From Acidobacteriaceae bacterium (GTDB lineage: Bacteria > Acidobacteriota > Terriglobia > Terriglobales > Acidobacteriaceae): a stretch of 64,000 bases of DNA. The stretch lies in NCBI GenBank assembly GCA_003132445.1, contig PKXU01000049.1, forward strand, positions 6,816 through 70,815, given 5' to 3'. This document shows, piece after piece, positions 1 through 64,000 of the stretch. The notes under the pieces are model-generated. The model searched no databases, was not told where the DNA came from, and saw nothing but the letters and a program-made list of their open reading frames with translations. The position numbers were made by a program, and so were the translations under genes. Each line of letters opens with the position of its first letter. The first letter of the stretch is position 1.

Positions 1-2037
1 GCGGGCGAATCCGATGGTGAGAGCATCCGGACTGAGCACGCGCTCCAGCCGCTGCAGGACGTCGCGTGATTCTCCTCGGCGCTGAGCCTGAGCGACTGCG
101 CGCCGGCGCAGAAACTCGATCAACTGGGACTTCAGGTTGAGATGCGTCTCCCACAGTTCGCCGTCATCAACATTCTCAATTCCTAGCCAGATTTTCGCCT
201 CGCTGCCGTGATGGTTCCAGTTCGTACCCAGATGGCGATCGTAGAGACGATACATTTGTGGGGCGAGCCACGAGGGAACATGCACGCCGTTGGTGATGTG
301 TCCAATGGGGACGTCATCCTCCAGCTTATTCCGGAATAATTTCGTCCACATCGCGCGGGACACCTCGGCATGCAGCGCCGAAACGGCATTGGCGCGCCGC
401 GAGAGACGCAACGCCAGCACCGTCATACAAAATAATTCGTCCCCATTCGTGGGATTCTCCCGGCCCAAACCCAGCAAGCTCTCCTGCGAGAGTCCAAGGG
501 CTTCGCGCAATGGCCCAATATGTTCTTCGACCAAGCCGGCGTCGAAACGATCATGTCCAGCCGGCACGGGAGTGTGCGTGGTAAAAACCACTTCGCGGGA
601 AATTCGCGGAACCGCAGCCTCAAATGAAATTCCTTCCTCTTCCATGCGCATGCGAACCGCTTCCAGCACGGCGAATCCGCTGTGCCCTTCATTCAAATGA
701 AGAACGCCGGGAGAAATTCCCAGAGCTTTGAGGGCTCGCAACCCGCCCACACCCAGCAACAACTCCTGGCGAATGCGGATGCGCAGGTCGCCACCGTACA
801 GGCGTGATGTAAGCTGGCGGTCTTCTGGGGCGTTGCCTTCCACGTCGGAGTCCAAAAGCAGCAAGTCGCGCCGTCCTACTTTCACGCGCCAAACTTTTGC
901 CTTAATGCGTCCACTGCGCGTTTCGATTTCCACCACCACAGGACGACCATCTTTCCCGATCGCCACTTCCATCGGCATCTGATTTACATCGGTCTTGAGA
1001 TACTCTTCCCGCTGCCATCCGCCCAGGTCCAGCTGCTGCCGAAAATATCCCTGGCCATAAAACAAACCAATCCCAACCAGCGGTATGTCGAGATCGGACG
1101 CGCTCTTAATATGGTCCCCTGCCAGCACTCCCAGGCCGCCGGAATAAACCGGCAAGGATTCGTGCAAACCGAACTCGGCGGAGAAATAGGCCACCGGGTG
1201 AGGACGCAAAACCCCGGCACGCTGCGCGCCCCAGGTCCGATCGGCTTCCAGGTATTCCAGCATGCGACGGTAGGCGTAGTTCACGCGGCTATGCAGCATG
1301 AGTTCTGCGGCGCGGGTCTCCAGTTTCGCCAGTGGAATCTCGTTCAGTAACGCAACCGGATTGTGATTGAGTTCGCTCCAGCGGGCTGGATCGAGATCGA
1401 GAAACAGACTGGAGGAGTTGTGGTCCCAGCTCCACCACAAATTACGGGCCAGTGCCCACAGCCGCTCCTGTAGCGGGGCGATAAAGCGGTCAAGAGTGCG
1501 GGCTTCGCTCACCACCGGGGCTACTTGAGTAGCCGCCTCGGTCAACATGCGAATCTCGTCTTCGCTGAAGACCCTGGCTTCTATTGTTTGCACCACTAGA
1601 ACTCCCTGCAGAATTCCGCGGTCAATCAAGGGAACACCCAAAAACGATTGGTAGGCGTCCTCGCCGGCATCGCGGAAGTACTTGAAGCGGGGATGGTTTC
1701 TTACCTGCTGCACGGCAACTGGCCGCACCAGTTCCGCCACCAGACCGGTGAGACCCTCGTGGACTTCCATGCGCAGGCTGCCGATGCATTCCTTGCGAAG
1801 TCCAACCGTCGCAGCCAATACAAGATTTGCGCGATCCGGTTCCAGCAAGTACGCTGAGCACACGTGGGTACGAAACCTCTTGGCGATCAGGGCCACTACG
1901 TTCATCAGCGTTTCCGCCGGCCGGCCACCATCCGCCGCAAGGTTTCCAATCTCTTCCATGGACAGAACGTTGCTGACCTGAGCCAGGCGTTCGTCCTGCT
2001 CCTCGGCTACCTCGTCGTATCCGTCCAATCTGTTCAC
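1..2037 (-). CDS. GAF domain-alpha-glucan phosphorylase fusion (5' part; C-terminus beyond the left edge)
   Basis: The gene is open from the left edge to a TAG at 2053-2055; 679 codons are visible. Residues about 25-175 form a GAF domain with the PtsP-type signatures VCSAYLLEP, EGLTGLVAE, HPRFKYF and SFLGVPLI. From about residue 185 it is a GT35 alpha-glucan phosphorylase (GlgP type): RNLWWSWD, VAYFSAEFGLHESLPVYSGG, GVLAGDH, EGHSGFAVLE, FTTHTPVPAGHD, NGVHVPSW, and finally LTIGFAR at the window edge. The family cleaves alpha-1,4-glucans with phosphate to give glucose-1-phosphate in the cytoplasm. The PLP-lysine region lies outside the window. The start is uncertain: GTG 2037 follows GGAGG by only three bases, and TTG 2028 is the alternative. 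The fused GAF is the odd part and suggests small-molecule control of glycogen breakdown (inference). Confidence 0.9.
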   Translation of the reverse strand, partial: MNRLDGYDEVAEEQDERLAQVSNVLSMEEIGNLAADGGRPAETLMNVVALIAKRFRTHVCSAYLLEPDRANLVLAATVGLRKECIGSLRMEVHEGLTGLVAELVRPVAVQQVRNHPRFKYFRDAGEDAYQSFLGVPLIDRGILQGVLVVQTIEARVFSEDEIRMLTEAATQVAPVVSEARTLDRFIAPLQERLWALARNLWWSWDHNSSSLFLDLDPARWSELNHNPVALLNEIPLAKLETRAAELMLHSRVNYAYRRMLEYLEADRTWGAQRAGVLRPHPVAYFSAEFGLHESLPVYSGGLGVLAGDHIKSASDLDIPLVGIGLFYGQGYFRQQLDLGGWQREEYLKTDVNQMPMEVAIGKDGRPVVVEIETRSGRIKAKVWRVKVGRRDLLLLDSDVEGNAPEDRQLTSRLYGGDLRIRIRQELLLGVGGLRALKALGISPGVLHLNEGHSGFAVLEAVRMRMEEEGISFEAAVPRISREVVFTTHTPVPAGHDRFDAGLVEEHIGPLREALGLSQESLLGLGRENPTNGDELFCMTVLALRLSRRANAVSALHAEVSRAMWTKLFRNKLEDDVPIGHITNGVHVPSWLAPQMYRLYDRHLGTNWNHHGSEAKIWLGIENVDDGELWETHLNLKSQLIEFLRRRAVAQAQRRGESRDVLQRLERVLSPDALTIGFAR

Positions 2038-2106
2038 CAGCCTCCGTGAGGTCTAAGACCTGAAACCTGCCGCAGTACGGAGAACCGTAAGGGTAGGGAT
2101 TTATCT

Positions 2107-2135
2107 ATTGTACGGTGTGCGATCTAAATCGTGAA
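2107..2135 (-). promoter_or_regulatory. Candidate sigma-70 promoter for the GAF-phosphorylase gene
   Basis: On the minus strand TTCACG (2135-2130) is followed after 17 bases by TACAAT (2112-2107). These match four and five of the six consensus bases, with ideal spacing, about 70 bp upstream of the proposed start at 2037. If real, the phosphorylase is transcribed apart from the MFS gene that ends at 2188. Confidence 0.45.
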
Positions 2136-2187
2136 CGATGCTTTGATTCGTAGGTTAGATGCTGCTGATCGGCTTTTCCGCAGACTC

Positions 2188-3384
2188 TTAAAGGGCTGGC
2201 GTCACCGCTGCTGCCTTCCATTTTCGCAAATACAGGCCATACATGGCTACGCATCCCAGCAGGGGCACAGCAAGGCCCGCCCTGAGAGTGCCGAAGTGAT
2301 TCGATAAGACCCCCATCGTCCAGGGTACTGTGCCGCCTCCAATGTTTGAGGAGGTGAACATCAACGACCCAACTCGCGCCGCCGCTGACCCAAATTCCCT
2401 TGACAAGAGAGAAATTGTGATCGGATACACGCAAGAAAGGCCCAGTCCCGCGAGACTCGCACTTACCACCACACCGCGCAGGCCCTGCGAAAAGATTAGG
2501 CTGGCCATGCCAGCAGAGGCTAAAAGCAATCCCGCTCTCGCCAATCGAATCTCATCGGTGAGTCGTAAAAACAGCGGTGCCAGCCATCGCCCCAGCATGA
2601 GCGAACCATAAAAAAACGAAGGACTCATGAGTGCCAAGGGCGGAGCCAAAGTCCGCAGGCTTTTCGCGTACGAAGCAATCCATCCCCCAAAACCGTTCTC
2701 GAGACCGACGTAGAGGAAGAATAAGGCCGCCAAAGCAATCAACACACCTTGCTTCCAAACCACGGCCGGACCGTTTTTGTTTCCAGCGTCCTTGGTCGTT
2801 AACGGTTCCACAATAGACGAGGGCATGGCGGCAATTCCAATCGTCACCAAAATTGAGAACCCGGCCACTGCGGCCAGGAAGAAGGGAATCCGATGACTTT
2901 TGGCCGCAGCGGCCACCAGGAAAGGACAAGCTACCGCGCCCGCACTCCAACAGAAGTTCAGCAGATTCAGCGTGGCGCTTCGCCGGCCCGGATTTACTTC
3001 GGCCACCAGCAGGTTCCCCGCAGGAACTGCCAAGCCCATCCCGGCGCCGGAGGCTGCGATGCACAGGACTCCCATTATCTTCGGTCCCGCAAGCAGCAAT
3101 GCCAGGGCCGCACCCATCAGCAGCAGTCCGATCTTGATGGCGAATCGGAAGCCCCACCTGGACACCAGTACGCCCGAAAGCGCCACAGCCAAAGTCGAAG
3201 CCAGATACTGAGCTGTAAATAGAGCCCCAGCTTGGGAATAATTCAGCGACCAGCGCGCGGACAATGTCGGCAACATGGGACCGAGGAGTACGGTCGCGAT
3301 CCCGATAGGCACGAATGACGCGTAGGCAGCCAGCGTCAGGGCCTTTGCCGAGGTTGCAGCCTTTGCCGTGTCAGACGGGAACAT
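2188..3384 (-). CDS. MFS transporter, probable sugar carrier
   Basis: A 398-residue polytopic inner-membrane protein with alternating hydrophobic helices across its whole length, the usual size for a 12-helix major facilitator. It has a short hydrophilic N-terminus, then helices beginning at SFVPIGIATVLLGP, and an MFS-style loop 2-3 motif around VSRWGFRFAIKIG. It lies 43 bp downstream of the LacI-type regulator in the same direction, so the two probably share a transcript. That context favours uptake of a sugar or oligosaccharide, but the substrate cannot be read from the sequence. The ATG at 3384 has no strong Shine-Dalgarno, consistent with operon coupling. Confidence 0.85.
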   Translation of the reverse strand: MFPSDTAKAATSAKALTLAAYASFVPIGIATVLLGPMLPTLSARWSLNYSQAGALFTAQYLASTLAVALSGVLVSRWGFRFAIKIGLLLMGAALALLLAGPKIMGVLCIAASGAGMGLAVPAGNLLVAEVNPGRRSATLNLLNFCWSAGAVACPFLVAAAAKSHRIPFFLAAVAGFSILVTIGIAAMPSSIVEPLTTKDAGNKNGPAVVWKQGVLIALAALFFLYVGLENGFGGWIASYAKSLRTLAPPLALMSPSFFYGSLMLGRWLAPLFLRLTDEIRLARAGLLLASAGMASLIFSQGLRGVVVSASLAGLGLSCVYPITISLLSREFGSAAARVGSLMFTSSNIGGGTVPWTMGVLSNHFGTLRAGLAVPLLGCVAMYGLYLRKWKAAAVTPAL

Positions 3385-3427
3385 TAATGCGCTGGCGCAA
3401 CAGCGCTCTTATATCGAAGAGTTTGCA

Positions 3428-4471
3428 TTAAGAGAAACTCGGAGCCTTTGCCGTAGATTCCCGCACCACCAACTCGGGCTCGATTGCTATTTCGGAAGGA
3501 TATTCTTTCTTTCCCTCGATTCGTTCCAACAGGCTCTGTGCCGCTACTTCTCCCATTCGATTCAAGGGCTGTCGCACGGTGGTTAAACTCGGCGTGTAAA
3601 AGGCGGCCCCCGGAATGTCATCGAAACCAATCACAGAGACATCTTGCGGAACGCGCAAGCCCTGTTCCTGCAATGCGCGAATCGCGCCAATCGCCGACAT
3701 ATCGTTGTAAGCAAACAGTGCGGTGAAGGGTTTTTGGCGCGTCAACAATTGCTTGATAAACGGATAGCCCAACATCGGCGTGGGATCGTCCGTATCGATT
3801 TGCACTGTCAACTCCGGATCAATCTTCATCCCAATTGCGGCGGCCACAGTGCAGATCGCATCCCAACGGTCCTGGGCGTCCGAGCTCAGAGGATTTCCTT
3901 TCATAAAAGCGACGCGCTCGTGCGAAAGCTCCTTCAGGTGATTTAGAGCCAAAACGGCTGCGCGTTGGTGATCCAGCACAATATTAGTAACGCCTTTCAA
4001 CTTCTTGTGCCCGGCAATGGCAATCGTCGGCAGCAGCGGCGCCTCATTTACGGTGGTGTCGACTGTGATAATGCCTTCCACTCCGCGCTCGGAAAGCATC
4101 TGCGAATATCGATTCAGCAAGACGGGATCGTGGCGGTGCACTACGGTCAGAAAGAAATAATCGCGTTGCCTTAAGTATTGCTCTATGCCGCTGATGATGG
4201 GCGAGCTGTAGGAGTCGCCAATTTCTTCCGCGATTACTCCGATGGTGTAGGTGCGCTTGTTGCGCAGCGTGCGGGCGAAAAAATTGGGTCGATAATTAAG
4301 TTCCTTCGCAGCGGCGTGAATCCGGTTCTTGGTCTCTTGCGGAATAGAGCGGGCCGACGGCGAATCATTGAGAACCGCAGATACCGTACCCGGAGTGAGC
4401 CCGATGTGTTGAGCGACGGCCTTCAGCGTAATCACAGAGGGCTTTTGGCCGGGTGTCTCGATTTGGCCCAT
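3428..4471 (-). CDS. LacI/GalR-family transcriptional regulator
   Basis: 347 residues. The N-terminal LacI helix-turn-helix (about 14-60) reads TLKAVAQHIGLTPGTVSAVL and continues to a hinge helix near YRPNFFARTLRNKRT. The rest is a type I periplasmic-binding-protein fold with typical GVIAEEIGDSYSSPI, AYNDMSAIGAI and VIGFDDIPGAAFYTPSLTTV segments. Such proteins repress or activate sugar genes in response to a sugar ligand. The gene sits between two MFS genes and near a glycosidase, pointing to a local carbohydrate regulon. A palindromic operator candidate lies 7 bp upstream of its start, suggesting autoregulation. Initiation is unclear: no good Shine-Dalgarno precedes the ATG. Confidence 0.93.
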   Translation of the reverse strand: MGQIETPGQKPSVITLKAVAQHIGLTPGTVSAVLNDSPSARSIPQETKNRIHAAAKELNYRPNFFARTLRNKRTYTIGVIAEEIGDSYSSPIISGIEQYLRQRDYFFLTVVHRHDPVLLNRYSQMLSERGVEGIITVDTTVNEAPLLPTIAIAGHKKLKGVTNIVLDHQRAAVLALNHLKELSHERVAFMKGNPLSSDAQDRWDAICTVAAAIGMKIDPELTVQIDTDDPTPMLGYPFIKQLLTRQKPFTALFAYNDMSAIGAIRALQEQGLRVPQDVSVIGFDDIPGAAFYTPSLTTVRQPLNRMGEVAAQSLLERIEGKKEYPSEIAIEPELVVRESTAKAPSFS

Positions 4472-4477
4472 GATTAG

Positions 4478-4491
4478 TTAAATCGTTTTAA
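4478..4491. promoter_or_regulatory. Candidate LacI-family operator upstream of the regulator gene
   Basis: TTAAATCGTTTTAA has perfect outer arms (TTAAA/TTTAA) around a central CG, the usual form of LacI/GalR operators with a central CpG. It lies 7 bp from the ATG of the LacI-family gene. The core AAATCGTTT recurs at 6243-6251 in the next promoter region. Binding is inferred from shape and position only. Confidence 0.5.
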
Positions 4492-4574
4492 TCGAATGTG
4501 TGGCCGCGCCGCCGGGTTATCTTACCAAATGCGAGAAGCTGCCGTGTTCCCCAATCACTTCCCCGATGCGCGCA

Positions 4575-6140
4575 TTACGCCTTGGCATAGCGTTGGCTGT
4601 TCGGTCGCGATCCGCTCAAAGCAAAAAACAGAATATAGAGGTAACAGATGACGGGAAGAAAGAATGCATGGTGAATGCCGATACGATCCGCAATCGCACC
4701 TTGTGCTACCGGCAGAATGGCTCCGCCCACAATGGCCATGATCATGACTCCGGAACCGTCTCCTGTGAGCGGTCCAAGTTCTGCCACTCCCAAGGTGAAA
4801 ATGCTGGGGAACATGATCGAGTTAAAGAAGCCAACCAGAAGAATGGTGTACATCGCAGTGCTTCCCGAAGTAAGCATCGAGATGGCGACCAGGCAGGCCG
4901 CGCACACGGCGCAAATGCCGAGCAGGAGTCGGGTTGTTGGAACCAAACGGCCACCTCGAAGAACCAGGCCGATTCCCAGGACAGCCGCCACGACGGCGAC
5001 CAGGGCAAAAAGCGGACGGGCCGCAACAAGGACCGAGACGATTGCCCACAGAACAGCTACGAAACTGAAATGTCCAACCGGGGCAGCGAGGTTGGTAGCC
5101 CAGGTGTGGGCAACCCAAGACGAAATCAAAAAGAGCAGCGCGCCGGCAACCGACGCCAACCCCATATAAGCCGCTTTTGCTCCACTTAACAGCGCGGATC
5201 CGAAGAAACGGCCCACCATCGCGCCGCCCCAGTAAAGTGCAACCAAACCGGCAGCCACTTTTTCTGTCAGACCGCCAATCTCCGGCTGACCGAAGTAGTT
5301 GACCAGGAAACTCCCGATGGAAACTTCAGCTCCCACATAAACAAAGATGCCGATGGCGCCGAAAATTAAATTCGGATGATTCCAAATCGAGTCGTTCACT
5401 TTTTCGCCGACCTTGTGTTGCGCATGTTCGATCTTCGGCAATCTGAAACTACCGATGGCGATCGCCAGCAGTACCAGTGCGATTCCCAGCCCCACATAAG
5501 GCATCTTCACCGTCGCCGCCTCATGCAGCCGGTACGCCTGTAGGGCATCCGGTGCTAATGCTCGTATATCCTCGATAGATTTCGCCGTGGCGCTCAGAAT
5601 CAATATGCCGCCGAAAAAAGGCGCCAGAAATGTACCCAGCGAGTTGAACGCCTGGGTTAGATTGAGCCGGCTCGATGCCGTCTCTGGTTTTCCCAGAACC
5701 GTGACATAAGGATTCGCCGCGACTTGCAGGCAAGTGATTCCTGCGGCAAGAACAATGAGCGCACCCAGAAATAATGGATACGACGGAACACTTGCTGCCG
5801 GAACAAACAAAAACGCGCCCAGCCCCATGGTCAACAATCCCACCACCATCGACCGCTGATAGCCAATCCAATCAATCACCTTCGCGGAGGGAATGGAGAA
5901 GATAAAATACGCTCCAAAAAAAGCAAACTGAATCAGCATGACCTGGGCATAGCTCAGGTCAAAAATCGATTTCAGGTGTGGAACCAGAATGTCGTTCAGG
6001 CAGGTAAGAAATCCCCACATGAAGAAAAGCGTCGTTACCGTAGCCAGCGGGGCGCCGTAGCTCTGCCCCGCGCCGGGCGCCGTGGAGGAAGTAGCAGTTG
6101 AAGTGTTGGGGGCCGAGATCGCCATGAGTTCTGTATCCAT
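4575..6140 (-). CDS. FucP/GluP-like sugar:proton symporter (MFS)
   Basis: A polytopic membrane protein of about 521 residues if it starts at ATG 6140. The N-terminal half has hallmarks of the FucP/GluP branch of MFS sugar permeases: FFMWGFLTCLNDILVPHLK, FAFFGAYFIFSIPS, LQVAANPYVTVLG and RLNLTQAFNSLGTFLAP. These carriers import fucose, glucose or galactose with protons. Extra hydrophobic segments in the C-terminal half make it longer than FucP. The reading frame is open back to 6353, but that overlaps the divergent glycosidase. Start choices are 6140 (GGAGG directly adjacent), 6125 and 6176; none has ideal spacing. It is divergent from the GH-A glycosidase and lies upstream of the LacI regulator. 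Confidence 0.88.
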   Translation of the reverse strand: MDTELMAISAPNTSTATSSTAPGAGQSYGAPLATVTTLFFMWGFLTCLNDILVPHLKSIFDLSYAQVMLIQFAFFGAYFIFSIPSAKVIDWIGYQRSMVVGLLTMGLGAFLFVPAASVPSYPLFLGALIVLAAGITCLQVAANPYVTVLGKPETASSRLNLTQAFNSLGTFLAPFFGGILILSATAKSIEDIRALAPDALQAYRLHEAATVKMPYVGLGIALVLLAIAIGSFRLPKIEHAQHKVGEKVNDSIWNHPNLIFGAIGIFVYVGAEVSIGSFLVNYFGQPEIGGLTEKVAAGLVALYWGGAMVGRFFGSALLSGAKAAYMGLASVAGALLFLISSWVAHTWATNLAAPVGHFSFVAVLWAIVSVLVAARPLFALVAVVAAVLGIGLVLRGGRLVPTTRLLLGICAVCAACLVAISMLTSGSTAMYTILLVGFFNSIMFPSIFTLGVAELGPLTGDGSGVMIMAIVGGAILPVAQGAIADRIGIHHAFFLPVICYLYILFFALSGSRPNSQRYAKA

Positions 6141-6242
6141 CCTCCGAAGTGCTGTATGAATCTGCGCCCGCGTCATCATAGCATCGCCCCAGCAAGGTGT
6201 TACGCATTTTTCTTCCCATTCAGATCGAGTTGGTACCCTACA

Positions 6243-6264
6243 AAATCGTTTCTCTAAGCTTGAC
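6243..6264 (+). promoter_or_regulatory. Operator-like core and perfect -35 box in the permease/glycosidase intergenic region
   Basis: AAATCGTTT at 6243-6251 repeats the core of the operator candidate beside the LacI-family gene, with less symmetric flanks here. Eight bases further on is a perfect TTGACA (6259-6264) reading toward the glycosidase at 6331; the matching -10 is weak. The site is also upstream of the divergent permease, so one repressor could control both directions. Confidence 0.35.
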
Positions 6265-6330
6265 AATCCACAGGGCTTGCCGGAGACTGCACTGTTTCCA
6301 CGGTCGCTATCTTCAACGCAGGCCATACTG

Positions 6331-9300
6331 ATGCGCAAGCTTGTCATCTCCACAGTCGCCGCTCTTCTTTTTCTGGTCAGTCTTTCTCTGATCAGTCCAG
6401 CCGCATCGGTCGCTCAAACCGCAATGTCGTCTGTAATCGTGTTCAGCGAGCCCGGATTTCCCACCGCCGATTCCGCGGCCGCTTCGCTTGAGCAACTGGC
6501 AGCAATTTCTCCTGGCGCTCAATCGGTTGGCGCAGATGGCCTTCGAGACGCTCTGGAATCGCCATCCACCCGGCTCCTGATTCTTGCCTACGGATCAGCT
6601 TTCCCGGAAAACTCGTGGTCGGCGATCAAACAGTTTCTTGATCGCGGAGGAAATCTTCTGGTGCTCGGCGGTATGCCGTTTACCCGCGCCGCTTATCGCG
6701 ATACGCAGGGCTGGCATCTTCGCGACTACAGTGTCCGCTTCATCCGCCCGCTCATGATCGACCAGTACCAGACAACGCCCGGCTCCGAGGGGCTGCAGTT
6801 CCAGCCGAATCCGGAATCAACCTTGCAACTTACTTCGTTCGCGTGGAAGCGCGCCTTCAGCCCCGTAATTCGTTTGAGTGCGGTCGACCTTTATCACCGC
6901 GGCGGCGCTGCCGGGTCCATCGACGCGCGCCTCGACGCTCTCGCCTGGGGCATCGCAAATGGCCGCAAGTTATCGGCGCCTGCCCTGCAGATCGATCATT
7001 ACCGCAATGGTTACGACGGAGGACGCTGGATTTTCGTGAATGCGGAACTTTCCAGCGAGTTTTTCCACAATGACAGCCTTCTGCAATCTCTCGCAGAACG
7101 GGCTTTGCAGGGAGCTGAAGAATTCACGGTGCGGCCCGCTTTGCCGCTCTATCTTCCCGGCGAGCCGATCGAACTACAAGTGCAATGGCACGCAGCCGTG
7201 CAGCCCAAAGCGGCCGTCTCCCTGAAGATCACGTCTTTCCCCGAAGCGCAGCCCTCAGATCGCTCGACGGTAACTGCAACCATTAACGAACCGATCATGC
7301 TTCCCGCGCCGGAAGCCAAGGGACTTTACACCGTCGAAGCTCGGTTACTCGAAGGCGACCAAGTGCGCGCCATCTACCATTCCGGCTTCTGGATTCGCGA
7401 TGAATCGTATCTCCGGTCGGGACCGCGTCTCGGCGTCAACCATGACTACTTCGAACTCGATGGCCGTCCCTTGGCTGTCGTGGGCACCACCTACATGTCC
7501 AGCGAGGTGCAGCGCCTCTACTTCGACCATCCCAATGTGTACGTATGGAACCACGATCTCGCGCAGATTCAAGACGCAGGATTAAACATGATCCGCACCG
7601 GCTGGTGGACCGGCTGGGACAAGTTCTGCGATGAAAACGGTCAGCCCTACGAGCGCACCCTGCGCACACTCGAGGCTTATCTCATGACCGCCCGCAAGTA
7701 CGGACTGCCGGTGCAGTTCAACTTCTTTGCTTTTCTGCCCGACGTCCTCGGAGGAACCAATGCCTATCTCGATCCTGAGGCCATTCGCCGACAGCAGACG
7801 TTGATTTCAGCGGTGGTCGCCCGCTTTCATGACGTACCTTTTCTTGCCTGGGATCTCATCAACGAGCCCAGTTTTTCTCAACACCTTTGGAAGACGCGTC
7901 CGAACGGCGATCCCATCGAGCTCGCCGCCTGGAATCTGTGGTTGAGCCAACGCTATCCCGATCGCGCGAAGCTGGCCGCGCTGTGGAATGTTCCACCCAA
8001 TTCTGTCGCAGGAACCATCTCGCTTCCGACGGAAGATGAATTTTCTCCCCGCGGCATGTACACAGGAACCAATTCGCTGCGGCTCTATGACTATTTTCTT
8101 TTCGCGCAGGAATCGTTCGCGAAATGGGCGCGCACTATGCGGGACGCAATTCGCGCCACCGGTTCTCAACAACTCGTAACCGTTGGCCAGGACGAAGGCG
8201 GCATTCAAGATCGCCTGTCTCCAGCGTTTTGGGGTCAGTCGGTAGACTTCACAACCAATCACTCGTGGTGGCAAAACGATCACATTCTCTGGGATTCGCT
8301 CGCGGCCAAGCAACCGGGCGAGGCCATGCTGATCCAGGAAACCGGTCTGCAGCGAGAACTCAACATCGATGAAGTTGCACGCCGCACACCGGAGAGCGAG
8401 GCGGCTCTTCTAGAACGCAAAATCGCCACATCTTTTATTCAGGGCTCCGGTGCAATCGAGTGGCTGTGGAACACGAATTCCTACATGACGGAAAGCAACG
8501 AGACGCCGATCGGCGCTATGCGCACCGACTGCACCGAGAAGCCGGAGGCCACCGTCCTGCGGGCCTTCGCGCAATTCGCTCCGTCTTTGCAGGAACATCT
8601 TCGCGATCCGCAACTGCCTTCTATTGCGATCGTGACCTCGCAAGCCGCACAATATTCGGTGTTCGCGGAGTTCCAGTTGGCTGCGCAACAACGCGCCGTG
8701 CGCGCAGTTGCTTATGGCGCCCATCTGCCGGCGTACATCGTCGCTGAGAATCAGATGGAAAAGTTAGGTTCCCCGAAGCTGGCCATCCTGCCATCGCCGC
8801 AAGCGCTGACCGAAACTGCGTGGAGAACACTCTTAAAATATGTGGATGAGGGAGGCAACCTGCTGATTACTGGACCAGTCGATCGCGACGAACATTGGCA
8901 GATCATCGACCGTGCGGCCGAACTCGGACTTCAGGCTCAGGTCGAACCCCTTACTTATCACGATGCCTCAGTCCGCCTTGGAAACCGTCCCAGTGATCGA
9001 TTGCTCCCGCTTACCTTCGATCCGCAGGACCAGAGCTGGCTGGATTCTCTGCGCTTCGACGATGGCACGACCTTCAAAGAAATTTCTCATGGCAAAGGCC
9101 GCATCTTCTGGACGTCCTATCCAGTGGAACTTTCCGAGAACTTGGACTCAACTTCTGACCTCTACGCCTATGTCGCAAACCGCCTAAACATCACGCCACT
9201 GTTCAAGCAGCAGTCCCCCCTCCCGGAAGGAGTTCTCATTTTTCCCACAGTGATGGCGGACTCAGCGCTCTATGTCATGATCTCCGATTCCGCAAACGAT

Positions 9301-9426
9301 TCCACAATTAATCTCCGCGACCTGTCGACAGGCGTATCGCTAGCATTCACTCTGCCGAGGGAGCACGCAGCGATTGCGGTGATTGGGAAAAAGGACAAGA
9401 AGATTCTAGCCAGGTACGGCTTCTGA
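6331..9426 (+). CDS. Secreted clan GH-A glycoside hydrolase (beta-galactosidase/GH42-like)
   Basis: 1031 residues from ATG 6331, chosen because it opens a Sec signal peptide (MRKLVISTVAALLFLVSLSL, then AASVAQT). A Rossmann-like segment follows (LDRGGNLLVLGG). The catalytic (beta/alpha)8 domain starts near residue 370. WDLINEPS carries the predicted acid/base E512 and AMLIQETG the predicted nucleophile E670, a separation typical of clan GH-A (GH5/GH42). A second Rossmann-like GATase segment (KYVDEGGNLLITGP) follows, as in the GH42 trimerisation domain, then a beta-rich C-terminus. It probably cleaves beta-glycosides in the periplasm or outside. It is divergent from the FucP-like permease, which may import the sugar released. 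The substrate cannot be assigned. Confidence 0.82.
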   Translation: MRKLVISTVAALLFLVSLSLISPAASVAQTAMSSVIVFSEPGFPTADSAAASLEQLAAISPGAQSVGADGLRDALESPSTRLLILAYGSAFPENSWSAIKQFLDRGGNLLVLGGMPFTRAAYRDTQGWHLRDYSVRFIRPLMIDQYQTTPGSEGLQFQPNPESTLQLTSFAWKRAFSPVIRLSAVDLYHRGGAAGSIDARLDALAWGIANGRKLSAPALQIDHYRNGYDGGRWIFVNAELSSEFFHNDSLLQSLAERALQGAEEFTVRPALPLYLPGEPIELQVQWHAAVQPKAAVSLKITSFPEAQPSDRSTVTATINEPIMLPAPEAKGLYTVEARLLEGDQVRAIYHSGFWIRDESYLRSGPRLGVNHDYFELDGRPLAVVGTTYMSSEVQRLYFDHPNVYVWNHDLAQIQDAGLNMIRTGWWTGWDKFCDENGQPYERTLRTLEAYLMTARKYGLPVQFNFFAFLPDVLGGTNAYLDPEAIRRQQTLISAVVARFHDVPFLAWDLINEPSFSQHLWKTRPNGDPIELAAWNLWLSQRYPDRAKLAALWNVPPNSVAGTISLPTEDEFSPRGMYTGTNSLRLYDYFLFAQESFAKWARTMRDAIRATGSQQLVTVGQDEGGIQDRLSPAFWGQSVDFTTNHSWWQNDHILWDSLAAKQPGEAMLIQETGLQRELNIDEVARRTPESEAALLERKIATSFIQGSGAIEWLWNTNSYMTESNETPIGAMRTDCTEKPEATVLRAFAQFAPSLQEHLRDPQLPSIAIVTSQAAQYSVFAEFQLAAQQRAVRAVAYGAHLPAYIVAENQMEKLGSPKLAILPSPQALTETAWRTLLKYVDEGGNLLITGPVDRDEHWQIIDRAAELGLQAQVEPLTYHDASVRLGNRPSDRLLPLTFDPQDQSWLDSLRFDDGTTFKEISHGKGRIFWTSYPVELSENLDSTSDLYAYVANRLNITPLFKQQSPLPEGVLIFPTVMADSALYVMISDSANDSTINLRDLSTGVSLAFTLPREHAAIAVIGKKDKKILARYGF

Positions 9427-9756
9427 GGTTGTTCTCAAACACTGACGGGTGTTTCGGATTCTGCCGGAGTTGAGTGTGATCTCGCTTCGCGCCGTAAGCC
9501 TACCAAAGACGACGCCCGTCTCGAACTCTACTCTGACCTTTGCGCCCGCATAGGATCGATTGCAGCGACAGCAACGTCGTCGCCAATCACAGTAACAAAT
9601 CTCTTTCAAAGTAACGGGCTACGTCCAAGCATAGCGTAACAGTGTCCGAAATCGAAAAGCCGGTGGCCGAAATCGAACAGCTCAAGACCACGGAACCCCT
9701 ACAAGCAGACATTGACGCCGAATTTGAGCTGAAACTGGCCGTAAGCCCGCGCGTAC
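9427..9756. other. 330-bp gap between convergent genes
   Basis: It separates the 3' ends of the glycosidase and the 151-residue gene. A 68-codon plus-strand frame at 9642 and a 74-codon minus-strand frame at 9811 cross its right part, but both run into the neighbouring gene and look like no family. No convincing terminator hairpin with a T-run was seen. Confidence 0.4.
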
Positions 9757-10212
9757 CTAAAAAGCCTCTTGCTCCTTCGGCGAAGAAAATCTCTGCCGCA
9801 ATCTCCTCCACTCTTCGGTCGAGAACAGGCGTGGGCCTACTTCGATGAGGCGCGGCGTCATATTGAAGAGCGCTACGCGGTTCCAGGGACGGCCGTTCCG
9901 CATGCGAAAGCCCTTTTCATTCAAGTCGCTGACGATGCTGGAGTAAGGGAAGTCCTGCACCAGCAATTCCATCATCAGCATGAGCACTCTATTCTCGGTG
10001 GGGTCGATCTCCAGCCGCTGGCGGTCGTCCGAGATGCGCAGCCCGTAGGGGATGTCCTCGGCAAATGCGCCTTCGCTCGGAGCTTCCGACTCGGGCAATT
10101 CGCGCCGCCATTCGAGCGAGACCAATTGCCATCCCGCCGCCGCACGCTGCCGCATAATCTCGGGACTGAATGGGCCCGAGATCACATCGCGAATCCGTTC
10201 AAAATGCGCCAT
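9757..10212 (-). CDS. Conserved-type hypothetical protein with a recombinase-like C-terminal motif
   Basis: 151 residues from ATG 10212, preferred over ATG 10293 because GGAGG lies six bases upstream. The protein is soluble, charged and lacks a signal peptide. Its C-terminal half (SIVSDLNEKGFRMRNGRPW, then NRVALFNMTPRLI) resembles the helical 'recombinase' domain that follows the catalytic part of large serine recombinases, but there is no catalytic domain, so it is not a recombinase. It could be a small DNA-binding or regulatory protein. It is read away from hypB, 189 bp downstream of hypB's stop. An equally long antisense frame exists; the minus strand is preferred for its start site and ordinary residue composition. 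Confidence 0.6.
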   Translation of the reverse strand: MAHFERIRDVISGPFSPEIMRQRAAAGWQLVSLEWRRELPESEAPSEGAFAEDIPYGLRISDDRQRLEIDPTENRVLMLMMELLVQDFPYSSIVSDLNEKGFRMRNGRPWNRVALFNMTPRLIEVGPRLFSTEEWRRLRQRFSSPKEQEAF

Positions 10213-10401
10213 GAGGAACCTCCGCGAGTTATTCTCGCGAAAAAGATTCGCAAGTTCGGTGCCAAAGTCCGGGTAATTTCGAATCGGCGCCATCGATCCG
10301 GATAAACCGCCATTCTGAAGGCATCGTGGGCGGAACAGTGAAGCAGTACTTGTGAGACGGAAGTGAGATTCGCAGCCAGAGCTGATACCTGTAACCGAAG
10401 C

Positions 10402-11082
10402 TTAAATATGAGCGACGGCTCTCTGTTCTGCCAACTGTTGAACCAGAAAACTCAAGTATTCTTCCATTCCGGCGCCGGTTTTTGCCGAGAGACGAAAAAT
10501 CTGCATCCCCGGACGCACTGCCTGGATGCTCGTCCGCGCCGCATTCCAGTCAAACTCTACAGCGTCGGCGAGTTCGTTCTTGGTCACGACCGCGACGTCT
10601 GCGCTATTGAAAATCGTTGGATACTTCAGGGGCTTGTCTTCGCCTTCCGTCACCGACATCAACACCAGGCGAAGATTTTCTCCCAAATCGTAAGAAGACG
10701 GGCAAACCAGGTTTCCCACGTTCTCGATAAACAGGAAGTCCAGCGTATTCAAATCCCAATCGCATAGCGCATTCTGCACCATCGCCGCTTCCAGGTGGCA
10801 GAGCGTCCCAGTCGTGATTTGCTTTACCGGAGCCTTGCTACGTGCCAGTCGCACGGCATCGTTTTCTGTTGCCAAATCTCCGACCAACGCGGCCACGCGA
10901 TAGCGAGGCTGCAACTGCGTGAGCGTCTTTTCCAGGAACATTGTCTTTCCTGCTCCCGGACTTGAAACCAGGCTGACCACAAACACTCCTGCGGAGCGGA
11001 ATTGTTCGCGTAGCGCGCGCGCAATTACGTCATTCTGTTTCAACACATTTCTGCGTACTTCCACCAGGCGGGGCTCGCTCAC
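10402..11082 (-). CDS. hypB: Hydrogenase nickel-incorporation GTPase HypB
   Basis: 226 residues, a SIMIBI-class GTPase. The P-loop is SSPGAGKT (residues about 41-48), the metal-site segment is TTGTLCHLEAAM, and the switch region is ENVGNLVCPSSYDLGE. KNELAD is an NKxD-like base-recognition segment. HypB delivers nickel to [NiFe]-hydrogenase large subunits with HypA. This copy has no N-terminal histidine-rich nickel-storage stretch. Its ATG overlaps the hypA stop by four bases, so translation is coupled. No hydrogenase structural gene or other hyp gene is in the window, so the client enzyme must be encoded elsewhere. Confidence 0.95.
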   Translation of the reverse strand: MSEPRLVEVRRNVLKQNDVIARALREQFRSAGVFVVSLVSSPGAGKTMFLEKTLTQLQPRYRVAALVGDLATENDAVRLARSKAPVKQITTGTLCHLEAAMVQNALCDWDLNTLDFLFIENVGNLVCPSSYDLGENLRLVLMSVTEGEDKPLKYPTIFNSADVAVVTKNELADAVEFDWNAARTSIQAVRPGMQIFRLSAKTGAGMEEYLSFLVQQLAEQRAVAHI

Positions 11083-11423
11083 TCCGACACCTCCAGCGCA
11101 AATACCTCAAGTTCTTTGCCGTGGCGCACATCCATAGTCGGAAGGCCGCATTCCGGACACGAAAAAAGCTGCACCGACGCCAACTTCCGCTCCTGCTGAC
11201 ACTGTGGGCAAAACACAATCACAGGAACATCTTCAACGATCAATTGCGAACCCTGCAGCGCTGTATCCTGGCACGCGACTTCATAAGAAAACATCAAGGC
11301 GTCTTTGACCACGCCAGACAGCGCGCCGAGCCTCAGGTGTACCGCGCTGACATGAACCCCACGTCGTTGCGACTCGTCTACGGCAGCATCCACGATGCCC
11401 ATCGCGATCGATAATTCGTGCAT
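11079..11423 (-). CDS. hypA: Hydrogenase nickel-incorporation protein HypA
   Basis: 114 residues, the standard size. The N-terminal MHELSIA supplies the nickel-binding Met-His-Glu. The zinc ribbon is formed by CPQC and CPEC near residues 72-93. HypA passes nickel to hydrogenase precursors together with HypB, whose gene overlaps its 3' end. It starts 45 bp upstream of the alpha-glucosidase stop on the same strand, so it could lie on a read-through transcript from that gene. Confidence 0.95.
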   Translation of the reverse strand: MHELSIAMGIVDAAVDESQRRGVHVSAVHLRLGALSGVVKDALMFSYEVACQDTALQGSQLIVEDVPVIVFCPQCQQERKLASVQLFSCPECGLPTMDVRHGKELEVFALEVSE

Positions 11424-11468
11424 CGTCTGTATTTTATCGCCGATCGCGATTGCTCGACGGGGCCCCTT

Positions 11469-13163
11469 TCACTTCGAAAGTTGACCGATAAAAACTCCGT
11501 AAGGGTCCAGAGTTACAACTTTTCCATTCGCTGAAGAATTTCCCGTAGCCACCAGGCTCTTCGCCGATAAAAACCCGTGCTTGCTCAAGTCGAAGCTCAC
11601 CTTCTGCTGCGCTCCTGACATGTTCAGCGCAACCAGAACCACCTGATCTTTGAAGACACGCAAATACGAAAGCACATTCTGATCGTTCCCATTCAGCGCA
11701 GCGTAGGTTCCGTCCATAAGGGCTTTATTGGTATGGCGCAGCTTGAGAACTTGTTTATAAAACGCAAACACAGAATCGGGATCTTTCGCTTCCGCGGCAA
11801 CGTTGTGGATTTTTGCAGTCGGCGGCACAGGAAGCCAGGGCGTAGCTTCTGAGAAACCTGCGTTCTCACTCCCATCCCACTGCATTGGAGTACGCTGTCC
11901 GTCTCGTCCCTTCTCTCTGGGCCAGCCCTTTCGCCCGATGGGATCCTTCACATCTTCCTTCCTCGTCGGCGGCATCGTCTTCATCCCAATTTCTTCGCCG
12001 TAGTAGATGATCGGCGTTCCACGCAGAGTCAAATAGAGTCCCGCCATTAACTTTGCGATCTGATCGTTGTGTTCGCCGTCGCCATAACGGTCGTAGGAGC
12101 GGACGATGTCATGATTGCTGATGACAAATGTCGGCCAACCGGCCGCGGAGTCAATGGCCGCGATTTCCTTGCGAAACTTTGCGGGCGAGAGGTCGTTGAC
12201 GGTCGTGAAAAGAAAATCCATGGGCAACTGCAACTCATTATTGCCATGTCCGTAATAAAGATTGAGTTCGTCGATATTTTCGGTCCAGGTTTCGCCGATC
12301 AGCACGGCGTTGTACTCGTCCGCCACTTTGCGCAGTCCGCGCAGCGCCTCATGCACCTCCGGGAGCTTCTTGTTGTACTTTTCCACCTGCTTCGCGTCGC
12401 CGTAAGCATTGACGCCAAGTCTAATTGGATTGTCAGTCAAGTTGGGATCTTCGAACAATGTGTCGACGGCGTCGAGTCGAAAGCCTGACACACCGCGCTT
12501 ATACCACCAGCGCGTTACATCAAACATCGCGTCCTTCACCGCCGGATTGCGCCAGTTCAGGTCCGGCTGCTCCGGATAAAAGTAGTGGTAGTAGTACTGA
12601 TTGGTCGTGGGATCGAACTTCCAGGCTGAACCACCAAAAGTTGAAGTCCAATTGTTTGGCGGTTGGCCGGGTCCCTTGCCGTCGCGCCAGATATACCAGT
12701 CGCGATGCTCCGAGGTGCGAGACGATTTCGAATCGAGAAACCATTTGTGCTGATCGGAAGTATGGTTCACGACAAAATCAAGAATGATATGAATATTTCG
12801 CTTTCTGGCCTCGCGGGCCAGGTTGTCGAAGTCCGCCAACGTTCCGTACATGGGATCGACATTTTCATAGTCGGAAACGTCATAGCCGAAGTCGACCTGG
12901 GGCGAAGGAAAGCAAGGCGTTATCCAGATTGCGTCTACGCCCAGGTCTTTCAAATAATCGAGCTTTGACGCGATGCCGTTGAGGTCGCCGACGCCGTCCT
13001 TGTTGCTGTCTTTAAAGCTGCGAGGATAGATCTCATAGAACACTGCATGCTGCCACCATTGGCGGCCTTCGGCATCGACCGGCTTTGCGGTTTGAGTATA
13101 GGCGGCAAACATAGGAAAACCGAGGAAGGCGCTCAGCAAAATCCAGGAAAATTTACGTGACAT
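11469..13163 (-). CDS. Exported GH13 alpha-glucosidase
   Basis: 564 residues from ATG 13163, chosen for AAGGAA seven bases upstream and for the signal peptide that follows (MSRKFSWILLSAFLGF). A longer frame to 13220 lacks both. The GH13 barrel starts at WWQHAVFYEIYPRSFKDS, and DGVGDLNGI, DFVVNHTS, GFRLDAVDTL (nucleophile D231), LIGETW (acid E291) and SNHDIVR (D352) are all present, as in oligo-1,6-/alpha-1,4-glucosidases. It should cut maltose- or isomaltose-type oligosaccharides in the periplasm. Next to the large (alpha/alpha)6 glycosidase and near the phosphorylase, it completes an alpha-glucan breakdown set. Confidence 0.93.
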   Translation of the reverse strand: MSRKFSWILLSAFLGFPMFAAYTQTAKPVDAEGRQWWQHAVFYEIYPRSFKDSNKDGVGDLNGIASKLDYLKDLGVDAIWITPCFPSPQVDFGYDVSDYENVDPMYGTLADFDNLAREARKRNIHIILDFVVNHTSDQHKWFLDSKSSRTSEHRDWYIWRDGKGPGQPPNNWTSTFGGSAWKFDPTTNQYYYHYFYPEQPDLNWRNPAVKDAMFDVTRWWYKRGVSGFRLDAVDTLFEDPNLTDNPIRLGVNAYGDAKQVEKYNKKLPEVHEALRGLRKVADEYNAVLIGETWTENIDELNLYYGHGNNELQLPMDFLFTTVNDLSPAKFRKEIAAIDSAAGWPTFVISNHDIVRSYDRYGDGEHNDQIAKLMAGLYLTLRGTPIIYYGEEIGMKTMPPTRKEDVKDPIGRKGWPREKGRDGQRTPMQWDGSENAGFSEATPWLPVPPTAKIHNVAAEAKDPDSVFAFYKQVLKLRHTNKALMDGTYAALNGNDQNVLSYLRVFKDQVVLVALNMSGAQQKVSFDLSKHGFLSAKSLVATGNSSANGKVVTLDPYGVFIGQLSK

Positions 13164-13316
13164 GAAGAATTTCCTTAGGGGGCATGGCAATGTGGTGAAC
13201 CGCAGTCGATGCTGGGGCACTCGTTCGATGCCGCAGAACTGGACTTGAGCGAAGAGGCAAGTTTCTAGAGTGTAAACCCTTTCGGTATCGTTCGGTTGGA
13301 TCCGCGAGATATTCGC

Positions 13317-15905
13317 TCAGAATCGGAAATGGATCACGACCTTTTGCTGCACGTAGGAGTCATGGGCTCCCTTTGGCATTTGAATGGACAGCTTACCCGA
13401 CTTGGTAACGACTGCGGCTTCCACGGAAGAGATCTGGCTGGGATTCCAAACATTCAGCTCGTAGTTGTCTCCCGCCTGCCCCGAGACTTCAACCGTATAT
13501 TGAGTCTTAGAACTGTTCCATGATTCTGAAAGAACGCGAAGCCCTCGGCTCGCGCTTCCGAGAGCGGGCAACTCATTGGAGAGCGACAAACCGAAATCAT
13601 TCTTCAGGCGAATGGTGAGAGTATTCGGTCCGCCGGAAACAAGAAAGCGCACAGATAAATGCTGGTCGTTGCTGTTCAACTGCATTTTAAAAGGCAACGG
13701 GCGCCCATTCATCTCCACGCTGACCACCTGGGTACGCAGGCTAAAGGCAGGAGAAAATTGGACCCAGCAATCTCCCGTCCCGGTTCGTCTGAGCTGAAGC
13801 GTAATGCTGTCGGCGTTCTTGCGATATTGGAAGTCCAAACTAGCGTAGCCGACGCGGACATTGCGAATCCCGAACGATGTCCAGTCGGCAGGAATGTGCG
13901 GCGCGAACGTAATCTGATTCTTTTCCACATCGCTTTCCAGTCCAAACATGCCCCGCAAAATCGGGCTGATCACCATTGCTGCGGACCATATCTGATGGGG
14001 AGAACTGGTGGAGAATGACTGATAATAATCTCCGGACAGAACTTCCGTGAAATGTCCGAGCGCACCGTCCGCGCCGAGCAGGGCGTTGGCGCGCAGATTA
14101 AGGTAGGCTGGAAACGCCCTATGGTAGCGGTATTCAGCGACTGATGCCCATCCTGTAAACAACGGCCAGACCGAGCCAAAGTGATAGCCGGACCCGTCAT
14201 AGACGTTCGAGCGATTAGAAATAATCCGCATCCCCCAATCGGTCTCGTGATCTTCGGCCGCAAGTTTCGTGATGGTCTGGTTCGCGTGATTGGGATCGGA
14301 GAGACCAAACCACATGGGAACTGTCGTAAGTACACTCGCTTCCGTGGCGCGCTGGTTATCTGGCTTCAAGGCAAATGCATAAGCGCTGATCTCAGGCGAC
14401 CAGTAAGCTTGATCCAGCGCAGGTTCTTTCACCGCGAATTCGGCAGCTAGTTGGTTGCTCACGTCCTCCTTACCCACGAGCCGAGCCAGGTTTGAGAGTG
14501 CGTGCAGCGCCTCGACGCCAAGTCCGGCCTGGTAATACTCATTTTTCACGGGAAGCAGCGGTCCACCTTCGATCCAGCCGTGACCGACGCCTGCGTTCTG
14601 CGCGAAGCCTTGCGCATCATAGGTCGAGTGCATGAACTGGTATGCCCGCCAAACGTTGTCCCACTTGTCGCGAGCGAAGGCCGAGTCACCACTCTGGACT
14701 GCATAATCATTCATCGCGATGATAAACAGCGGCGTGGCGTCGGCGGAGACGTAGGCATAGGGATAATCCTTGAACCACGGCACCAGACTTGCACTCTGCG
14801 AAATCTCATGCGGAACTTTGCCGTCTTCGCGCTGAAATTTGCTGAGGAAATCGAGGGCGGTGCGTGTGGTCGAATAATCACCTTCGGCGTTTAGCGCGAA
14901 GGAAGTCCACAAAGAATCTCGTCCGAAGAACCAGGCGAAGCCGGGGCGCTGCCCAACGCCGGAGGTTCGGTATCCCGCAACTAATCCTGTCCCCAAATAT
15001 GGATTGTTCACCAATCCCTGAAAGGTGCTGATCCTGGCCCAGTCGAAAGCTTGTTGTAGCGCGGGGTCTGGCAATTCAAGGCTTACAGTCTTGTTGAGAT
15101 AAGTACGGTAGTAGTCGGACGAGTCAGAAATTAAATTCGCGTAAGACGTTAGGAAATGCTGATAAGTTTTCTCGGCGTCGGCGCGGCCCGTTACCGAGGC
15201 CGCGACGATCAGAACCTTGGTCTCTTTTCCTTTTTGCGTTACGCCCAAGCGCAGAGAGTTCTCTTCGGAAGCGGAGTAGTTGGTCTGATAGGAAAGTCGC
15301 GCGTCGGCCGCGGTGGGCGATCCCATCAATGCGGCATACTTTCGCGCCTCTTCGCCGAAGACCACGGCTCGCTGCTTCGCATCCCAGTTTACGAACGTTC
15401 CGCCCAGTGCCGCCGGCCATTCCAGTTGGAAATCTGCGACGAAAGCGGCTTCCACTTCCAGGGGTTCCTCGGTCTCGACATCGAGCAAAATGACCGCTCC
15501 CGATTCATTCACAGGAACGCATAATGTTTCACGCACGCGAAAAGAATCGCCGACGTACAAAATGGAAGCCGACTCGGGGCGAACCGTCAGCGTGCGCGCC
15601 AGACTTTCAGCGGGCAACGCGCGATCGCCAATATGAAACGTTAGATGAAAATCACGAAAGATTTTCAAAGGATATACCCACGCTTCGAATCGTCCCGTTT
15701 CGTTGCCGAACATTCCCGCCCGAGTACCGACGATCGGAAGGAACTCCCACGTGCGAATGGTCCTCGTCAACTCCGGCGATGGCGCTGGAATCGGTTCCTG
15801 GGCAACCGACACTGCGCTGCAAATCAGGCAGATTACTAAGAGACCAATACTGCGCCCAATACGCGCTGCGAAGCCTGAAATCCAAACACGAAGATGAGAA
15901 TTCAT
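13317..15905 (-). CDS. Exported (alpha/alpha)6-barrel glycoside hydrolase (debranching/MGH1-like)
   Basis: 862 residues from ATG 15905, which opens a signal peptide ending near SAVSVAQ; the frame extends to 15998 without one. The N-terminal 300 residues are beta-rich. The centre is an (alpha/alpha)6 barrel with GFAWFFGRDSLWTSFAL, REDGKVPHEIS, GWIEGGPLLPVKNEYYQAG and GSGYHFGSVWPLFTGWASV, resembling amylo-alpha-1,6-glucosidase and GH63/MGH1-type glucosidases. A beta-sandwich region closes the protein. Acidic residues in FGRD, WIEGG and near HFTEVLSGDY are catalytic candidates. It likely acts on alpha-glucans or another glucoside in the periplasm together with the downstream GH13 enzyme, 153 bp away. 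Exact family and substrate are uncertain. Confidence 0.82.
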   Translation of the reverse strand: MNSHLRVWISGFAARIGRSIGLLVICLICSAVSVAQEPIPAPSPELTRTIRTWEFLPIVGTRAGMFGNETGRFEAWVYPLKIFRDFHLTFHIGDRALPAESLARTLTVRPESASILYVGDSFRVRETLCVPVNESGAVILLDVETEEPLEVEAAFVADFQLEWPAALGGTFVNWDAKQRAVVFGEEARKYAALMGSPTAADARLSYQTNYSASEENSLRLGVTQKGKETKVLIVAASVTGRADAEKTYQHFLTSYANLISDSSDYYRTYLNKTVSLELPDPALQQAFDWARISTFQGLVNNPYLGTGLVAGYRTSGVGQRPGFAWFFGRDSLWTSFALNAEGDYSTTRTALDFLSKFQREDGKVPHEISQSASLVPWFKDYPYAYVSADATPLFIIAMNDYAVQSGDSAFARDKWDNVWRAYQFMHSTYDAQGFAQNAGVGHGWIEGGPLLPVKNEYYQAGLGVEALHALSNLARLVGKEDVSNQLAAEFAVKEPALDQAYWSPEISAYAFALKPDNQRATEASVLTTVPMWFGLSDPNHANQTITKLAAEDHETDWGMRIISNRSNVYDGSGYHFGSVWPLFTGWASVAEYRYHRAFPAYLNLRANALLGADGALGHFTEVLSGDYYQSFSTSSPHQIWSAAMVISPILRGMFGLESDVEKNQITFAPHIPADWTSFGIRNVRVGYASLDFQYRKNADSITLQLRRTGTGDCWVQFSPAFSLRTQVVSVEMNGRPLPFKMQLNSNDQHLSVRFLVSGGPNTLTIRLKNDFGLSLSNELPALGSASRGLRVLSESWNSSKTQYTVEVSGQAGDNYELNVWNPSQISSVEAAVVTKSGKLSIQMPKGAHDSYVQQKVVIHFRF

Positions 15906-16025
15906 AGCGGCCGTTCTTATTGACAGAGGATGTGGACTGGCCGAAGCTTGCAAAGTCGCGGTACCCTGAATATAAGAAATAGGGGCGAATTCTAGCACGA
16001 GCCGAACGGACCAGGTAGCGACCTC

Positions 16026-17858
16026 TTGTTTCCTTCACGCCGCATTTTCCTCAAATCTCTAAGCCGTTCGGCGCTGGTTCTTTCGCTGGAAAGCGTGCTG
16101 GCATTGATCCGTCCGAATCGGCTGCGGGCAAGAGCACGAACGCAGTCAGCAACTTCCTCGCAAGGCGAAGCTGCGACCCAGGCTGCCGATCTGGGCGTGA
16201 GCTTCATCAATATCGGGCGTAAGTCCGGACTGAATGCGAAAACAATTTTTGGCGGCGAGCACAAAAATAAATATCTCCTCGAAACCACGGGTTGCGGCGT
16301 AGCTTTTTACGATTACGACAACGACGGCTGGCTCGATATTTTTCTTGTGAATGGAACGCGGCTGGAAGGCTTTCCAGCCGGAAGCGAGCCGACTTCGCAT
16401 CTCTTTCGCAATAATCGCGACGGCACCTTCACCGACGTTACCGCGAAGGCCGGCGTCGCGCATTCAGGCTGGGGACAAGGCGTCTGCGTCGGAGACTACG
16501 ACAACGATGGATGGGAGGATTTATTCGTTACCTACTTCGGCAAGAATGTTCTCTACCACAACAACGGCGATGGCACGTTCACCGATGTTAGTCAGAAGGC
16601 AGGCGTAGCGGGCAAGGTCTCGCGCTGGAACACGGGGTGCGCATTCGTCGACTATGACCGCGACGGCCACCTCGATCTGTTCGTCGCCAACTACATTGAT
16701 CTCGATTTGGCAACCGCCCCGGTGCCTGAATCGGGTCCGTGCCTCTATAAGAGTGTGATGGTGGCGTGTGGGCCGCCTGGCCTGCAAGGCGGAAAAAACA
16801 TTCTCTATCACAACAACGGGGATGGAACGTTCACCGACGTTTCTGAAGCATCGGGAATTCTCGATGCGAATGGAACGTACGGACTGGGCGTACTCACCGC
16901 GGATTTCGACAATGACGGCTGGCCGGATATCTATGTCGCCAACGACTCCACCGCCAGTGCGCTTTACCAGAATAAAAAGAACGGAAAATTTCAGGACATC
17001 GCCATCGAAGCGGGCTGTGCGCTCAGTCCCGATGGCAAGCCACAAGCCGGTATGGGCGTCTCGACCGCGGACTATGACCTCGATGGCAACCTCGACATTG
17101 TCAAAACCAATTTTGCCGGCGACACGCCTTCTCTCTATCACAATCTGGGTGGCGCGACTTTCGAAGATGCCACATTCGCAGCCGGGCTCGGAGCGCACAC
17201 GCAATATTTGGGGTGGGGCTGCGGCTTCTTCGACATGGACAATGATGGCTGGGCCGACATTCTGATCTGCAACGGCCATGTCTATCCTGAAGTCGAGCAA
17301 CTGAAGACGGAAGCCGGTTACGCCCAGCGTAAATTGCTTTATCAGAACCTGCACAACGGTCATTTTGCGGACGTTTCGTTTCAGGCTGGGTCCGGCATCT
17401 CAGATCCCAGTCCATCTAGAGGTGCGGCTTTCGGCGATTTCGATAATGATGGCCATATCGATGTTGTGGTGAATACGGTCAACGATTATCCGCAATTGCT
17501 TCGTTGTGATTCAAAACTGCAAAACAATTGGATCAAGATTCGTACGATAGGAACGAAGTCGAATCGCAGCGGAATCGGCGCGCGCCTGAAATGTGTGACG
17601 CGTTCACCAGGAGAGACGAAACCGCATCAGCAGATCGACGAAGTTCGCAGCGGTGGTGGTTACTTCTCGCAGAATGATCTGCGGGTTCACTTCGGCCTGG
17701 GAAAGGCCGAGAAAGTCGAAGTACTTGAAATTCGCTGGCCCAGCGGGCAAATCGACACGCTGAAGGATGTCAAAGTAAATCAGGTGATCTTCGTCAAAGA
17801 AGGCACAGGCATCACCCGCACGATGCAGTTCGAGAAGAATCCTAAGGCTGCCAAATAA
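16026..17858 (+). CDS. CRTAC1/ASPIC-UnbV protein with FG-GAP repeats, candidate Tat substrate
   Basis: 610 residues from a TTG start. The N-terminus SRRIFLKSL fits a twin-arginine signal (SRRxFLK), followed by a hydrophobic stretch. The body is a beta-propeller of FG-GAP/VCBS repeats with recurring calcium-type loops (DYDNDGWLD, DYDNDGWED, DYDRDGHLD, DFDNDGWPD, DMDNDGWAD, DFDNDGHID). The C-terminal ASPIC/UnbV domain has SGIGARLKC, EVRSGGGYFSQND and VHFGLG. Such proteins are exported, calcium-dependent and usually of unknown function. It faces a paralogue whose stop codon is one base away. It is divergent from the large glycosidase gene, with about 120 bp between starts. Confidence 0.88.
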   Translation: MFPSRRIFLKSLSRSALVLSLESVLALIRPNRLRARARTQSATSSQGEAATQAADLGVSFINIGRKSGLNAKTIFGGEHKNKYLLETTGCGVAFYDYDNDGWLDIFLVNGTRLEGFPAGSEPTSHLFRNNRDGTFTDVTAKAGVAHSGWGQGVCVGDYDNDGWEDLFVTYFGKNVLYHNNGDGTFTDVSQKAGVAGKVSRWNTGCAFVDYDRDGHLDLFVANYIDLDLATAPVPESGPCLYKSVMVACGPPGLQGGKNILYHNNGDGTFTDVSEASGILDANGTYGLGVLTADFDNDGWPDIYVANDSTASALYQNKKNGKFQDIAIEAGCALSPDGKPQAGMGVSTADYDLDGNLDIVKTNFAGDTPSLYHNLGGATFEDATFAAGLGAHTQYLGWGCGFFDMDNDGWADILICNGHVYPEVEQLKTEAGYAQRKLLYQNLHNGHFADVSFQAGSGISDPSPSRGAAFGDFDNDGHIDVVVNTVNDYPQLLRCDSKLQNNWIKIRTIGTKSNRSGIGARLKCVTRSPGETKPHQQIDEVRSGGGYFSQNDLRVHFGLGKAEKVEVLEIRWPSGQIDTLKDVKVNQVIFVKEGTGITRTMQFEKNPKAAK

Positions 17859-17859
17859 T

Positions 17860-19620
17860 CTACTGTGGTTTCTTTGCGCACTCCTCCACTGCAACACCCG
17901 ACCCCTCTTCTAAGGTGTGAATCTGATCCACCTGCAGACTTGCAAAGCGCTCCGTCAACCCGCTCGGCCAGCGAACTTCAACCCAATCGATTTTCACTGC
18001 CGATCCCAGGCCGAAGTGCACTCGCATATCACTGTTGGAGATATAACTGGAACCGCTGCGAACTTCATCCACCAGAATTCGCGACGCCGTCTTCACTCGC
18101 ACGCGCGCTCCGATTCCATCTCGGTTCGATTTAATTCCCACAGTATGAATGGCGATCCAATGATTCGTGTTGCGAACCTGATTGACCAATAGACTCGGTT
18201 CGGCATTCATGTTGCTGATCAAGATCGACTGTTTGCCATCGTTCCACAAGTCCCCAACGGCAAGCCCGCGCGAAGACGCCAGCGTCGTGATCCCCGAGCC
18301 TGCCGTAGCGGAGATGTCAGCGAATGTTCCGTCACCGTTGTTGCGATAAAGAATTCTCGGCTCTTTGTAGCTGCTGCCCAGGTGCTGGCTGTCGACCTCC
18401 GGATAAACGTGGCCGTTCACCAGAATCAAGTCCGGCCAGCCATCATTGTCCATATCGAAGAACATAGTTCCCCATCCGAGATATTGCGTGTAAAGCCCCA
18501 AGCCGGCCGCCGCCGTCGCGTCAGTGAAGGTGCCATCGCCATTGTTCTTATAGAGCGTGGAAGTGTCGTCGGAAAAATTGGTTTTGAAAATGTCGAGGTG
18601 GCCATCGCCATTGTAATCAGCGACGGTTGAGCCCATCCCTGCTTGCTCGCGCCCGTCCTCATTGAAGGCTGCGCCGGCGGTCACGGCGACATCGGTAAAA
18701 GTTCCGTCGTGATTGTTACGATAAAGAATGCTGGGCGTGCTGTCGCAGGCGATGAAAATGTCGGGCCATCCGTCTTCATCGAAATCGAGCGTCGAGACGC
18801 TGAAGGCGTAGTGGCCGTCAGTACGGTCAATATGAGCCTTAGTCGTAACATCCTCAAACGTTCCGTCGCCGCGATTGTGATAAAGAATATTCTTCGCGCC
18901 GGCTAGCCCGCGCGGCCCGCACATCACCGGAACTCCTTTCCACATGCATGTGGGGCGTTCGCCTGGAGCGGGCGCCGTCGCTAAATCAAAGTCGACATAA
19001 TTCGCCACAACGAGATCGAGACGGCCGTCGCGATCGTAGTCTACAAATGCGCAACCCGTGCCCCAGGCCTTGCCTGATCCGGCTACGCCCGCTTTCTCGG
19101 CAACCTCAGTGAACACGCCATGCTGATTATGGTAGAGGCGATTCTTTCCGTAGTATGTAATGTAGAGATCTTCCCATCCATCGTTGTCATAATCGCCAAC
19201 GCAAACGCCCTGTCCCCAGCCGGTCGCAGTTAGACCAGCCTTGGCTGTGACGTCGGTGAAAGTTCCATCATGATTATTGCGATAGAGGCGATTGCTCGGG
19301 CCCTGACCCGCAGGAAATCCTTCCAGCCTTGTACCGTTCACCAGGAAAATATCGGGCCAGCCATCATTGTCATAATCGAAAATCGCTACGCCAGTTCCGG
19401 TAGTTTCGATGATGTATTTCTTGGTGTCGAGGCCGCCGAATATATTCTTTGCAGTCAGGCCGGCTTTCGCGGCAATGTCAGTGAAAGTCGCGATGGGAGC
19501 CGGTTGCGTTACAAGCGGCTTCGCCTGCTCCGCGTACATATTCACAGCCCAAAGCATCATAGCTCCGCAGGCGAACGCTCGGCAAAAAAGGTGAATCGCT
19601 AGAAACAGAGGAGTTCGCAT
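17860..19620 (-). CDS. CRTAC1/ASPIC-UnbV protein with FG-GAP repeats, Sec-type signal
   Basis: 586 residues, a clear paralogue of the convergent gene at 16026-17858, with the same repeat order (DYDNDGWPD, DYDNDGWED, DYDRDGRLD, DFDEDGWPD, DYNGDGHLD, DMDNDGWPD) and the same ASPIC/UnbV C-terminus (RDGIGARVRV, DEVRSGSSYISNSDMRV). Its N-terminus is an ordinary Sec-like hydrophobic signal (MRTPLFLAIHLFCRAFACG) with no twin arginine, so the paralogues may use different export routes. The stop at 17860-17862 is one base from the partner's stop, leaving no room for a terminator between them. Confidence 0.88.
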   Translation of the reverse strand: MRTPLFLAIHLFCRAFACGAMMLWAVNMYAEQAKPLVTQPAPIATFTDIAAKAGLTAKNIFGGLDTKKYIIETTGTGVAIFDYDNDGWPDIFLVNGTRLEGFPAGQGPSNRLYRNNHDGTFTDVTAKAGLTATGWGQGVCVGDYDNDGWEDLYITYYGKNRLYHNQHGVFTEVAEKAGVAGSGKAWGTGCAFVDYDRDGRLDLVVANYVDFDLATAPAPGERPTCMWKGVPVMCGPRGLAGAKNILYHNRGDGTFEDVTTKAHIDRTDGHYAFSVSTLDFDEDGWPDIFIACDSTPSILYRNNHDGTFTDVAVTAGAAFNEDGREQAGMGSTVADYNGDGHLDIFKTNFSDDTSTLYKNNGDGTFTDATAAAGLGLYTQYLGWGTMFFDMDNDGWPDLILVNGHVYPEVDSQHLGSSYKEPRILYRNNGDGTFADISATAGSGITTLASSRGLAVGDLWNDGKQSILISNMNAEPSLLVNQVRNTNHWIAIHTVGIKSNRDGIGARVRVKTASRILVDEVRSGSSYISNSDMRVHFGLGSAVKIDWVEVRWPSGLTERFASLQVDQIHTLEEGSGVAVEECAKKPQ

Positions 19621-19783
19621 GAGTCCAGTCGATGTTAGGGTTCGGCTTGAGTGGGGGTCAAGCGGGGTTGGTAAATCAGTTGGTCGACCGACGCGAGGAG
19701 CGATTCTAATCAGGGGTCTGAATCAGGAAGATGTGCAACGACGCGTAAGTGAATTGCATTCTTTCATTTGCCAGCCATTTATT

Positions 19784-19796
19784 CTATATTGTATAG
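19784..19796. promoter_or_regulatory. Palindromic operator candidate for the PadR gene
   Basis: CTATATTGTATAG has perfect 5-bp arms (CTATA/TATAG) around TTG. It ends 3 bp before the padR-type ATG and contains TATATT (19785-19790), a plausible -10 element. PadR regulators commonly bind such AT-rich palindromes at their own promoters. The position implies a very short or absent leader and direct occlusion of RNA polymerase. Confidence 0.5.
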
Positions 19797-19799
19797 GTA

Positions 19800-20132
19800 A
19801 TGACGGAACGCGACTATCTGGGAGAATTCGAGCACATGATCGTACTGGCGCTTCTGCGCCTGGAAGATCACGCCTACGGGGTGACGGTGCGACAGGAAAT
19901 TGAATTCCGCACGGGACGCGAAGTCTCGATCGGTGCGGTCTATGCCACGCTTGCCCGCCTGGAGAGCAAAGGATATGTGCGGTCGCGCAATGGCGATCCG
20001 ACACCGGAACGCGGAGGGCGTTCGAAACGTTTCTTTCGAGTTACGGCTAAGGGATTGAACGCCGTGAACCGCACGCAACGTGCACTTCAGAGCATGATTC
20101 AGGGACTGGACCTGGCCGGGAGCTATTCATGA
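19800..20132 (+). CDS. PadR-family transcriptional regulator
   Basis: 110 residues, a small winged-helix protein. The PadR signature is visible in FEHMIVLALLRLEDHAYGVT, REVSIGAVYATLARLESKGY and RSKRFFRVTAKGL. These regulators usually repress their own operon and are released by small molecules or stress. The ATG has no real Shine-Dalgarno, which fits a leaderless transcript from the overlapping palindromic promoter. Its TGA overlaps the ATG of the next gene (ATGA), so the two are normally co-translated. In this type of bacterium a padR gene commonly precedes a membrane protein with the 'permease prefix' motif, as here. Confidence 0.92.
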   Translation: MTERDYLGEFEHMIVLALLRLEDHAYGVTVRQEIEFRTGREVSIGAVYATLARLESKGYVRSRNGDPTPERGGRSKRFFRVTAKGLNAVNRTQRALQSMIQGLDLAGSYS

Positions 20133-20763
20133 CGTCGCAACAGCATTTCTTTCGGCCGCCGCGTGTAGCGTCTGGCTTCTGAATCTGATCGCCTGTCCCG
20201 GCGAGGAAGCCATAATTGGTGATTTGCTCGAAGAGTTTTCTCCGCTCGCCTCGAAATCTGGAATCTCCTTCGCCCGTGCGTGGTATTGGCGGCAGACTGT
20301 AAAAACCGTTGCGCATGTCTTCGTCGCTGGATTCCGTGGCGCCCCTGGGTCGATCACTGCAGTTGTTCTTGGCGGATATATCCTGCACCGGTTCGTCTTC
20401 GGGTTGCCCGAAAAGCTGCTTTCGGCGCTCACCGAACGATATCTTCCATTTTGGTCGACTCACTTCCACGCTTACCTATGGCTTCTGACCGGGACATCAA
20501 TCGAACTTATTCTTGCGTCCGTTTTTGTTGGTTGTATGGTCGGGTTGGCCGCCAAGGGACGCGAATTGGTCGCCGCAGTCCTGTTAGCCTTTATATTCTG
20601 CGGATTGATCGGCGCCGCCTGGGTATGGGTAGCCTTGCATGGCTCGATTGATCTTGCGTGGATGCTATGCTCATGCGGCGATCCGATCGGAATTCTGCTT
20701 GGCGCAGCTATCGTGCGAACCCACAGACTCGCGGCGAAGCCGTTGCCTGTGGCCGTTCTTTAA
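20129..20763 (+). pseudogene. Frameshifted membrane protein, 'permease prefix domain'-like
   Basis: ATG 20129 overlaps the PadR stop and gives MTSQQHFFRPPRVASGF, then TGA at 20180. The frame ahead (+1) continues without a start as VWLLNLIACPGEEAIIGDLL, then EEFSPLASKSG and WYWRQTVKTV. Joined across the shift, the two parts recreate the known prefix motif (PPRVA-WLLNL...GDLLEEF...WYWRQ) that precedes membrane segments in PadR-linked proteins. The break lies near 20170-20178 and looks like one missing base. Downstream are three or four hydrophobic helices to residue about 210. A shorter product from TTG 20224 is possible but would lose the motif. It may be a true pseudogene, a sequencing error or a recoding site. 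Confidence 0.65.
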
Positions 20764-20877
20764 CTTTCGTTCCGATCACTTCCGAAGCGCGGCCCTGCTG
20801 CGAATTCGCCACTCCGACCTTTCATCTCAGCAAAAATCCCGGAGTTTGCACTATGATGGAGCATTGCGCATTCGGCA

Positions 20878-23571
20878 ATGGAGAAACCATACGTGGCTGA
20901 GACGGAAACTGATGGCTTAGAAGTTTTGGAAACCAGAGAGTGGGTCGATTCCCTGGATTATGTTCTTTCGCAAGGCGGACCGAACCGTGCGGGGCGCTTG
21001 CTGCAGCAGTTGGCGCTGCATGCCCGGCGAGAGGCCGGTATCAATTTGCCTTTCACGGCAACCACGCCGTACCAAAACACAATTCCTACACGGCAGCAAG
21101 CTCCGTTTCCCGGAAGTCAGGAGATGGAACGGCGCATCAAGAGCCTGGTGCGCTGGAACGCGCTCGCCATGGTGGTACGCGCCAATAAGATTCAGGAGGG
21201 CATCGGCGGACACATTTCAACTTTCGCGTCAGCTGCCACCTTGTATGAAGTAGCATTCAACCATTTTTTTCGTGCTGAAACGGAGAGCGGCGACCGCGAC
21301 ATCGTTTACTTTCAGGGTCATGCAGCACCAGGAATCTATTCTCGCGCATATCTGGAAGGTCGGATTTCGAAAGAGAAGTTGCAGAATTTCCGGCGCGAAC
21401 TAAAGCCGGGCGGAGGGCTCAGTTCTTATCCGCATCCCTGGCTGATGCCGGAGTTCTGGGAGTTCCCCACGGTTTCCATGGGGCTGGGACCGATCCAGGC
21501 CATTTATCATGCACGCTTCATTAAATATCTGGAGAATCGCGGGCTCAAGCAGTCCACCGGCGGGAAGGTGTGGGCATTTCTGGGTGACGGCGAAATGGAC
21601 GAACCCGAATCGTTGGGTTCGATCACGTTAGCGTCCCGCGAAAAACTCGACAATCTGATTTTCGTGGTGAACTGCAACTTGCAGCGGCTTGACGGTCCGG
21701 TGCGCGGCAACGGAAAAATCATTCAGGAACTGGAAGCGATTTTCCGCGGCGCGGGCTGGAACGTGATCAAAGTTATCTGGGGCACGGATTGGGATAGCCT
21801 GATTCAACACGACCGCGATGGACTGCTGGTAAGGCGATTGGGAGAAATCAGCGACGGGCAGTATCAGAAATATTTTGTCGAAAGCGGTGCGTATTTTCGG
21901 CAGAATCTTTTTGGCAGCGATCCGCGCCTGCTGAAAATGGTGGAGCATTTGTCTGACGATCAACTGGCGCGCATGCGCCTGGGCGGACACGATCCCATCA
22001 AGGTGCACGCGGCGTATCGCGCCGCGGTCGATCATGTCGGGGCGCCGACGATTATTCTGGCCAAGACGATCAAGGGCTATGGGCTAGGTGAAGCTGGTGA
22101 AGGAAGGAACATTACGCACCAGCAGAAAAAATTGAACGAAGATGAGTTGGAATTGTTCCGCTCACGATTTGGAATTCCGATTCCGGACGACGAACTGCAT
22201 GAGGCGCCGTTTTACCGGCCCAGCGACGACAGTGCCGAAATCAAATACATGCAGGCGCGCCGCCAACAACTCGGCGGATACATGCCGACGCGCAAGGTCA
22301 GAGCCGCGGCGTTGAAGTCGGTTCCCGATTCGCACTTTGAGGAATTTTACAAAGGTACCGAAGGGCGTGAAGTTTCGACCACCATGGTCTTCGTTCGCTT
22401 GCTGGCGAAATTGCTGCGCGACCCTGAACTAGGCAAACTGATCGTCCCCATTGTTCCTGACGAAGCCCGAACGTTCGGCATGGAAGGATTATTCCGGCAG
22501 GTGGGAATTTATTCCAGCGTGGGCCAGAACTATGAACCCGTCGATATGGATACGCTGCTTTACTACAAAGAAGCGAAGAACGGGCAAATTCTCGAAGAAG
22601 GAATCACCGAGTCGGGGTCGATGTGTTCCTTCATCGCGGCGGGCACAGCGTATGCAAATCACGGAATCAATACGATTCCGTTTTTTATTTATTACTCGAT
22701 GTTCGGCTTTCAGCGAATCGGCGACTTGATTTGGGCTGCGGCCGACATGCGCTGCCGGGGATTTCTGGTGGGGGGAACGGCCGGCCGTACGACGCTGGCC
22801 GGCGAGGGCCTGCAACATCAGGATGGTCACAGTCATGTGCTCGCGCTTCCGGTGCCAAACCTGCTGGCTTACGATCCGGCTTTCGCGTACGAGATCGCCA
22901 TCATTATTCGGGATGGGATCAAGCGGATGTACGTCGATCAGGAGTCTATCTTCTATTATCTGACCGTAACCAATGAGCCGCTGCCAATGCCCGGAATGCC
23001 CGCGGAAGGAAATGTTCGCGAAGGCGTGTTGAAAGGTCTCTACCGGTTCAAGACTTCGACCAAGAGCGACGCCAAGTTGCGAGCGCAGTTGTTGGGCAGC
23101 GGCACGATCATGTACGAAGTGCTGAAAGCACAACAAATCCTGGAAGAAAAGTACGGCGTTGGGGCCGATGTGTGGAGCGTCACGAGCTATAAGCAGCTCT
23201 ATCGCGACGGCAACGATTGCGAGCGCTGGAACATGCTGCATCCCGCCGAACCCGCGAAGGTTGCTTACGTCACGCAGACTTTGAAGGATGCCGTCGGTCC
23301 ATTCATCGCCGCATCCGATTATATGAAGGTATTGCCGGAGAGCATAGGCAAGTGGGTTCCCGGGCAACTCGTCTCCTTGGGAACCGACGGGTTTGGGCGA
23401 AGCGAGAATCGCACCGCCTTGCGCGACTTCTTCGAAGTGGATGCAAAGCACATCGTACTGGCCACACTGGGCGCTCTGGCGCGAGAGAACAAGATTGGAA
23501 CAGACGTAGTGAAGCAGGCGATCCAGGAATTGGGGATCAATCCGGACAAGGCAAATCCGGCAATTAGTTGA
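20878..23571 (+). CDS. aceE: Pyruvate dehydrogenase E1 component (homodimeric type)
   Basis: 897 residues, close to the E. coli length. It decarboxylates pyruvate with thiamine diphosphate and acetylates the lipoyl groups of E2. Visible features are the N-terminal RRIKSLVRWNALAMVVRAN and GGHISTFASAATLYEVAFNH segments, the TPP motif LGDGEMDEPES (residues 235-245, ending near VNCNLQRLDGPV), and the C-terminal pyrimidine-domain block (PDEARTFGMEGLFRQVGIYS, GESMCS-like ESGSMCSFIAAGTAY). An alternative GTG start at 20893 has GGAG nine bases upstream and may be the real one. It is followed by aceF and lpd in the same direction, separated from aceF by a 290-bp repeat-rich spacer. Confidence 0.96.
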   Translation: MEKPYVAETETDGLEVLETREWVDSLDYVLSQGGPNRAGRLLQQLALHARREAGINLPFTATTPYQNTIPTRQQAPFPGSQEMERRIKSLVRWNALAMVVRANKIQEGIGGHISTFASAATLYEVAFNHFFRAETESGDRDIVYFQGHAAPGIYSRAYLEGRISKEKLQNFRRELKPGGGLSSYPHPWLMPEFWEFPTVSMGLGPIQAIYHARFIKYLENRGLKQSTGGKVWAFLGDGEMDEPESLGSITLASREKLDNLIFVVNCNLQRLDGPVRGNGKIIQELEAIFRGAGWNVIKVIWGTDWDSLIQHDRDGLLVRRLGEISDGQYQKYFVESGAYFRQNLFGSDPRLLKMVEHLSDDQLARMRLGGHDPIKVHAAYRAAVDHVGAPTIILAKTIKGYGLGEAGEGRNITHQQKKLNEDELELFRSRFGIPIPDDELHEAPFYRPSDDSAEIKYMQARRQQLGGYMPTRKVRAAALKSVPDSHFEEFYKGTEGREVSTTMVFVRLLAKLLRDPELGKLIVPIVPDEARTFGMEGLFRQVGIYSSVGQNYEPVDMDTLLYYKEAKNGQILEEGITESGSMCSFIAAGTAYANHGINTIPFFIYYSMFGFQRIGDLIWAAADMRCRGFLVGGTAGRTTLAGEGLQHQDGHSHVLALPVPNLLAYDPAFAYEIAIIIRDGIKRMYVDQESIFYYLTVTNEPLPMPGMPAEGNVREGVLKGLYRFKTSTKSDAKLRAQLLGSGTIMYEVLKAQQILEEKYGVGADVWSVTSYKQLYRDGNDCERWNMLHPAEPAKVAYVTQTLKDAVGPFIAASDYMKVLPESIGKWVPGQLVSLGTDGFGRSENRTALRDFFEVDAKHIVLATLGALARENKIGTDVVKQAIQELGINPDKANPAIS

Positions 23572-23576
23572 ATTTT

Positions 23577-23707
23577 GGGTTCGCTGAAATCGGGTCCACT
23601 GAAATCGGGTTCGCTAAAATCGTGTCCGGTAAAATCGAATCGGCTGAAACCCGACCCGCCGAAATCGGGCCGCTGAAATTGGATCCGTGAAATGGGATCC
23701 ACGATTC
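23577..23707. repeat. 15-bp tandem repeat array after aceE
   Basis: Six consecutive 15-bp units run from 23577 to 23666 with consensus near GGGTTCGCTGAAATC. They are followed by shortened, degenerate 13-14-bp units to about 23707 and then by GCGATTCG-type repeats to about 23760. The array starts six bases after the aceE stop. Because 15 is a multiple of three, an antisense frame gives a pentapeptide-like pattern (DFSEPDFSGPDFSEP), but no start or Shine-Dalgarno supports a gene. The array separates aceE from aceF in an otherwise tight operon. Confidence 0.85.
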
Positions 23708-23762
23708 GCATCCGCTGTTCCTGCGATTCGTATTCGCGATTCGAATTGGCGATTCGTATCAG

Positions 23763-23782
23763 GGCACGCCTTCAGGCGTGCC
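23763..23782. repeat. GC-rich hairpin (REP-like) in the aceE-aceF spacer
   Basis: GGCACGCC and GGCGTGCC form a perfect 8-bp stem with a TTCA loop. No T-run follows, so it is not a standard terminator. It resembles the palindromes at 53194-53210 and 54687-54706. In a transcript it could stabilise or attenuate the aceE-aceF message. Confidence 0.6.
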
Positions 23783-23860
23783 GTTAGGGCGGCATTCATG
23801 GAACGCGCCTTCAGGGGCTGCGCCACTAAAAAATAATGATCTTAGAAAAGGAACGACGCA

Positions 23861-25702
23861 GTGATTGAATTTAAACTTCCCGAACTGGGAGAAAACATTG
23901 AGCAGGGCGACCTGGTGCGCCTGATGGTTGCGCCGGGAGCGAATGTCAGCACCGGCCAGTCGGTCATGGAACTGGAGACTGACAAGGCGGTCGTGGAAGT
24001 GCCGTCATCCGTAAGCGGGACAGTTCAGGAAATTCGAGTCAAGGAAGGCGACAAGATCAAGGTTGGTCAGGTGATCTTTACGGTGGATGGAGCGGAGGGC
24101 AAACCTTCGCCCGAGCCCCCGACCCGCGCCTCCGCAGCGCAGCAAAAGCCAGTTCAGCAAGAGCCGGTTCAACAAGAAGAAGTTCAACAAGGGGAAGCAG
24201 AGCAAAAGCATCCTGAGTCTGCATCTTCCCCAGCGCCGGCAGCAGCCAAACTGGGTACAACTTCTGCCGCGGCCGCTCCGGTCACTCCTGCACCCGCTTC
24301 TGCCTCAACCGCGTCGCCTAAGTCTGGAGCCAGCGAATTCAAGCTTCCCGAACTCGGCGAAAATATTTCTCAAGGCGAGCTGGTTCGTTTGATGATCTCG
24401 CCCGGCACGAAAGTTTCGGAAGGTCAGCCGGTGATGGAATTGGAGACGGATAAGGCCGTGGTCGAAGTGCCGTCCTCTGTGAGCGGCGTAGTCAAGGATG
24501 TCAAAGTAAAAGAAGGCGAGAAGATCAAAGTTGGACAGGTAATTTTTACACTGGAAGGCGGACCTGCGGTCCAAACCGAAACCACACGCGCGCGGAATGC
24601 TCCCGTGGAACATGTTTCGGGTCAGCACGGAGCGCGTCTGGCGTTTCAGGCGGCGATTAAGGCCGAAGGCAAAACGGAAGAGCAGGCCTTGCCGCCCGAT
24701 CAACCGCAGTTCACGTCATCTCCCTTCAATATGCCGGCGCAACTTGGCAAGGTGGCAGGCACTGAAAACCGCCAGGCCATTCCAGCTGCGCCGCACGTCC
24801 GGCGCTTCGCCCGCGAGGTGGGCGTTGATATCTACGAAGTGAAGGGCACTGGACCCGGCGGCCGCATCAGCGAAGATGACGTCAAGGCTTACGCGAAAGG
24901 ACTGCTGTCCGCAGTGGCTGTGGCCGCTCAGGCTCCTCCGCGCGCTGGCCACTTCGCACAGCCGCTGCTTCCAGATTTCGCGAAGTGGGGCAAAGTTGAA
25001 CGCGTCTCCATGCGCGGAGTTCGCCGGAAGACTGCGGAGCATCTGGCGGAAGCCTGGAACACGATTCCGCACGTCACGCAACACGACCGCGCGGACATCA
25101 CAGAGCTGGAACATTTGCGGGCGCGCTTTGCTCCCAAGGCGGAAGAAGCCGGCGGCAAGATGACGGTGACGGCGATTGCTCTGAAAGTCTGCGCGGCGGC
25201 GCTCAAAGTGTTTCCCCAGTTCAATGCCAGCATCGACCTTGAGAAAGAACAAATTGTCTACAAGCAATACATCAGCATTGGCGTTGCCGCCGATACCGAT
25301 CGAGGACTTCTGGTGCCGGTTATACGCGATGTCGACAAGAAAAACATTGTCGAACTGGCGGTCGAGTTGTCGCAACTGTCCAAAAAAGCTCGAGACAAGA
25401 AACTCACTCCCGCTGACATGGAGGGCGGGACATTCACAATCACCAATCTCGGCGGCATTGGCGGCGTGGGGTTCACGCCCATCGTAAATTATCCTGAGGT
25501 CGCAATCCTCGGACTATCGCGGTCGCGCATGGAGCCGGAGTGGATCCCGGACAAGGACGGCGGCAAATTCGAGCCCCGCCTGATTCTGCCGCTGTCGCTC
25601 TCCTATGATCACCGTCTGATTGACGGGGCCGATGCAGCCCGATTCCTACGATGGATCGCGGAAGCGTTTGAACAGCCGTTCCTGCTATCCGTCCAAGGAT
25701 AA
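23861..25702 (+). CDS. aceF: Dihydrolipoamide acetyltransferase E2 of pyruvate dehydrogenase, two lipoyl domains
   Basis: 613 residues from GTG 23861, with GGA nine bases upstream. Two lipoyl domains lie at about 1-77 and 155-235; each has ELETDKAVVEVPSS, giving lipoyl lysines K42 and K198. Each is followed by an Ala/Pro/Gln-rich linker. The peripheral subunit-binding domain is near AAPHVRRFAREVGVDIYEV and GTGPGGRISEDDVKAY. The C-terminal acyltransferase domain ends with SYDHRLIDGADAARF, including catalytic H584 and D588. It transfers acetyl groups from E1 to CoA and forms the complex core. The Lpd gene follows after 32 bp. Confidence 0.96.
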   Translation: MIEFKLPELGENIEQGDLVRLMVAPGANVSTGQSVMELETDKAVVEVPSSVSGTVQEIRVKEGDKIKVGQVIFTVDGAEGKPSPEPPTRASAAQQKPVQQEPVQQEEVQQGEAEQKHPESASSPAPAAAKLGTTSAAAAPVTPAPASASTASPKSGASEFKLPELGENISQGELVRLMISPGTKVSEGQPVMELETDKAVVEVPSSVSGVVKDVKVKEGEKIKVGQVIFTLEGGPAVQTETTRARNAPVEHVSGQHGARLAFQAAIKAEGKTEEQALPPDQPQFTSSPFNMPAQLGKVAGTENRQAIPAAPHVRRFAREVGVDIYEVKGTGPGGRISEDDVKAYAKGLLSAVAVAAQAPPRAGHFAQPLLPDFAKWGKVERVSMRGVRRKTAEHLAEAWNTIPHVTQHDRADITELEHLRARFAPKAEEAGGKMTVTAIALKVCAAALKVFPQFNASIDLEKEQIVYKQYISIGVAADTDRGLLVPVIRDVDKKNIVELAVELSQLSKKARDKKLTPADMEGGTFTITNLGGIGGVGFTPIVNYPEVAILGLSRSRMEPEWIPDKDGGKFEPRLILPLSLSYDHRLIDGADAARFLRWIAEAFEQPFLLSVQG

Positions 25703-25734
25703 CGCATTCAAAAAAATCTCGAAAGAACACCTTA

Positions 25735-27159
25735 ATGCCCGAAACCTCGAACTTGAATATTGCCGTAGTCGGCGGCGGACCCGGCGGATACGCCGCCGCG
25801 TTTCTGGCCGCCGATCTCGGCATGACGGTCACGCTGATCGATCCAGAATTGAACCCTGGCGGTGTTTGCCTTTATCGAGGCTGCATCCCGTCGAAGGCGC
25901 TGCTTCATGTGGCCAAGCTTTTGGAGGAATCGCATCAGGCGAAGGATTGGGGAATTGAATTCGCTACGCCCAAGATTGATCTCGCGCGCCTGCGTTCATG
26001 GAAAGAGGGCGTGATCAAAAAACTAACCGGCGGCCTCGGCGTTTTATCCAAGCAACGCAAAGTGCATTACCTGCAAGGGCGGGCCGCATTTGAAAATTCA
26101 ACGACGTTGCGCGTAACCAAATCCGACGGGTCGGAAGAAGCGCTCAGCTTCGATCGCATCGTGATCGCAACCGGTTCCCGGCCTGCGATCGTACCGACAT
26201 TGAAGCTGGATACGCCGCGCATGATGGATTCTACGGGCGCTCTCAATCTCGAAGATATTCCCGGCAGCCTGCTGGTAGTCGGCGGGGGATATATTGGCCT
26301 CGAACTCGGTTCCGTTTATGCCGCGCTGGGCACGCGCGTGACTGTGGTGGAGATGCTGCCTGGACTCTTGCCGGGCGCGGATCGCGATTTGGTGCTGCCG
26401 TTGCACAAGCGTTTGGAAAAGATGTTCGAAGGAATCCTGCTCAACACGACTGTCGCGTCGGTTAAGGACGAAGGTACCGGTATTCGCGCCACGTTTGAGG
26501 GTGCGAACGTCAAAGAGCGCGAGAAAGTTTTTGATCGTGTGCTGGTGTCGGTGGGCCGCAAACCGAACTCTGAAATCGCAGGTCTCGACAAAACACGTGT
26601 GCAAGTTGGCCCGCGCGGCTTCATTCAGGTGAACAAGCAACTGCAAACTGACGATCCGTCTATCTACGCCATCGGCGACGTCGTCGGTGAGCCCATGCTG
26701 GCCCACAAGGCATCGCATGAAGGCCGCACCGCCGTAGAAGCGATTGCCGGACACAAGGTTGCCTTCGAACCCAACGCGATTCCTGCGGTGGTGTTTACCG
26801 ATCCCGAGGTCGCATGGTGCGGACTGACGGAGACGCAGGCGCAGAAAGAAAATCGCGAGGTCAAGGTGGCCAAGTTTCCCTGGGCCGCCTCGGGTCGCGC
26901 AATCACTCTCGATCGCCCCGAGGGTATGACCAAGGTGTTGATCGATCCGCAAAGCGAACGTGTGCTCGGAGTGGGAATCGTAGGCGTCGGCGCGGGCGAG
27001 ATGATTGCGGAAGGGGTGCTCGCCATCGAAATGTCGGCACTCGCAAGCGACGTCGCATTGACCATACATCCGCATCCCACGCTTTCGGAAACAGTAATGG
27101 AATCCGCCGAAGTTTTCTTCGGCACCAGCACGCACATCTACCGTCCGAAGCGGAGTTAG
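25735..27159 (+). CDS. lpdA: Dihydrolipoyl dehydrogenase (E3)
   Basis: 474 residues. The FAD-binding motif is VVGGGPGGYAAAFLAADLG. The redox-active disulfide is in GGVCLYRGCIPSK (C45 and C50), the NAD-binding motif is VVGGGYIGLELGSVYAALG, and the C-terminal HPHPTLSE holds the catalytic pair H447 and E452. It reoxidises the dihydrolipoyl groups of AceF and passes electrons to NAD. Directly downstream of aceF, it completes the pyruvate dehydrogenase cluster and may also serve other 2-oxoacid dehydrogenases. Confidence 0.96.
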   Translation: MPETSNLNIAVVGGGPGGYAAAFLAADLGMTVTLIDPELNPGGVCLYRGCIPSKALLHVAKLLEESHQAKDWGIEFATPKIDLARLRSWKEGVIKKLTGGLGVLSKQRKVHYLQGRAAFENSTTLRVTKSDGSEEALSFDRIVIATGSRPAIVPTLKLDTPRMMDSTGALNLEDIPGSLLVVGGGYIGLELGSVYAALGTRVTVVEMLPGLLPGADRDLVLPLHKRLEKMFEGILLNTTVASVKDEGTGIRATFEGANVKEREKVFDRVLVSVGRKPNSEIAGLDKTRVQVGPRGFIQVNKQLQTDDPSIYAIGDVVGEPMLAHKASHEGRTAVEAIAGHKVAFEPNAIPAVVFTDPEVAWCGLTETQAQKENREVKVAKFPWAASGRAITLDRPEGMTKVLIDPQSERVLGVGIVGVGAGEMIAEGVLAIEMSALASDVALTIHPHPTLSETVMESAEVFFGTSTHIYRPKRS

Positions 27160-27197
27160 GGCTTTACGTCCTGCCGTCTCCAGCACATTTCGATACA

Positions 27198-29045
27198 ATG
27201 AGGGCTCTCATGCTTCGATTTCTACGCACGGCATGCGTGCGCCCGCACCGGGCCGGGCGGAAGAAGATCGTGTCCTCTTTCCCTAACTCCACATTCGTAT
27301 TGCTTGTGTGTTTTGTGGCTTGCCTGGTTTCTGGCGGGGAGACGGCGCTCGGCCAGATTTTGCCAACGTCGACTTCGACGAGTGCTGCGAGCGCCCCAGT
27401 CGATCCTCTTGGGCGTACGACGCCGTCCGGAGCGATGCTCGGTTTTCTGCAGGCGGCGCAGTCCGGCGACTATGGCATCGCCGCGCAATACCTGCAGATG
27501 AGCCCGGCGCGCCGACAGTCCGAAGGCGAGCAGATGGCCACCAAGTTGAAGGTGGTGTTGGACACCGCTTTCACGGGACGATTTAAGAACTTCACGCAAG
27601 CCGACGGAGTTCCTCAGGAAGGCGTCGCGCTGGGCCGGCAGAGGCTGGGCGTCATGTCGTCCGGCGATGCGGAGGCCAACCTGGACCTGGTCCGTGTCAC
27701 GGACCCAAACGCCGGCAAGATATGGCTGATTTCCTCCGACACGCTGGCAAAAATTCCCGAACTTTACGATCAAGTTCAGGCCCGCCAAGTGGAGAGTCGG
27801 CTCCCGAATTTTCTGGTCAAACACGAATTTGCCGACATGCCGTTGTGGCAATTCCTGGCTTTGCTGCTTGCCGTGCCTGTGGCAGGTGTGCTGGCCTGGC
27901 TGGGGTTAGCCCTGCTGGAAGTTCCGATCCGTTGGTGGGCGCGCCGTCGTGGAGACCTAGAAGTTGCGAACTGGCGTTCCGTTTCGGGTCCCGCATGGCT
28001 GCTGGCGGGAACGCTCATTCATCAACTCTTCGCCAGCTATCTTCACATTCCGCTGCTGCCGCGTCATTACTATTTTCAAGTCTCCTCGATTGCGCTCATC
28101 ATCGGCGCGACGTGGATTGTCTGGCGGGTCGTGCAATGGTCGCTGCATCGCGTGCGCATTCGCGCACTGGCGCGGGGGCACGCGGGCACGGGATCGCTGA
28201 TGCTACTGGGCGAGCGCATCGTGAAGGCCGTGATTTTTGTGGCGGGTGCTCTGGCCGTGCTCAGCAACCTGGGATTCAACATGAGCACGGCGCTCGCCGG
28301 GCTCGGCATTGGCGGCTTGGCAATCGGCTTCGGCGCGCAGAAAACCATCGAGAATCTTTTCGGCGGCGTTTCTGTTCTCGGCGATGAAGTTTTTCGCGTG
28401 GGTGACGTTTGCCGCTTCGGCGACCGTACAGGAGTTGTTGAAGACATCGGCTTGCGCTCCACCCGCATTCGCACGGACGAACGCACGCTGGTGGCGATAC
28501 CCAACGGTACCGTAGCCACCATCAATCTCGAGAATCTTAGCCGGCGAGACAAGATTCTTTTCAAGACCACGCTCGGATTGCGCCCTGAAACCAAAGCCGA
28601 CCACGTGCGTTTTGTGCTGGCGGAAATCCGGCGGCTTCTTTACAGCCACCCCAAAGTGGAAACCAAGACTGTGCGGGTACGGCTTACCGATATTGCCGGA
28701 ACTTCTCTCAGCGTGGAGGTATTCACGTACATCCTGACTCGGGATTTCAACGAATTCTCTGCCGTTCGTGAAGATCTCTTGCTGCGCATGATGGATGTGA
28801 TGGAAGACTCTGGAGGGGATCTGGCGCTTCCCGCTCAGACGCTTTATCTGAGCCGCGACAGTGGGGTGGAAAAAGAGAAAGCCGAAAAAGCGATCCAGAA
28901 AATTGCGGAATTGCGCGACGGAAAGAAGTTGCCCTTCCCCGACTTTCACGACGAAGATATTTCTTCGTTCAAAGGATCGATCGAATATCCGCAACCGGAG
29001 TCAGCGGTACGCAAGCCGACGGATGGGTCTGACAAAGCCAGCTAG
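27198..29045 (+). CDS. MscS-family mechanosensitive channel with an extended N-terminus
   Basis: 615 residues from ATG 27198 (ATG 27210 also possible); the same frame is open far upstream but overlaps lpd. A signal peptide-like segment (FVLLVCFVACLVSGG) is followed by a periplasmic domain of about 150 residues, then four hydrophobic helices. The pore helix and beta domain show ALAGLGIGGLAIGFGAQKTI, ENLFGGVSVLGDEVFRVGD and VEDIGLRSTRIRTDERTLV, with IPNGTVATINLENLSRRDK after, which is diagnostic of MscS. It gates an ion/solute pore under membrane tension during osmotic downshock. The large N-terminal part makes it a mid-sized, MscK/YnaI-like member. It begins 38 bp after lpd but is functionally separate. 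Confidence 0.93.
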   Translation: MRALMLRFLRTACVRPHRAGRKKIVSSFPNSTFVLLVCFVACLVSGGETALGQILPTSTSTSAASAPVDPLGRTTPSGAMLGFLQAAQSGDYGIAAQYLQMSPARRQSEGEQMATKLKVVLDTAFTGRFKNFTQADGVPQEGVALGRQRLGVMSSGDAEANLDLVRVTDPNAGKIWLISSDTLAKIPELYDQVQARQVESRLPNFLVKHEFADMPLWQFLALLLAVPVAGVLAWLGLALLEVPIRWWARRRGDLEVANWRSVSGPAWLLAGTLIHQLFASYLHIPLLPRHYYFQVSSIALIIGATWIVWRVVQWSLHRVRIRALARGHAGTGSLMLLGERIVKAVIFVAGALAVLSNLGFNMSTALAGLGIGGLAIGFGAQKTIENLFGGVSVLGDEVFRVGDVCRFGDRTGVVEDIGLRSTRIRTDERTLVAIPNGTVATINLENLSRRDKILFKTTLGLRPETKADHVRFVLAEIRRLLYSHPKVETKTVRVRLTDIAGTSLSVEVFTYILTRDFNEFSAVREDLLLRMMDVMEDSGGDLALPAQTLYLSRDSGVEKEKAEKAIQKIAELRDGKKLPFPDFHDEDISSFKGSIEYPQPESAVRKPTDGSDKAS

Positions 29046-29244
29046 CTCGGAGAAAGCAAGCGGTAAAAGGGAAAACCGCGGAAATCGAAGCGGCGTAAGC
29101 AAGCCCATAACTTGCAAGTGGCTGACCCGCCTGAAAGCATCATGACTCGAACATCGGCCGCAGTATCATAGCGTCGAGGAATAGCGAGCCGTGACCGCCC
29201 GTCAACATGCGGTTCATACGAACCTCGGCCCATCCGCAGCCCGG

Positions 29245-29534
29245 ATGTTTGCCGCCAACGATCGCATGAACCAGATTCTTATCGAACATCTGGACCCTGG
29301 CGCCTGGCGTGCCAAACCGCCGGGCAAGAAATGCTGTGCTATATGCTCTCTCACGAGGCCCACCATCGCGGGCAGGTTTGTATGCTTGCGCATCAACTCG
29401 GATTCCCCTTGCCAAGCAAAGTGACGTCCGACATGTGGAACTGGGAAAAATTATGGAAAGAAGGCGGATCGGCTTGCCCGGCTACGACTCTTAAAGGAGT
29501 AGCAAATAGAACAGCTACTCTGAATCCGTATTGA
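29245..29534 (+). pseudogene. DinB-family protein remnant with internal deletion
   Basis: In one frame ATG 29245 gives MFAANDRMNQILIEHLDPGA then WRAKPPGKK, the usual start of a short DinB-like protein. In another frame, 29331 onward gives the family's C-terminus: YMLSHEAHHRGQVCMLAHQL, then GFPLPSK and MWNWEKLW, including the conserved HxxxHRGQ metal-site region. Roughly the middle 70-80 residues of the family are missing and the two parts are out of frame, meeting near 29325-29335. DinB-like proteins are four-helix, metal-binding proteins, often thiol S-transferases. Neither half should function. Confidence 0.75.
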
Positions 29535-29544
29535 CCGCTGCGTT

Positions 29545-30168
29545 TTAGAGACTAATTGAGTTCGGCTGCCGTGCGAGCCAGCGGCGGCTAAGCCAACGCA
29601 AGAATAAATGGGTAGGATAATAAATCAGCAGCGGCACCATAATCAGGTAGACAAGTAGATAAGCCCATCCCGGAAGCGTGTGTTGTTCGTGAAAAAACAA
29701 TCCCCGCGCCCAGTTCACGTCCTGCTCAGCTCGCCAGAAATAATTGATGGGAACGACGATCCAAGCCATTAGCGTCTGGAACTTCCATCCCCGGCGGTCA
29801 TAGCCCAGACGCCAGATCGCCCACAAAAGCAGCGGCGGCGTGACTACGTGAAACAAACTCAGCAGGCGAATGATGAGCGGCAGGTGCGGATCGAACATGT
29901 ATTCCGTTCCGCCGATGAGATGGTGGCCGGTCAATAGAGCGCCGGCAAGATCGATGGTGTAGATCGTCTGAAACAAAAGCAATCCTGAAGCCGCCCACGA
30001 AAAAATGAGCGGGCTCTCCAACCACAAGCCGATTCCAATCAGCACATTCCCGAGATCGCAAAAGAAAAGGAAATTTTGCAGCCCAAATTGCCGCCAGTAG
30101 AGCGGCGCCCACACAATCAGCCAGATGGTCCACCCGACCTTGAGCCACAACGGAAGACGCGAGTGCAT
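29545..30168 (-). CDS. Conserved polytopic membrane protein of unknown function
   Basis: 207 residues with about six hydrophobic helices, among them VGWTIWLIVWAPLYW, FFCDLGNVLIGIGLWLE, AASGLLLFQTIYTIDLAGAL and YLLVYLIMVPLLIYYPTHLF. Conserved-looking polar features within or near the membrane are DLGN, HHLIGGTEYMFD, HVVTP and FWRAEQDVNWARG, and a cluster of basic residues sits near the C-terminus. I do not recognise a characterised family. It stands alone between the DinB remnant and the receiver-TonB gene, transcribed divergently from the latter. Confidence 0.72.
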   Translation of the reverse strand: MHSRLPLWLKVGWTIWLIVWAPLYWRQFGLQNFLFFCDLGNVLIGIGLWLESPLIFSWAASGLLLFQTIYTIDLAGALLTGHHLIGGTEYMFDPHLPLIIRLLSLFHVVTPPLLLWAIWRLGYDRRGWKFQTLMAWIVVPINYFWRAEQDVNWARGLFFHEQHTLPGWAYLLVYLIMVPLLIYYPTHLFLRWLSRRWLARQPNSISL

Positions 30169-30337
30169 GGCCCGCTATTGTATGCCGAGCAGTAGACATC
30201 GTTGGATTTACTCGGAGGAAGTGTGAACGGCGCTTTCAAAGACTTTATGCTCCGTCGCATATCCGACAGAATTCTTGAAAAGCGAATTACCTGCGTAACT
30301 TGCTGGAGATAACACCTGTACTTACGATGGTTTGGGT

Positions 30338-32119
30338 ATGGGTTATCAAGCTCTCCTCTTCTGTCCCGACGAAAAAACCGCTCGCACGGTGACGCAGGTG
30401 TTAAGCGAGTTGGAGTTCAACGTCGACTCCTGCACCGAACCATTCGCTGCAGTCAAGAAGTTGATGGGCCAACACTTCGACGCTGTCGTGGTCGACTGCG
30501 ATAACGAGCAGAATGCCACATTGTTATTCAAGAGTGCGCGCAATTCGACGTCCAACCAGGCGTCCCTTGCCGTAGCCGTAGTGGAAGGTCAGGCCGGGGT
30601 GGCAAAGGCGTTCCGCATCGGCGCCAATCTCGTCCTGACCAAACCCATCAATATTGAACAGGCCAAGGGAACCTTGCGCGTGGCTCGTGGATTGCTGCGT
30701 AAGAGCGAGCCGCCCAAACCTATGGCTCCGCAAGCGCCGTCACCCTCTGCAGTTGCAGTCACCACGAACCCGGCGCCGCCGCCTGCCAGGCAGGCTCCAG
30801 CAGCGCAAGTTGCAACCGCACCCGTGGTATTTACCCCGGCCAAGCCTGAGACAAGATCAGCGTTGCCAGTGCCCGCCGCGACTTCCAAAGCCGCACAGGC
30901 CCCCCTGTCGGATGACGATTTGCTCGAAATCAGCACCGGGAACTCGGCGACCGCGTCCTCTACATTTACGCCGCCGTCCAATAAGTTCATTACGCCCGCG
31001 CCGCAGGCCGACAAGTCTCTTGCAACAGCTGTTCCGGTTGCGAAGCCGAACATTGGCTCGGGATTGCCGCCAGCCAATAGAGGTGCCGCCGCTAGCGCAC
31101 CTGCTCCAGCCCGCGAGCGTCAGGATAGTCGCGCCACCGAGGTATTGCCGAAACCTCCCGGCGCCACGGATGCCTCATCGAAACCAGTGGCGACAGTTCC
31201 AGCAGAGACCTCGAGTTTGTCAGTTTCCGCGCCCTTCGCCGCGCCCTCATTCAGCTTTGGCGGGGCCAATACCTCGTCGGAATCCACTGGCGGTAGCAAA
31301 AAGATTTTTCTGGGAATCGTTGCGGCCGCAATTATTGCCGTCGCCGCCTATGCAGGTTGGGCTCACTTCCAGGCACCCTCCAGTAGTCCCAACCTAACTG
31401 AGACGGCGTCCAATCCTGTCTCGGCTCCCGCTCCTGTCGCGATTCCACAGACTACGAAACCGAGTAAACCATCGCCCGCGCCCACGTCAGCAAAGCCATC
31501 AGCAACTTTACCGAGTTCGCAGACTACGTCTTCTAACCTAAAAGGGCATGCTGCGGAGAACGGCAATCCGGCTCAGGACGAGCTTTCTTCCTCAGCTTCT
31601 ACGAAAACATCGAAGACAGGATCCTCTGCCAGTAAGGAAACTGCCGATGCGACGGATGATTCCGACACGCCGCTCGTAGTCAAAGGGGGCAAGACGCCGG
31701 GCCGTCATGCGAAGGTTGGAGTAGCGGATGTCGCGGCTCCGAACATTATTGGAATTGCGACTGCAGGCGCTAGCGCGCCTCCGCCCGACCTTGGCAGTGG
31801 CCCAACGGTCGCGCCGAAACCTGTTCTGCAAACCATGACTGTTTCGCAGGGCGTCTCGCGAGGGTTGCTCTTCAAGAAAGTGCAGCCGGTGTATCCCAAG
31901 AATGCGCTATACATGCGGGTCGAGGGTACGGTGGAGTTGGCTGCGACCATCTCAAAAACCGGCGACATCACTCATGTGAAAGTGGTGAGTGGGGATTCGG
32001 AGCTTGCCAAAGCCGCCGTGACTGCGGTTAAGCAATGGAAGTACAAACCGTACCTTCTCAATGGCGAGCCGCTTGAGATTCAAACCCAAATCACGATTAA
32101 CTTCAAGTTACCCAATTAG
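30338..32119 (+). CDS. Receiver-like domain fused to a TonB C-terminal domain
   Basis: 593 residues from ATG 30338 (a TTG two codons upstream is possible). Residues 1-120 form a CheY-like receiver: acidic pair D11/E12 after the first strand, candidate phospho-acceptor D53 in DAVVVDCDN, and the conserved lysine in LVLTKPIN. About 200 residues rich in Pro/Ala/Ser follow, then one membrane helix (IFLGIVAAAIIAVAAYAGW, about 322-343). A second low-complexity periplasmic stretch leads to a TonB C-terminal domain (VQPVYPKNALYMRVEGTVEL, VVSGDSELAKAAVTAVKQW, PYLLNGEPLEIQT). The cytoplasmic N-terminus could therefore pass a phosphorylation signal to a TonB-type outer-membrane coupling domain (inference). 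No ExbB or ExbD is nearby. It is convergent with the pseudokinase gene. Confidence 0.85.
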   Translation: MGYQALLFCPDEKTARTVTQVLSELEFNVDSCTEPFAAVKKLMGQHFDAVVVDCDNEQNATLLFKSARNSTSNQASLAVAVVEGQAGVAKAFRIGANLVLTKPINIEQAKGTLRVARGLLRKSEPPKPMAPQAPSPSAVAVTTNPAPPPARQAPAAQVATAPVVFTPAKPETRSALPVPAATSKAAQAPLSDDDLLEISTGNSATASSTFTPPSNKFITPAPQADKSLATAVPVAKPNIGSGLPPANRGAAASAPAPARERQDSRATEVLPKPPGATDASSKPVATVPAETSSLSVSAPFAAPSFSFGGANTSSESTGGSKKIFLGIVAAAIIAVAAYAGWAHFQAPSSSPNLTETASNPVSAPAPVAIPQTTKPSKPSPAPTSAKPSATLPSSQTTSSNLKGHAAENGNPAQDELSSSASTKTSKTGSSASKETADATDDSDTPLVVKGGKTPGRHAKVGVADVAAPNIIGIATAGASAPPPDLGSGPTVAPKPVLQTMTVSQGVSRGLLFKKVQPVYPKNALYMRVEGTVELAATISKTGDITHVKVVSGDSELAKAAVTAVKQWKYKPYLLNGEPLEIQTQITINFKLPN

Positions 32120-32516
32120 CGAGTCTCTGAGCTCCGAGCTCTGAGTCTCGAGCTTTGAGCGCTGGGCGCTGAGCCATTCTCCCATAGGCCTTGTTGCCGC
32201 ATTTCGCTGGCGTCACGGCTATCCCATTCTCGTGCCGCGTGCACTTTCGCACTTTCACTGCGTGCAAAAGCTCTATAAATGTTTGACTGCATCTCGTGAC
32301 TTCCCACAGGCAACGATCTCTTCGTCGCCGGGGAAATGGTTCCGGATCAGAATGATAGGCAAAGAGAAAAAAGTGAAAAGATGAGAGCGTTATGCGCAGG
32401 CTGAAGGGTATTGGAGGTGAGATCGCATGCAACGAATGAAAGCTCCGGTACTCAGCGAGCGATCCTAACGACGCGTCAAGTCGCTTAGAGTCGATTCGGA
32501 GCTGAGCCGAACGATC
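32120..32516. other. 397-bp spacer between convergent genes, with GAGCTCTGAG-type degenerate repeats
   Basis: From 32121 to about 32175 the sequence is a degenerate run of CTGAGCTC/GAGCTTTGAGC-like units. The same style recurs inside the expanded RNase P RNA hairpin (49651-49700). The rest holds no convincing gene, promoter or T-tailed terminator. Confidence 0.5.
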
Positions 32517-35021
32517 TCATTGCCGCTGCATCACTTCGTCGATGACTACCTTGCCGCCTTTTTCTGAAGTGATGATCTTATGCAGGGGCGCATATCCAGT
32601 CAGTGTAATGTCGACCACATAATTGCCGGGATCGAGCAATACATCGGCGGGCGAACTCTTTTCCACCAGGCGCTGATTGATAGCGATCTGCGCGCCCTTT
32701 GGCTGAGTCCGTATACTTAGAATTCCCTGTCCTGCCTGTCCTTTTCCGCCGAACAGCTTCGACATCTTTCCTACGGTCTTAAGGTCATCTGTGTTGCCGA
32801 GCGGCCGCAGCGCGGGCGAGAAACTGAAAGCTTGGCCGAGGGCGAACTGCGCGTTCATGGTTTCATCAACGTATCCTGACATGCGAACCAGCACCACGTG
32901 CTGGCCTTTTTCGACGCTGATTTGTCCCGGCGTTTTGATGCCCATGTCGCGGCCATCGACGTAAATTTTGGCTCCCTCGGGATCGCTCTTCACGATAAGA
33001 GTGGCCATTAACTTCGCCAGATGGACTGTCGTTGTTGCGCGGTTTCCCGGTGTCACGCTGAGCGTGCGTGAGTCACTGGCATACCCGGCCTTGCTGACGG
33101 TGATGGAATGCTGACCGGGCTGTAGGTTGGTCAAAGACAACGGCGTAACCCAAGTCGGGTCGCCCCGTCCATCGACTTGAACCAGTGCACCCTGAGGCGT
33201 TGAGTCAACCGCCAATTGGCCTGGAATGATGATTGCTGCGACCTTCTTGCGCACATTTCGCGTTCTAGGAGACGCAGCCGGCTCAGCGACCGGGTTCGCG
33301 GGTTCGGCAGTTGCGGCTGACTGATCTGGCGACGGCTCAGCCTGTGCAGGAGGAGCGGCTACAGGCGCGGGCGCAGTCACCGGCGGAGCCTGACTGGGTT
33401 CAGAGGCGGTTTGAGTTACGGCAGAGCTACGGCCGCTGCCTGAATCGTCATCGCTGTTCAGCGAGTGGATATAAATAGCGACTCCAATTCCGATGACTAA
33501 AATTAGCGCTGCGGCCCCGGCTAGCGAATAGAGCATCAGCTTTGGCGGGACGTTCCTGATCTCCTTGATGGCCTTTTGAGCTACTTCGCGGGGCTGTACC
33601 TTGGGCTTTTCGTCGATCTTACGGTTCCCCTTCAATTCCGTTGGGCGTGTGTACGGTACTGGTTCGAAAGAGGCCTGCGCAGGAGGTGGAGGCGGAGCGG
33701 GCGCTACGTACTCCTTCAGCGGCGGCAGCTCGGTCATTTCGGAGAAGCTCACTCCAGTGCTGGCAGTCGGTCTCCCTTCGGCCATCAGCGGATCAACTGC
33801 GATTCTCGGGGCAGAATTGTTCGGCTCGAAAGTTTCGACCTGCGGCTCATCGCTAACGGCCGCTGACATCTGCGCCGATTCTGTTTGCGAAGAGCCAATG
33901 GCTGGCTTAGCGTACGAAACCGACGGCACAGCTTGCGGCACTTCCGACGAAGAAGCGATGCCGTTTGCGGTTCCCGCGGCCGCAGCGGCAGCTTTTGCAG
34001 CGGCAGGCCTCGCGGCCGGTTTCGCCGCAACCGCTGGACGCGTCGGCGCACTCGCAGCCTGAGCAGGCGCGGCTTTCTTTTCGACTGGAGCGGCCGAAGC
34101 TGGAGTGGCCGCAGCAGGCGTCACAAACTTTGCCTGGGCCGCAACATTGGGCTTGACCGGACTCGCAACAGCCTTTGGAGCCTCTATCTTCTTGGAAGCC
34201 GCCGGCCTCGCTTCTTTGCACTTTTCCAGATCGTTCAGCAGTTGCTTGCCGTCCTGGTAGCGCTGAGCCGGATCTTTTGCCAGCGCCTTCATAATCAGGT
34301 TGCTCAAAAGAGGATGCACTTTGGCATTCGTCTGCACCGGTGCGGGAGGCGTGCTCTCCAAAATGCTCTGCCGCACGGATGCGGCGTCTGCGCCATCAAA
34401 TGCTTTCCGTTCCGTCACCATTTCGTAAAAGATGGCGCCTAAGCTGAATAAATTGGATCGAGGATCCGTAGCCAGTTGCTGAATCTGTTCCGGGGCCATG
34501 TAATACAAGATCGAAGGAATTCCTTCGGGGACGTACTGCACAAAATTGCCTACGTTGGAAACGCCGAAGCCGAGAATCTTAACCGTGCCATCCCACCCAC
34601 ACATGATCTTGGAAGGTTCCAAACTGTAATGGACAATGTTGTGTGATTTGGCATGTTCGAAGCCGCCGCACAGTTGGCGCCCAATGTCGAGAAGATCCCA
34701 AATGGAAAATCCTTCTTTGCGCGCCAGCATGGTCGCGATGCTGTTGCCCTGAACGTAATCCATGGCGGCGCAGAACTGGCCTTCAATCTCACCCGCTCCG
34801 AATACATTGGTGATGTTGGGACTGCTTAAGACCTTGGTGCTTTCCGCCTCGGCCAGCAGAGCCTTTTCGAGCGCGGGCGCGTGCTCTCCAAATGCGCTCA
34901 ACTGGATCGCCTTCAAGGCGATCGTCTGCCCGCTTTCCGGATCGTTTGCTTTGTAGACTGCGCTGGTTGGCGATTTCGCCAGTTCACTTTGAATTTCGAA
35001 ATGGCCGATTTTCGTAGGCAT
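32517..35021 (-). CDS. Membrane-anchored Ser/Thr pseudokinase with three PEGA domains
   Basis: 834 residues. The N-terminal 270 residues have a Hanks-type kinase fold: ALKAIQL keeps the ATP-site lysine K37, and YMAPEQI and FSLGAIFYEMVT are intact. Key catalytic residues are lost: HRDLKP is replaced by HYSLEP (Asp to Ser at 133), DFG by GFG (Asp to Gly at 151), and the glycine loop by AKSPTS. I read it as a pseudokinase. A long Ala/Pro linker, a membrane helix (MLYSLAGAAALILVIGIGVA, about 490-515) and three extracytoplasmic PEGA domains follow (STPQGALVQVDG, SDPEGAKIYVDG, TQPKGAQIAINQ). It could sense or scaffold at the envelope. It is convergent with the receiver-TonB gene. Confidence 0.9.
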   Translation of the reverse strand: MPTKIGHFEIQSELAKSPTSAVYKANDPESGQTIALKAIQLSAFGEHAPALEKALLAEAESTKVLSSPNITNVFGAGEIEGQFCAAMDYVQGNSIATMLARKEGFSIWDLLDIGRQLCGGFEHAKSHNIVHYSLEPSKIMCGWDGTVKILGFGVSNVGNFVQYVPEGIPSILYYMAPEQIQQLATDPRSNLFSLGAIFYEMVTERKAFDGADAASVRQSILESTPPAPVQTNAKVHPLLSNLIMKALAKDPAQRYQDGKQLLNDLEKCKEARPAASKKIEAPKAVASPVKPNVAAQAKFVTPAAATPASAAPVEKKAAPAQAASAPTRPAVAAKPAARPAAAKAAAAAAGTANGIASSSEVPQAVPSVSYAKPAIGSSQTESAQMSAAVSDEPQVETFEPNNSAPRIAVDPLMAEGRPTASTGVSFSEMTELPPLKEYVAPAPPPPPAQASFEPVPYTRPTELKGNRKIDEKPKVQPREVAQKAIKEIRNVPPKLMLYSLAGAAALILVIGIGVAIYIHSLNSDDDSGSGRSSAVTQTASEPSQAPPVTAPAPVAAPPAQAEPSPDQSAATAEPANPVAEPAASPRTRNVRKKVAAIIIPGQLAVDSTPQGALVQVDGRGDPTWVTPLSLTNLQPGQHSITVSKAGYASDSRTLSVTPGNRATTTVHLAKLMATLIVKSDPEGAKIYVDGRDMGIKTPGQISVEKGQHVVLVRMSGYVDETMNAQFALGQAFSFSPALRPLGNTDDLKTVGKMSKLFGGKGQAGQGILSIRTQPKGAQIAINQRLVEKSSPADVLLDPGNYVVDITLTGYAPLHKIITSEKGGKVVIDEVMQRQ

Positions 35022-35516
35022 TTATTTTTCCCGCTCCATACCACGCGAGCCGTTCGCATCGCGATAATCGCACGCTGGCCGGAGACCCGTGGAATGCGTA
35101 CGGCTAGGATATCTCCGCTCGTGTCTGGCTTCGAGTTACCAAGGTAAGCTCGGAATGGGCCAGGAACGCGACAGTTTCAGCGTTTAGGGGGCCCCCGCTT
35201 CGAGGGTTTGCAGGCCGTGGGAGTTTCTTGCAGACGACTGCGTAACTTTACGGATGCGGGAACGGTTCTGCTGTTATGTCGTCTGGTGTGACATTTGTCA
35301 TCCTGCTTGGATGACGATCTCCACTTGTGGTCAAGGATGATCCACGAAAGTATGGAGCTTAAGAATAAAGAGATTTTCTGTGGCCTTGCAGAGGTTGGAC
35401 ATGGCGCAAATCGGATATGGCTCGGTTGTCGATAGTGAGCTCGTTCGTCTATTCTTGGTGGGCTGGGACGTGCCTGTCGCCTGTGGATCGTTCCCGGTCC
35501 CCTCTGGAGTACGCTG
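35022..35516. other. 495-bp divergent intergenic region, with a GTCATCC hairpin at 35297-35315
   Basis: It separates the divergent pseudokinase and ABC operon starts and should contain both promoters, but no strong -35/-10 pair was found by eye. GTCATCC (35297-35303) and GGATGAC (35309-35315) form a perfect 7-bp inverted repeat with a TGCTT loop, a possible operator or a minimal copy of the element at 59355-59460. TGGAG lies seven bases before the ATG at 35517. An antisense frame across the region resembles no protein family. Confidence 0.5.
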
Positions 35517-36665
35517 ATGACTTTGACTCGGTTCGTCACTAAGAACGCGTTTCGCAACAAACGTCGCAGTACTCTAACCGTGTTGAGCATCGCTTTTTCT
35601 TTGCTGTTGCTGACTCTGATGATGACGATTTGGCGGGCATTTTACTTGAGCGACGGAAGCGTCGAGTCCTCAGAGAGGCTGGTCGTCCGACATCGGGTTT
35701 CTCTCACATTTTCTCTGCCGGGCTTTTACCGGGAAAAGATTCGGGCGATTCCGGGGGTTGTGTCAGTAGTGCCCGTTTCCTGGTTTGGCGGAATCTACAA
35801 AGATCAGAAGCCGGAAAATTTCTTCGCTCAGTTCGGCACCGATCCGGATGAGTTTTTCAAGACGTTTCGTGATCTGCAAATGCCTGAGGATCAGATTAAG
35901 GCGTGGCAGCGCGATCGCCAAGGGGTAATCGTTGACGATTCGCTGGTGCAGAAATACGGATGGAAGCTGGGCGACCGAATTGTATTGCAGGGGAACATTT
36001 ATCCCGTCGACCTCGAATTGAATATACGTGGCATCTTCCACTCGAATCCGGACGACAAGGCTGTCTACTTCAACACAAAATATGTGGAAGAAGCGGTTTC
36101 ATTCTTCAAAGGTCAGGCCGGCACATTTAGCATCTTGGCGGCTTCTCCTGCCGACGTGAGCAAGATTGCCAGTACTGTGGATGACATGTTCCGCAACTCT
36201 CCGCAGCCCACCAAAACGGAGAGCGAGAAGGCGTTCGGCCTCGAATTCGTGGCCATGATGGGCAACGTGAAAGCGTTCATTCTAAGCATCTGCTCGGCCG
36301 TCGTCTTTGCAACTCTGCTGGTATCGGCCAATACCATGGCCATGTCGATTCGCGAGCGTACGCGCGAAGTGGCTGTATTAAAAACTTTAGGCTTCACGAA
36401 GCGCGGAGTGCTGGGTCTGTTCGTCAGCGAAGCGGTTGCGCTCTCGTTGGGAGGTGGTGTGCTCGGGGCTGGGCTTGGCTGGCTGATGGTTTATGGCCTG
36501 ACTCATTCTCCTCAATTCATCAGCTTCTTCCCGCTGCAGGTAACTCTTGGGATATGGATCGCTGCACTTCTCACCTCTGGAGTAGTGGGGCTTTTGAGTT
36601 CAGCCGTTCCTTCTTATCATGCTTCGCAAATAAACATTGTCGACGGATTACGTCACATTGGTTGA
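35517..36665 (+). CDS. ABC transporter permease, FtsX/MacB type (first of a tandem pair)
   Basis: 382 residues from ATG 35517, with TGGAG seven bases upstream. There is one N-terminal helix (RSTLTVLSIAFSLLLLTLMM), a periplasmic domain of about 220 residues, and three C-terminal helices. The FtsX-type core is visible in VFATLLVSANTMAMSIRERT and REVAVLKTLGFTKRGVLGLF, and it ends NIVDGLRHIG. Such permeases act with an ATPase as mechanotransmitters rather than classical channels, moving lipids, lipoproteins or small molecules out. It heads an operon of three permeases, a fusion protein and an ATPase. The next gene, three bases on, is a clear duplicate. Confidence 0.9.
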   Translation: MTLTRFVTKNAFRNKRRSTLTVLSIAFSLLLLTLMMTIWRAFYLSDGSVESSERLVVRHRVSLTFSLPGFYREKIRAIPGVVSVVPVSWFGGIYKDQKPENFFAQFGTDPDEFFKTFRDLQMPEDQIKAWQRDRQGVIVDDSLVQKYGWKLGDRIVLQGNIYPVDLELNIRGIFHSNPDDKAVYFNTKYVEEAVSFFKGQAGTFSILAASPADVSKIASTVDDMFRNSPQPTKTESEKAFGLEFVAMMGNVKAFILSICSAVVFATLLVSANTMAMSIRERTREVAVLKTLGFTKRGVLGLFVSEAVALSLGGGVLGAGLGWLMVYGLTHSPQFISFFPLQVTLGIWIAALLTSGVVGLLSSAVPSYHASQINIVDGLRHIG

Positions 36666-36668
36666 ATT

Positions 36669-37820
36669 ATGACGCTGGGCAGTTTTGTGGTGCGCAACAC
36701 GTTTCGCAACAAGCGGCGCAGTTTGCTGACCATGATCAGCATCAGCTTTTCACTGCTGTTGCTCACGCTCATGATCTGCATCTGGCGTTCTTTTTACGTT
36801 GATCAGGTAGCACCCGAGGCGGCGCGTCGAGTAATTACGCGAGACCGAGTGTCGCTGGCCTTTTTTCTGCCGGCATTCTACCGCGACAAAATTCGCAGCG
36901 TACCTGGGGTGACCGCGATTGCCCCACTGACATGGTTTGGAGGACGCTATATCGATGATCGGCCGCAACACTTTTTTGCGCAGCTGGCAACCGATCCCGA
37001 CGAATATCTTAAAGTTGCCTCCGACAAGATTGTTCCACCCGATCAACTGAAAGCTTGGCAGCAGGATCGAACTGGGGCTTTGGTGGACGTCACGCTGGCA
37101 AACAAATACGGCTGGAAGATTGGCGATCACATCACTTTGCAGGGAACTATCTTTGAGTTCAATCCGCAATTGACGATCCGTGCCATCTATCATCGCGATC
37201 CGCCTCAGAACGCGCTGTATTTCAACGCCAAGTATCTCGAGGAATCGGTACCGTGGTTCAAGGGCCAGGCGGGCTGGTACTCGGCACAGATCGATTCGGC
37301 GGAACACGTGTCGCAAGTGTCGAGACAGGTAGACGATATGTTCCGCAACTCCCCACTCCAAACGAAGACCGAGAGCGAAAAGGCGTTTCAGCTCGGTTTT
37401 ATCGCGTCTCTCGGCAATGTGAAGGCTTTTATCCTGGGGATCTGCGGCGCGGTGGTGTTTGCCATCATGTTGGTTTCGGCCAATACCATGGCGATGTCAG
37501 TGCGCACGCGGACGCGCGAGGTGGCTGTGTTGAAAACTCTTGGCTTCACCCGGCAACGGGTGCTGTCGATCTTTGTAAGCGAGTCTGTGGCGCTGGCCCT
37601 GGCCGGTGGAGTACTCGGTATTTTGGCGGCGGTGCCGGTCATTTGGTTTATGACGCGCAGCTTCATCGCATTGGGCGTTCCGCTGGCTATGAAAGTGAAT
37701 GCTCCCACTGCGGCGTTGTCGTTGCTGGTGGCGGTGACGTTGGGAGTGGTGAGCGGCTACTTGCCGGCTTTCAATGCATCGCGGATGAACATTGTCGATG
37801 GGCTGCGCCATATCGGCTGA
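36669..37820 (+). CDS. ABC transporter permease, FtsX/MacB type (tandem paralogue)
   Basis: 383 residues, collinear with the preceding permease: FRNKRRSLLTMISISFSLLL, a periplasmic domain with WFGGRYIDDRPQHFFAQLAT, DDMFRNSPLQTKTESEKAF and VKAFILGICGAVVF, then REVAVLKTLGFTRQRVLSIF and the same NIVDGLRHIG ending. The two genes clearly arose by tandem duplication and then diverged, most in the first half of the periplasmic domain and in the last helices. They may form a heterodimeric permease. It is three bases downstream of the first permease and 14 bp upstream of the third. Confidence 0.9.
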   Translation: MTLGSFVVRNTFRNKRRSLLTMISISFSLLLLTLMICIWRSFYVDQVAPEAARRVITRDRVSLAFFLPAFYRDKIRSVPGVTAIAPLTWFGGRYIDDRPQHFFAQLATDPDEYLKVASDKIVPPDQLKAWQQDRTGALVDVTLANKYGWKIGDHITLQGTIFEFNPQLTIRAIYHRDPPQNALYFNAKYLEESVPWFKGQAGWYSAQIDSAEHVSQVSRQVDDMFRNSPLQTKTESEKAFQLGFIASLGNVKAFILGICGAVVFAIMLVSANTMAMSVRTRTREVAVLKTLGFTRQRVLSIFVSESVALALAGGVLGILAAVPVIWFMTRSFIALGVPLAMKVNAPTAALSLLVAVTLGVVSGYLPAFNASRMNIVDGLRHIG

Positions 37821-37834
37821 TTGAGAATTTATTT

Positions 37835-39022
37835 ATGGCCATACCGATTAGTTACAACGTTCGCAATTTACGTCTTCGCAAAGGGCTCACGCTGATGACC
37901 GCGCTGGGCATTGCGCTCACCGTCACCACTGCAATTTTTCTTATGGCGTTGATCGCGGGCTTGAACCGCGCCTTTGTCAACAGCGGCAATCCGCTCAACG
38001 TTCTCGTGCTGCGCAAAGGCTCGGAGGCGGAGCTATCGGGTGGCTTCGACGCCTCGCTCTATCCTACGCTGAAGACTCTTCCCGGCATTGCGAAAGACAG
38101 CCACGGCGAGCCGATGACGTCGGGTGAGTGGGTGGTGGTGATCATCCTGCCCCGCAAAGATGGAACCGGCGAAGTGAATGTAACTGTACGCGGAATGATG
38201 CCCGACGGTCTCGAGATGCGAGAGTTGCCGGGCCCTGACAATCATGCGGGAGTGAAACTCATTGCGGGACGCTGGTTTCAGCCGGGTCAGCGCGAAGTAG
38301 TCGTGAGCAAGTCGATTCGCGACCGCTTTACCCACGCCAACATCGGCGACACCATGGAATTCGGCAAAGGATCCTGGAAGGTCGTTGGAGTGTTTGACGC
38401 GGGCGGCTCGGCGTATGAGTCGGAAGTGTGGAGTGATGTGAACCAGATGGCGTCGGATTTCGATCGTCAAGGAGGATACTCGTCAGCGTACCTGCACGCG
38501 ACCGATCCCATCGCCGCCGATGCGCTGAAGAACCGCGTCAGCGACGACCAACGGCTGAAACTCGAAGGAATGCTGGAGACCGATTACTATGCCAAGCAAA
38601 CCAGTTCCGGCACGCCCATTAAAGTGATCGGAATTGTAGTCGCCGTCATCATGGCGATCGGTTCGATTTTCGCGGCCATGAATACCATGTATGCTGCGGT
38701 GGCCTATCGTGGGCGCGAAATTGCCACGCTGCGCGTCATCGGCTTCTCGCGGCCCTCAATTCTGACGTCTTTTGTTCTGGAGTCCTTGCTGCTTGCCCTG
38801 CTGGGCGCAGCCGCCGGAATTTTGCTCATGCTGCCCTTCAACGGGATGCAGACTGGCACGTCGAATGCCGTGACGTTTAGCGAGGTCGTGTTTGCCTTGC
38901 GCATCACGCCACAGGTAGCCATGTATGCGATTCTGTTCGCTTTGATTATGGGATTCGTGGGCGGATTGGCTCCCGCGTGGCATGCGGCACGTCAGAATAT
39001 TCTGAACGCGTTGCGAGGATAA
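37835..39022 (+). CDS. ABC transporter permease, FtsX/MacB type (third permease)
   Basis: 395 residues from ATG 37835; the same frame is open upstream only through the previous gene. The N-terminal helix is LTLMTALGIALTVTTAIFLM. A periplasmic domain follows (PRKDGTGEVNVTVRGMMPDG, AGRWFQPGQREVVVSKSI), then FtsX-type helices with IGSIFAAMNTMYAAVAYRGR and EIATLRVIGFSRPSILTSF. It resembles DevC-like exporter permeases more than the tandem pair does. It lies just before the membrane fusion protein and ATPase genes, so it is the likely core partner of both. Confidence 0.9.
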   Translation: MAIPISYNVRNLRLRKGLTLMTALGIALTVTTAIFLMALIAGLNRAFVNSGNPLNVLVLRKGSEAELSGGFDASLYPTLKTLPGIAKDSHGEPMTSGEWVVVIILPRKDGTGEVNVTVRGMMPDGLEMRELPGPDNHAGVKLIAGRWFQPGQREVVVSKSIRDRFTHANIGDTMEFGKGSWKVVGVFDAGGSAYESEVWSDVNQMASDFDRQGGYSSAYLHATDPIAADALKNRVSDDQRLKLEGMLETDYYAKQTSSGTPIKVIGIVVAVIMAIGSIFAAMNTMYAAVAYRGREIATLRVIGFSRPSILTSFVLESLLLALLGAAAGILLMLPFNGMQTGTSNAVTFSEVVFALRITPQVAMYAILFALIMGFVGGLAPAWHAARQNILNALRG

Positions 39023-39058
39023 TCGGGTCGGCAACATTTTATTAAGGTAAACATTTTT

Positions 39059-40444
39059 ATGGCGATCGATACAAAACATGAAGACCTGCAGAGCCTGCGC
39101 ATCGACCGCTCGCAGCGCGGCGACTCCGGCGGAGAACCGCCAGCCTGGGCCCGCCGATACATCCTTGTCGGCGTCGCCGTGGTCGCCCTGCTCGGCGTGG
39201 TTAGCCTGGCCTATCGCGCGTTCTCGTCGGCTGTGCCGGAAGTCGAGGTCGTTCGCGCGACTGCGGAAACGAGCGGTAACGACGCGGGCGGCACTGTCCT
39301 TTCTGCAACGGGCTACATTGTGGCTCATCACACCATCAACGTGAACTCTAAAGTTACGGGCCGCCTGGCCTGGATTGGCGTGGAAAAGGGCGACAAAGTA
39401 AAAGAAGGGCAAGTGCTGGTTCGCCTGGAGGATCAGGAATTTCGGGCTTCCTATGAACAGGCTCGCGGCGCGCTGGAAAACGCCCGTGCTTATTTCAGCG
39501 AACTGCAACACGGATCGCGGCCGGAAGAAATCCAGCAGGCGCAACATAATCTGGACGAAGCTCGCGCCACCCTGGTGAATGACAAGCTCACGCTCGATCG
39601 CACGAAAGAACTCGCAAGCGGAGGGGTCGTGTCGCGGCAGGCATTGGACGATGCCACGGCCAAGTTCGACTCTGACCAGCAGCGCGTGAATTCCCTGGAA
39701 AAGGCATTTCAACTGATGAAAATTGGGCCGCGGCCGGAGGAGATCGAACGTGCGCAGGGTACAGTCACGCAGGCGCAAGGGGCGCTTGATTATGCCAAGT
39801 CGCTGCTGGATGCGACCGTGATTCGCGCGCCGGTCACCGGCACGATTCTTGACCGCACGGCGGAAAAAGGCGAACTGATCACGGCGCAGTTTGCCAGCGC
39901 AGCGGCTGGCGGTCCGCAGGGGTCAGTGGTATCTCTGGCGGATTTGAACGATCTGCAGGTTGAACTCGACATCGCGCAGGCCGATTTCGCCCGGCTCGGT
40001 CCTAATCAAAAAGCAAAAGTCACAACCGATGCATATCCCGACAAGGAATACGATGGCGTGATCGCGCAGATTTCTCCGGAAGCGAACCGGCAGAAAGCCA
40101 CGGTGCAAGTGAAAGTGCAGGTGTTGAATCCGGACAAATATCCGAACATTCAACTGCGTCCGGAGATGAATGCGACCGTGAAATTTCTCGCCAACGATAC
40201 ACCAAAGAATGCGAAGGACCCTTCGGGCGTATACGTGCCGTCGACGGCTATTCGTGATCGCGATGGTAAGAAGATCGTATGGATCGCCTATAACGGAAAG
40301 GCTATTGCCCGCGAGATTCATGTGATCGGCCAGCGCAGCGACGGCGCGCTGGTAGACGGACTGGTCGGAGGCGAAAGCGTAGTGACTACTGCACCGACGA
40401 CATTGAAAGATGGAGACAAAATTAAAATTAAGGGGCAATCATGA
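39059..40444 (+). CDS. Membrane fusion (HlyD/MacA-type) periplasmic adaptor
   Basis: 461 residues from ATG 39059, preceded by AAGG. A single N-terminal helix ([20 protein letters not shown], about 33-53) anchors it. A lipoyl/barrel-sandwich half follows ([20 protein letters not shown]), a long coiled-coil hairpin with two similar PEEIxxAQ segments ([38 protein letters not shown]), the second lipoyl half ([19 protein letters not shown]), and beta-barrel and membrane-proximal domains to the end. Such adaptors link an inner-membrane ABC permease to an outer-membrane channel. No TolC homologue is in the window. Its stop overlaps the ATPase start (ATGA). Confidence 0.93.
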
Positions 40445-41154
40445 GCACAGTCGCACAAGCAAACGTTGCCACGGGAACGAAAGTTGTACAGGTACGCAGC
40501 GTCAGCAAGGTTTTTAAGCGCGACGCCTTTCAGGTTACAGCGCTCGATGATGTTTCGATCGACATCGCCAAAGGTGAATTCCTCGCCCTGATGGGACCCT
40601 CCGGATCGGGCAAGACTACCTTGCTAAATATGATCGCAGCCATCGACCGTCCCAGCAGTGGGGAACTCCTGGTGCAGGGTCAGGATATTTTTCGCTTTAG
40701 CGACTCGCAGATTGCACACTGGCGCAATGAGCACATCGGCTACGTCTTTCAAACTTTCAATCTGATTCCCGTGCTCACCGCGTTTGAAAATGTGGAACTG
40801 CCGTTACTCCTAACCAAGCTCTCTGCGCAGCAGCGCCGCGACCACGTTATGACCGCGCTCAAACTCGTGGGGCTGGAGGACCGTGTCAATCATTTGCCCA
40901 AGCAGCTTTCAGGAGGCCAGGAACAACGCGTCGCGATTGCGCGTGCCATTGTGAGCGATCCCACGCTCCTGCTGGCCGATGAGCCTACGGGCGACCTGGA
41001 TAGTCACTCCGCTACTGAAGTGTTAGAAATCCTGAAGCGGCTAAATGAGGATTTTCAGAAAACGATTGTGATGGTCACGCACGATCCCCACGCAGCCTCT
41101 TACGCGCACGTGACGCGGCATTTGGAGAAAGGAATGCTGTTGCCTTCGGCGTAG
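40441..41154 (+). CDS. ABC exporter ATPase (LolD/MacB-type)
   Basis: 237 residues. Walker A is GPSGSGKTT, the Q-loop is [11 protein letters not shown], the signature is LSGGQEQR, Walker B is [12 protein letters not shown], and the switch histidine is in VMVTHDPH. The length and the [16 protein letters not shown] segment fit the LolD/MacB/DevA branch that powers FtsX-type permeases. It is the last gene of the operon, coupled to the adaptor by a four-base overlap, and the only ATPase for three permeases. It might also serve the ATPase-less MacB permeases at 46607-49176 (inference). Confidence 0.95.
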
Positions 41155-41235
41155 CGCCTCGGAGCACGAAAAGACCGGCTAAACTCTGCCGTTTGGAAAT
41201 GCTGAAGTGAACCTCCCGAAGTGAAGGTGATAAGA

Positions 41236-41763
41236 TTAGCTGGGTTTAGCAACGAATCGTGACTCACCGTGTGAGCGCGGCGCTTTTGCTGGATCTTCCG
41301 CAATCCATAGCCAAGCGCGTCTTCCGTTCGACAGCACTGCCTGCGCCTCGCCATATTCGACCAGGCGATTCAGCACGGTCGTGACCGAGGCCATTGGATC
41401 CTTATGGCGGGCCAGCATCGCGGGCATCTTTTGCTCGAAATAGTCGCAGATGTCGCGCGCATTCATGGCGCGGCCAGCTTCCATCAAGATCATGCGGCAA
41501 GCCTTGGTAAAGCCCGGCTGCCGGCCGCTGCTCTTGCGATCGACCATTTCCAGCAGTTCTTCGCTCAAGAGTTCGTCGCCAAAAAGATTCGCCAGGCCAG
41601 AGATGGTTTGCTTGACGGTACCAATACGCTTCATGATTTCAGCGCGCTGTTGCAACAGATGACGTAGTTCCCCACGAGCCTGCTGAATCACTTCCTGCAC
41701 GTGGCCGACATCATAGCTTTCCGCCGATTTTGCCGAGCCATTTACCCTCTGCCCGTTTTCCAT
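41236..41763 (-). CDS. Hypothetical protein with coiled coil and HARE-HTH-like winged-helix C-terminus
   Basis: 175 residues from ATG 41763, which has GGGGG five bases upstream; the frame runs to 41835 without a better start. Residues about 20-75 are predicted coiled coil (VQEVIQQARGELRHLLQQRA, EIMKRIGTVKQTISGLANLF). The C-terminal half (RMILMEAGRAMNARDICDYF, MASVTTVLNRLVEYGEAQAV, then GRRAWLWI) reads like a HARE-HTH/winged-helix domain, as in RpoE-delta and restriction-linked proteins. It may bind DNA or RNA polymerase. It is convergent with the ABC operon. Confidence 0.7.
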   Translation of the reverse strand: MENGQRVNGSAKSAESYDVGHVQEVIQQARGELRHLLQQRAEIMKRIGTVKQTISGLANLFGDELLSEELLEMVDRKSSGRQPGFTKACRMILMEAGRAMNARDICDYFEQKMPAMLARHKDPMASVTTVLNRLVEYGEAQAVLSNGRRAWLWIAEDPAKAPRSHGESRFVAKPS

Positions 41764-42189
41764 ACAATCCCCCACGAATCTTCGATGCCTGCTTCTGAGC
41801 GATGCGGTCACGGCTTTAGCAGCCAATGGTTCCAAGCCGATCAGCCGAAACTAGTGTCTGTACGTGCATTACCGTTCCTTCACGCAGACTTCACCCATGT
41901 CCTATACGCAGCACGTAGTTCCGCCGTTCCCTCAATCTTTTGAGGCGATGATTGTCACAGAACCATACTGTTAGACGAAGCAAGCGCAGAATGGTTAACA
42001 CTCTGAGGAGAGAGATATAAGGGCAGGATGCGGCGTCAAAATGCCGTTCATGTTACGAGGGCGATTTTGTCCCGTTTTAAGACTGGCTCGCATTCGGGAG
42101 ACTGCACTCATCCCATCGCTATAAACTTCCGCACGAGGCGATGTGAGTACGGTCACATTCCGATAGTAACCACTGAGGGAGCCATTTTA
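41764..42189. other. 426-bp divergent intergenic region
   Basis: It lies between the winged-helix gene and the histidine kinase, which diverge, so promoters for both are expected. A frame open from 42028 joins the kinase, but its codons resemble no domain and the kinase has a better start at 42190. No firm promoter, hairpin or small gene was seen. Confidence 0.4.
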
Positions 42190-44178
42190 GTGTCGGCCGC
42201 CGCAAAACCCGTTTTGGCACCGAGCCCATTGAATATTCTGCTCGTCGGTAAGAAGGAAGAAGACTTCTACCTGATTCGCGAGATTCTTGAGCGCACTCGA
42301 AAACTGCTTCCAGCAGATCTCGACCATGTCCACTCTCTCGAAGAAGCCAAAGTTAAGTTGAAGCAGAAGAACTATGGGCTGATTCTCTTTGAGCACGAGA
42401 CAGGGAACGCGGAAGCCGTGCACTTTGTAGCGCAGCTTCTGCATGCCGGAGTGTCGCTGCCTTTTATTTTGCTGACGGAGGATGCCGACGAAAAATCCGT
42501 CGCTGGTCTGATTGAAGGCGGGAGATGGAATTGCGTGGCAAAATCGCAACTGGATGGCGCGACATTAGTCCGTACCATTCAGAACACCTTGACGGTGCAC
42601 TCCCTGCAACAGGAGCAGCAAACCGCGGAGCACGCTCTGCGGAAATTATCGCGTGCGGTCGAACAATCGGCGGACGCGATCATGGTCACCGACATTCGCG
42701 GAATCATTGAATATGTAAATCCGGCATTCGAGGCGATGAGCGGATACCCGCGCGACGAAGTCTGCGGTAATACTCCGCAAATGTTAAAGTCCGGCGTACA
42801 GGGCATCGAGGTATATCAGGGAATTTGGAAGACAATTCTCGCGGGCAATGTGTATCGTGGAATTCTTGCAAATCGGAAGAAGAATGGAGAAATGTATTAC
42901 GTTGAGGAAAGCATAAGTCCGGTACGGAATGCAATGGGCCAGATCACGCACTTCATCTCCAACGGGCGGGATCTCAGCGAACGCATGCGCCTGGAAGCAC
43001 AACTTCGGCAGTCGCAAAAAATGGATGCAATTGGAAATCTGGCCGGCGGCGTCGCCCACGATTTCAACAACCTTTTGACCATCATTACCAGTTACGCTGA
43101 ACTGGCTTTGGATGCTGTGCCCGAAAACAGTCCGCTCCAATCCAAGATCGAAGAGATCCTGCTGGCGGCTCGTAGAGCTGCGGAATTGACCCGGCAACTG
43201 TTGGCCTTCAGCCGCAAGCAGCCGCAAGCGTTGCGAGTAGCAGATCTGAATCAAGTAATTGCGCGCATTGCGCATACGCTCCCTCGGTTGATTGGAGAAG
43301 ATATCGAGTTCACATTTGCGCGCGGCGAGGGCTTGGGAAAGGTGCGGGTCGACCCACTGCAGATCGAGCAGATTCTGATGAACTTGGCTGCGAATGCGCG
43401 CGACGCGATGCCGCAAGGCGGTCACTTCCGCATTGAAACAGCCGACGTCAATCTGGGGAAAGATGACGCTCATTGCAAAACAGGCGTTGTTCCCATGGGA
43501 CACTACGCTCTGATTACAATCAGTGACGACGGTACAGGAATCCTTCCCAAACATCTGCCCCACATTTTCGAGCCGTTCTACACCACGAAGCGCTCGGGCA
43601 AGGGCACCGGCCTGGGTCTGGCGACGGTGTATGGGATTGTCAAACAAAATTATGGCTTCATCTGGGCCGACAGCGAACGCCGACTGGGTACTACGTTCAA
43701 GATTTATCTGCCCTGTATCGGAATGCGCAGTAACGCGGGTGAGATTGACGAGGGCAAGAGCGAGGCCATCGCTCGCGGATCAGAAACAATATTATTGGTG
43801 GAAGACGAGCAGGCTGTCCGGCGGGCGACTGCGGAATTTCTAAGGTTGCAGGGTTACACAGTGATTGAGGCCAAAGATGGTCTCGATGCCCTATCGTTGG
43901 CAAAGAGCTATCGCGCAGTCATCGACTTACTGCTGACGGACGTCGTTATGCCAAACATGAGTGGTGGACAGTTGGCCAAGGAACTGGCGCCACTGCGGCC
44001 GGATACGAAGCTACTCTTCGTCTCCGGCTATGCCGGCAAGACCATCCTCGATCATAACGTCCTCGACCTGGAGACAAATTTCGTGCAGAAGCCTTTCACT
44101 TTGAAACATCTTTCTCTGAAGATTCGTTCGGCGCTGAATCAGGTGGCGAGTATCGCTGAGCCCCAGCCCAGCCTGTAG
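42190..44178 (+). CDS. Hybrid sensor histidine kinase (degenerate receiver-PAS-HisKA-HATPase-receiver)
   Basis: 662 residues from GTG 42190, supported by GGGAG eight bases upstream. Residues about 13-135 form a receiver fold, but the phospho-acceptor aspartate is Glu (E68 in LILFEHE) and the N-terminal acidic pair is absent (VGKKEED). A PAS domain (about 150-262) contains IIEYVNPAFEAMSGYPRDEV. The HisKA phosphorylation site is GGVAHDFNNLL (H290). The ATPase has NLAANARDAMPQGG, DDGTGI and GKGTGLGLATVYG. The final receiver has D584 in LLTDVVMP. No membrane segment is visible, so it is a cytoplasmic kinase. A partner regulator is not adjacent. It ends 19 bp before the glycosyltransferase gene. 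Confidence 0.93.
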   Translation: MSAAAKPVLAPSPLNILLVGKKEEDFYLIREILERTRKLLPADLDHVHSLEEAKVKLKQKNYGLILFEHETGNAEAVHFVAQLLHAGVSLPFILLTEDADEKSVAGLIEGGRWNCVAKSQLDGATLVRTIQNTLTVHSLQQEQQTAEHALRKLSRAVEQSADAIMVTDIRGIIEYVNPAFEAMSGYPRDEVCGNTPQMLKSGVQGIEVYQGIWKTILAGNVYRGILANRKKNGEMYYVEESISPVRNAMGQITHFISNGRDLSERMRLEAQLRQSQKMDAIGNLAGGVAHDFNNLLTIITSYAELALDAVPENSPLQSKIEEILLAARRAAELTRQLLAFSRKQPQALRVADLNQVIARIAHTLPRLIGEDIEFTFARGEGLGKVRVDPLQIEQILMNLAANARDAMPQGGHFRIETADVNLGKDDAHCKTGVVPMGHYALITISDDGTGILPKHLPHIFEPFYTTKRSGKGTGLGLATVYGIVKQNYGFIWADSERRLGTTFKIYLPCIGMRSNAGEIDEGKSEAIARGSETILLVEDEQAVRRATAEFLRLQGYTVIEAKDGLDALSLAKSYRAVIDLLLTDVVMPNMSGGQLAKELAPLRPDTKLLFVSGYAGKTILDHNVLDLETNFVQKPFTLKHLSLKIRSALNQVASIAEPQPSL

Positions 44179-44197
44179 GTATAATAACTGGGGCTTG

Positions 44198-45400
44198 ATG
44201 GATTCAATGCTGCCAAGCGCAAGTTTCGCGCTCCTCTTATCTTTTTCTGTTTTCGAAGTGCAACCGGGAAAAATCCTGGCGCGCATTCTGTTTCTTGTTC
44301 TTTGCGCAGCCATCGTTTATTCGCTGCTGCAAATTTTAGCGGCATCACGCTATCTATCCGTGCAGCCTCCGGACTTGCGCTCTGCTGAGCCCGTTAGCAT
44401 CCTCAAGCCCCTCGCCGGCCTGGACCTCGATCTCGAATCGAATTTACGCACATTTTTCCAGCAGGATTATCCGGCATTTGAAATCCTGTGCGCGGTTCGA
44501 AGGGAAGACGATCCCGCGGTGGAAGTCGTAACCCGATTGCAGCGGGAATACCCGAAAGTTCCGTCGCGGTTGCTGATCACCGGCGAACCGCCCTATTCCA
44601 ACGCCAAGGTGTTCAGCCTTGAGCGCATGCTGGCCGCGGCTGACAATGATCTGGTGGTGATGAGTGACAGCGACATTCGTGTAACTCCCGATCTGCTGCG
44701 TACGGTCGCGGCCGAATTTCAGAACGCTGACCTCGGATTGGCGACCTGCCCGTATCGCGCAGTGCCTGGACCTAGTTTCTGGTCTCGCCTGGAAGCAACG
44801 GGAATGAATACCGATTTCTGGGGTAGCGCTCTGGTGGCGAGAATGATCGAAGGAATGCGCTTCGCCGTCGGTCCCACGATCGCGGCGCGACGCAGTGTTG
44901 TGCAATCCATTGGAGGATTCGCGCGGCTCAAGGATTATCTAGCCGAAGACTTCGTTCTGGGCAAGTTCGCGGCTGAAGCCGGGTCCGGAGTAATTCTTTC
45001 GTCGTACGTAGTGGAACATCACATTGGCGACGCGACGCTGCGGCAAAATGTAGAGCACCGGCTGCGCTGGGCCCGCAGCACCCGTCGCTCGCGCCCCGCA
45101 GGATATGTCGGGCAATTATTTACCATGCCATTGCCGCTTGCGTTGCTCGTCTGCGCGGTCTCCCCCGTCTGGTGGCCGTTCCTGCTTCTGGCATGTATGG
45201 TGCGTGCCGCGGCAGCGTATATGGTCTCCGCGCGTGTTCTGCGAGCGAAGATTAATTGGCTTCTATTGCCGATCGAGGATGTATTAGGGCTCTGCTTCTG
45301 GATTGCCGGATTTTTCGGAAATACGATTTCATGGCGAGGCCGGCGCTATAGGCTCTTTCCGGATGGTCGCTTTGAATTGATTCGTTCGCCGGAAAAGTAA
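44198..45400 (+). CDS. GT21/HpnI-like membrane glycosyltransferase
   Basis: 400 residues from ATG 44198 (a TTG just before it is less likely). An N-terminal helix (ILARILFLVLCAAIVYSLLQ) is followed by a GT-A domain: EPVSILKPLAGLDLDLESNL, VMSDSDIRVTPDLLR (the D-x-D type metal site), EDFVLGKFA and HRLRWARSTRRSRP, matching the (Q/R)xxRW motif of ceramide glucosyltransferases and HpnI. Three or four C-terminal helices follow. The family adds a sugar to a lipid acceptor such as ceramide or a hopanoid in the inner membrane. It is convergent with a paralogue, with 10 bp between stops. The acceptor is unknown. Confidence 0.87.
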   Translation: MDSMLPSASFALLLSFSVFEVQPGKILARILFLVLCAAIVYSLLQILAASRYLSVQPPDLRSAEPVSILKPLAGLDLDLESNLRTFFQQDYPAFEILCAVRREDDPAVEVVTRLQREYPKVPSRLLITGEPPYSNAKVFSLERMLAAADNDLVVMSDSDIRVTPDLLRTVAAEFQNADLGLATCPYRAVPGPSFWSRLEATGMNTDFWGSALVARMIEGMRFAVGPTIAARRSVVQSIGGFARLKDYLAEDFVLGKFAAEAGSGVILSSYVVEHHIGDATLRQNVEHRLRWARSTRRSRPAGYVGQLFTMPLPLALLVCAVSPVWWPFLLLACMVRAAAAYMVSARVLRAKINWLLLPIEDVLGLCFWIAGFFGNTISWRGRRYRLFPDGRFELIRSPEK

Positions 45401-45410
45401 TGGTTCGCAA

Positions 45411-46592
45411 CTATCGGGGCGCAATCTGGATCAGCTTGCCATCCTTCAACTTGAATCGGTCGCCGCGCCAAGTCACGGTATGTCCCGCAAAGCTGGCAAC
45501 CCATACTGCCACGGCGATGAGATCTCGAACTGGCAGCAGCCACAAATTCTTGAGCAATTGTGAATCTTGCAATACTGACCGGCCGACTGCGATTGCTGTT
45601 GCGAATCGCAACAGGACCGTCGCCCCAAGCACCCACCAGGACCATGGAGCTGCTCGGCTGGCGAGCACCGCGAGTAGTGCCCACATCAGGCCGAAAGTGG
45701 AAATCAGCCCGATGTAGCCGCCCGCTCGTGAGTCTCGCACGCCTCGTGCCCAGCGTAACTGATGAGCTATAAATCCCCGAAAATCGTAAGCGGGAAGATG
45801 CGTTTCGACGGCCACATCGGAGAGAATGACTCGCAGTCCGAGGTTAGAAATACGGCGGCCGAGTTCGTAATCGTCGGCGAGAAAGTCGACCATGGATCGG
45901 AATCCGCCAATCCGCTCCAGGTCGCTTCGCCGGAAAGCAAGCGTCGAACCGAGTCCGAATCGTAGTCCGCCTTCCAACTGGCGCGCTACTAATACGCCTG
46001 GACAGAAATCTGTGCTGATGCCCAGGGACTCCAATTTCGAGCCCAAGGTTGGCGCGGCTACTCCGCGATAAAGACACGTGACCATTCCCACGCGTTCGTC
46101 TTCATTCGCCAGCGGCGCCATGACGCGTCGAAGATAGTCGGGCTCCACGCGGATGTCGCTGTCATTCACCAGCAAATGAGCATAGCGGGCCGCTTGCAAC
46201 ATTTGCTCGAGATTGCTCACCTTTACGTTCGCACCCAGTTTCTTCTGGCAGACGACCAGTTGAATCGCAAGATCAGAAAATTCCCGCATCAACTGCCGCA
46301 CGCTGGCGACCGCCGGATCGTCAGCGTCACTAACCCCGAAAACAATTTCAAATTGAGAATAATCCTGCAGACAGTGACTGCGGAAGCTCTCGTAGATATC
46401 AGGATCCGTCCCCTTCAACGCTTTCAGAATTGAAACCGGAGGCAACGCATTCGCCGATCCGACGTTTTTGGCGAAATGCCGCGTCCGCAGAAACGTTGCC
46501 GCTGACAACAAACAAATCGAATAGTAAACCGAACTGGAGAAGCAGCCCAGAACTCCAACGATCTGCAAGATTCGGGCAGTGGTATGAATCAT
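45411..46592 (-). CDS. GT21/HpnI-like membrane glycosyltransferase (paralogue)
   Basis: 393 residues from ATG 46592, 14 bp after the upstream permease stop; the longer frame to 46769 overlaps that gene. It is collinear with the convergent gene at 44198-45400: PPVSILKALKGTDPDIYESF, LLVNDSDIRVEPDYLRR, VTCLYRGVAAPTLGSKLE, LADDYELGRR and HQLRWARGVRDSRAGGYIG, plus C-terminal helices. It is probably also a lipid glycosyltransferase. Its position at the end of the MacB permease operon suggests a link between making and moving an envelope glycolipid (inference). Confidence 0.87.
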   Translation of the reverse strand: MIHTTARILQIVGVLGCFSSSVYYSICLLSAATFLRTRHFAKNVGSANALPPVSILKALKGTDPDIYESFRSHCLQDYSQFEIVFGVSDADDPAVASVRQLMREFSDLAIQLVVCQKKLGANVKVSNLEQMLQAARYAHLLVNDSDIRVEPDYLRRVMAPLANEDERVGMVTCLYRGVAAPTLGSKLESLGISTDFCPGVLVARQLEGGLRFGLGSTLAFRRSDLERIGGFRSMVDFLADDYELGRRISNLGLRVILSDVAVETHLPAYDFRGFIAHQLRWARGVRDSRAGGYIGLISTFGLMWALLAVLASRAAPWSWWVLGATVLLRFATAIAVGRSVLQDSQLLKNLWLLPVRDLIAVAVWVASFAGHTVTWRGDRFKLKDGKLIQIAPR

Positions 46593-46606
46593 GCGCAGCC
46601 GCAGGC

Positions 46607-47866
46607 CTATTCGTACCGCAACGATTCGATCGGATCGAGATTCGCTGCTTTCCACGCGGGATAGATACCGAAGACGAGACCGACGCCGGCAGCGGCGCTG
46701 AAGCCGAAACTTGTCCAGAACATAGACATGCGGGCAGGCAACGAAGGCCACATCACCGGAATCGCCCACACGACGAGCGCACCCGCAGTCACGCCAATGG
46801 CGCCGCCGACGGCCGTCAGCATGATGGCTTCCAGCGTGAACTGCAACAGAATATCCCGTTTGCGCGCGCCGATCGCCTTGCGCACACCGATCTCACGCGT
46901 GCGCTCGGTCACGCTGACCAGCATAATGTTCATCACGCCCACGCCACCCACAATAAGAGCGACGCTCGAAATGGCGAACATGCCAACAAACAGCGCCCCC
47001 GTAATCTGATTCCACGCGTCGGAGATGGAGTCGGAAGTAAAAACCGCGAAATTATCCGGCTTGTCGGGCGGAACCTTGCGCCGACGACGCAGCAATTCAC
47101 GAATCTCATCGATCGCCTTGGGCACATCGTCGTGAGACGTGGCTTTCACGCTGATCCAATGCTGCTTGAGTTCGGGATGGAGCTTGCGTAAAGTGCTCAG
47201 CGGAAAAATGGCCTTGTTGTCCTCCGGATTCTTTCCGCCGCCGAATACCGACTTAACCCGCTGTGCCGTTCCAATAACGGTGAAGAGCTGCCCTTCAATA
47301 TTTACTTCTTTGCCGATCGGATCCTGTGCTCCGAATAACTCCTCGGTTGTATCGGCGCCCAGCAACACAACGGGAGACCGGTGCTCTTCGTCGACCTCGC
47401 TGAACCAGCGCCCTGACGCGATCAATAAATCGAACACTTCTTTCGCTGAAGCCTGGTCTCCCTCGAGAATCGTGTTCTTCGCTTTCTTGTCGCCATACTT
47501 CACCGCGAACGATCCGACACCGAGTTCCGGACGGAAATACCGAAGGCCTGCTGTCACTGCCTTAACATGAGGCAGGTCCCGTATAGCGACTGCGTCGTCG
47601 TATGTGAGTTCCTTGCGGGTCCGCATTTCTTCGGTCGGCCGGCCGAACGTGAAAGGTTCCAGGTGGAAGGCGAAGATTACATCGGAGCCGATGCTGCTGA
47701 CGATCTGACGAACATTCTCGTCAAGCCCGCGCCCGATCGAGGAGACGCCGATGACGACGGCTACGCCAATCACGATTCCAAGCACGGTCAGCGCCGAGCG
47801 CAGCTTGTTGCTGCGAATCGTCTCCGCCGCCATACGAAAGATTTCGCCGAATTCGTCTTTACGCAT
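46607..47866 (-). CDS. MacB-type ABC transporter permease without its own ATPase domain
   Basis: 419 residues from ATG 47866; the frame extends upstream through repeat sequence to 47950. An N-terminal helix ([20 protein letters not shown]) is followed by the MacB periplasmic domain ([38 protein letters not shown]) and three C-terminal helices with the typical [20 protein letters not shown] and [17 protein letters not shown] blocks. The fused MacB ATPase domain is absent, so an ATPase in trans is needed. It is 80 bp downstream of a second such permease and upstream of a lipid glycosyltransferase gene. Confidence 0.92.
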
Positions 47867-47946
47867 AATAAATTCCGGCTTCTGGCTTTCGCCTATCGGC
47901 TTCCGGCTGCGTTCTCGGAAGCCAGAGGCCGGGAGCCGGAAGCCTT
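47867..47946. repeat. GGCTTCCGGC inverted-repeat cluster between the two MacB permeases
   Basis: The 80-bp spacer is almost entirely made of alternating GGCTTCCGGC/GCCGGAAGCC-type words in both orientations. Related words occur at 49184-49215 and 49270-49318, on the other side of the neighbouring permease. RNA from the spacer should fold into strong hairpins and could set the expression ratio of the two permeases. Confidence 0.7.
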
Positions 47947-49176
47947 TCACATTTCAAATCGTAGCGCCACAATCGGATCCAGCCGGGCGGCCTTGCGCGC
48001 AGGATACACTCCAAAGAATACTCCTACACTTGCCGCCACCAACAGCCCTGCCGCGACTGCCCACAATTTAATGGATGAAGGCATTCCAATCAGCAGGGTA
48101 ACGAACTCCGCGACCATGACACCCGAAAGCACCCCGAGCACTCCACCGATCAACGCCAGAGTCACGGCCTCGATCAAAAACTGAAGCAATACATCCTCCC
48201 GCCGCGCCCCGAGCGCCTTGCGAATGCCTATTTCGCGAGTGCGTTCCGTCACCGAGACCAACATAATATTCATGATGACGATGCCGCCTACTACCAGCGA
48301 CACGGCTGCAATGCCAATGGTCGCCATAAAAAATGTGCTGCTCAGCCCTGACCAGATGCTAAGCAGGCTGGCGTTCGTTTCAATTTCGAAGCTGTCTTCT
48401 TCGCCGGGGCGATCATGCCGTTGCGCCCGCAGCGCCACTCGCGCCTCATCAATCGCCTGGCTCAGAGGCGCCCCGGTCGCAGTCGCCTTGCCCCATATGC
48501 CAATGCTGTTGTTGTGGGTTCCGTACTGTTTCAAAAATACAGTCACCGGGATCAGCACATAGTTGTCTGCACTCTGCCCGAGCGTCTTGCCCTTCTTTTT
48601 GCCGACGCCGATTACCTGATAGGTCCAGCCATCCACACGTATTTCCTGGCCCAGCGGATCGGCGCCCCCGAGCAAATGCTCCACAATGTCGGTGCCAACC
48701 ACGGCCACCTGCGAATGATTGTTCAGATCGGTATCGTTCAGCATGCGTCCATAGGTCAAATCAGTGTCGAGAATTGACGCTATGGATGGCGTAATTCCCT
48801 GGATAGTCGTATCGCTGATCGATTGCTCGTTGTGTTTCACCTTGCCGCTGCCGCGCATCAGCGCTCCCACGTATTCGCAATGGCGGCAGGCCGCAAGCAC
48901 GGCCTGGTAATCATCAAGCACAAGGTTCTTGCGCTTCTCTGCCGCGAGAAAATGCTCGACATTGGTTTCGACCGGGGACATTTTGCCAATAATAAAAACG
49001 TCTGCGCCCAGGTTGAAAATTTTCTTCGCTACATAATCTTGAATGCCGGAAACGAATGTAACTACGGCGATCACCGCGGCAATTCCGATCACTACGCCCA
49101 GAAGCGTGAGCACGGAGCGAAGCTTGTTCGCCCACAGGGACCGCAGCGCGATGCGAATGGCTTCAGCGATGTTCAT
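47947..49176 (-). CDS. MacB-type ABC transporter permease without its own ATPase domain
   Basis: 409 residues from ATG 49176. An N-terminal helix ([20 protein letters not shown]), a periplasmic domain ([39 protein letters not shown]), then [19 protein letters not shown] and [16 protein letters not shown] in the C-terminal membrane part. It is a paralogue of the next gene, and the two could form a heterodimer. It is first in the minus-strand series and divergent from the RNase P RNA gene 164 bp away. No ATPase or adaptor gene adjoins; the nearest is at 39059-41154. Confidence 0.92.
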
Positions 49177-49325
49177 GGGGTCGGCTACCGGCTTTCGGCG
49201 TGGGCTTCCGGAGAAGCAACCTTTCTGTCGGACTCAAGTTTATCAGCCCATCTAAGCATGCGCTGCGAAAGGGCTATTGGTTCCGGCAGCCGAAAGCCGG
49301 CGGCCGGAAGCCCTGGTCCTTCGCA

Positions 49326-49331
49326 TATAAT
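49326..49331 (+). promoter_or_regulatory. -10 box of the RNase P RNA gene
   Basis: A perfect TATAAT lies ten bases before the predicted 5' end of the RNA. The -35 position falls in GC-rich GGCCGGAAGCC-type repeat sequence with no good match, so the upstream element is unclear. Confidence 0.55.
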
Positions 49332-49340
49332 GATTCCGTA

Positions 49341-49866
49341 GGCAGCCGGACCGGACGGTCGCTTTCAGCGTCTTCGGACGCTGGGAGAGGAAAGTCCGAA
49401 CTCCGCAGAGCAGTGTGCCGGATAACGTCCGGGAGGGTGTTGGGTGGCCCATCCTTCGTGCTCTTTGCGAAGGGTGGGAACCTCGTCATTCGACGGAAAG
49501 TGCCACAGAAAACATACCGCCTCGGCCTTTGCGGGCCGCGGTAAGGGTGAAAAGGTGCGGTAAGAGCGCACCGCCGCGGCAGTAATGTCGCGGGCAGGGC
49601 AAACCCCACACGGAGCAAGACCAAATAGGGAGGAAGTCCCGCCATCGCTTTTAGCTGCGAGTTCTGAGTTGCGAGCCATGAGCAGGACGCGAGGAGCCGT
49701 GAATTCGGTTGCTCACAGCTCGAAGCGATGGCGGGACACGTGCCGGCTCGGTGCGTCAAACCTTCGGGTAGGTCGCTAGAGCCGCGCAGCGATGCGCGGC
49801 CCAGAGGAATGGCCGTCCAGCGGGAGCAATCTCGCGGACAGAATTCGGCTTACAGGTCCGGCTGCC
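49341..49866 (+). ncRNA. rnpB: RNase P RNA, bacterial type A, with an expanded hairpin
   Basis: This is the catalytic RNA of RNase P, which matures tRNA 5' ends. The ends pair as helix P1 (GGCAGCCGGA with TCCGGCTGCC). Conserved core words appear in order: GAGGAAAGTCCGAACTCC, ACAGAAAACATACCGCC, GGTAAGGGTGAAAAGG, GGTAAGAGCGCACCG, GCAAACCCCAC, GGAGCAAGACCAAATAGGG and ACAGAATTCGGCTTAC. It is about 526 nt against roughly 380 nt for E. coli. The excess lies mostly in one hairpin (P16/P17 position): a perfect 15-bp stem, 49636-49650 with 49723-49737, enclosing 72 nt of repeat-like sequence. The neighbouring MacB permease is divergent. Confidence 0.95.
49636..49737 (+). repeat. Repeat-bearing expansion segment within RNase P RNA
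   Basis: GTCCCGCCATCGCTT (49636-49650) pairs perfectly with AAGCGATGGCGGGAC (49723-49737). The 72-nt loop begins AGCTGCGAG and ends CTCACAGCT, a nested stem, and contains GAGTTCTGAGTTGCGAGCC-like words similar to the degenerate repeats at 32121-32175. It appears to be a dispersed element tolerated in a peripheral helix. Confidence 0.7.
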
Positions 49867-49894
49867 AACAAATTTCGAAACTCAGGAGCGCCTT

Positions 49895-50068
49895 ATGTCA
49901 GCACCCAGCCGCCGGCCCGAAATTCGCCGGCGTCGTACTCGTAAAGAAAAGATCCTGCAGTTGCGCAAGCGTCTAGCCGCCGCCAAAACCGAGGCCGACC
50001 GCACACGCATTACTGGCAAGCTGCAAAAACTAGCCATTTTGTCGCCGGGCCAGCCATTGTTGAAGTAA
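49895..50068 (+). CDS. Small basic protein, 57 residues, function unknown
   Basis: ATG 49895 has GGAG seven bases upstream, a strong site. The product begins MSAPSRRPEIRRRRTRKEKI, and its second half contains LRKRLAAAKTEADRTRI, a predicted amphipathic helix. It is very basic at the N-terminus and resembles short Arg/Lys-rich proteins of the DUF6800 kind. That resemblance is from memory and untested. Such proteins may bind RNA or the ribosome. It starts 29 bases after the RNase P RNA end, in the same direction, so it may be co-transcribed with it. Confidence 0.7.
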   Translation: MSAPSRRPEIRRRRTRKEKILQLRKRLAAAKTEADRTRITGKLQKLAILSPGQPLLK

Positions 50069-50103
50069 AGGCCGAAACAGAGAAAACTAAGTTTCACGCT
50101 CTC

Positions 50104-51282
50104 TCAGTCTGCAACGGGCTGTCCGGCCAACTCGTTCCTGCTCTCGTGGGCGATCTCGCCATAAGCCTCTAACATTCGTCGCACCGAAGCATCCCATGAG
50201 AACTTTGCCGCCTGTTGGTAACCGCGCTCTTTCATGCGGTGGCGCAAAGGCTGATCCATGAGCACGCGGTGCAGGGCGCGCATGATCTCGAAGACGTTTT
50301 CGGGATTGACCAACACGGCTGCATTCCCTACCACCTCGGGCAAAGACGACACATTGGACGTGACCACCGGCGTACCATGCGCCATGGCTTCCAGCGGAGG
50401 CAATCCGAATCCTTCGTACAGCGAGGGGAAGACAAATATCTTCGCCTCATCGTAAAAAATCCGCAGCACCTCGATGGGAATAAATCCGAGAAAGCGCACA
50501 TCGTTCTGCACGCCGCTGCGGATCACCGTTCGGCGCAGGTCGGGATTGCCGGATAGATCATCTCCGATGATGATGAGCTTGAGATCGGGATATGCCTGAT
50601 CTCGTTCCAGTTCCGTCTTCAGCGCGGAAAATGCTTCGATCATGCGCACAACATTTTTGTGCGGACTGATTCTGCCCGCGTACAGCAGGAAGGGATAAGT
50701 CACCTGGTAGCGGCGCGCGATCAAATCACGATCGGCCGCGCTGGCATGGCCGTGCAGGAAGCGCTCATCAATGGCGTTGTAGATGACCTCGATGCGCTCG
50801 GACGGAATCTCGAAGAGTTTTTCAATTTCATTCCGCGTAAAATTCGACACGGCGAAAATTCGTGCCGCCCCGGCGAGCACGCGTTTGGTCATCTGAAAGT
50901 AAAGCAAGCGCCAGAAACCGTTCTGCTGGCGGGCGCGCGACATATGCTCCAGCATGTCATGCACCGTCATAACATACGGACAAGGCAGGAAACGCGGTAC
51001 TGAAAACAGGTTGGGAATATGTACGAGGTCGCATTCCAGCCGGCTCAGGTCGGCGCGAAACTCACGATACCCCTGAATGGTACGCGTCGGCGCGAGGAGC
51101 GGAACGGTTTGAAAGTTTGGCGGCAGCGCGCCGATCTCTTCCACCTTGGCCGGTGAACCGATCAGAAAATATTCATTCTCGTGGTCGAGTCGGCCGAGCG
51201 TGCGCACCACATTGCGAATGTAAGTGCCGACGCCAAAGTCCCTCATCCGCCGGATGTCGATGGCGATCTTCACCGCAAGCAT
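50104..51282 (-). CDS. GT4-family glycosyltransferase
   Basis: 392 residues with a GT-B fold. The N-terminal acceptor half has [20 protein letters not shown] and TVHDMLEHM. The C-terminal donor half has [20 protein letters not shown] and [20 protein letters not shown], the EX7E signature of GT4, then [20 protein letters not shown]. It uses a nucleotide sugar to extend a glycan or glycolipid in the cytoplasm. No other cell-surface polysaccharide genes adjoin, so its product is unknown. It lies downstream of glyA by 48 bp on the same strand. Confidence 0.92.
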
Positions 51283-51330
51283 TTAACCATAGCAGGCGTT
51301 TCTGGGCTAGGCTTGGCCCCAAGAGTTGAA

Positions 51331-52626
51331 TTATGCCTTCACTTCCGCCTGTGCTTTGGCGCGGCGATCGGCGTAGAGCGGAAACGCCTCGCACAGATCG
51401 AGCACCTGCTTGCGAACCTTGTTCAGCACGGCCGCATCGGTTCGGTGGAACAGTGCTTCCGCGATCCAGCGCCCGATTTGCGTCATTTCATTTTCTTTCA
51501 TGCCGCGCGTCGTCAAAGCCGGCGTTCCGATGCGGATGCCGCTCGGCTTCATCGGCGGGTTGGTGTCGAATGGAATTGCGTTTTTATTCACCGTAATTCC
51601 AGCTTCGCCCAGCGCCTTTTCGGCCTCGCTGCCCAGCATGCCCTTGGAGAAAACGTCAACCAGCATGAGGTGCGTATCGGTACCGCCGGAGATAATGCGG
51701 AAGCCCTCATCGGCCACCGATTGCGCCAGCACTTTAGCATTGGCAACGATCTGACGGGCGTAATCGCGGAACGCCGGCTGCATGGCGTCGGCAAAGCAAA
51801 CTGCCTTGGCTGCGATGATGTGGACCAGCGGACCGCCCTGCATGCCTGGGAAAACAACTTTGTCGATGGCCTGCGCGAACTCGGCCTTGGAGAGAATCAT
51901 CCCGGAGCGCGGGCCACGTAGAGTTTTATGGGTTGTCGAAGTAACGATGTGAGCGTACGGAACCGGCGAGGGATGCGCGCCGCCCGCAACCAGTCCGGCA
52001 AAATGCGCCATATCGACCAGGTAAAGCGCGCCAACTTTGTCCGCAATCTGCCGCATGCGGGCGAAATCAATGATCCGCGGATAGGCGCTGCCGCCGCCGA
52101 TGATGAGCTTCGGGCGTTCTTTTTCTGCAATCTTCTCCAGTTCGTCGTAGTCGATGGTTTCAGCTTCTTTGGTCACGCCGTACGGAATAATTTTGTAGGT
52201 CTTTCCAGAAAAATTAAGATGATGGCCGTGCGTGAGATGACCACCATGAGCCAGGTTCAATCCTAATATCGTGTCGCCGGGCTGCAACACCGCCGCATAC
52301 GCTTCCATGTTTGCCTGCGACCCCGCATGGGGCTGGACGTTCGCATGCTCCGCGCCGAAAAGCTGCTTCGCCCGGTCACGTGCGAGATTCTCGACCACAT
52401 CGGCAAACTCGCAGCCGCCGTAGTAACGCTTGCCAGGGTATCCCTCGGCATACTTGTTCGTGAACACCGAGCCCGCGGCTTCGAGTACCGCTTCGCTGAC
52501 GAAGTTTTCCGAGGCAATCAGTTCAAGGCCTTCATGTTGACGCCGGGTTTCGTTGTCAATCGCTGCCGCAATCTGCGGATCGCTTTCATAGAGCGAACGA
52601 TACATTTTTGTAGAAGCGTTTCTCAT
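51331..52626 (-). CDS. glyA: Serine hydroxymethyltransferase
   Basis: 431 residues from ATG 52626; the longer frame to 52800 overlaps the preceding gene and is not homologous there. It interconverts serine and glycine with tetrahydrofolate using PLP. Visible blocks are [57 protein letters not shown] and the PLP-lysine segment [15 protein letters not shown]. The ATG overlaps the stop of the acetyltransferase gene upstream by four bases, so the two are translationally coupled. Confidence 0.97.
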
Positions 52627-53108
52627 GTCGTTGTCCTGATCTGGTACACGTCGGGCCGATGCAATTCCATGTGGCGCTCCGGTGACTTCACCGGTGTAAA
52701 TCCAAATTTTGCGTAAAGCGCGTGCGCGTCGCGGGTCAATAAAATCCAGCGCCGCAAATCTTGCAGCCCGGGATGCTGCAGGATGCATTCCATCATCCAT
52801 TTACCCAGCCCGCGTCCGCGATGCGATTCGAGAATAAACACATCGCCAAGATAAGCGACCGTGGCGAAATCGCTGACCACCCGCGCGAAGCCGACCTGCG
52901 CGCCCGTACCATCATAAACGCCAAAGCACAGCGAATGCTCAATCGATCGAGCCACAACTTCCCGCGGAATCCCCTTCGCCCAATAGCAGTTCGTCAGAAA
53001 GCCGTGAACCACATCGAGATCGATGCGCGCGGCATCGGTGCTGATCACAAATTCGCCGTGCCGTAACTCGACGACTGCATCGGGATCGATCGCTTGCGCG
53101 GATTGCAT
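52623..53108 (-). CDS. GNAT-family N-acetyltransferase
   Basis: 161 residues. The acetyl-CoA binding loop is [12 protein letters not shown] (RGxGLG), preceded by YLGDVFILE and followed by [20 protein letters not shown], the usual GNAT C-terminal pattern. The N-terminal [20 protein letters not shown] is typical of a YitI/Arg-type small-molecule or peptide acetyltransferase branch. Its substrate is unknown. Overlap with glyA suggests a shared expression level but not a shared pathway. Confidence 0.9.
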
Positions 53109-53193
53109 CGCTACATTCTAAACTGTGAATCGGCAGGGAGATGTGCCCGTGGCACTCAGCATTGAACGAAAACGCGTCGAAATCTGGGAAGGG

Positions 53194-53210
53194 CACGACT
53201 TCTAGTCGTG
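53194..53210. repeat. Small hairpin in the spacer before the GNAT gene
   Basis: CACGACT and AGTCGTG form a perfect 7-bp stem with a TCT loop. The surrounding 214-bp spacer (53109-53322) contains further GC-rich inverted words (CGCGGCTAGCCGC) but no gene. The type resembles the palindromes at 23763 and 54687, suggesting a dispersed family. Confidence 0.5.
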
Positions 53211-53322
53211 GCGCAAAGGCCGGTGAACAGCGCGGCTAGCCGCTGAGGTTCGAAGGCACACCTGAGAAGCTCCAAGCCGCTGCTGCCCTCCCCAGTCGCC
53301 ACGGCTAGGCTGACAGCTTCCT

Positions 53323-54435
53323 TCAAAACGCTGTTCGCAAGAACGAAGCCAGATGCCATCCGTCCAGGTAACTGTACGGCGCCTCGCCCATTGTGTAATG
53401 CCCGCAGGGCAGCACCACGACTTTGTGGTCAAGCCGATACCGCTCAAATTCCTCGACGACTTGCAGCGAGAGTTCAGGAAGAAATGTCAGATCATACTTC
53501 GCATAAACGATGAGCGACTTCCGCGGCCAGCGCGCGAATTGCTGGAAGTACGACATTGGGCTGACCGCCAGCCAGGCCTGCCGCAGGCGATCAAGATCGA
53601 TTTGATCTTCAATTCCTTGCCGGATGTGGCGCGTCGATTGCCCATGCCACACCACATCGGCCACATAAGTAGACGCGTGATTAAAAACGGCCACGCGAAT
53701 GCGCGGATCGTGCGCCGTCGCGATGAAAGCGTAACAGGAACCGAGGCTCGTACCAATAATGCCAAGCTGGGTGTAGCCCTGCTGTTCGAGCCAGTCGAGA
53801 CAACTTCGGATGTCAGTTACTCCCTGGCGCACCGCGTCGAGTGTACGGCCGATATTGGCGGAAACGGCATAGTCCGCGCGGCTGGTCTCGGCCGGCATGC
53901 GAATGTCGTGATAGGGCATGGTCAGCCGCAATACCGCGATGCCCATCATGTTTATTACGCGGCAAAGACTGGTGTAAGCAATCGCATCGGCATTCCAATG
54001 CGGCAAAAGAACAATGGCACGCCGTCCCCGTGCCGGGAACCAGCGGGCGTTCACCAGATTGTTTTCCGGATACGGCGTCTGCACCGGCGAAGTGAAACGC
54101 AGAAATTCTCCGAGCGTACCTTTGACCTTAGCCTCGAGTTTCGGGTCGGGCACGGCACGCGTTGAGAAAACCTGAACCTCGCGGGTTTCCAGGCGAAAAT
54201 CAGTGGGCCGCGTGTAGGAATAAAATTCGTCGCTGGCCTTCAGGATGCGACGGTTGTAATCCAAAATATATTTCTCTGGATTGTCCGGTGGGTGGCCAAG
54301 GCGGTAACCATTGCGGCAAGGCCAGTCTCGCGTCCACTCCACGCCCCATTCCAGCGGACGCAGCACGCGATTGTCGTCCACCGAGGTGAGCCGGTGTTCC
54401 CAGTCGTACATCCACTGTGCGTAGCCCGAAGGCAT
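53323..54435 (-). CDS. Alpha/beta-hydrolase, ABHD18-like
   Basis: 370 residues from ATG 54435 (frame open to a TTG at 54480). The N-terminal region has RDWPCRNGYRLGHPP, a feature of the ABHD18 (alpha/beta hydrolase family 18) group. The nucleophile elbow is GIIGTSLGSCYAF (Ser in GTSLG), the acid is likely Asp in YAKYDLTFLPEL, and the histidine is in LPCGHYTMGEAPY. No signal peptide is evident. It is probably a cytosolic esterase or lipase-like enzyme of unknown substrate. It stands alone, followed by a palindrome-containing spacer. Confidence 0.82.
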   Translation of the reverse strand: MPSGYAQWMYDWEHRLTSVDDNRVLRPLEWGVEWTRDWPCRNGYRLGHPPDNPEKYILDYNRRILKASDEFYSYTRPTDFRLETREVQVFSTRAVPDPKLEAKVKGTLGEFLRFTSPVQTPYPENNLVNARWFPARGRRAIVLLPHWNADAIAYTSLCRVINMMGIAVLRLTMPYHDIRMPAETSRADYAVSANIGRTLDAVRQGVTDIRSCLDWLEQQGYTQLGIIGTSLGSCYAFIATAHDPRIRVAVFNHASTYVADVVWHGQSTRHIRQGIEDQIDLDRLRQAWLAVSPMSYFQQFARWPRKSLIVYAKYDLTFLPELSLQVVEEFERYRLDHKVVVLPCGHYTMGEAPYSYLDGWHLASFLRTAF

Positions 54436-54888
54436 GTACTTTGAGGATAACAAACGCCAGGTCAACGGCACTGATAACAACAGCGATTGGAGCGCATCCC
54501 ACGGCGAGCGGTTTCGGGGCCGGGTCGAAACCTCTTTACATGTAACTACATTTGGAGCTACAATGACTTTGCTTTAGCCCTTCCGGCGCGGTCCAGCAGC
54601 AAAGCCGAAAAGGCGAGAAGCCCCGCCGGCGTGATTCCGGCCAGTCGAGCTAGCCTGTAACTAGCTTACGCTGCAAAGCCAAAAACACGGCACGCTCCTG
54701 TGCCGTCCCATAAGTAGGAGAAAGGGTGGCCGCAAGGCCATGACTTCACGCTCTTCGCGGGGATCAGACACCCCGGCCCTCACGGGCAAACTGGGGAGAG
54801 TGAGCGAAGCAAACACGGCAAAGCCCAAGCCGTCCAAAAACTGGGAAAAAGAAGGGCTTGCAAGCTCACTTGAAAGGTGCGCTTTGCT
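54436..54888. other. 453-bp spacer with a hairpin at 54687-54706
   Basis: ACGGCAC (54687-54693) and GTGCCGT (54700-54706) form a 7-bp stem. Read on the minus strand it is followed by GTTTTTG, weakly terminator-like, though no minus-strand gene lies directly upstream. The rest, including GGCCGCAAGGCC and other GC-rich words, shows no convincing gene. The spacer divides the hydrolase from the divergent toxin-antitoxin pair. Confidence 0.45.
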
Positions 54889-55215
54889 ATGCCCCAGAGA
54901 ATCGATGTAAGACTGACGCCCTATCACTTTGAATGGGACGAAACCAAGAATCGCTCGAACGTCCAGAAGCATGGCCTCGACTTCTCCGATGCGGAAGAGA
55001 TGTTCCGGGGAATCCTTCTCGCGCAACCCGACACGCGGAAAGACTACGGGGAAATGCGTTGGATTGGAGTCGGCGCGATTCGAAGCCGCATTGCCGTTGT
55101 GGTTTTTGCGGAACGTGGTTCGGAGACGATTCGCATCATCTCGCTGAGAAAGGCAAGCCGTCGTGAAAGCAAAGAATACGAAGAAGCGATCGAGAACGGA
55201 CTGGAAGCGGATTGA
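54889..55215 (+). CDS. brnT: BrnT-type toxin (RelE-like ribonuclease)
   Basis: 108 residues from ATG 54889 (GTG 54877 possible). The BrnT pattern is clear: FEWDETKNRSNVQKHGLDF, EEMF, GEMRWIGVGAI, then IRIISLRKASRRESKEYEEA. BrnT inhibits translation by RNA cleavage and is neutralised by BrnA, whose gene overlaps its end by 53 bases. The toxin-first order is normal for brnTA. All blocks are intact, so the toxin is probably active. A hairpin-rich spacer lies upstream. Confidence 0.92.
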   Translation: MPQRIDVRLTPYHFEWDETKNRSNVQKHGLDFSDAEEMFRGILLAQPDTRKDYGEMRWIGVGAIRSRIAVVVFAERGSETIRIISLRKASRRESKEYEEAIENGLEAD

Positions 55216-55435
55216 CTCGCTACGCGACGAGGATATTGACTATTCCGACGCTCCGAAGCTTGGGCCGGACTTTTTTGCGCATGCTGTAATCTGGCCGGGA
55301 CCGAAGAAGCAGATCACCTTGCGCCTTGATCCCGACGTACTCACGTTCTTTCGCAAGCATGGCCGAGGTTACCAGACCACGATCAATGCCGTCCTGCGCA
55401 AGTATGTGGAGGCCAGGAAACGGCAGATGGAGTGA
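55163..55435 (+). CDS. brnA: BrnA-type antitoxin (ribbon-helix-helix)
   Basis: 90 residues from GTG 55163, inside the 3' end of brnT. It has the BrnA core: DEDIDYSDAPKLGPDFF, then GPKKQITLRLDPDVLTFFRK and GRGYQTTINAVLRKYVEA, a ribbon-helix-helix DNA-binding domain. It binds BrnT and represses the operon. The overlap suggests coupled translation, which would keep the antitoxin in step with the toxin. Confidence 0.92.
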   Translation: MKAKNTKKRSRTDWKRIDSLRDEDIDYSDAPKLGPDFFAHAVIWPGPKKQITLRLDPDVLTFFRKHGRGYQTTINAVLRKYVEARKRQME

Positions 55436-55535
55436 CCGAGAACAGGAACGGAACGAGTAACGGTTGACTTTGACATCAATTGCCCCTTTGGGCCATTCCC
55501 AAGAATGCATGGGTTGGGGTGGAATCCACCGCGTC

Positions 55536-56143
55536 ATGCGCTACGCCATCACGCTCTTCTTGCTTACGATCTCGGCTTTCGCCCAGAGCGGCCCAGCCTG
55601 CAGGGTAACCTTCTCCGTCGTCCGAAAAGACTCCGTAGGTGTTCTCCTGACAGGCTTCCGCCAAGAGACGCGAGATTGGTTTCAAAAAAAGATGGCGAAG
55701 AAATATTCCGATGTGTGTTACTCCGAAGGCGAAACAGACATCGTTCTCTTCTTCAGCGCAAGTCCGGCGGTGTTTCATGGTGTTCGCACGTATTCTCAGT
55801 CGCAGACAACTGAGTCGCCCGTCCAAGGGACGGTCACCGCGGCAACGTGAGTTCCACGACCTACGGACAGCAGGTCGGAACTATCGAAGGTTCTGTGGAA
55901 ACAACGACGACAACCGAGAGTCACGTTCCCTACGAAGTCGATTACGACAGGCTTCATCTGGCAATTGAGGTAAAAGTCTCTGGCGGGTGGAGGCCGATCG
56001 AGAGCTTCGATGGCAAGACGCTTCACCCAACCTATTACGGCATTTGCACACATAACTGCCATCCAAACCATGCAATTATTGAAAGCGCAGTCAAGTACTT
56101 ACACGCGAGTGGCCTGAAGACTCCGCAGGCAGCAACACCGTGA
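55536..56143 (+). pseudogene. Frameshifted exported protein of unknown function
   Basis: ATG 55536 opens a signal peptide (MRYAITLFLLTISAFAQ) and a domain with VTFSVVRKDSVGVLLTGF, WFQKKMAKKYSDVCY and VLFFSASPAVFHGVR, ending at TGA 55848-55850 after SPVQGTVTAAT. Another frame, open from GTG 55847, continues SSTTYGQQVGTIEGSVET and YEVDYDRLHLAIEV to ICTHNCHPNHAIIESAVKYL. The two parts fit end to end as one protein of about 200 residues, so a single missing base near 55840 is the simplest reading. Separate overlapping genes are less likely, since the second part lacks a signal peptide and a start site. I do not know the function. Confidence 0.6.
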
Positions 56144-56177
56144 AGCGGCTAAAGCTTCGGCCTCTGTAGAGCGGCTG

Positions 56178-57353
56178 CTAGCTGCTGTACCGTCTCGGCA
56201 CCCGTTTCGAAATGTTGCAGAGGATTTCGTACGGAGTGCTGTTGGCCAGCTCGGCGTGCTCCAAAGCGTTAACGCTCAGGCCCTCGCCCGCGCCCAGCAG
56301 GATGACTTCATCTCCCACGGCAACGCCCGGAATTCCGGTGACATCCGCCAGGGTAAGGTCCATCGAAACACGCCCCACGATCGGCGCATAGTGCTCGCGC
56401 ACAATCACACGGCCGCGATTGGAGAGCTGTCGATTGTATCCGTCGGCATAACCGACCGGCAGCACGGCAACGTGCGCAGGAGCCTTGGTCACGTAAGTCG
56501 CACCGTAGCCGAGCGGCTGATTCGGTCCAAAGTCGCGCAGGGATAAAATGCGCGTCTTCCAGGTGAGCACCGGCTTCACGGGCAAACGCAGCGTGCCCCC
56601 GCTTACTTCGCGGCCTGCGCGTTGAAAAGGCAAGTAATACCCGTAGAGCGCAACCCCGGGGCGAACCATGGTGTTCCAAGTCTCTCGCCGCGAAATTACG
56701 GCCGCGGTGTTCGCCATGTGCACAAAAGCTGGCTCCATTCCTGCCTCACGCACTAACGCTCGCGCGGAATCGAAGCTGCGTTCCTGCTCGGCCACGGAAG
56801 GTGCATCCATGATTTCGGAAGAGGCGAGATGGGTTGAAAGTCCCTCCAGTACAAGATGCTTCGCCGCTCTGATTTCAGCGAGCACGTTGGGAAGCTGGTC
56901 GACACTGACTCCGAGGCGTCCCATGCCAGTATCCACTTTCAAATGCACCGGCTGAAGTGCCACGCCCAAAGTAGCCGCCGCCTTGTCCAGAGACTGGATA
57001 TACCAAGGTTCCCAAACGGTGGGAGTGAGATGTAAGCGAATAATTTCGCTCTCCTCGCCCCGCCAGAACCCGGTCATCAAAAGAATGTTCGCGTGAACGC
57101 CGGCCTCACGCAGGGGTATTGCTTCATCCAGCGAAGTGACGCCCAACCAGCGCGCACCCTCCGCCTCCAGCGCGCGCGAGCACTCGACTGCGCCGTGACC
57201 ATAAGCGTCGGCTTTCACCACGGCGCACACCGTCACGTTCGCTCCCACGTGCTTCTGCACTGTGCGGAAGTTTTGCCGCAGCGAGCCCAGGGAAACTTCC
57301 GCCCAGGTGGGGCGCGTCGCCACGCGGCTCAGGATTTCTGCTGTGCTAGCCAC
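56178..57353 (-). CDS. alr: Alanine racemase
   Basis: 391 residues from GTG 57353. It makes D-alanine for peptidoglycan using PLP. The PLP lysine is K47 in CAVVKADAYGHG, the glycine-rich and metal-free barrel blocks include HLKVDTGMGRLGV, HMANTAAV and VRPGVALYGYY, and the catalytic tyrosine lies in LGYGATYVTK (near residue 283). The C-terminal beta domain has GRVSMDLTLADVT, the usual inhibitor/substrate loop. It follows the TonB-like gene by 99 bp on the same strand. Confidence 0.96.
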   Translation of the reverse strand: MASTAEILSRVATRPTWAEVSLGSLRQNFRTVQKHVGANVTVCAVVKADAYGHGAVECSRALEAEGARWLGVTSLDEAIPLREAGVHANILLMTGFWRGEESEIIRLHLTPTVWEPWYIQSLDKAAATLGVALQPVHLKVDTGMGRLGVSVDQLPNVLAEIRAAKHLVLEGLSTHLASSEIMDAPSVAEQERSFDSARALVREAGMEPAFVHMANTAAVISRRETWNTMVRPGVALYGYYLPFQRAGREVSGGTLRLPVKPVLTWKTRILSLRDFGPNQPLGYGATYVTKAPAHVAVLPVGYADGYNRQLSNRGRVIVREHYAPIVGRVSMDLTLADVTGIPGVAVGDEVILLGAGEGLSVNALEHAELANSTPYEILCNISKRVPRRYSS

Positions 57354-57452
57354 TTTTGCGATTATATCGGCAGCGGCTCACCAGCCCAGGTTACGCTGGG
57401 GCTACTCCCGCGCAGAGACTTCACTGCTCGCCTCCGAATTGCAGTTCACAAA

Positions 57453-58202
57453 CTAATTTCCAGACAATGAAAAGGTAACGGTGATCTGCGTTTCCACCTC
57501 AATGGGCTCGGTATTAAGGATGTATGGACGGTAACGCCACTGGCTGACCGCGTCGATGGCCGCAGTCACCAGCATCGGATGTCCTGAGACAACCCGCAGG
57601 TTTTCGATGGCGCCGGCTTTGCTGATGAGAGCAAAAAGAATGACCGATCCCTGTACCCGCGCGTTTCTAGCCAAAGGAGGATAGACCGGCTGCACGCGGC
57701 GCACCAGACTGCCTGCCAGCAGGTTCGAGCTGCGAAATGGATGGACGGTGGGCGCTGGGGCAGGAAGGGGCACAGGGTGACTCAAGCTATCGCCCAGTGA
57801 TTTCCACGCTCCGTCGCTCGAGCCATTCCCGGTGCCTCCGGGCACTCCAGTGGTGTTGAAAGTTAGCTGGGGCGGGGCGCTGGATTCTACAATCTGCGCA
57901 ATCTCGTGCGGAATCTCATGGGGTGCGATAAGCACATTGTCGGCGAGATTGCTTTGAATGATGGTAGTAGCGTTTTGGTGCTGGACGGGTGGTGCCGCGG
58001 GCGGCGGCGCTCCCCACGACACTGGCGTCGGAAGGACGCGGCTTGAGGGCAGCCTGACCGTGTTTAGTAGCGGCAACAGCAAAATCAGACCGATGACCAG
58101 CGACTGCAGTCCGAACGAAGTCAGCGTTGTCCAGTTCCGGCGAGTTCTTAGGGCCGACGAACTTTCCAGCAAGCTGTCAGCAAATATCGTGTCTTCCGGC
58201 AT
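57453..58202 (-). CDS. TonB-family energy-transducing protein
   Basis: 249 residues from ATG 58202, with GGAGG five bases upstream; the longer frame to 58295 crosses the terminator of the previous gene. A single membrane helix (FGLQSLVIGLILLLPLL, about 30-50) follows a short cytoplasmic tail. The periplasmic stretch is Pro-rich. The C-terminal TonB domain has VRRVQPVYPPLARNARVQGS, VVSGHPMLVTAAIDAVSQW and RYRPYILNTEPIEVETQITV. Such proteins couple inner-membrane energy to outer-membrane receptors or have adopted other envelope roles. No ExbBD genes adjoin. Confidence 0.9.
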   Translation of the reverse strand: MPEDTIFADSLLESSSALRTRRNWTTLTSFGLQSLVIGLILLLPLLNTVRLPSSRVLPTPVSWGAPPPAAPPVQHQNATTIIQSNLADNVLIAPHEIPHEIAQIVESSAPPQLTFNTTGVPGGTGNGSSDGAWKSLGDSLSHPVPLPAPAPTVHPFRSSNLLAGSLVRRVQPVYPPLARNARVQGSVILFALISKAGAIENLRVVSGHPMLVTAAIDAVSQWRYRPYILNTEPIEVETQITVTFSLSGN

Positions 58203-58270
58203 GGCATCCTCCAGCGAGAAATCTGTTTGCTGATTTGGACACCACGCAGTGAGCAGAAGAAGAGGTCGGT

Positions 58271-58302
58271 AAAAGAAAAAAGGCCGCGTTTTCACGCGGC
58301 CT
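58271..58302 (-). terminator. Rho-independent terminator after skp
   Basis: On the minus strand AGGCCGCG (58302-58295) pairs with CGCGGCCT (58288-58281) across a six-base loop and is followed by TTTTTCTTTT. It lies 38 bp past the skp stop and separates the bamA-skp unit from the tonB-alr unit. It is the clearest terminator in the window. Confidence 0.9.
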
Positions 58303-58339
58303 CCTGGAACTTTATAGACACCAGAAGTGTCCGGTTAAT

Positions 58340-59062
58340 TTACTGCGACGGTGGAGTTGTCGGCTTGGGTGTAGTTGGCTTCGCAGCGCCTGCCCCAGAG
58401 GGCTTCGGAGCAGCCGGCTTGGCAGCTCCCGGAGCCGCCGGTGCGGGCACGCCCGACTGCACGTTGTAAGCGTCAACCACAGCCTTGGTAATGTCGACCG
58501 ATTCTCCCCACCACAGGATGTTGCTCTGCGGCCATGGCTTGGAAGTATCCACCACCATGCCGAAGCCATTGTCCTGCGCATACTTCACAATCATGGGAGC
58601 CATCTTTTGCAGAACCCGATTGGCGATCTCCTGCTGCTGCCCGCCAAACTCTTCCTGCGCATCCTGTACGGAGCGGTCAAAAAGTTTCTGCTTGCTCTCG
58701 ATCTGCTTTTTGAGGGTAGCGAGGGCATCGTCATTCAGCTTGCCCTCCTGCGTCGACATTTGTTTCTTTAAACCCTCGAGTTCTTCGTTCTGGCTCTTCA
58801 GTTCAGCTGTTTTAGGATCGTACTTCTTCTGCAGAGCTTCGAGATCGCGACGGCCCTCGTTGCTGCCGAAAATGGCCTCGGTAATGTTGATCGTTCCTAC
58901 TTTGGTGCCGGTGCCTGGGCCAGTGGTCACGGGCGCAGACGCTGCGGGAGCAGGCGCTGTGCCAGGACCAGATGGTGTGGCGGCGCTGCCGGTTTGGGCC
59001 AATGCGGAAAACGTAAGCGTAACCGCAAGGACCGGAAGAACTCGCAAAGAGTTGCTTTTCAT
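58340..59062 (-). CDS. skp: Skp/OmpH-family periplasmic chaperone
   Basis: 240 residues with a signal peptide (MKSNSLRVLPVLAVTLTFSA, cleavage near AQTGSA). A Pro/Ala/Thr-rich spacer follows, then the OmpH core: KVGTINITEAIFGSNEGRRD, a long coiled-coil hairpin (LKSQNEELEGLKKQMSTQEG, KKQIESKQKLFDRSVQDAQE), and MIVKYAQDNGFGMVVDTSKP. The tail is an Ala/Pro/Lys low-complexity repeat. It holds unfolded outer-membrane proteins for BamA, whose gene is upstream. It is longer than E. coli Skp because of the low-complexity ends. GGAG is 13 bases before the ATG, rather far. Confidence 0.92.
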   Translation of the reverse strand: MKSNSLRVLPVLAVTLTFSALAQTGSAATPSGPGTAPAPAASAPVTTGPGTGTKVGTINITEAIFGSNEGRRDLEALQKKYDPKTAELKSQNEELEGLKKQMSTQEGKLNDDALATLKKQIESKQKLFDRSVQDAQEEFGGQQQEIANRVLQKMAPMIVKYAQDNGFGMVVDTSKPWPQSNILWWGESVDITKAVVDAYNVQSGVPAPAAPGAAKPAAPKPSGAGAAKPTTPKPTTPPSQ

Positions 59063-59542
59063 TGGATCGGTTGTACTCCTTGGAACATGGTTCCGGGGAA
59101 TGAATTTCGATATCTGTTCAGATCGCTTCTTCAGTCAACGCTGGGCCGCACTGAATGACGTCTTCGCTGCGATGGCGGCCGCCGTCGGAAAGGCGGCTTC
59201 GATTGCCAGCATCGCACACCGAATCTGCGGGCGTGCCGTCCACCCTGGTCCGCTCATTTTATTGGCGTGGATCATTTCCATTATAAAAGCCTCTCTCCCA
59301 GGCCGTCAAACAAACTTGCCGTCAGGTAGTGACAGTTTCAATTTATTCTCGGCCGTCATCCCGAAACGCGGCGTACTTCAGCCGCGTGAGAGATCTCCTT
59401 AAGATACGATCAATCGGAGATTCTTCGTTCCGCCTGAAAAACGACTGCACTCAGGATGACCCCGAATCATCGGCCGGAAAATTCAAATTGACAACACCCG
59501 CCGTCAAACAAACCAGCCTCAAACAAATTTAGTCCAACAAAA
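59063..59542. other. 480-bp bamA-skp spacer containing a dispersed-type element (59355-59460)
   Basis: GTCATCC at 59355-59361 and GGATGAC at 59454-59460 bound a 106-bp unit that includes GAGAGATCTCCTTAAG and GGAGATTCTTCGTTCCGCC. This is the pattern of an intergenic repeat I recall from many soil bacteria (GTCATCC...GAGATTCTTCGC...GGATGAC). The remainder holds no convincing gene; the plus-strand frame over skp is a shadow. Confidence 0.55.
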
Positions 59543-62437
59543 TCAGAACGTGGTCGCCACCGTGAAGCGGAACGTCTTTCGCGGCTCCCGCAGCAAGAAG
59601 CTGGGCGCGTACGTATTTACCGCCAGATGGTAGCTATAATCTCCCGCCGCCCCGGCTGGGAACATGGCGCGCGTAATGGGAATCGGCGGATTGGCCTGCT
59701 CGTCGAGCCGCAGCGGATTATACGCCCAGTAAATTCGGAATGGGGCGTTGACGACGGGCAAGAACATTTGCAACTCCAGTCCCGTCGACATGCGCGGCCG
59801 CCAATTCGTTGAGCTCAGGATTTGCAGGTTTTGAGGCGGCACTTTGCCCAGTTGCTCGAGAGTGTGTCCACCCTGGCAGTTATAGCCGGCATCAAGCGTA
59901 GGACAGCCGAAATATGTGCCCAGCACCTGATCATATTGCACTTGGGCAATCAGCAATTGGGAAGGCCGCAGAACTACATCCATGCCGGTGTCGACAAAAG
60001 GTGCAATCGCCACTGGCCCGGCAATCGTGATGCGGTATTCCAGGTTTGACCATACGCTCAAATCGCCGCCTGGAAAAACGATCTGATCTACCGGGATCGG
60101 GATGGTCCAATTCCCAAGCCGGGGATTGGCTGGATTTTTGGGCACCGGGCTTCCGTCGGGGTTGGTAAGCGTGATCGCGTTGGAACTGGGAAGAAACGCC
60201 ACTGGCGAGACGGACCGAATATCAAAACCGCGAATGTCGTTTTCGCCGCCCATAAAAAAGCGTTGAAATGGCGGCGCGACCAAACCGGCGTAACCGCTAA
60301 TGAATGATCCGTTAATGGTATAGCCGATGGTGTTCCGGCGATTCTGTACGGGGGTGAACTTCTTATACTGCACGATCGGTCGAACCGACCTGACGGTGCC
60401 CCCGATTCCGGCGAGTTCCATGCCCACCGTTAACGAATGGCCTTTGTGAGGAGAAATTCCACTATCGAGGGTATTGAACGAGAAGTTGGGAAAGATCTTG
60501 CTGGTCAGGATTCCATTCACGGCTTGTGGGCCGGAAATTCCCCGGAAGGCGATGTAATCAAACAGGCTCTTGGACGCCGTGCTGAGGGGGAGTAGAGTCG
60601 AATCGTCGAACGAGTAAGTGATGCCTAGCCGTTTGAAAGAACGCCTCAAGGGATAACTCAGCGAACTGGTAAAGCCGATGCTCGACTGCGAATAATTTTG
60701 CAGATTTTGCAAAACGGCGTTCGGCAGATTCAGAGTCTGGCCGCGGAATATCGAAAGCTGACGCGCCTGGTTATAACTCACCTTATTGCCAAACACAGTG
60801 AATCCGAACTGCAACGGGCGATCGAACATGTAGGGCTGGGTAAAGCCAAACATTGCGCTCCGCGCCAGGTTTCCGAGGTTGAGCTGGATCTGCAGAGTTT
60901 CGCCGAGGCCCAGGAAGTTATTCGTGGCGTAGTTCAATCCCACGAAGGCTCCTTCCAGGCCGCTGACGCCGCCATTCAGGCCAATGCTGTTCTTGCCTTT
61001 TTCCTTCACCTTTAGAGTCAGATCCACCTGGCCGTTTTTCTCGTCCAGTTTCTTGTCGGTTACGTTCGGATCGTCCGGTTTGAGCTGATCGAAATAGGAA
61101 AGCTGATTCAGGCGCAGCAGGCTCAATTCCCACAGGCGGGAGTTGTAAACGCCGCCTTCTTCAAGAGCCAGTTCCCGCCGGATTACTTTGTCACGCGTGG
61201 TGGTGTTACCGACGAACTCGATGCGCCGCACATAGAACTGCTTGCCCTCGTCGATGTCGATATCGAGAAATGCAAGTTTTTTATCGTCGTCAAAGGTTGT
61301 GGAAGGCACGCCCGTGTAGTTGATGTAGCCATACTCGCCGTACGCTTTGCGCAGAGCTTCCAGTCCTTTGGCGATTTTGTCGCGACTGAAAATATCTCCG
61401 TCCTTCAGAGGAAACAGCGAGCGCAGCGCCGCATTGTTGGAGATCGCTTTGTTGTTCTTAAAGGTAATCTTGCCCAGACGGTACTTATCGCCTTCGTCGA
61501 TCGGCATAGTGATGTCGACCGCCTTGCCGGCTCCTGACTGCAGAATCGGAATGTGAAAGCCTTTGTGCCCAGTGTCGTGAATCTCCGTTTTCGGATCGCT
61601 TACCGCAGCCTTAAAGTAGCCGCGATTCTGGTATTCGGCTCGCACCCGCTCGGTGTCTTCCTCCAGTTTCGTGGCGTCGTAGGTCTTGGCAAAAATATTC
61701 TCCAGGAAGATGGAATGCGGGATGCCAATCGGCTTCAAGTTCTTCATGGCCGCGCGCAGGACGCGCGATTTAATAGCCTTGTTGCCCTCGAACTTGATTT
61801 TTCCGACCTTGACCTTCGGTCCCTCCTTCACCACAAAAGTGATCCCAACCGCCGCGGGAGGAATCTGGCGAACCTCTGTGCGGATGGTCGCGAACTGTCT
61901 TCCGTGTTCAGAAAGTAAATTCTTGATGGAAACTTCTGCCTTTTTAATGCGAGTGGGATCGTACTGGCTTTCCACCACCAGGCCCACTTTATCTTGCTTA
62001 AAGCGGTCGAGTACGTCGCTGTTCGAAACCGAACCGAGGCCGAGGTAGTTGATTTCGCGAATCGTCGGCTTTTCTTTTACCTCGACAATAATGTTCCATC
62101 CCTTGGGCGTCTGCTCCCGCAGGAACTTGATATCTTCGAAGTAGCCGGTGTTCCACAGAGAATTGAAATCGCGCTCGAGCGCAGCAGTGTCGTAGATATC
62201 CCCGGCCTTGGTGAAGATGCGCGCCTTGATGGTGTCGGCGGGAATGCGCCGGTTCCCGGTGACCGAGATGCCCGAAATCACGTCGGTCTGCGACCAGCTT
62301 ACGCTTGTCATTGCCAGCAGCAAGACGACCATGATTCCGAACGAGGCGCACGCAAACCTCCCCACTCTTGGCCAAAGCCGTTGAAATGAAGAAGATGGCA
62401 CCATCACGGCCCCGAGAACGCAAGGGCCATTGGGCAC
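59543..62437 (-). CDS. bamA: Outer-membrane protein assembly factor BamA
   Basis: 964 residues from GTG 62437, with GGAG nine bases upstream (ATG 62404 is the alternative). A signal peptide (ACASFGIMVVLLLAMTSVSW) is followed by POTRA domains, starting ISGISVTGNRRIPADTIKAR and including VGKIKFEGNKAIKSRVLR and VRRIEFVGNTTTRDKVIRRE. The C-terminal half is a 16-strand barrel with the conserved FFMGGENDIRGFD (the IRGF of loop 6) and a terminal aromatic (TVATTF). It inserts beta-barrel proteins into the outer membrane. Its length exceeds E. coli BamA because of longer barrel loops, one with GCPTLDAGYNC, a possible disulfide. Skp follows downstream. Confidence 0.96.
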   Translation of the reverse strand: MPNGPCVLGAVMVPSSSFQRLWPRVGRFACASFGIMVVLLLAMTSVSWSQTDVISGISVTGNRRIPADTIKARIFTKAGDIYDTAALERDFNSLWNTGYFEDIKFLREQTPKGWNIIVEVKEKPTIREINYLGLGSVSNSDVLDRFKQDKVGLVVESQYDPTRIKKAEVSIKNLLSEHGRQFATIRTEVRQIPPAAVGITFVVKEGPKVKVGKIKFEGNKAIKSRVLRAAMKNLKPIGIPHSIFLENIFAKTYDATKLEEDTERVRAEYQNRGYFKAAVSDPKTEIHDTGHKGFHIPILQSGAGKAVDITMPIDEGDKYRLGKITFKNNKAISNNAALRSLFPLKDGDIFSRDKIAKGLEALRKAYGEYGYINYTGVPSTTFDDDKKLAFLDIDIDEGKQFYVRRIEFVGNTTTRDKVIRRELALEEGGVYNSRLWELSLLRLNQLSYFDQLKPDDPNVTDKKLDEKNGQVDLTLKVKEKGKNSIGLNGGVSGLEGAFVGLNYATNNFLGLGETLQIQLNLGNLARSAMFGFTQPYMFDRPLQFGFTVFGNKVSYNQARQLSIFRGQTLNLPNAVLQNLQNYSQSSIGFTSSLSYPLRRSFKRLGITYSFDDSTLLPLSTASKSLFDYIAFRGISGPQAVNGILTSKIFPNFSFNTLDSGISPHKGHSLTVGMELAGIGGTVRSVRPIVQYKKFTPVQNRRNTIGYTINGSFISGYAGLVAPPFQRFFMGGENDIRGFDIRSVSPVAFLPSSNAITLTNPDGSPVPKNPANPRLGNWTIPIPVDQIVFPGGDLSVWSNLEYRITIAGPVAIAPFVDTGMDVVLRPSQLLIAQVQYDQVLGTYFGCPTLDAGYNCQGGHTLEQLGKVPPQNLQILSSTNWRPRMSTGLELQMFLPVVNAPFRIYWAYNPLRLDEQANPPIPITRAMFPAGAAGDYSYHLAVNTYAPSFLLREPRKTFRFTVATTF

Positions 62438-62570
62438 AACAAGGTTCTCCGAATGAAAGCGAAAAGGAATCGCTACGACCTCAGCCTCTGGGATGTAAGA
62501 AAACTGTCATTATACGGTAGCGCAATGAGAAGCGTCCAAGCCGCAACTCTTTCTGATCTAATCTTGCTGT

Positions 62571-64000
62571 CTACTCTTGCCGCTTCGACCCAACTGGCAA
62601 GATCTCCGGTTGCTCATGGGATGGCTTGGATAACTCTACCTCAACCAAGACGGAATAAAACGTAGCCGAGTTGCCCATGTCGGTAAGTTTTTCTGATGTG
62701 AGGGCATTAATGCTCTGAAAACCGGAAGTCGTCTTCGCCCAATTCAGTCTCGCGGAGACGACTCCCGGCTGAACTTTGCCGTGAACGCGCGCCCGCAGCA
62801 ACAGGTCTCCCCGATGATTAAAAACCCGGACCTTGTCGCCATCGGCAATGCCACGAACACGGGCATCATTTCGCGAAATCTCCAAAAGGCCAGTTTCTTC
62901 CATCTCATGCACGGAAGGTACATTGGAAAATGTTGAGTTTAGAAAGTTATCGGATTTGCGAGCAAGGAGTTCGAGAGGAAACCTCTTGTTCTTCTTCCCA
63001 TGCCGCGATTCGGTTGGAGGCGTGAAGTGGGCAACGGGATCCAGTCCCATCGCCTTGACTGCCTCGCTGTAAAGTTCCGCCTTGCCAGAAGGAGTGCGAA
63101 AGCCACCACGGGCGAAAGGCAAAAACGGCTGAGCTTGTGTAGGAGCGGTTTGTGTCGGGACAGTTTCTGTGGGGACAGTCTGTGTGGGAACGGTTTGTGT
63201 GGGGACAGCCGCTCTGGGCTGTCCAGCGGAGCAAAGCTCCGCAGCGGAAGCCGTAAGCCCAGAGCCGGAAGCCTCAAAGTTCAACCTGACTGGTCCCCGC
63301 TCGAGAGCTTCGCGGTCGATCCCTGCAAGCCACGGGTTTTCCGAGTCCAATGCCAGGTCAATCATCTCGTCCACGCTCTCGCGGAAGCAATCCTCGTTGA
63401 ATCCCATGCGTTCGGCCAGCGCACGAAAGACTTCGACATTTGGACGGCATTCCCCCAGAGGTGCAATCGCCTGATTCGAAACCTGGACGTAATAATGCCC
63501 ATACGCTTTTTGCAAGTCTTTGTGCTCAAAGAAGGTCGTGGCCGGCAACACAATGTCGGCATAGTCCGTCGTATCGGTAAAGAATTGCTCGTGCACCACG
63601 ATGAAAAGATCCGGCCGCAACAGCCCACGAACCACTTCGTTGTGCTCAGGACAAACCGCCGCCGGATTCGAACCGTAAACAAACAAAGCTTTGACGGGTG
63701 GGTCATTCAGCGTGTTAAGTGCCCGGCCCAGCTTCACCATGTTGATGGTTCGAGCTTCGCGCCCCAGCGCAGTCTCCATCAGATCGGGACGCTTCAACGC
63801 TTTCGTGTTGAAAGCAGCTGCGCCACTAGTGGAAAGCTGCAACCCTCCGCCAATCTCTTTCCACGATCCAAGAATGCAAGGCAGCATAGCGATGGTGCGT
63901 GTCGCCATTCCTCCGCCTTCCGAGCGTTGCACGCCGTAGTTCAATCGGATCACCGAGGGTCGAACCGTGGCATACTCGCGCGCCAGTTTGCGAATATCGC
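62571..64000 (-). CDS. Molybdopterin oxidoreductase (3' part; N-terminus beyond the right edge)
   Basis: At least 476 residues are visible; the frame is open to the right edge, so the internal GTG at 63953 is not a start. Visible blocks are VIRLNYGVQRSEGGG, GSWKEIGGGLQLSTSG, FVYGSNPAAVCPEHNEV, VHEQFFTDTTDYADIVLPAT and FFEHKDLQKAYGHYYVQVS. The C-terminal molybdopterin-dinucleotide domain has NVPSVHEMEETGLLEISRND and VSARLNWAKTTSGFQSINAL. It belongs to the DMSO reductase superfamily, formate dehydrogenase/thiosulfate reductase-like. The iron-sulfur and active-site residues are outside the window. Between RLNFE and FLPFARGGFRTPSGKAEL is an insertion with five PTQTV-type pentapeptides derived from a DNA repeat. 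Confidence 0.9.
   Translation of the reverse strand, partial: DIRKLAREYATVRPSVIRLNYGVQRSEGGGMATRTIAMLPCILGSWKEIGGGLQLSTSGAAAFNTKALKRPDLMETALGREARTINMVKLGRALNTLNDPPVKALFVYGSNPAAVCPEHNEVVRGLLRPDLFIVVHEQFFTDTTDYADIVLPATTFFEHKDLQKAYGHYYVQVSNQAIAPLGECRPNVEVFRALAERMGFNEDCFRESVDEMIDLALDSENPWLAGIDREALERGPVRLNFEASGSGLTASAAELCSAGQPRAAVPTQTVPTQTVPTETVPTQTAPTQAQPFLPFARGGFRTPSGKAELYSEAVKAMGLDPVAHFTPPTESRHGKKNKRFPLELLARKSDNFLNSTFSNVPSVHEMEETGLLEISRNDARVRGIADGDKVRVFNHRGDLLLRARVHGKVQPGVVSARLNWAKTTSGFQSINALTSEKLTDMGNSATFYSVLVEVELSKPSHEQPEILPVGSKRQE
63136..63242. repeat. Five 15-bp tandem repeats plus two hairpins inside the molybdoenzyme gene
   Basis: Units of 15 bp (consensus near TGTGTGGGGACAGTT) occupy 63136-63210 exactly five times. 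The last unit runs into the hairpin GGACAGCC/GGCTGTCC (63203-63210 with 63217-63224), followed by GCGGAGC/GCTCCGC (63226-63232 with 63236-63242). The arrangement is typical of a noncoding dispersed repeat, yet it is in frame in the coding sequence on the other strand. Confidence 0.85.

Follow-up and report, generated by a model that had tools for sequence, protein, structure and literature searches.

What does a membrane receptor do with a Ser/Thr kinase domain that has lost the aspartates of both the HRD and the DFG motif? Such a protein is encoded in the stretch of DNA analysed here (64,000 nucleotides of contig PKXU01000049.1 from an Acidobacteriaceae bacterium, referred to as the window). 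With moderate confidence, we regard it as a receptor pseudokinase that originated as a duplicate of an intact kinase with the order kinase, linker, transmembrane segment and three PEGA domains, lost its phosphotransfer residues once and was retained as a non-catalytic signalling scaffold. As part of this explanation, we propose that the residues were lost in one ancestor within one family of Acidobacteriota.

Domain layout, predicted fold and catalytic residues

The gene and the segments of its product are listed below.

32517..35021, minus strand (start at 35021): PEGA receptor pseudokinase gene, ATG, 834 aa
34212..35021, minus strand: pseudokinase domain, aa 1–270 (Pfam Pkinase, AlphaFold2, solved-fold comparison)
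34911..34913, minus strand: β3 Lys, K37, retained (30 of 30 core members)
34674..34757, minus strand: αD–αE segment, aa 89–116, with constraint gained in pseudokinases (constraint comparison; helices 95–100 and 107–125 in the AlphaFold2 model)
34602..34631, minus strand: catalytic loop HYSLEPSKIM, aa 131–140, with Asp to Ser, Lys to Glu and Asn to Lys (sequence)
34587..34595, minus strand: WDG of the β7–β8 turn, aa 143–145 (invariant in the 20 compared core members; model strands 139–142 and 147–149)
34563..34571, minus strand: GFG in place of DFG, aa 151–153 (sequence)
34452..34454, minus strand: N190 in place of the αF Asp (Asn in 29 of 30 core members)
33708..33749, minus strand: linker motif SFSEMTELPPLKEY, aa 425–438 (conserved among core members)
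33471..33539, minus strand: single hydrophobic (transmembrane) segment, approximately aa 495–517 (sequence; helix 493–522 in the poor full-length model)
33012..33221, minus strand: PEGA 1 (Pfam)
32802..33005, minus strand: PEGA 2 (Pfam)
32526..32726, minus strand: PEGA 3 (Pfam)

Pfam matches Pkinase to aa 19–256 of the window protein (E 1.8e-29) and PEGA to three stretches (E 1.8e-38), in agreement with the three PEGA domains of an initial annotation made from the sequence. An Ala/Pro-rich linker of ~220 residues and one hydrophobic transmembrane segment separate the kinase from the PEGA region. The lone hydrophobic segment between the two parts suggests that the PEGA region is extracytoplasmic. 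The AlphaFold2 model of aa 1–275 (mean pLDDT 92.2, pTM 0.89) has the bilobal fold of Hanks-type Ser/Thr kinases, and the solved structures nearest to it are PknB/Stk1 (VIA Z 30.6, rmsd 2.8–2.9). The full-length AlphaFold2 model (mean pLDDT 47.1) is poor throughout, including the kinase domain, except for the PEGA region. It therefore neither supports nor rules against disorder of the linker and is uninformative on docking of the linker motif.

In the minus-strand reading frame HYSLEPSKIM takes the place of HRDxKPxNxM, and GFG that of DFG. The replacements HYSLEP (aa 131–136) and GFG (aa 151–153) named by the initial annotation are thus present, as are K37 and the APE region (YMAPEQ), which it had listed as remaining. 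The αC Glu (E58) is also retained. The degradation extends further than had been noted: the Gly loop is degraded (LAKSPTS), E135 stands in place of Lys, K138 in place of Asn and N190 in place of the αF Asp. These replacements are nearly fixed in the 30 core members of the family described below (HRD Asp to Ser in 27, and Lys to Glu, Asn to Lys and αF Asp to Asn in 29 each). The DFG Asp is replaced by Gly in 17 and by Ser in 12 of them.

A pseudokinase is defined in PMC12599244 as a kinase without at least one of the β3 Lys, the HRD Asp and the DFG Asp. By this residue-based definition the window protein is a pseudokinase, with both aspartates gone, and phosphotransfer activity is presumably absent. 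The Mg-binding residues are missing while the adenine pocket and the K37/E58 pair largely persist. Pocket residues were counted in 20 of the 30 core members, as in the constraint comparisons below (the ten omitted are close relatives of the window), and are A35 in 18/20, K37 in 20/20, E88 in 19/20 and M140 in 18/20. The largely retained pocket makes it possible that a nucleotide is bound without metal and acts as a conformational switch.

Distribution, selection and origin

The set of readable pseudokinases comprises 34 sequences, namely the window protein, 12 orthologues from the genome-contig scan, 18 core-type family members from other genomes (L134–L150 and the fragment L115 of G009) and three early-branching members (L151, L153 and L203). 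L117 (G057), L129 (G009) and L034, in which the HRD motif is unreadable, stand outside this set. The HRD Asp is absent in 34/34 and the DFG Asp in 30/34, and K37 is retained in 32/34. The scan had yielded 13 orthologues (L024–L036), and in all 12 with a readable kinase domain both aspartates are gone. Among another 18 core-type members, 17 lack both as well; the exception, L146, retains DFG. The alignment of orthologues that had been suggested as a check therefore shows the same losses throughout, and close orthologues with intact HRD and DFG, which would have pointed to a sequence error, do not occur among the 12 readable ones. The losses are genuine.

The traits are not universal in the family. 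The three early-branching members retain an Asp at the DFG position (DFG in L153, DFA in L151, DWG in L203) and lack the linker motif. In L153 and L151 the β3 Lys is replaced by Arg, and in L153 the HRD Asp is replaced by Asn. Two core pseudokinases are present in one genome (L137, G049:C8, and L138, G049:C34).

Matches at E 1e-60 were obtained in 21 of 60 genomes of the family (its own included), spanning 20 of 59 genera; this cut-off missed L203 in G038 and may also have missed other early members. At E 1e-55, from which remoter members would escape, none of 44 genomes from other families of the class gave a match. In the genome of the window (87% complete), HRD and DFG are intact in every one of the 17 other kinases whose motifs can be read, so the losses in the pseudokinase are not a matter of chance. 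For this count L016/L022 and L018/L019 were merged as one gene each, and L020 and L021/L023 were unreadable. The profile matches of two kinases of this genome (G000:C87:57858-58590 and G000:C81:15097-15814) are each split into two pieces in different frames.

Selection was estimated from 12 sequences, with omission of L029, which has unread bases, and of L034, which is partial. The kinase domain has a mean identity of 0.74 and a median dN/dS of 0.105, compared to medians of 0.15–0.17 in the PEGA domains, 0.21 and 0.28 in the two linkers and 0.17 in the transmembrane segment. Only a juxtamembrane stretch of 23 residues has a lower ratio (0.07) than the kinase domain. Judged by these ratios, which are rough because dS is high and near saturation, purifying selection acts on the kinase domain (dN/dS ~0.10). 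A sequencing error or a decaying pseudogene has next to no probability as an explanation. The early-branching L151 (G003) is in its favour, since the frame of this pseudokinase is cut by an in-frame stop at ~9314, inside the kinase domain, as could result either from a pseudogene or from faulty assembly. On the other side are the loss of HRD in 34/34, the dN/dS of ~0.10 and the open frames in the core members read; for the window gene itself, the orthologues and dN/dS reject both error and decay.

A tree was built from 54 kinase domains, and in it one branch (100/100, found in 100% of the bootstrap trees) separates 29 pseudokinases. The core members L026, L027, L029 and L031 and the fragment L115 were left out of this tree, which was midpoint-rooted for drawing and in which L203 is a long branch. 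Adjoining the pseudokinases are 14 intact kinases, which come from 13 genomes within the family and form no supported clade of their own. These intact PEGA receptor kinases (L152, L188–L191, L204–L211) share the order of kinase, Ala/Pro-rich linker, transmembrane segment and PEGA region, with three PEGA domains by Pfam in 13 cases and two in one, the second kinase of L208. They differ from the pseudokinase by the presence of HRD, DFG and the catalytic Asn and by the linker motif, which occurs in 0/14. No description of them was found in the literature searched. Intact and dead forms are found together in G026 (L152 and L153) and in G038 (L204 and L203), which points to duplication of an intact PEGA receptor kinase as the origin of the pseudokinase.

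Two further ideas about the relation of the forms were not supported. Mutual exclusion was examined in the 41 genomes covered by both scans (G000–G040), 13 with a pseudokinase (12 by the E 1e-60 search, G038 added separately) and nine with an intact PEGA kinase; weaker intact matches, e.g. in G025, were left unclassified. Two genomes contain both forms and ~2.9 are expected by chance. Conversion in place at one locus is not supported either, as the five examined intact loci have other neighbourhoods.

Compared by their described features, the protein fits none of the seven bacterial pseudokinase families treated in PMC12599244, which belong to a classification of 42 bacterial STK families. ActPs1 has substitutions in all three catalytic residues, whereas the β3 Lys is retained here in 30/30 core members. 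ActPs2 combines β3 Lys to Arg and HRD Asp to Asn with large insertions and, in most members, a DFG deletion; here K37 is retained, the HRD Asp is replaced by Ser, and there is neither a DFG deletion nor a large insertion. The early L153 is partly ActPs2-like (Lys to Arg, Asp to Asn) but retains DFG. ActPs3/MviN of mycobacteria is likewise a Hanks-type pseudokinase and a membrane protein, with the transmembrane segment often C-terminal to the domain. It has VALT at the β3 Lys, all motifs degraded, an activation-loop deletion and no binding of ATP or Mg, whereas the window protein has K37, an activation loop and PEGA as its other part. A similar known system is EssB/YukC of type VII secretion, a transmembrane pseudokinase with the role of a non-catalytic scaffold, but there all three catalytic motifs are degraded, the activation loop is short and the family is from Firmicutes. 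Neither MviN nor YukC appears in the 50 VIA structure matches listed, which is no evidence against a likeness. GLW proteins have GLW for HRD and Leu or Trp for the β3 Lys, where HYS and ALK are found here. CP1 lacks a transmembrane segment and is linked to a COG3899 domain; the window protein has a transmembrane segment and PEGA and no further Pfam domain. DYD was compared as well, and the present family has HRD and DFG lost with the β3 Lys retained. DLHK, without a transmembrane segment, retains the HRD Asp and has degraded ATP- and metal-binding motifs, which is the opposite pattern (PMC12599244).

The PASTA receptor kinases PknB/Stk1 provide the closest solved folds and share the plan of a receptor kinase with one transmembrane segment. 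They are catalytically active and carry PASTA domains, in contrast to the PEGA domains of the window protein, in which Pfam finds no PASTA. Its score against the NCBIfam PASTA-kinase model (178.6 bits, cut-off 450 bits) places it outside the PASTA receptor kinases. Bacterial pseudokinases are largely unexplored experimentally, and most reports of the seven reviewed families concern actinobacteria, firmicutes, cyanobacteria and proteobacteria (PMC12599244). The terms 'Acidobacteri' and 'PEGA' are absent from the main text of that source, and none of the papers listed for bacterial pseudokinases, PEGA-domain kinases and acidobacterial kinases deals with the present family.

Gained constraint and the linker motif

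Conservation was compared between the 20 core members and the 14 intact kinases. It is lower overall in the core (0.580) than in the intact kinases (0.656); constraint is lost in the Gly loop and the activation loop, and that of the N-lobe is down overall. Constraint is gained at aa 91–117 (0.74–0.78 in the core, 0.27–0.58 in the intact kinases) and at W143–D144. Ten of the 16 sites with gained constraint fall within one span of 27 residues (from aa 87), a clustering reached by 0 of 20,000 permutations. The best span by mean difference is aa 89–115 (+0.38; 0 of 2,000 permutations), and the same span is best when the core is compared to 20 other active kinases. Comparison of these 20 with the intact set gave no positive span. 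The intact set compared to these 20, however, gave a span of +0.33 with six clustered sites at aa 212–238. As a similar span is obtained between two active sets, shifts of this kind also occur outside pseudokinases and gained constraint alone is no proof of a docking site.

On the AlphaFold2 model the gained constraint maps to αD, the αD–αE linker, the start of αE and the β7–β8 turn. In MAPKs the D-docking groove is flanked by the αD–αE linker, αE and the β7–β8 loop (PMC4370755). These are the elements with gained constraint here, and the likeness is an analogy only. The linker motif of the pseudokinase is acidic, unlike the basic D-motif of MAPKs, and no C-terminal common-docking site is evident.

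This linker motif, [ST]FS[ED]xx[EQ][LM]PP, is present in 30/30 core members and in the fragment L115, and 17 of the 30 have the exact string SFSExxELPPLKE. It is found in none of the 14 intact kinases and is absent from the early L153 and L203 and from both pieces of L151. The WDG of the β7–β8 turn is already present in all three early members, which lack the motif, and thus a change in the turn preceded the linker motif. A partner sharing the motif was also sought; the genome of the window has no second copy at E up to 1.

Proposed role, alternatives and gene neighbourhood

Since the loss is common to relatives in many genera, the protein probably acts by binding other proteins to relay envelope signals, and not by catalysis. 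Outside the membrane, the three PEGA domains would sense or hold an envelope ligand, and the single transmembrane segment and the long Ala/Pro-rich linker would relay its signal. The pseudokinase domain may then offer a docking face (αD–αE and the β7–β8 turn) to a partner or to the motif in its own linker. The initial annotation had suggested allosteric or scaffold signalling. This suggestion is partly supported, as it agrees with the purifying selection, the single origin and the new constraint away from catalysis; the lack of catalysis, the sensing, the docking and the partner are what we infer. The family combines a single branch of loss, living intact sisters of the same architecture and intermediates that retain DFG, and would show how a bacterial receptor kinase becomes a scaffold. 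The residues that can be named for roles are W108, D109, D112, W143, E135/K138 and the ELPP motif.

STRAD and HER3 are pseudokinases that serve as allosteric partners of active kinases. The PEGA pseudokinase might likewise act as allosteric partner to a single active Ser/Thr kinase of its own cell, via kinase–pseudokinase dimerisation and not peptide docking. The PknB-like fold and the 17 other kinases of the genome with HRD and DFG agree with this, and retention of K37/E58 is compatible with an active-like position of αC. Furthermore, G024 and G026 each have an intact-motif kinase encoded directly next to the pseudokinase gene and in its orientation. These kinases, however, differ in type, and a kinase-profile search of orthologue loci revealed no further adjacent kinase. 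The clustered gain of constraint in αD–αE and the overall fall in the N-lobe also speak against dimerisation, which we consider possible but rather unlikely.

The persistence of the adenine pocket could instead indicate a non-canonical enzyme with SelO-like AMPylation, SidJ-like glutamylation or metal-independent phosphotransfer. The Gly loop, the catalytic-loop Asn (now Lys) and the DFG Asp are all gone, however, which makes such an activity very improbable. A little less improbable, though still doubtful, is a kinase domain that is merely a passive structural or dimerisation module, with the PEGA part doing the work. Conservation does extend to the PEGA and juxtamembrane parts, but the kinase domain is conserved more than the PEGA domains and has clustered, clade-specific new constraints. 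A non-catalytic signalling scaffold is the reading we retain.

The two neighbouring gene groups of the pseudokinase in the window are as follows.

35517..41154, plus strand: divergent neighbour with MacB/FtsX-type permeases, HlyD-like protein and ABC ATPase (Pfam, locus census)
30332..32119, plus strand: convergent neighbour with receiver-like domain, linker, transmembrane segment and TonB_C (Pfam, locus census)

Among the 25 core loci with at least 2.6 kb of upstream sequence (window included), a divergent MacB/FtsX-type permease gene lies upstream at 20, ~0.1 to 5 kb off and not always adjacent. In many of these 20 loci, the HlyD-like protein and the ABC ATPase then follow. The convergent receiver-TonB gene is found at 15 of the 30 core loci with at least 1.9 kb of downstream sequence, ~0.3 to 6 kb off. 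Neither neighbour was present at the five examined intact loci, at L151 or at L153 (2.1 kb of upstream sequence). The gene order may be inherited passively among relatives, and the neighbourhood is therefore a lead and not functional evidence.

By analogy to MAPKs, a bolder form of the scaffold reading can be drawn up. Loss of catalysis would have gone along with the birth of a MAPK-like groove, for which the linker motif later became a built-in latch. On sensing by PEGA, this latch might be released or bound by a partner and possibly govern the MacB-like ABC exporter. We regard this scheme as tentative and its correctness as fairly unlikely.

The receiver-like N-terminus of the protein encoded at 30332–32119 (plus strand) falls short of the Pfam cut-off (24.1 against 30.2 bits) and is followed by a long low-complexity linker, a transmembrane segment and TonB_C. 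The receiver-TonB gene is present in two successive copies at L135, L136 and L140. The intact-motif kinases that adjoin the pseudokinase on the same strand are of the PD40 type at L144 (G024; minus strand, 7127–9721) and of the TPR type at L153 (G026; minus strand, 3367–6018). Additionally, a protein of 207 aa that contains several hydrophobic stretches and is not matched by any Pfam family is encoded at 29545–30168 (minus strand), and a relative of it is found near the pseudokinase at several loci.
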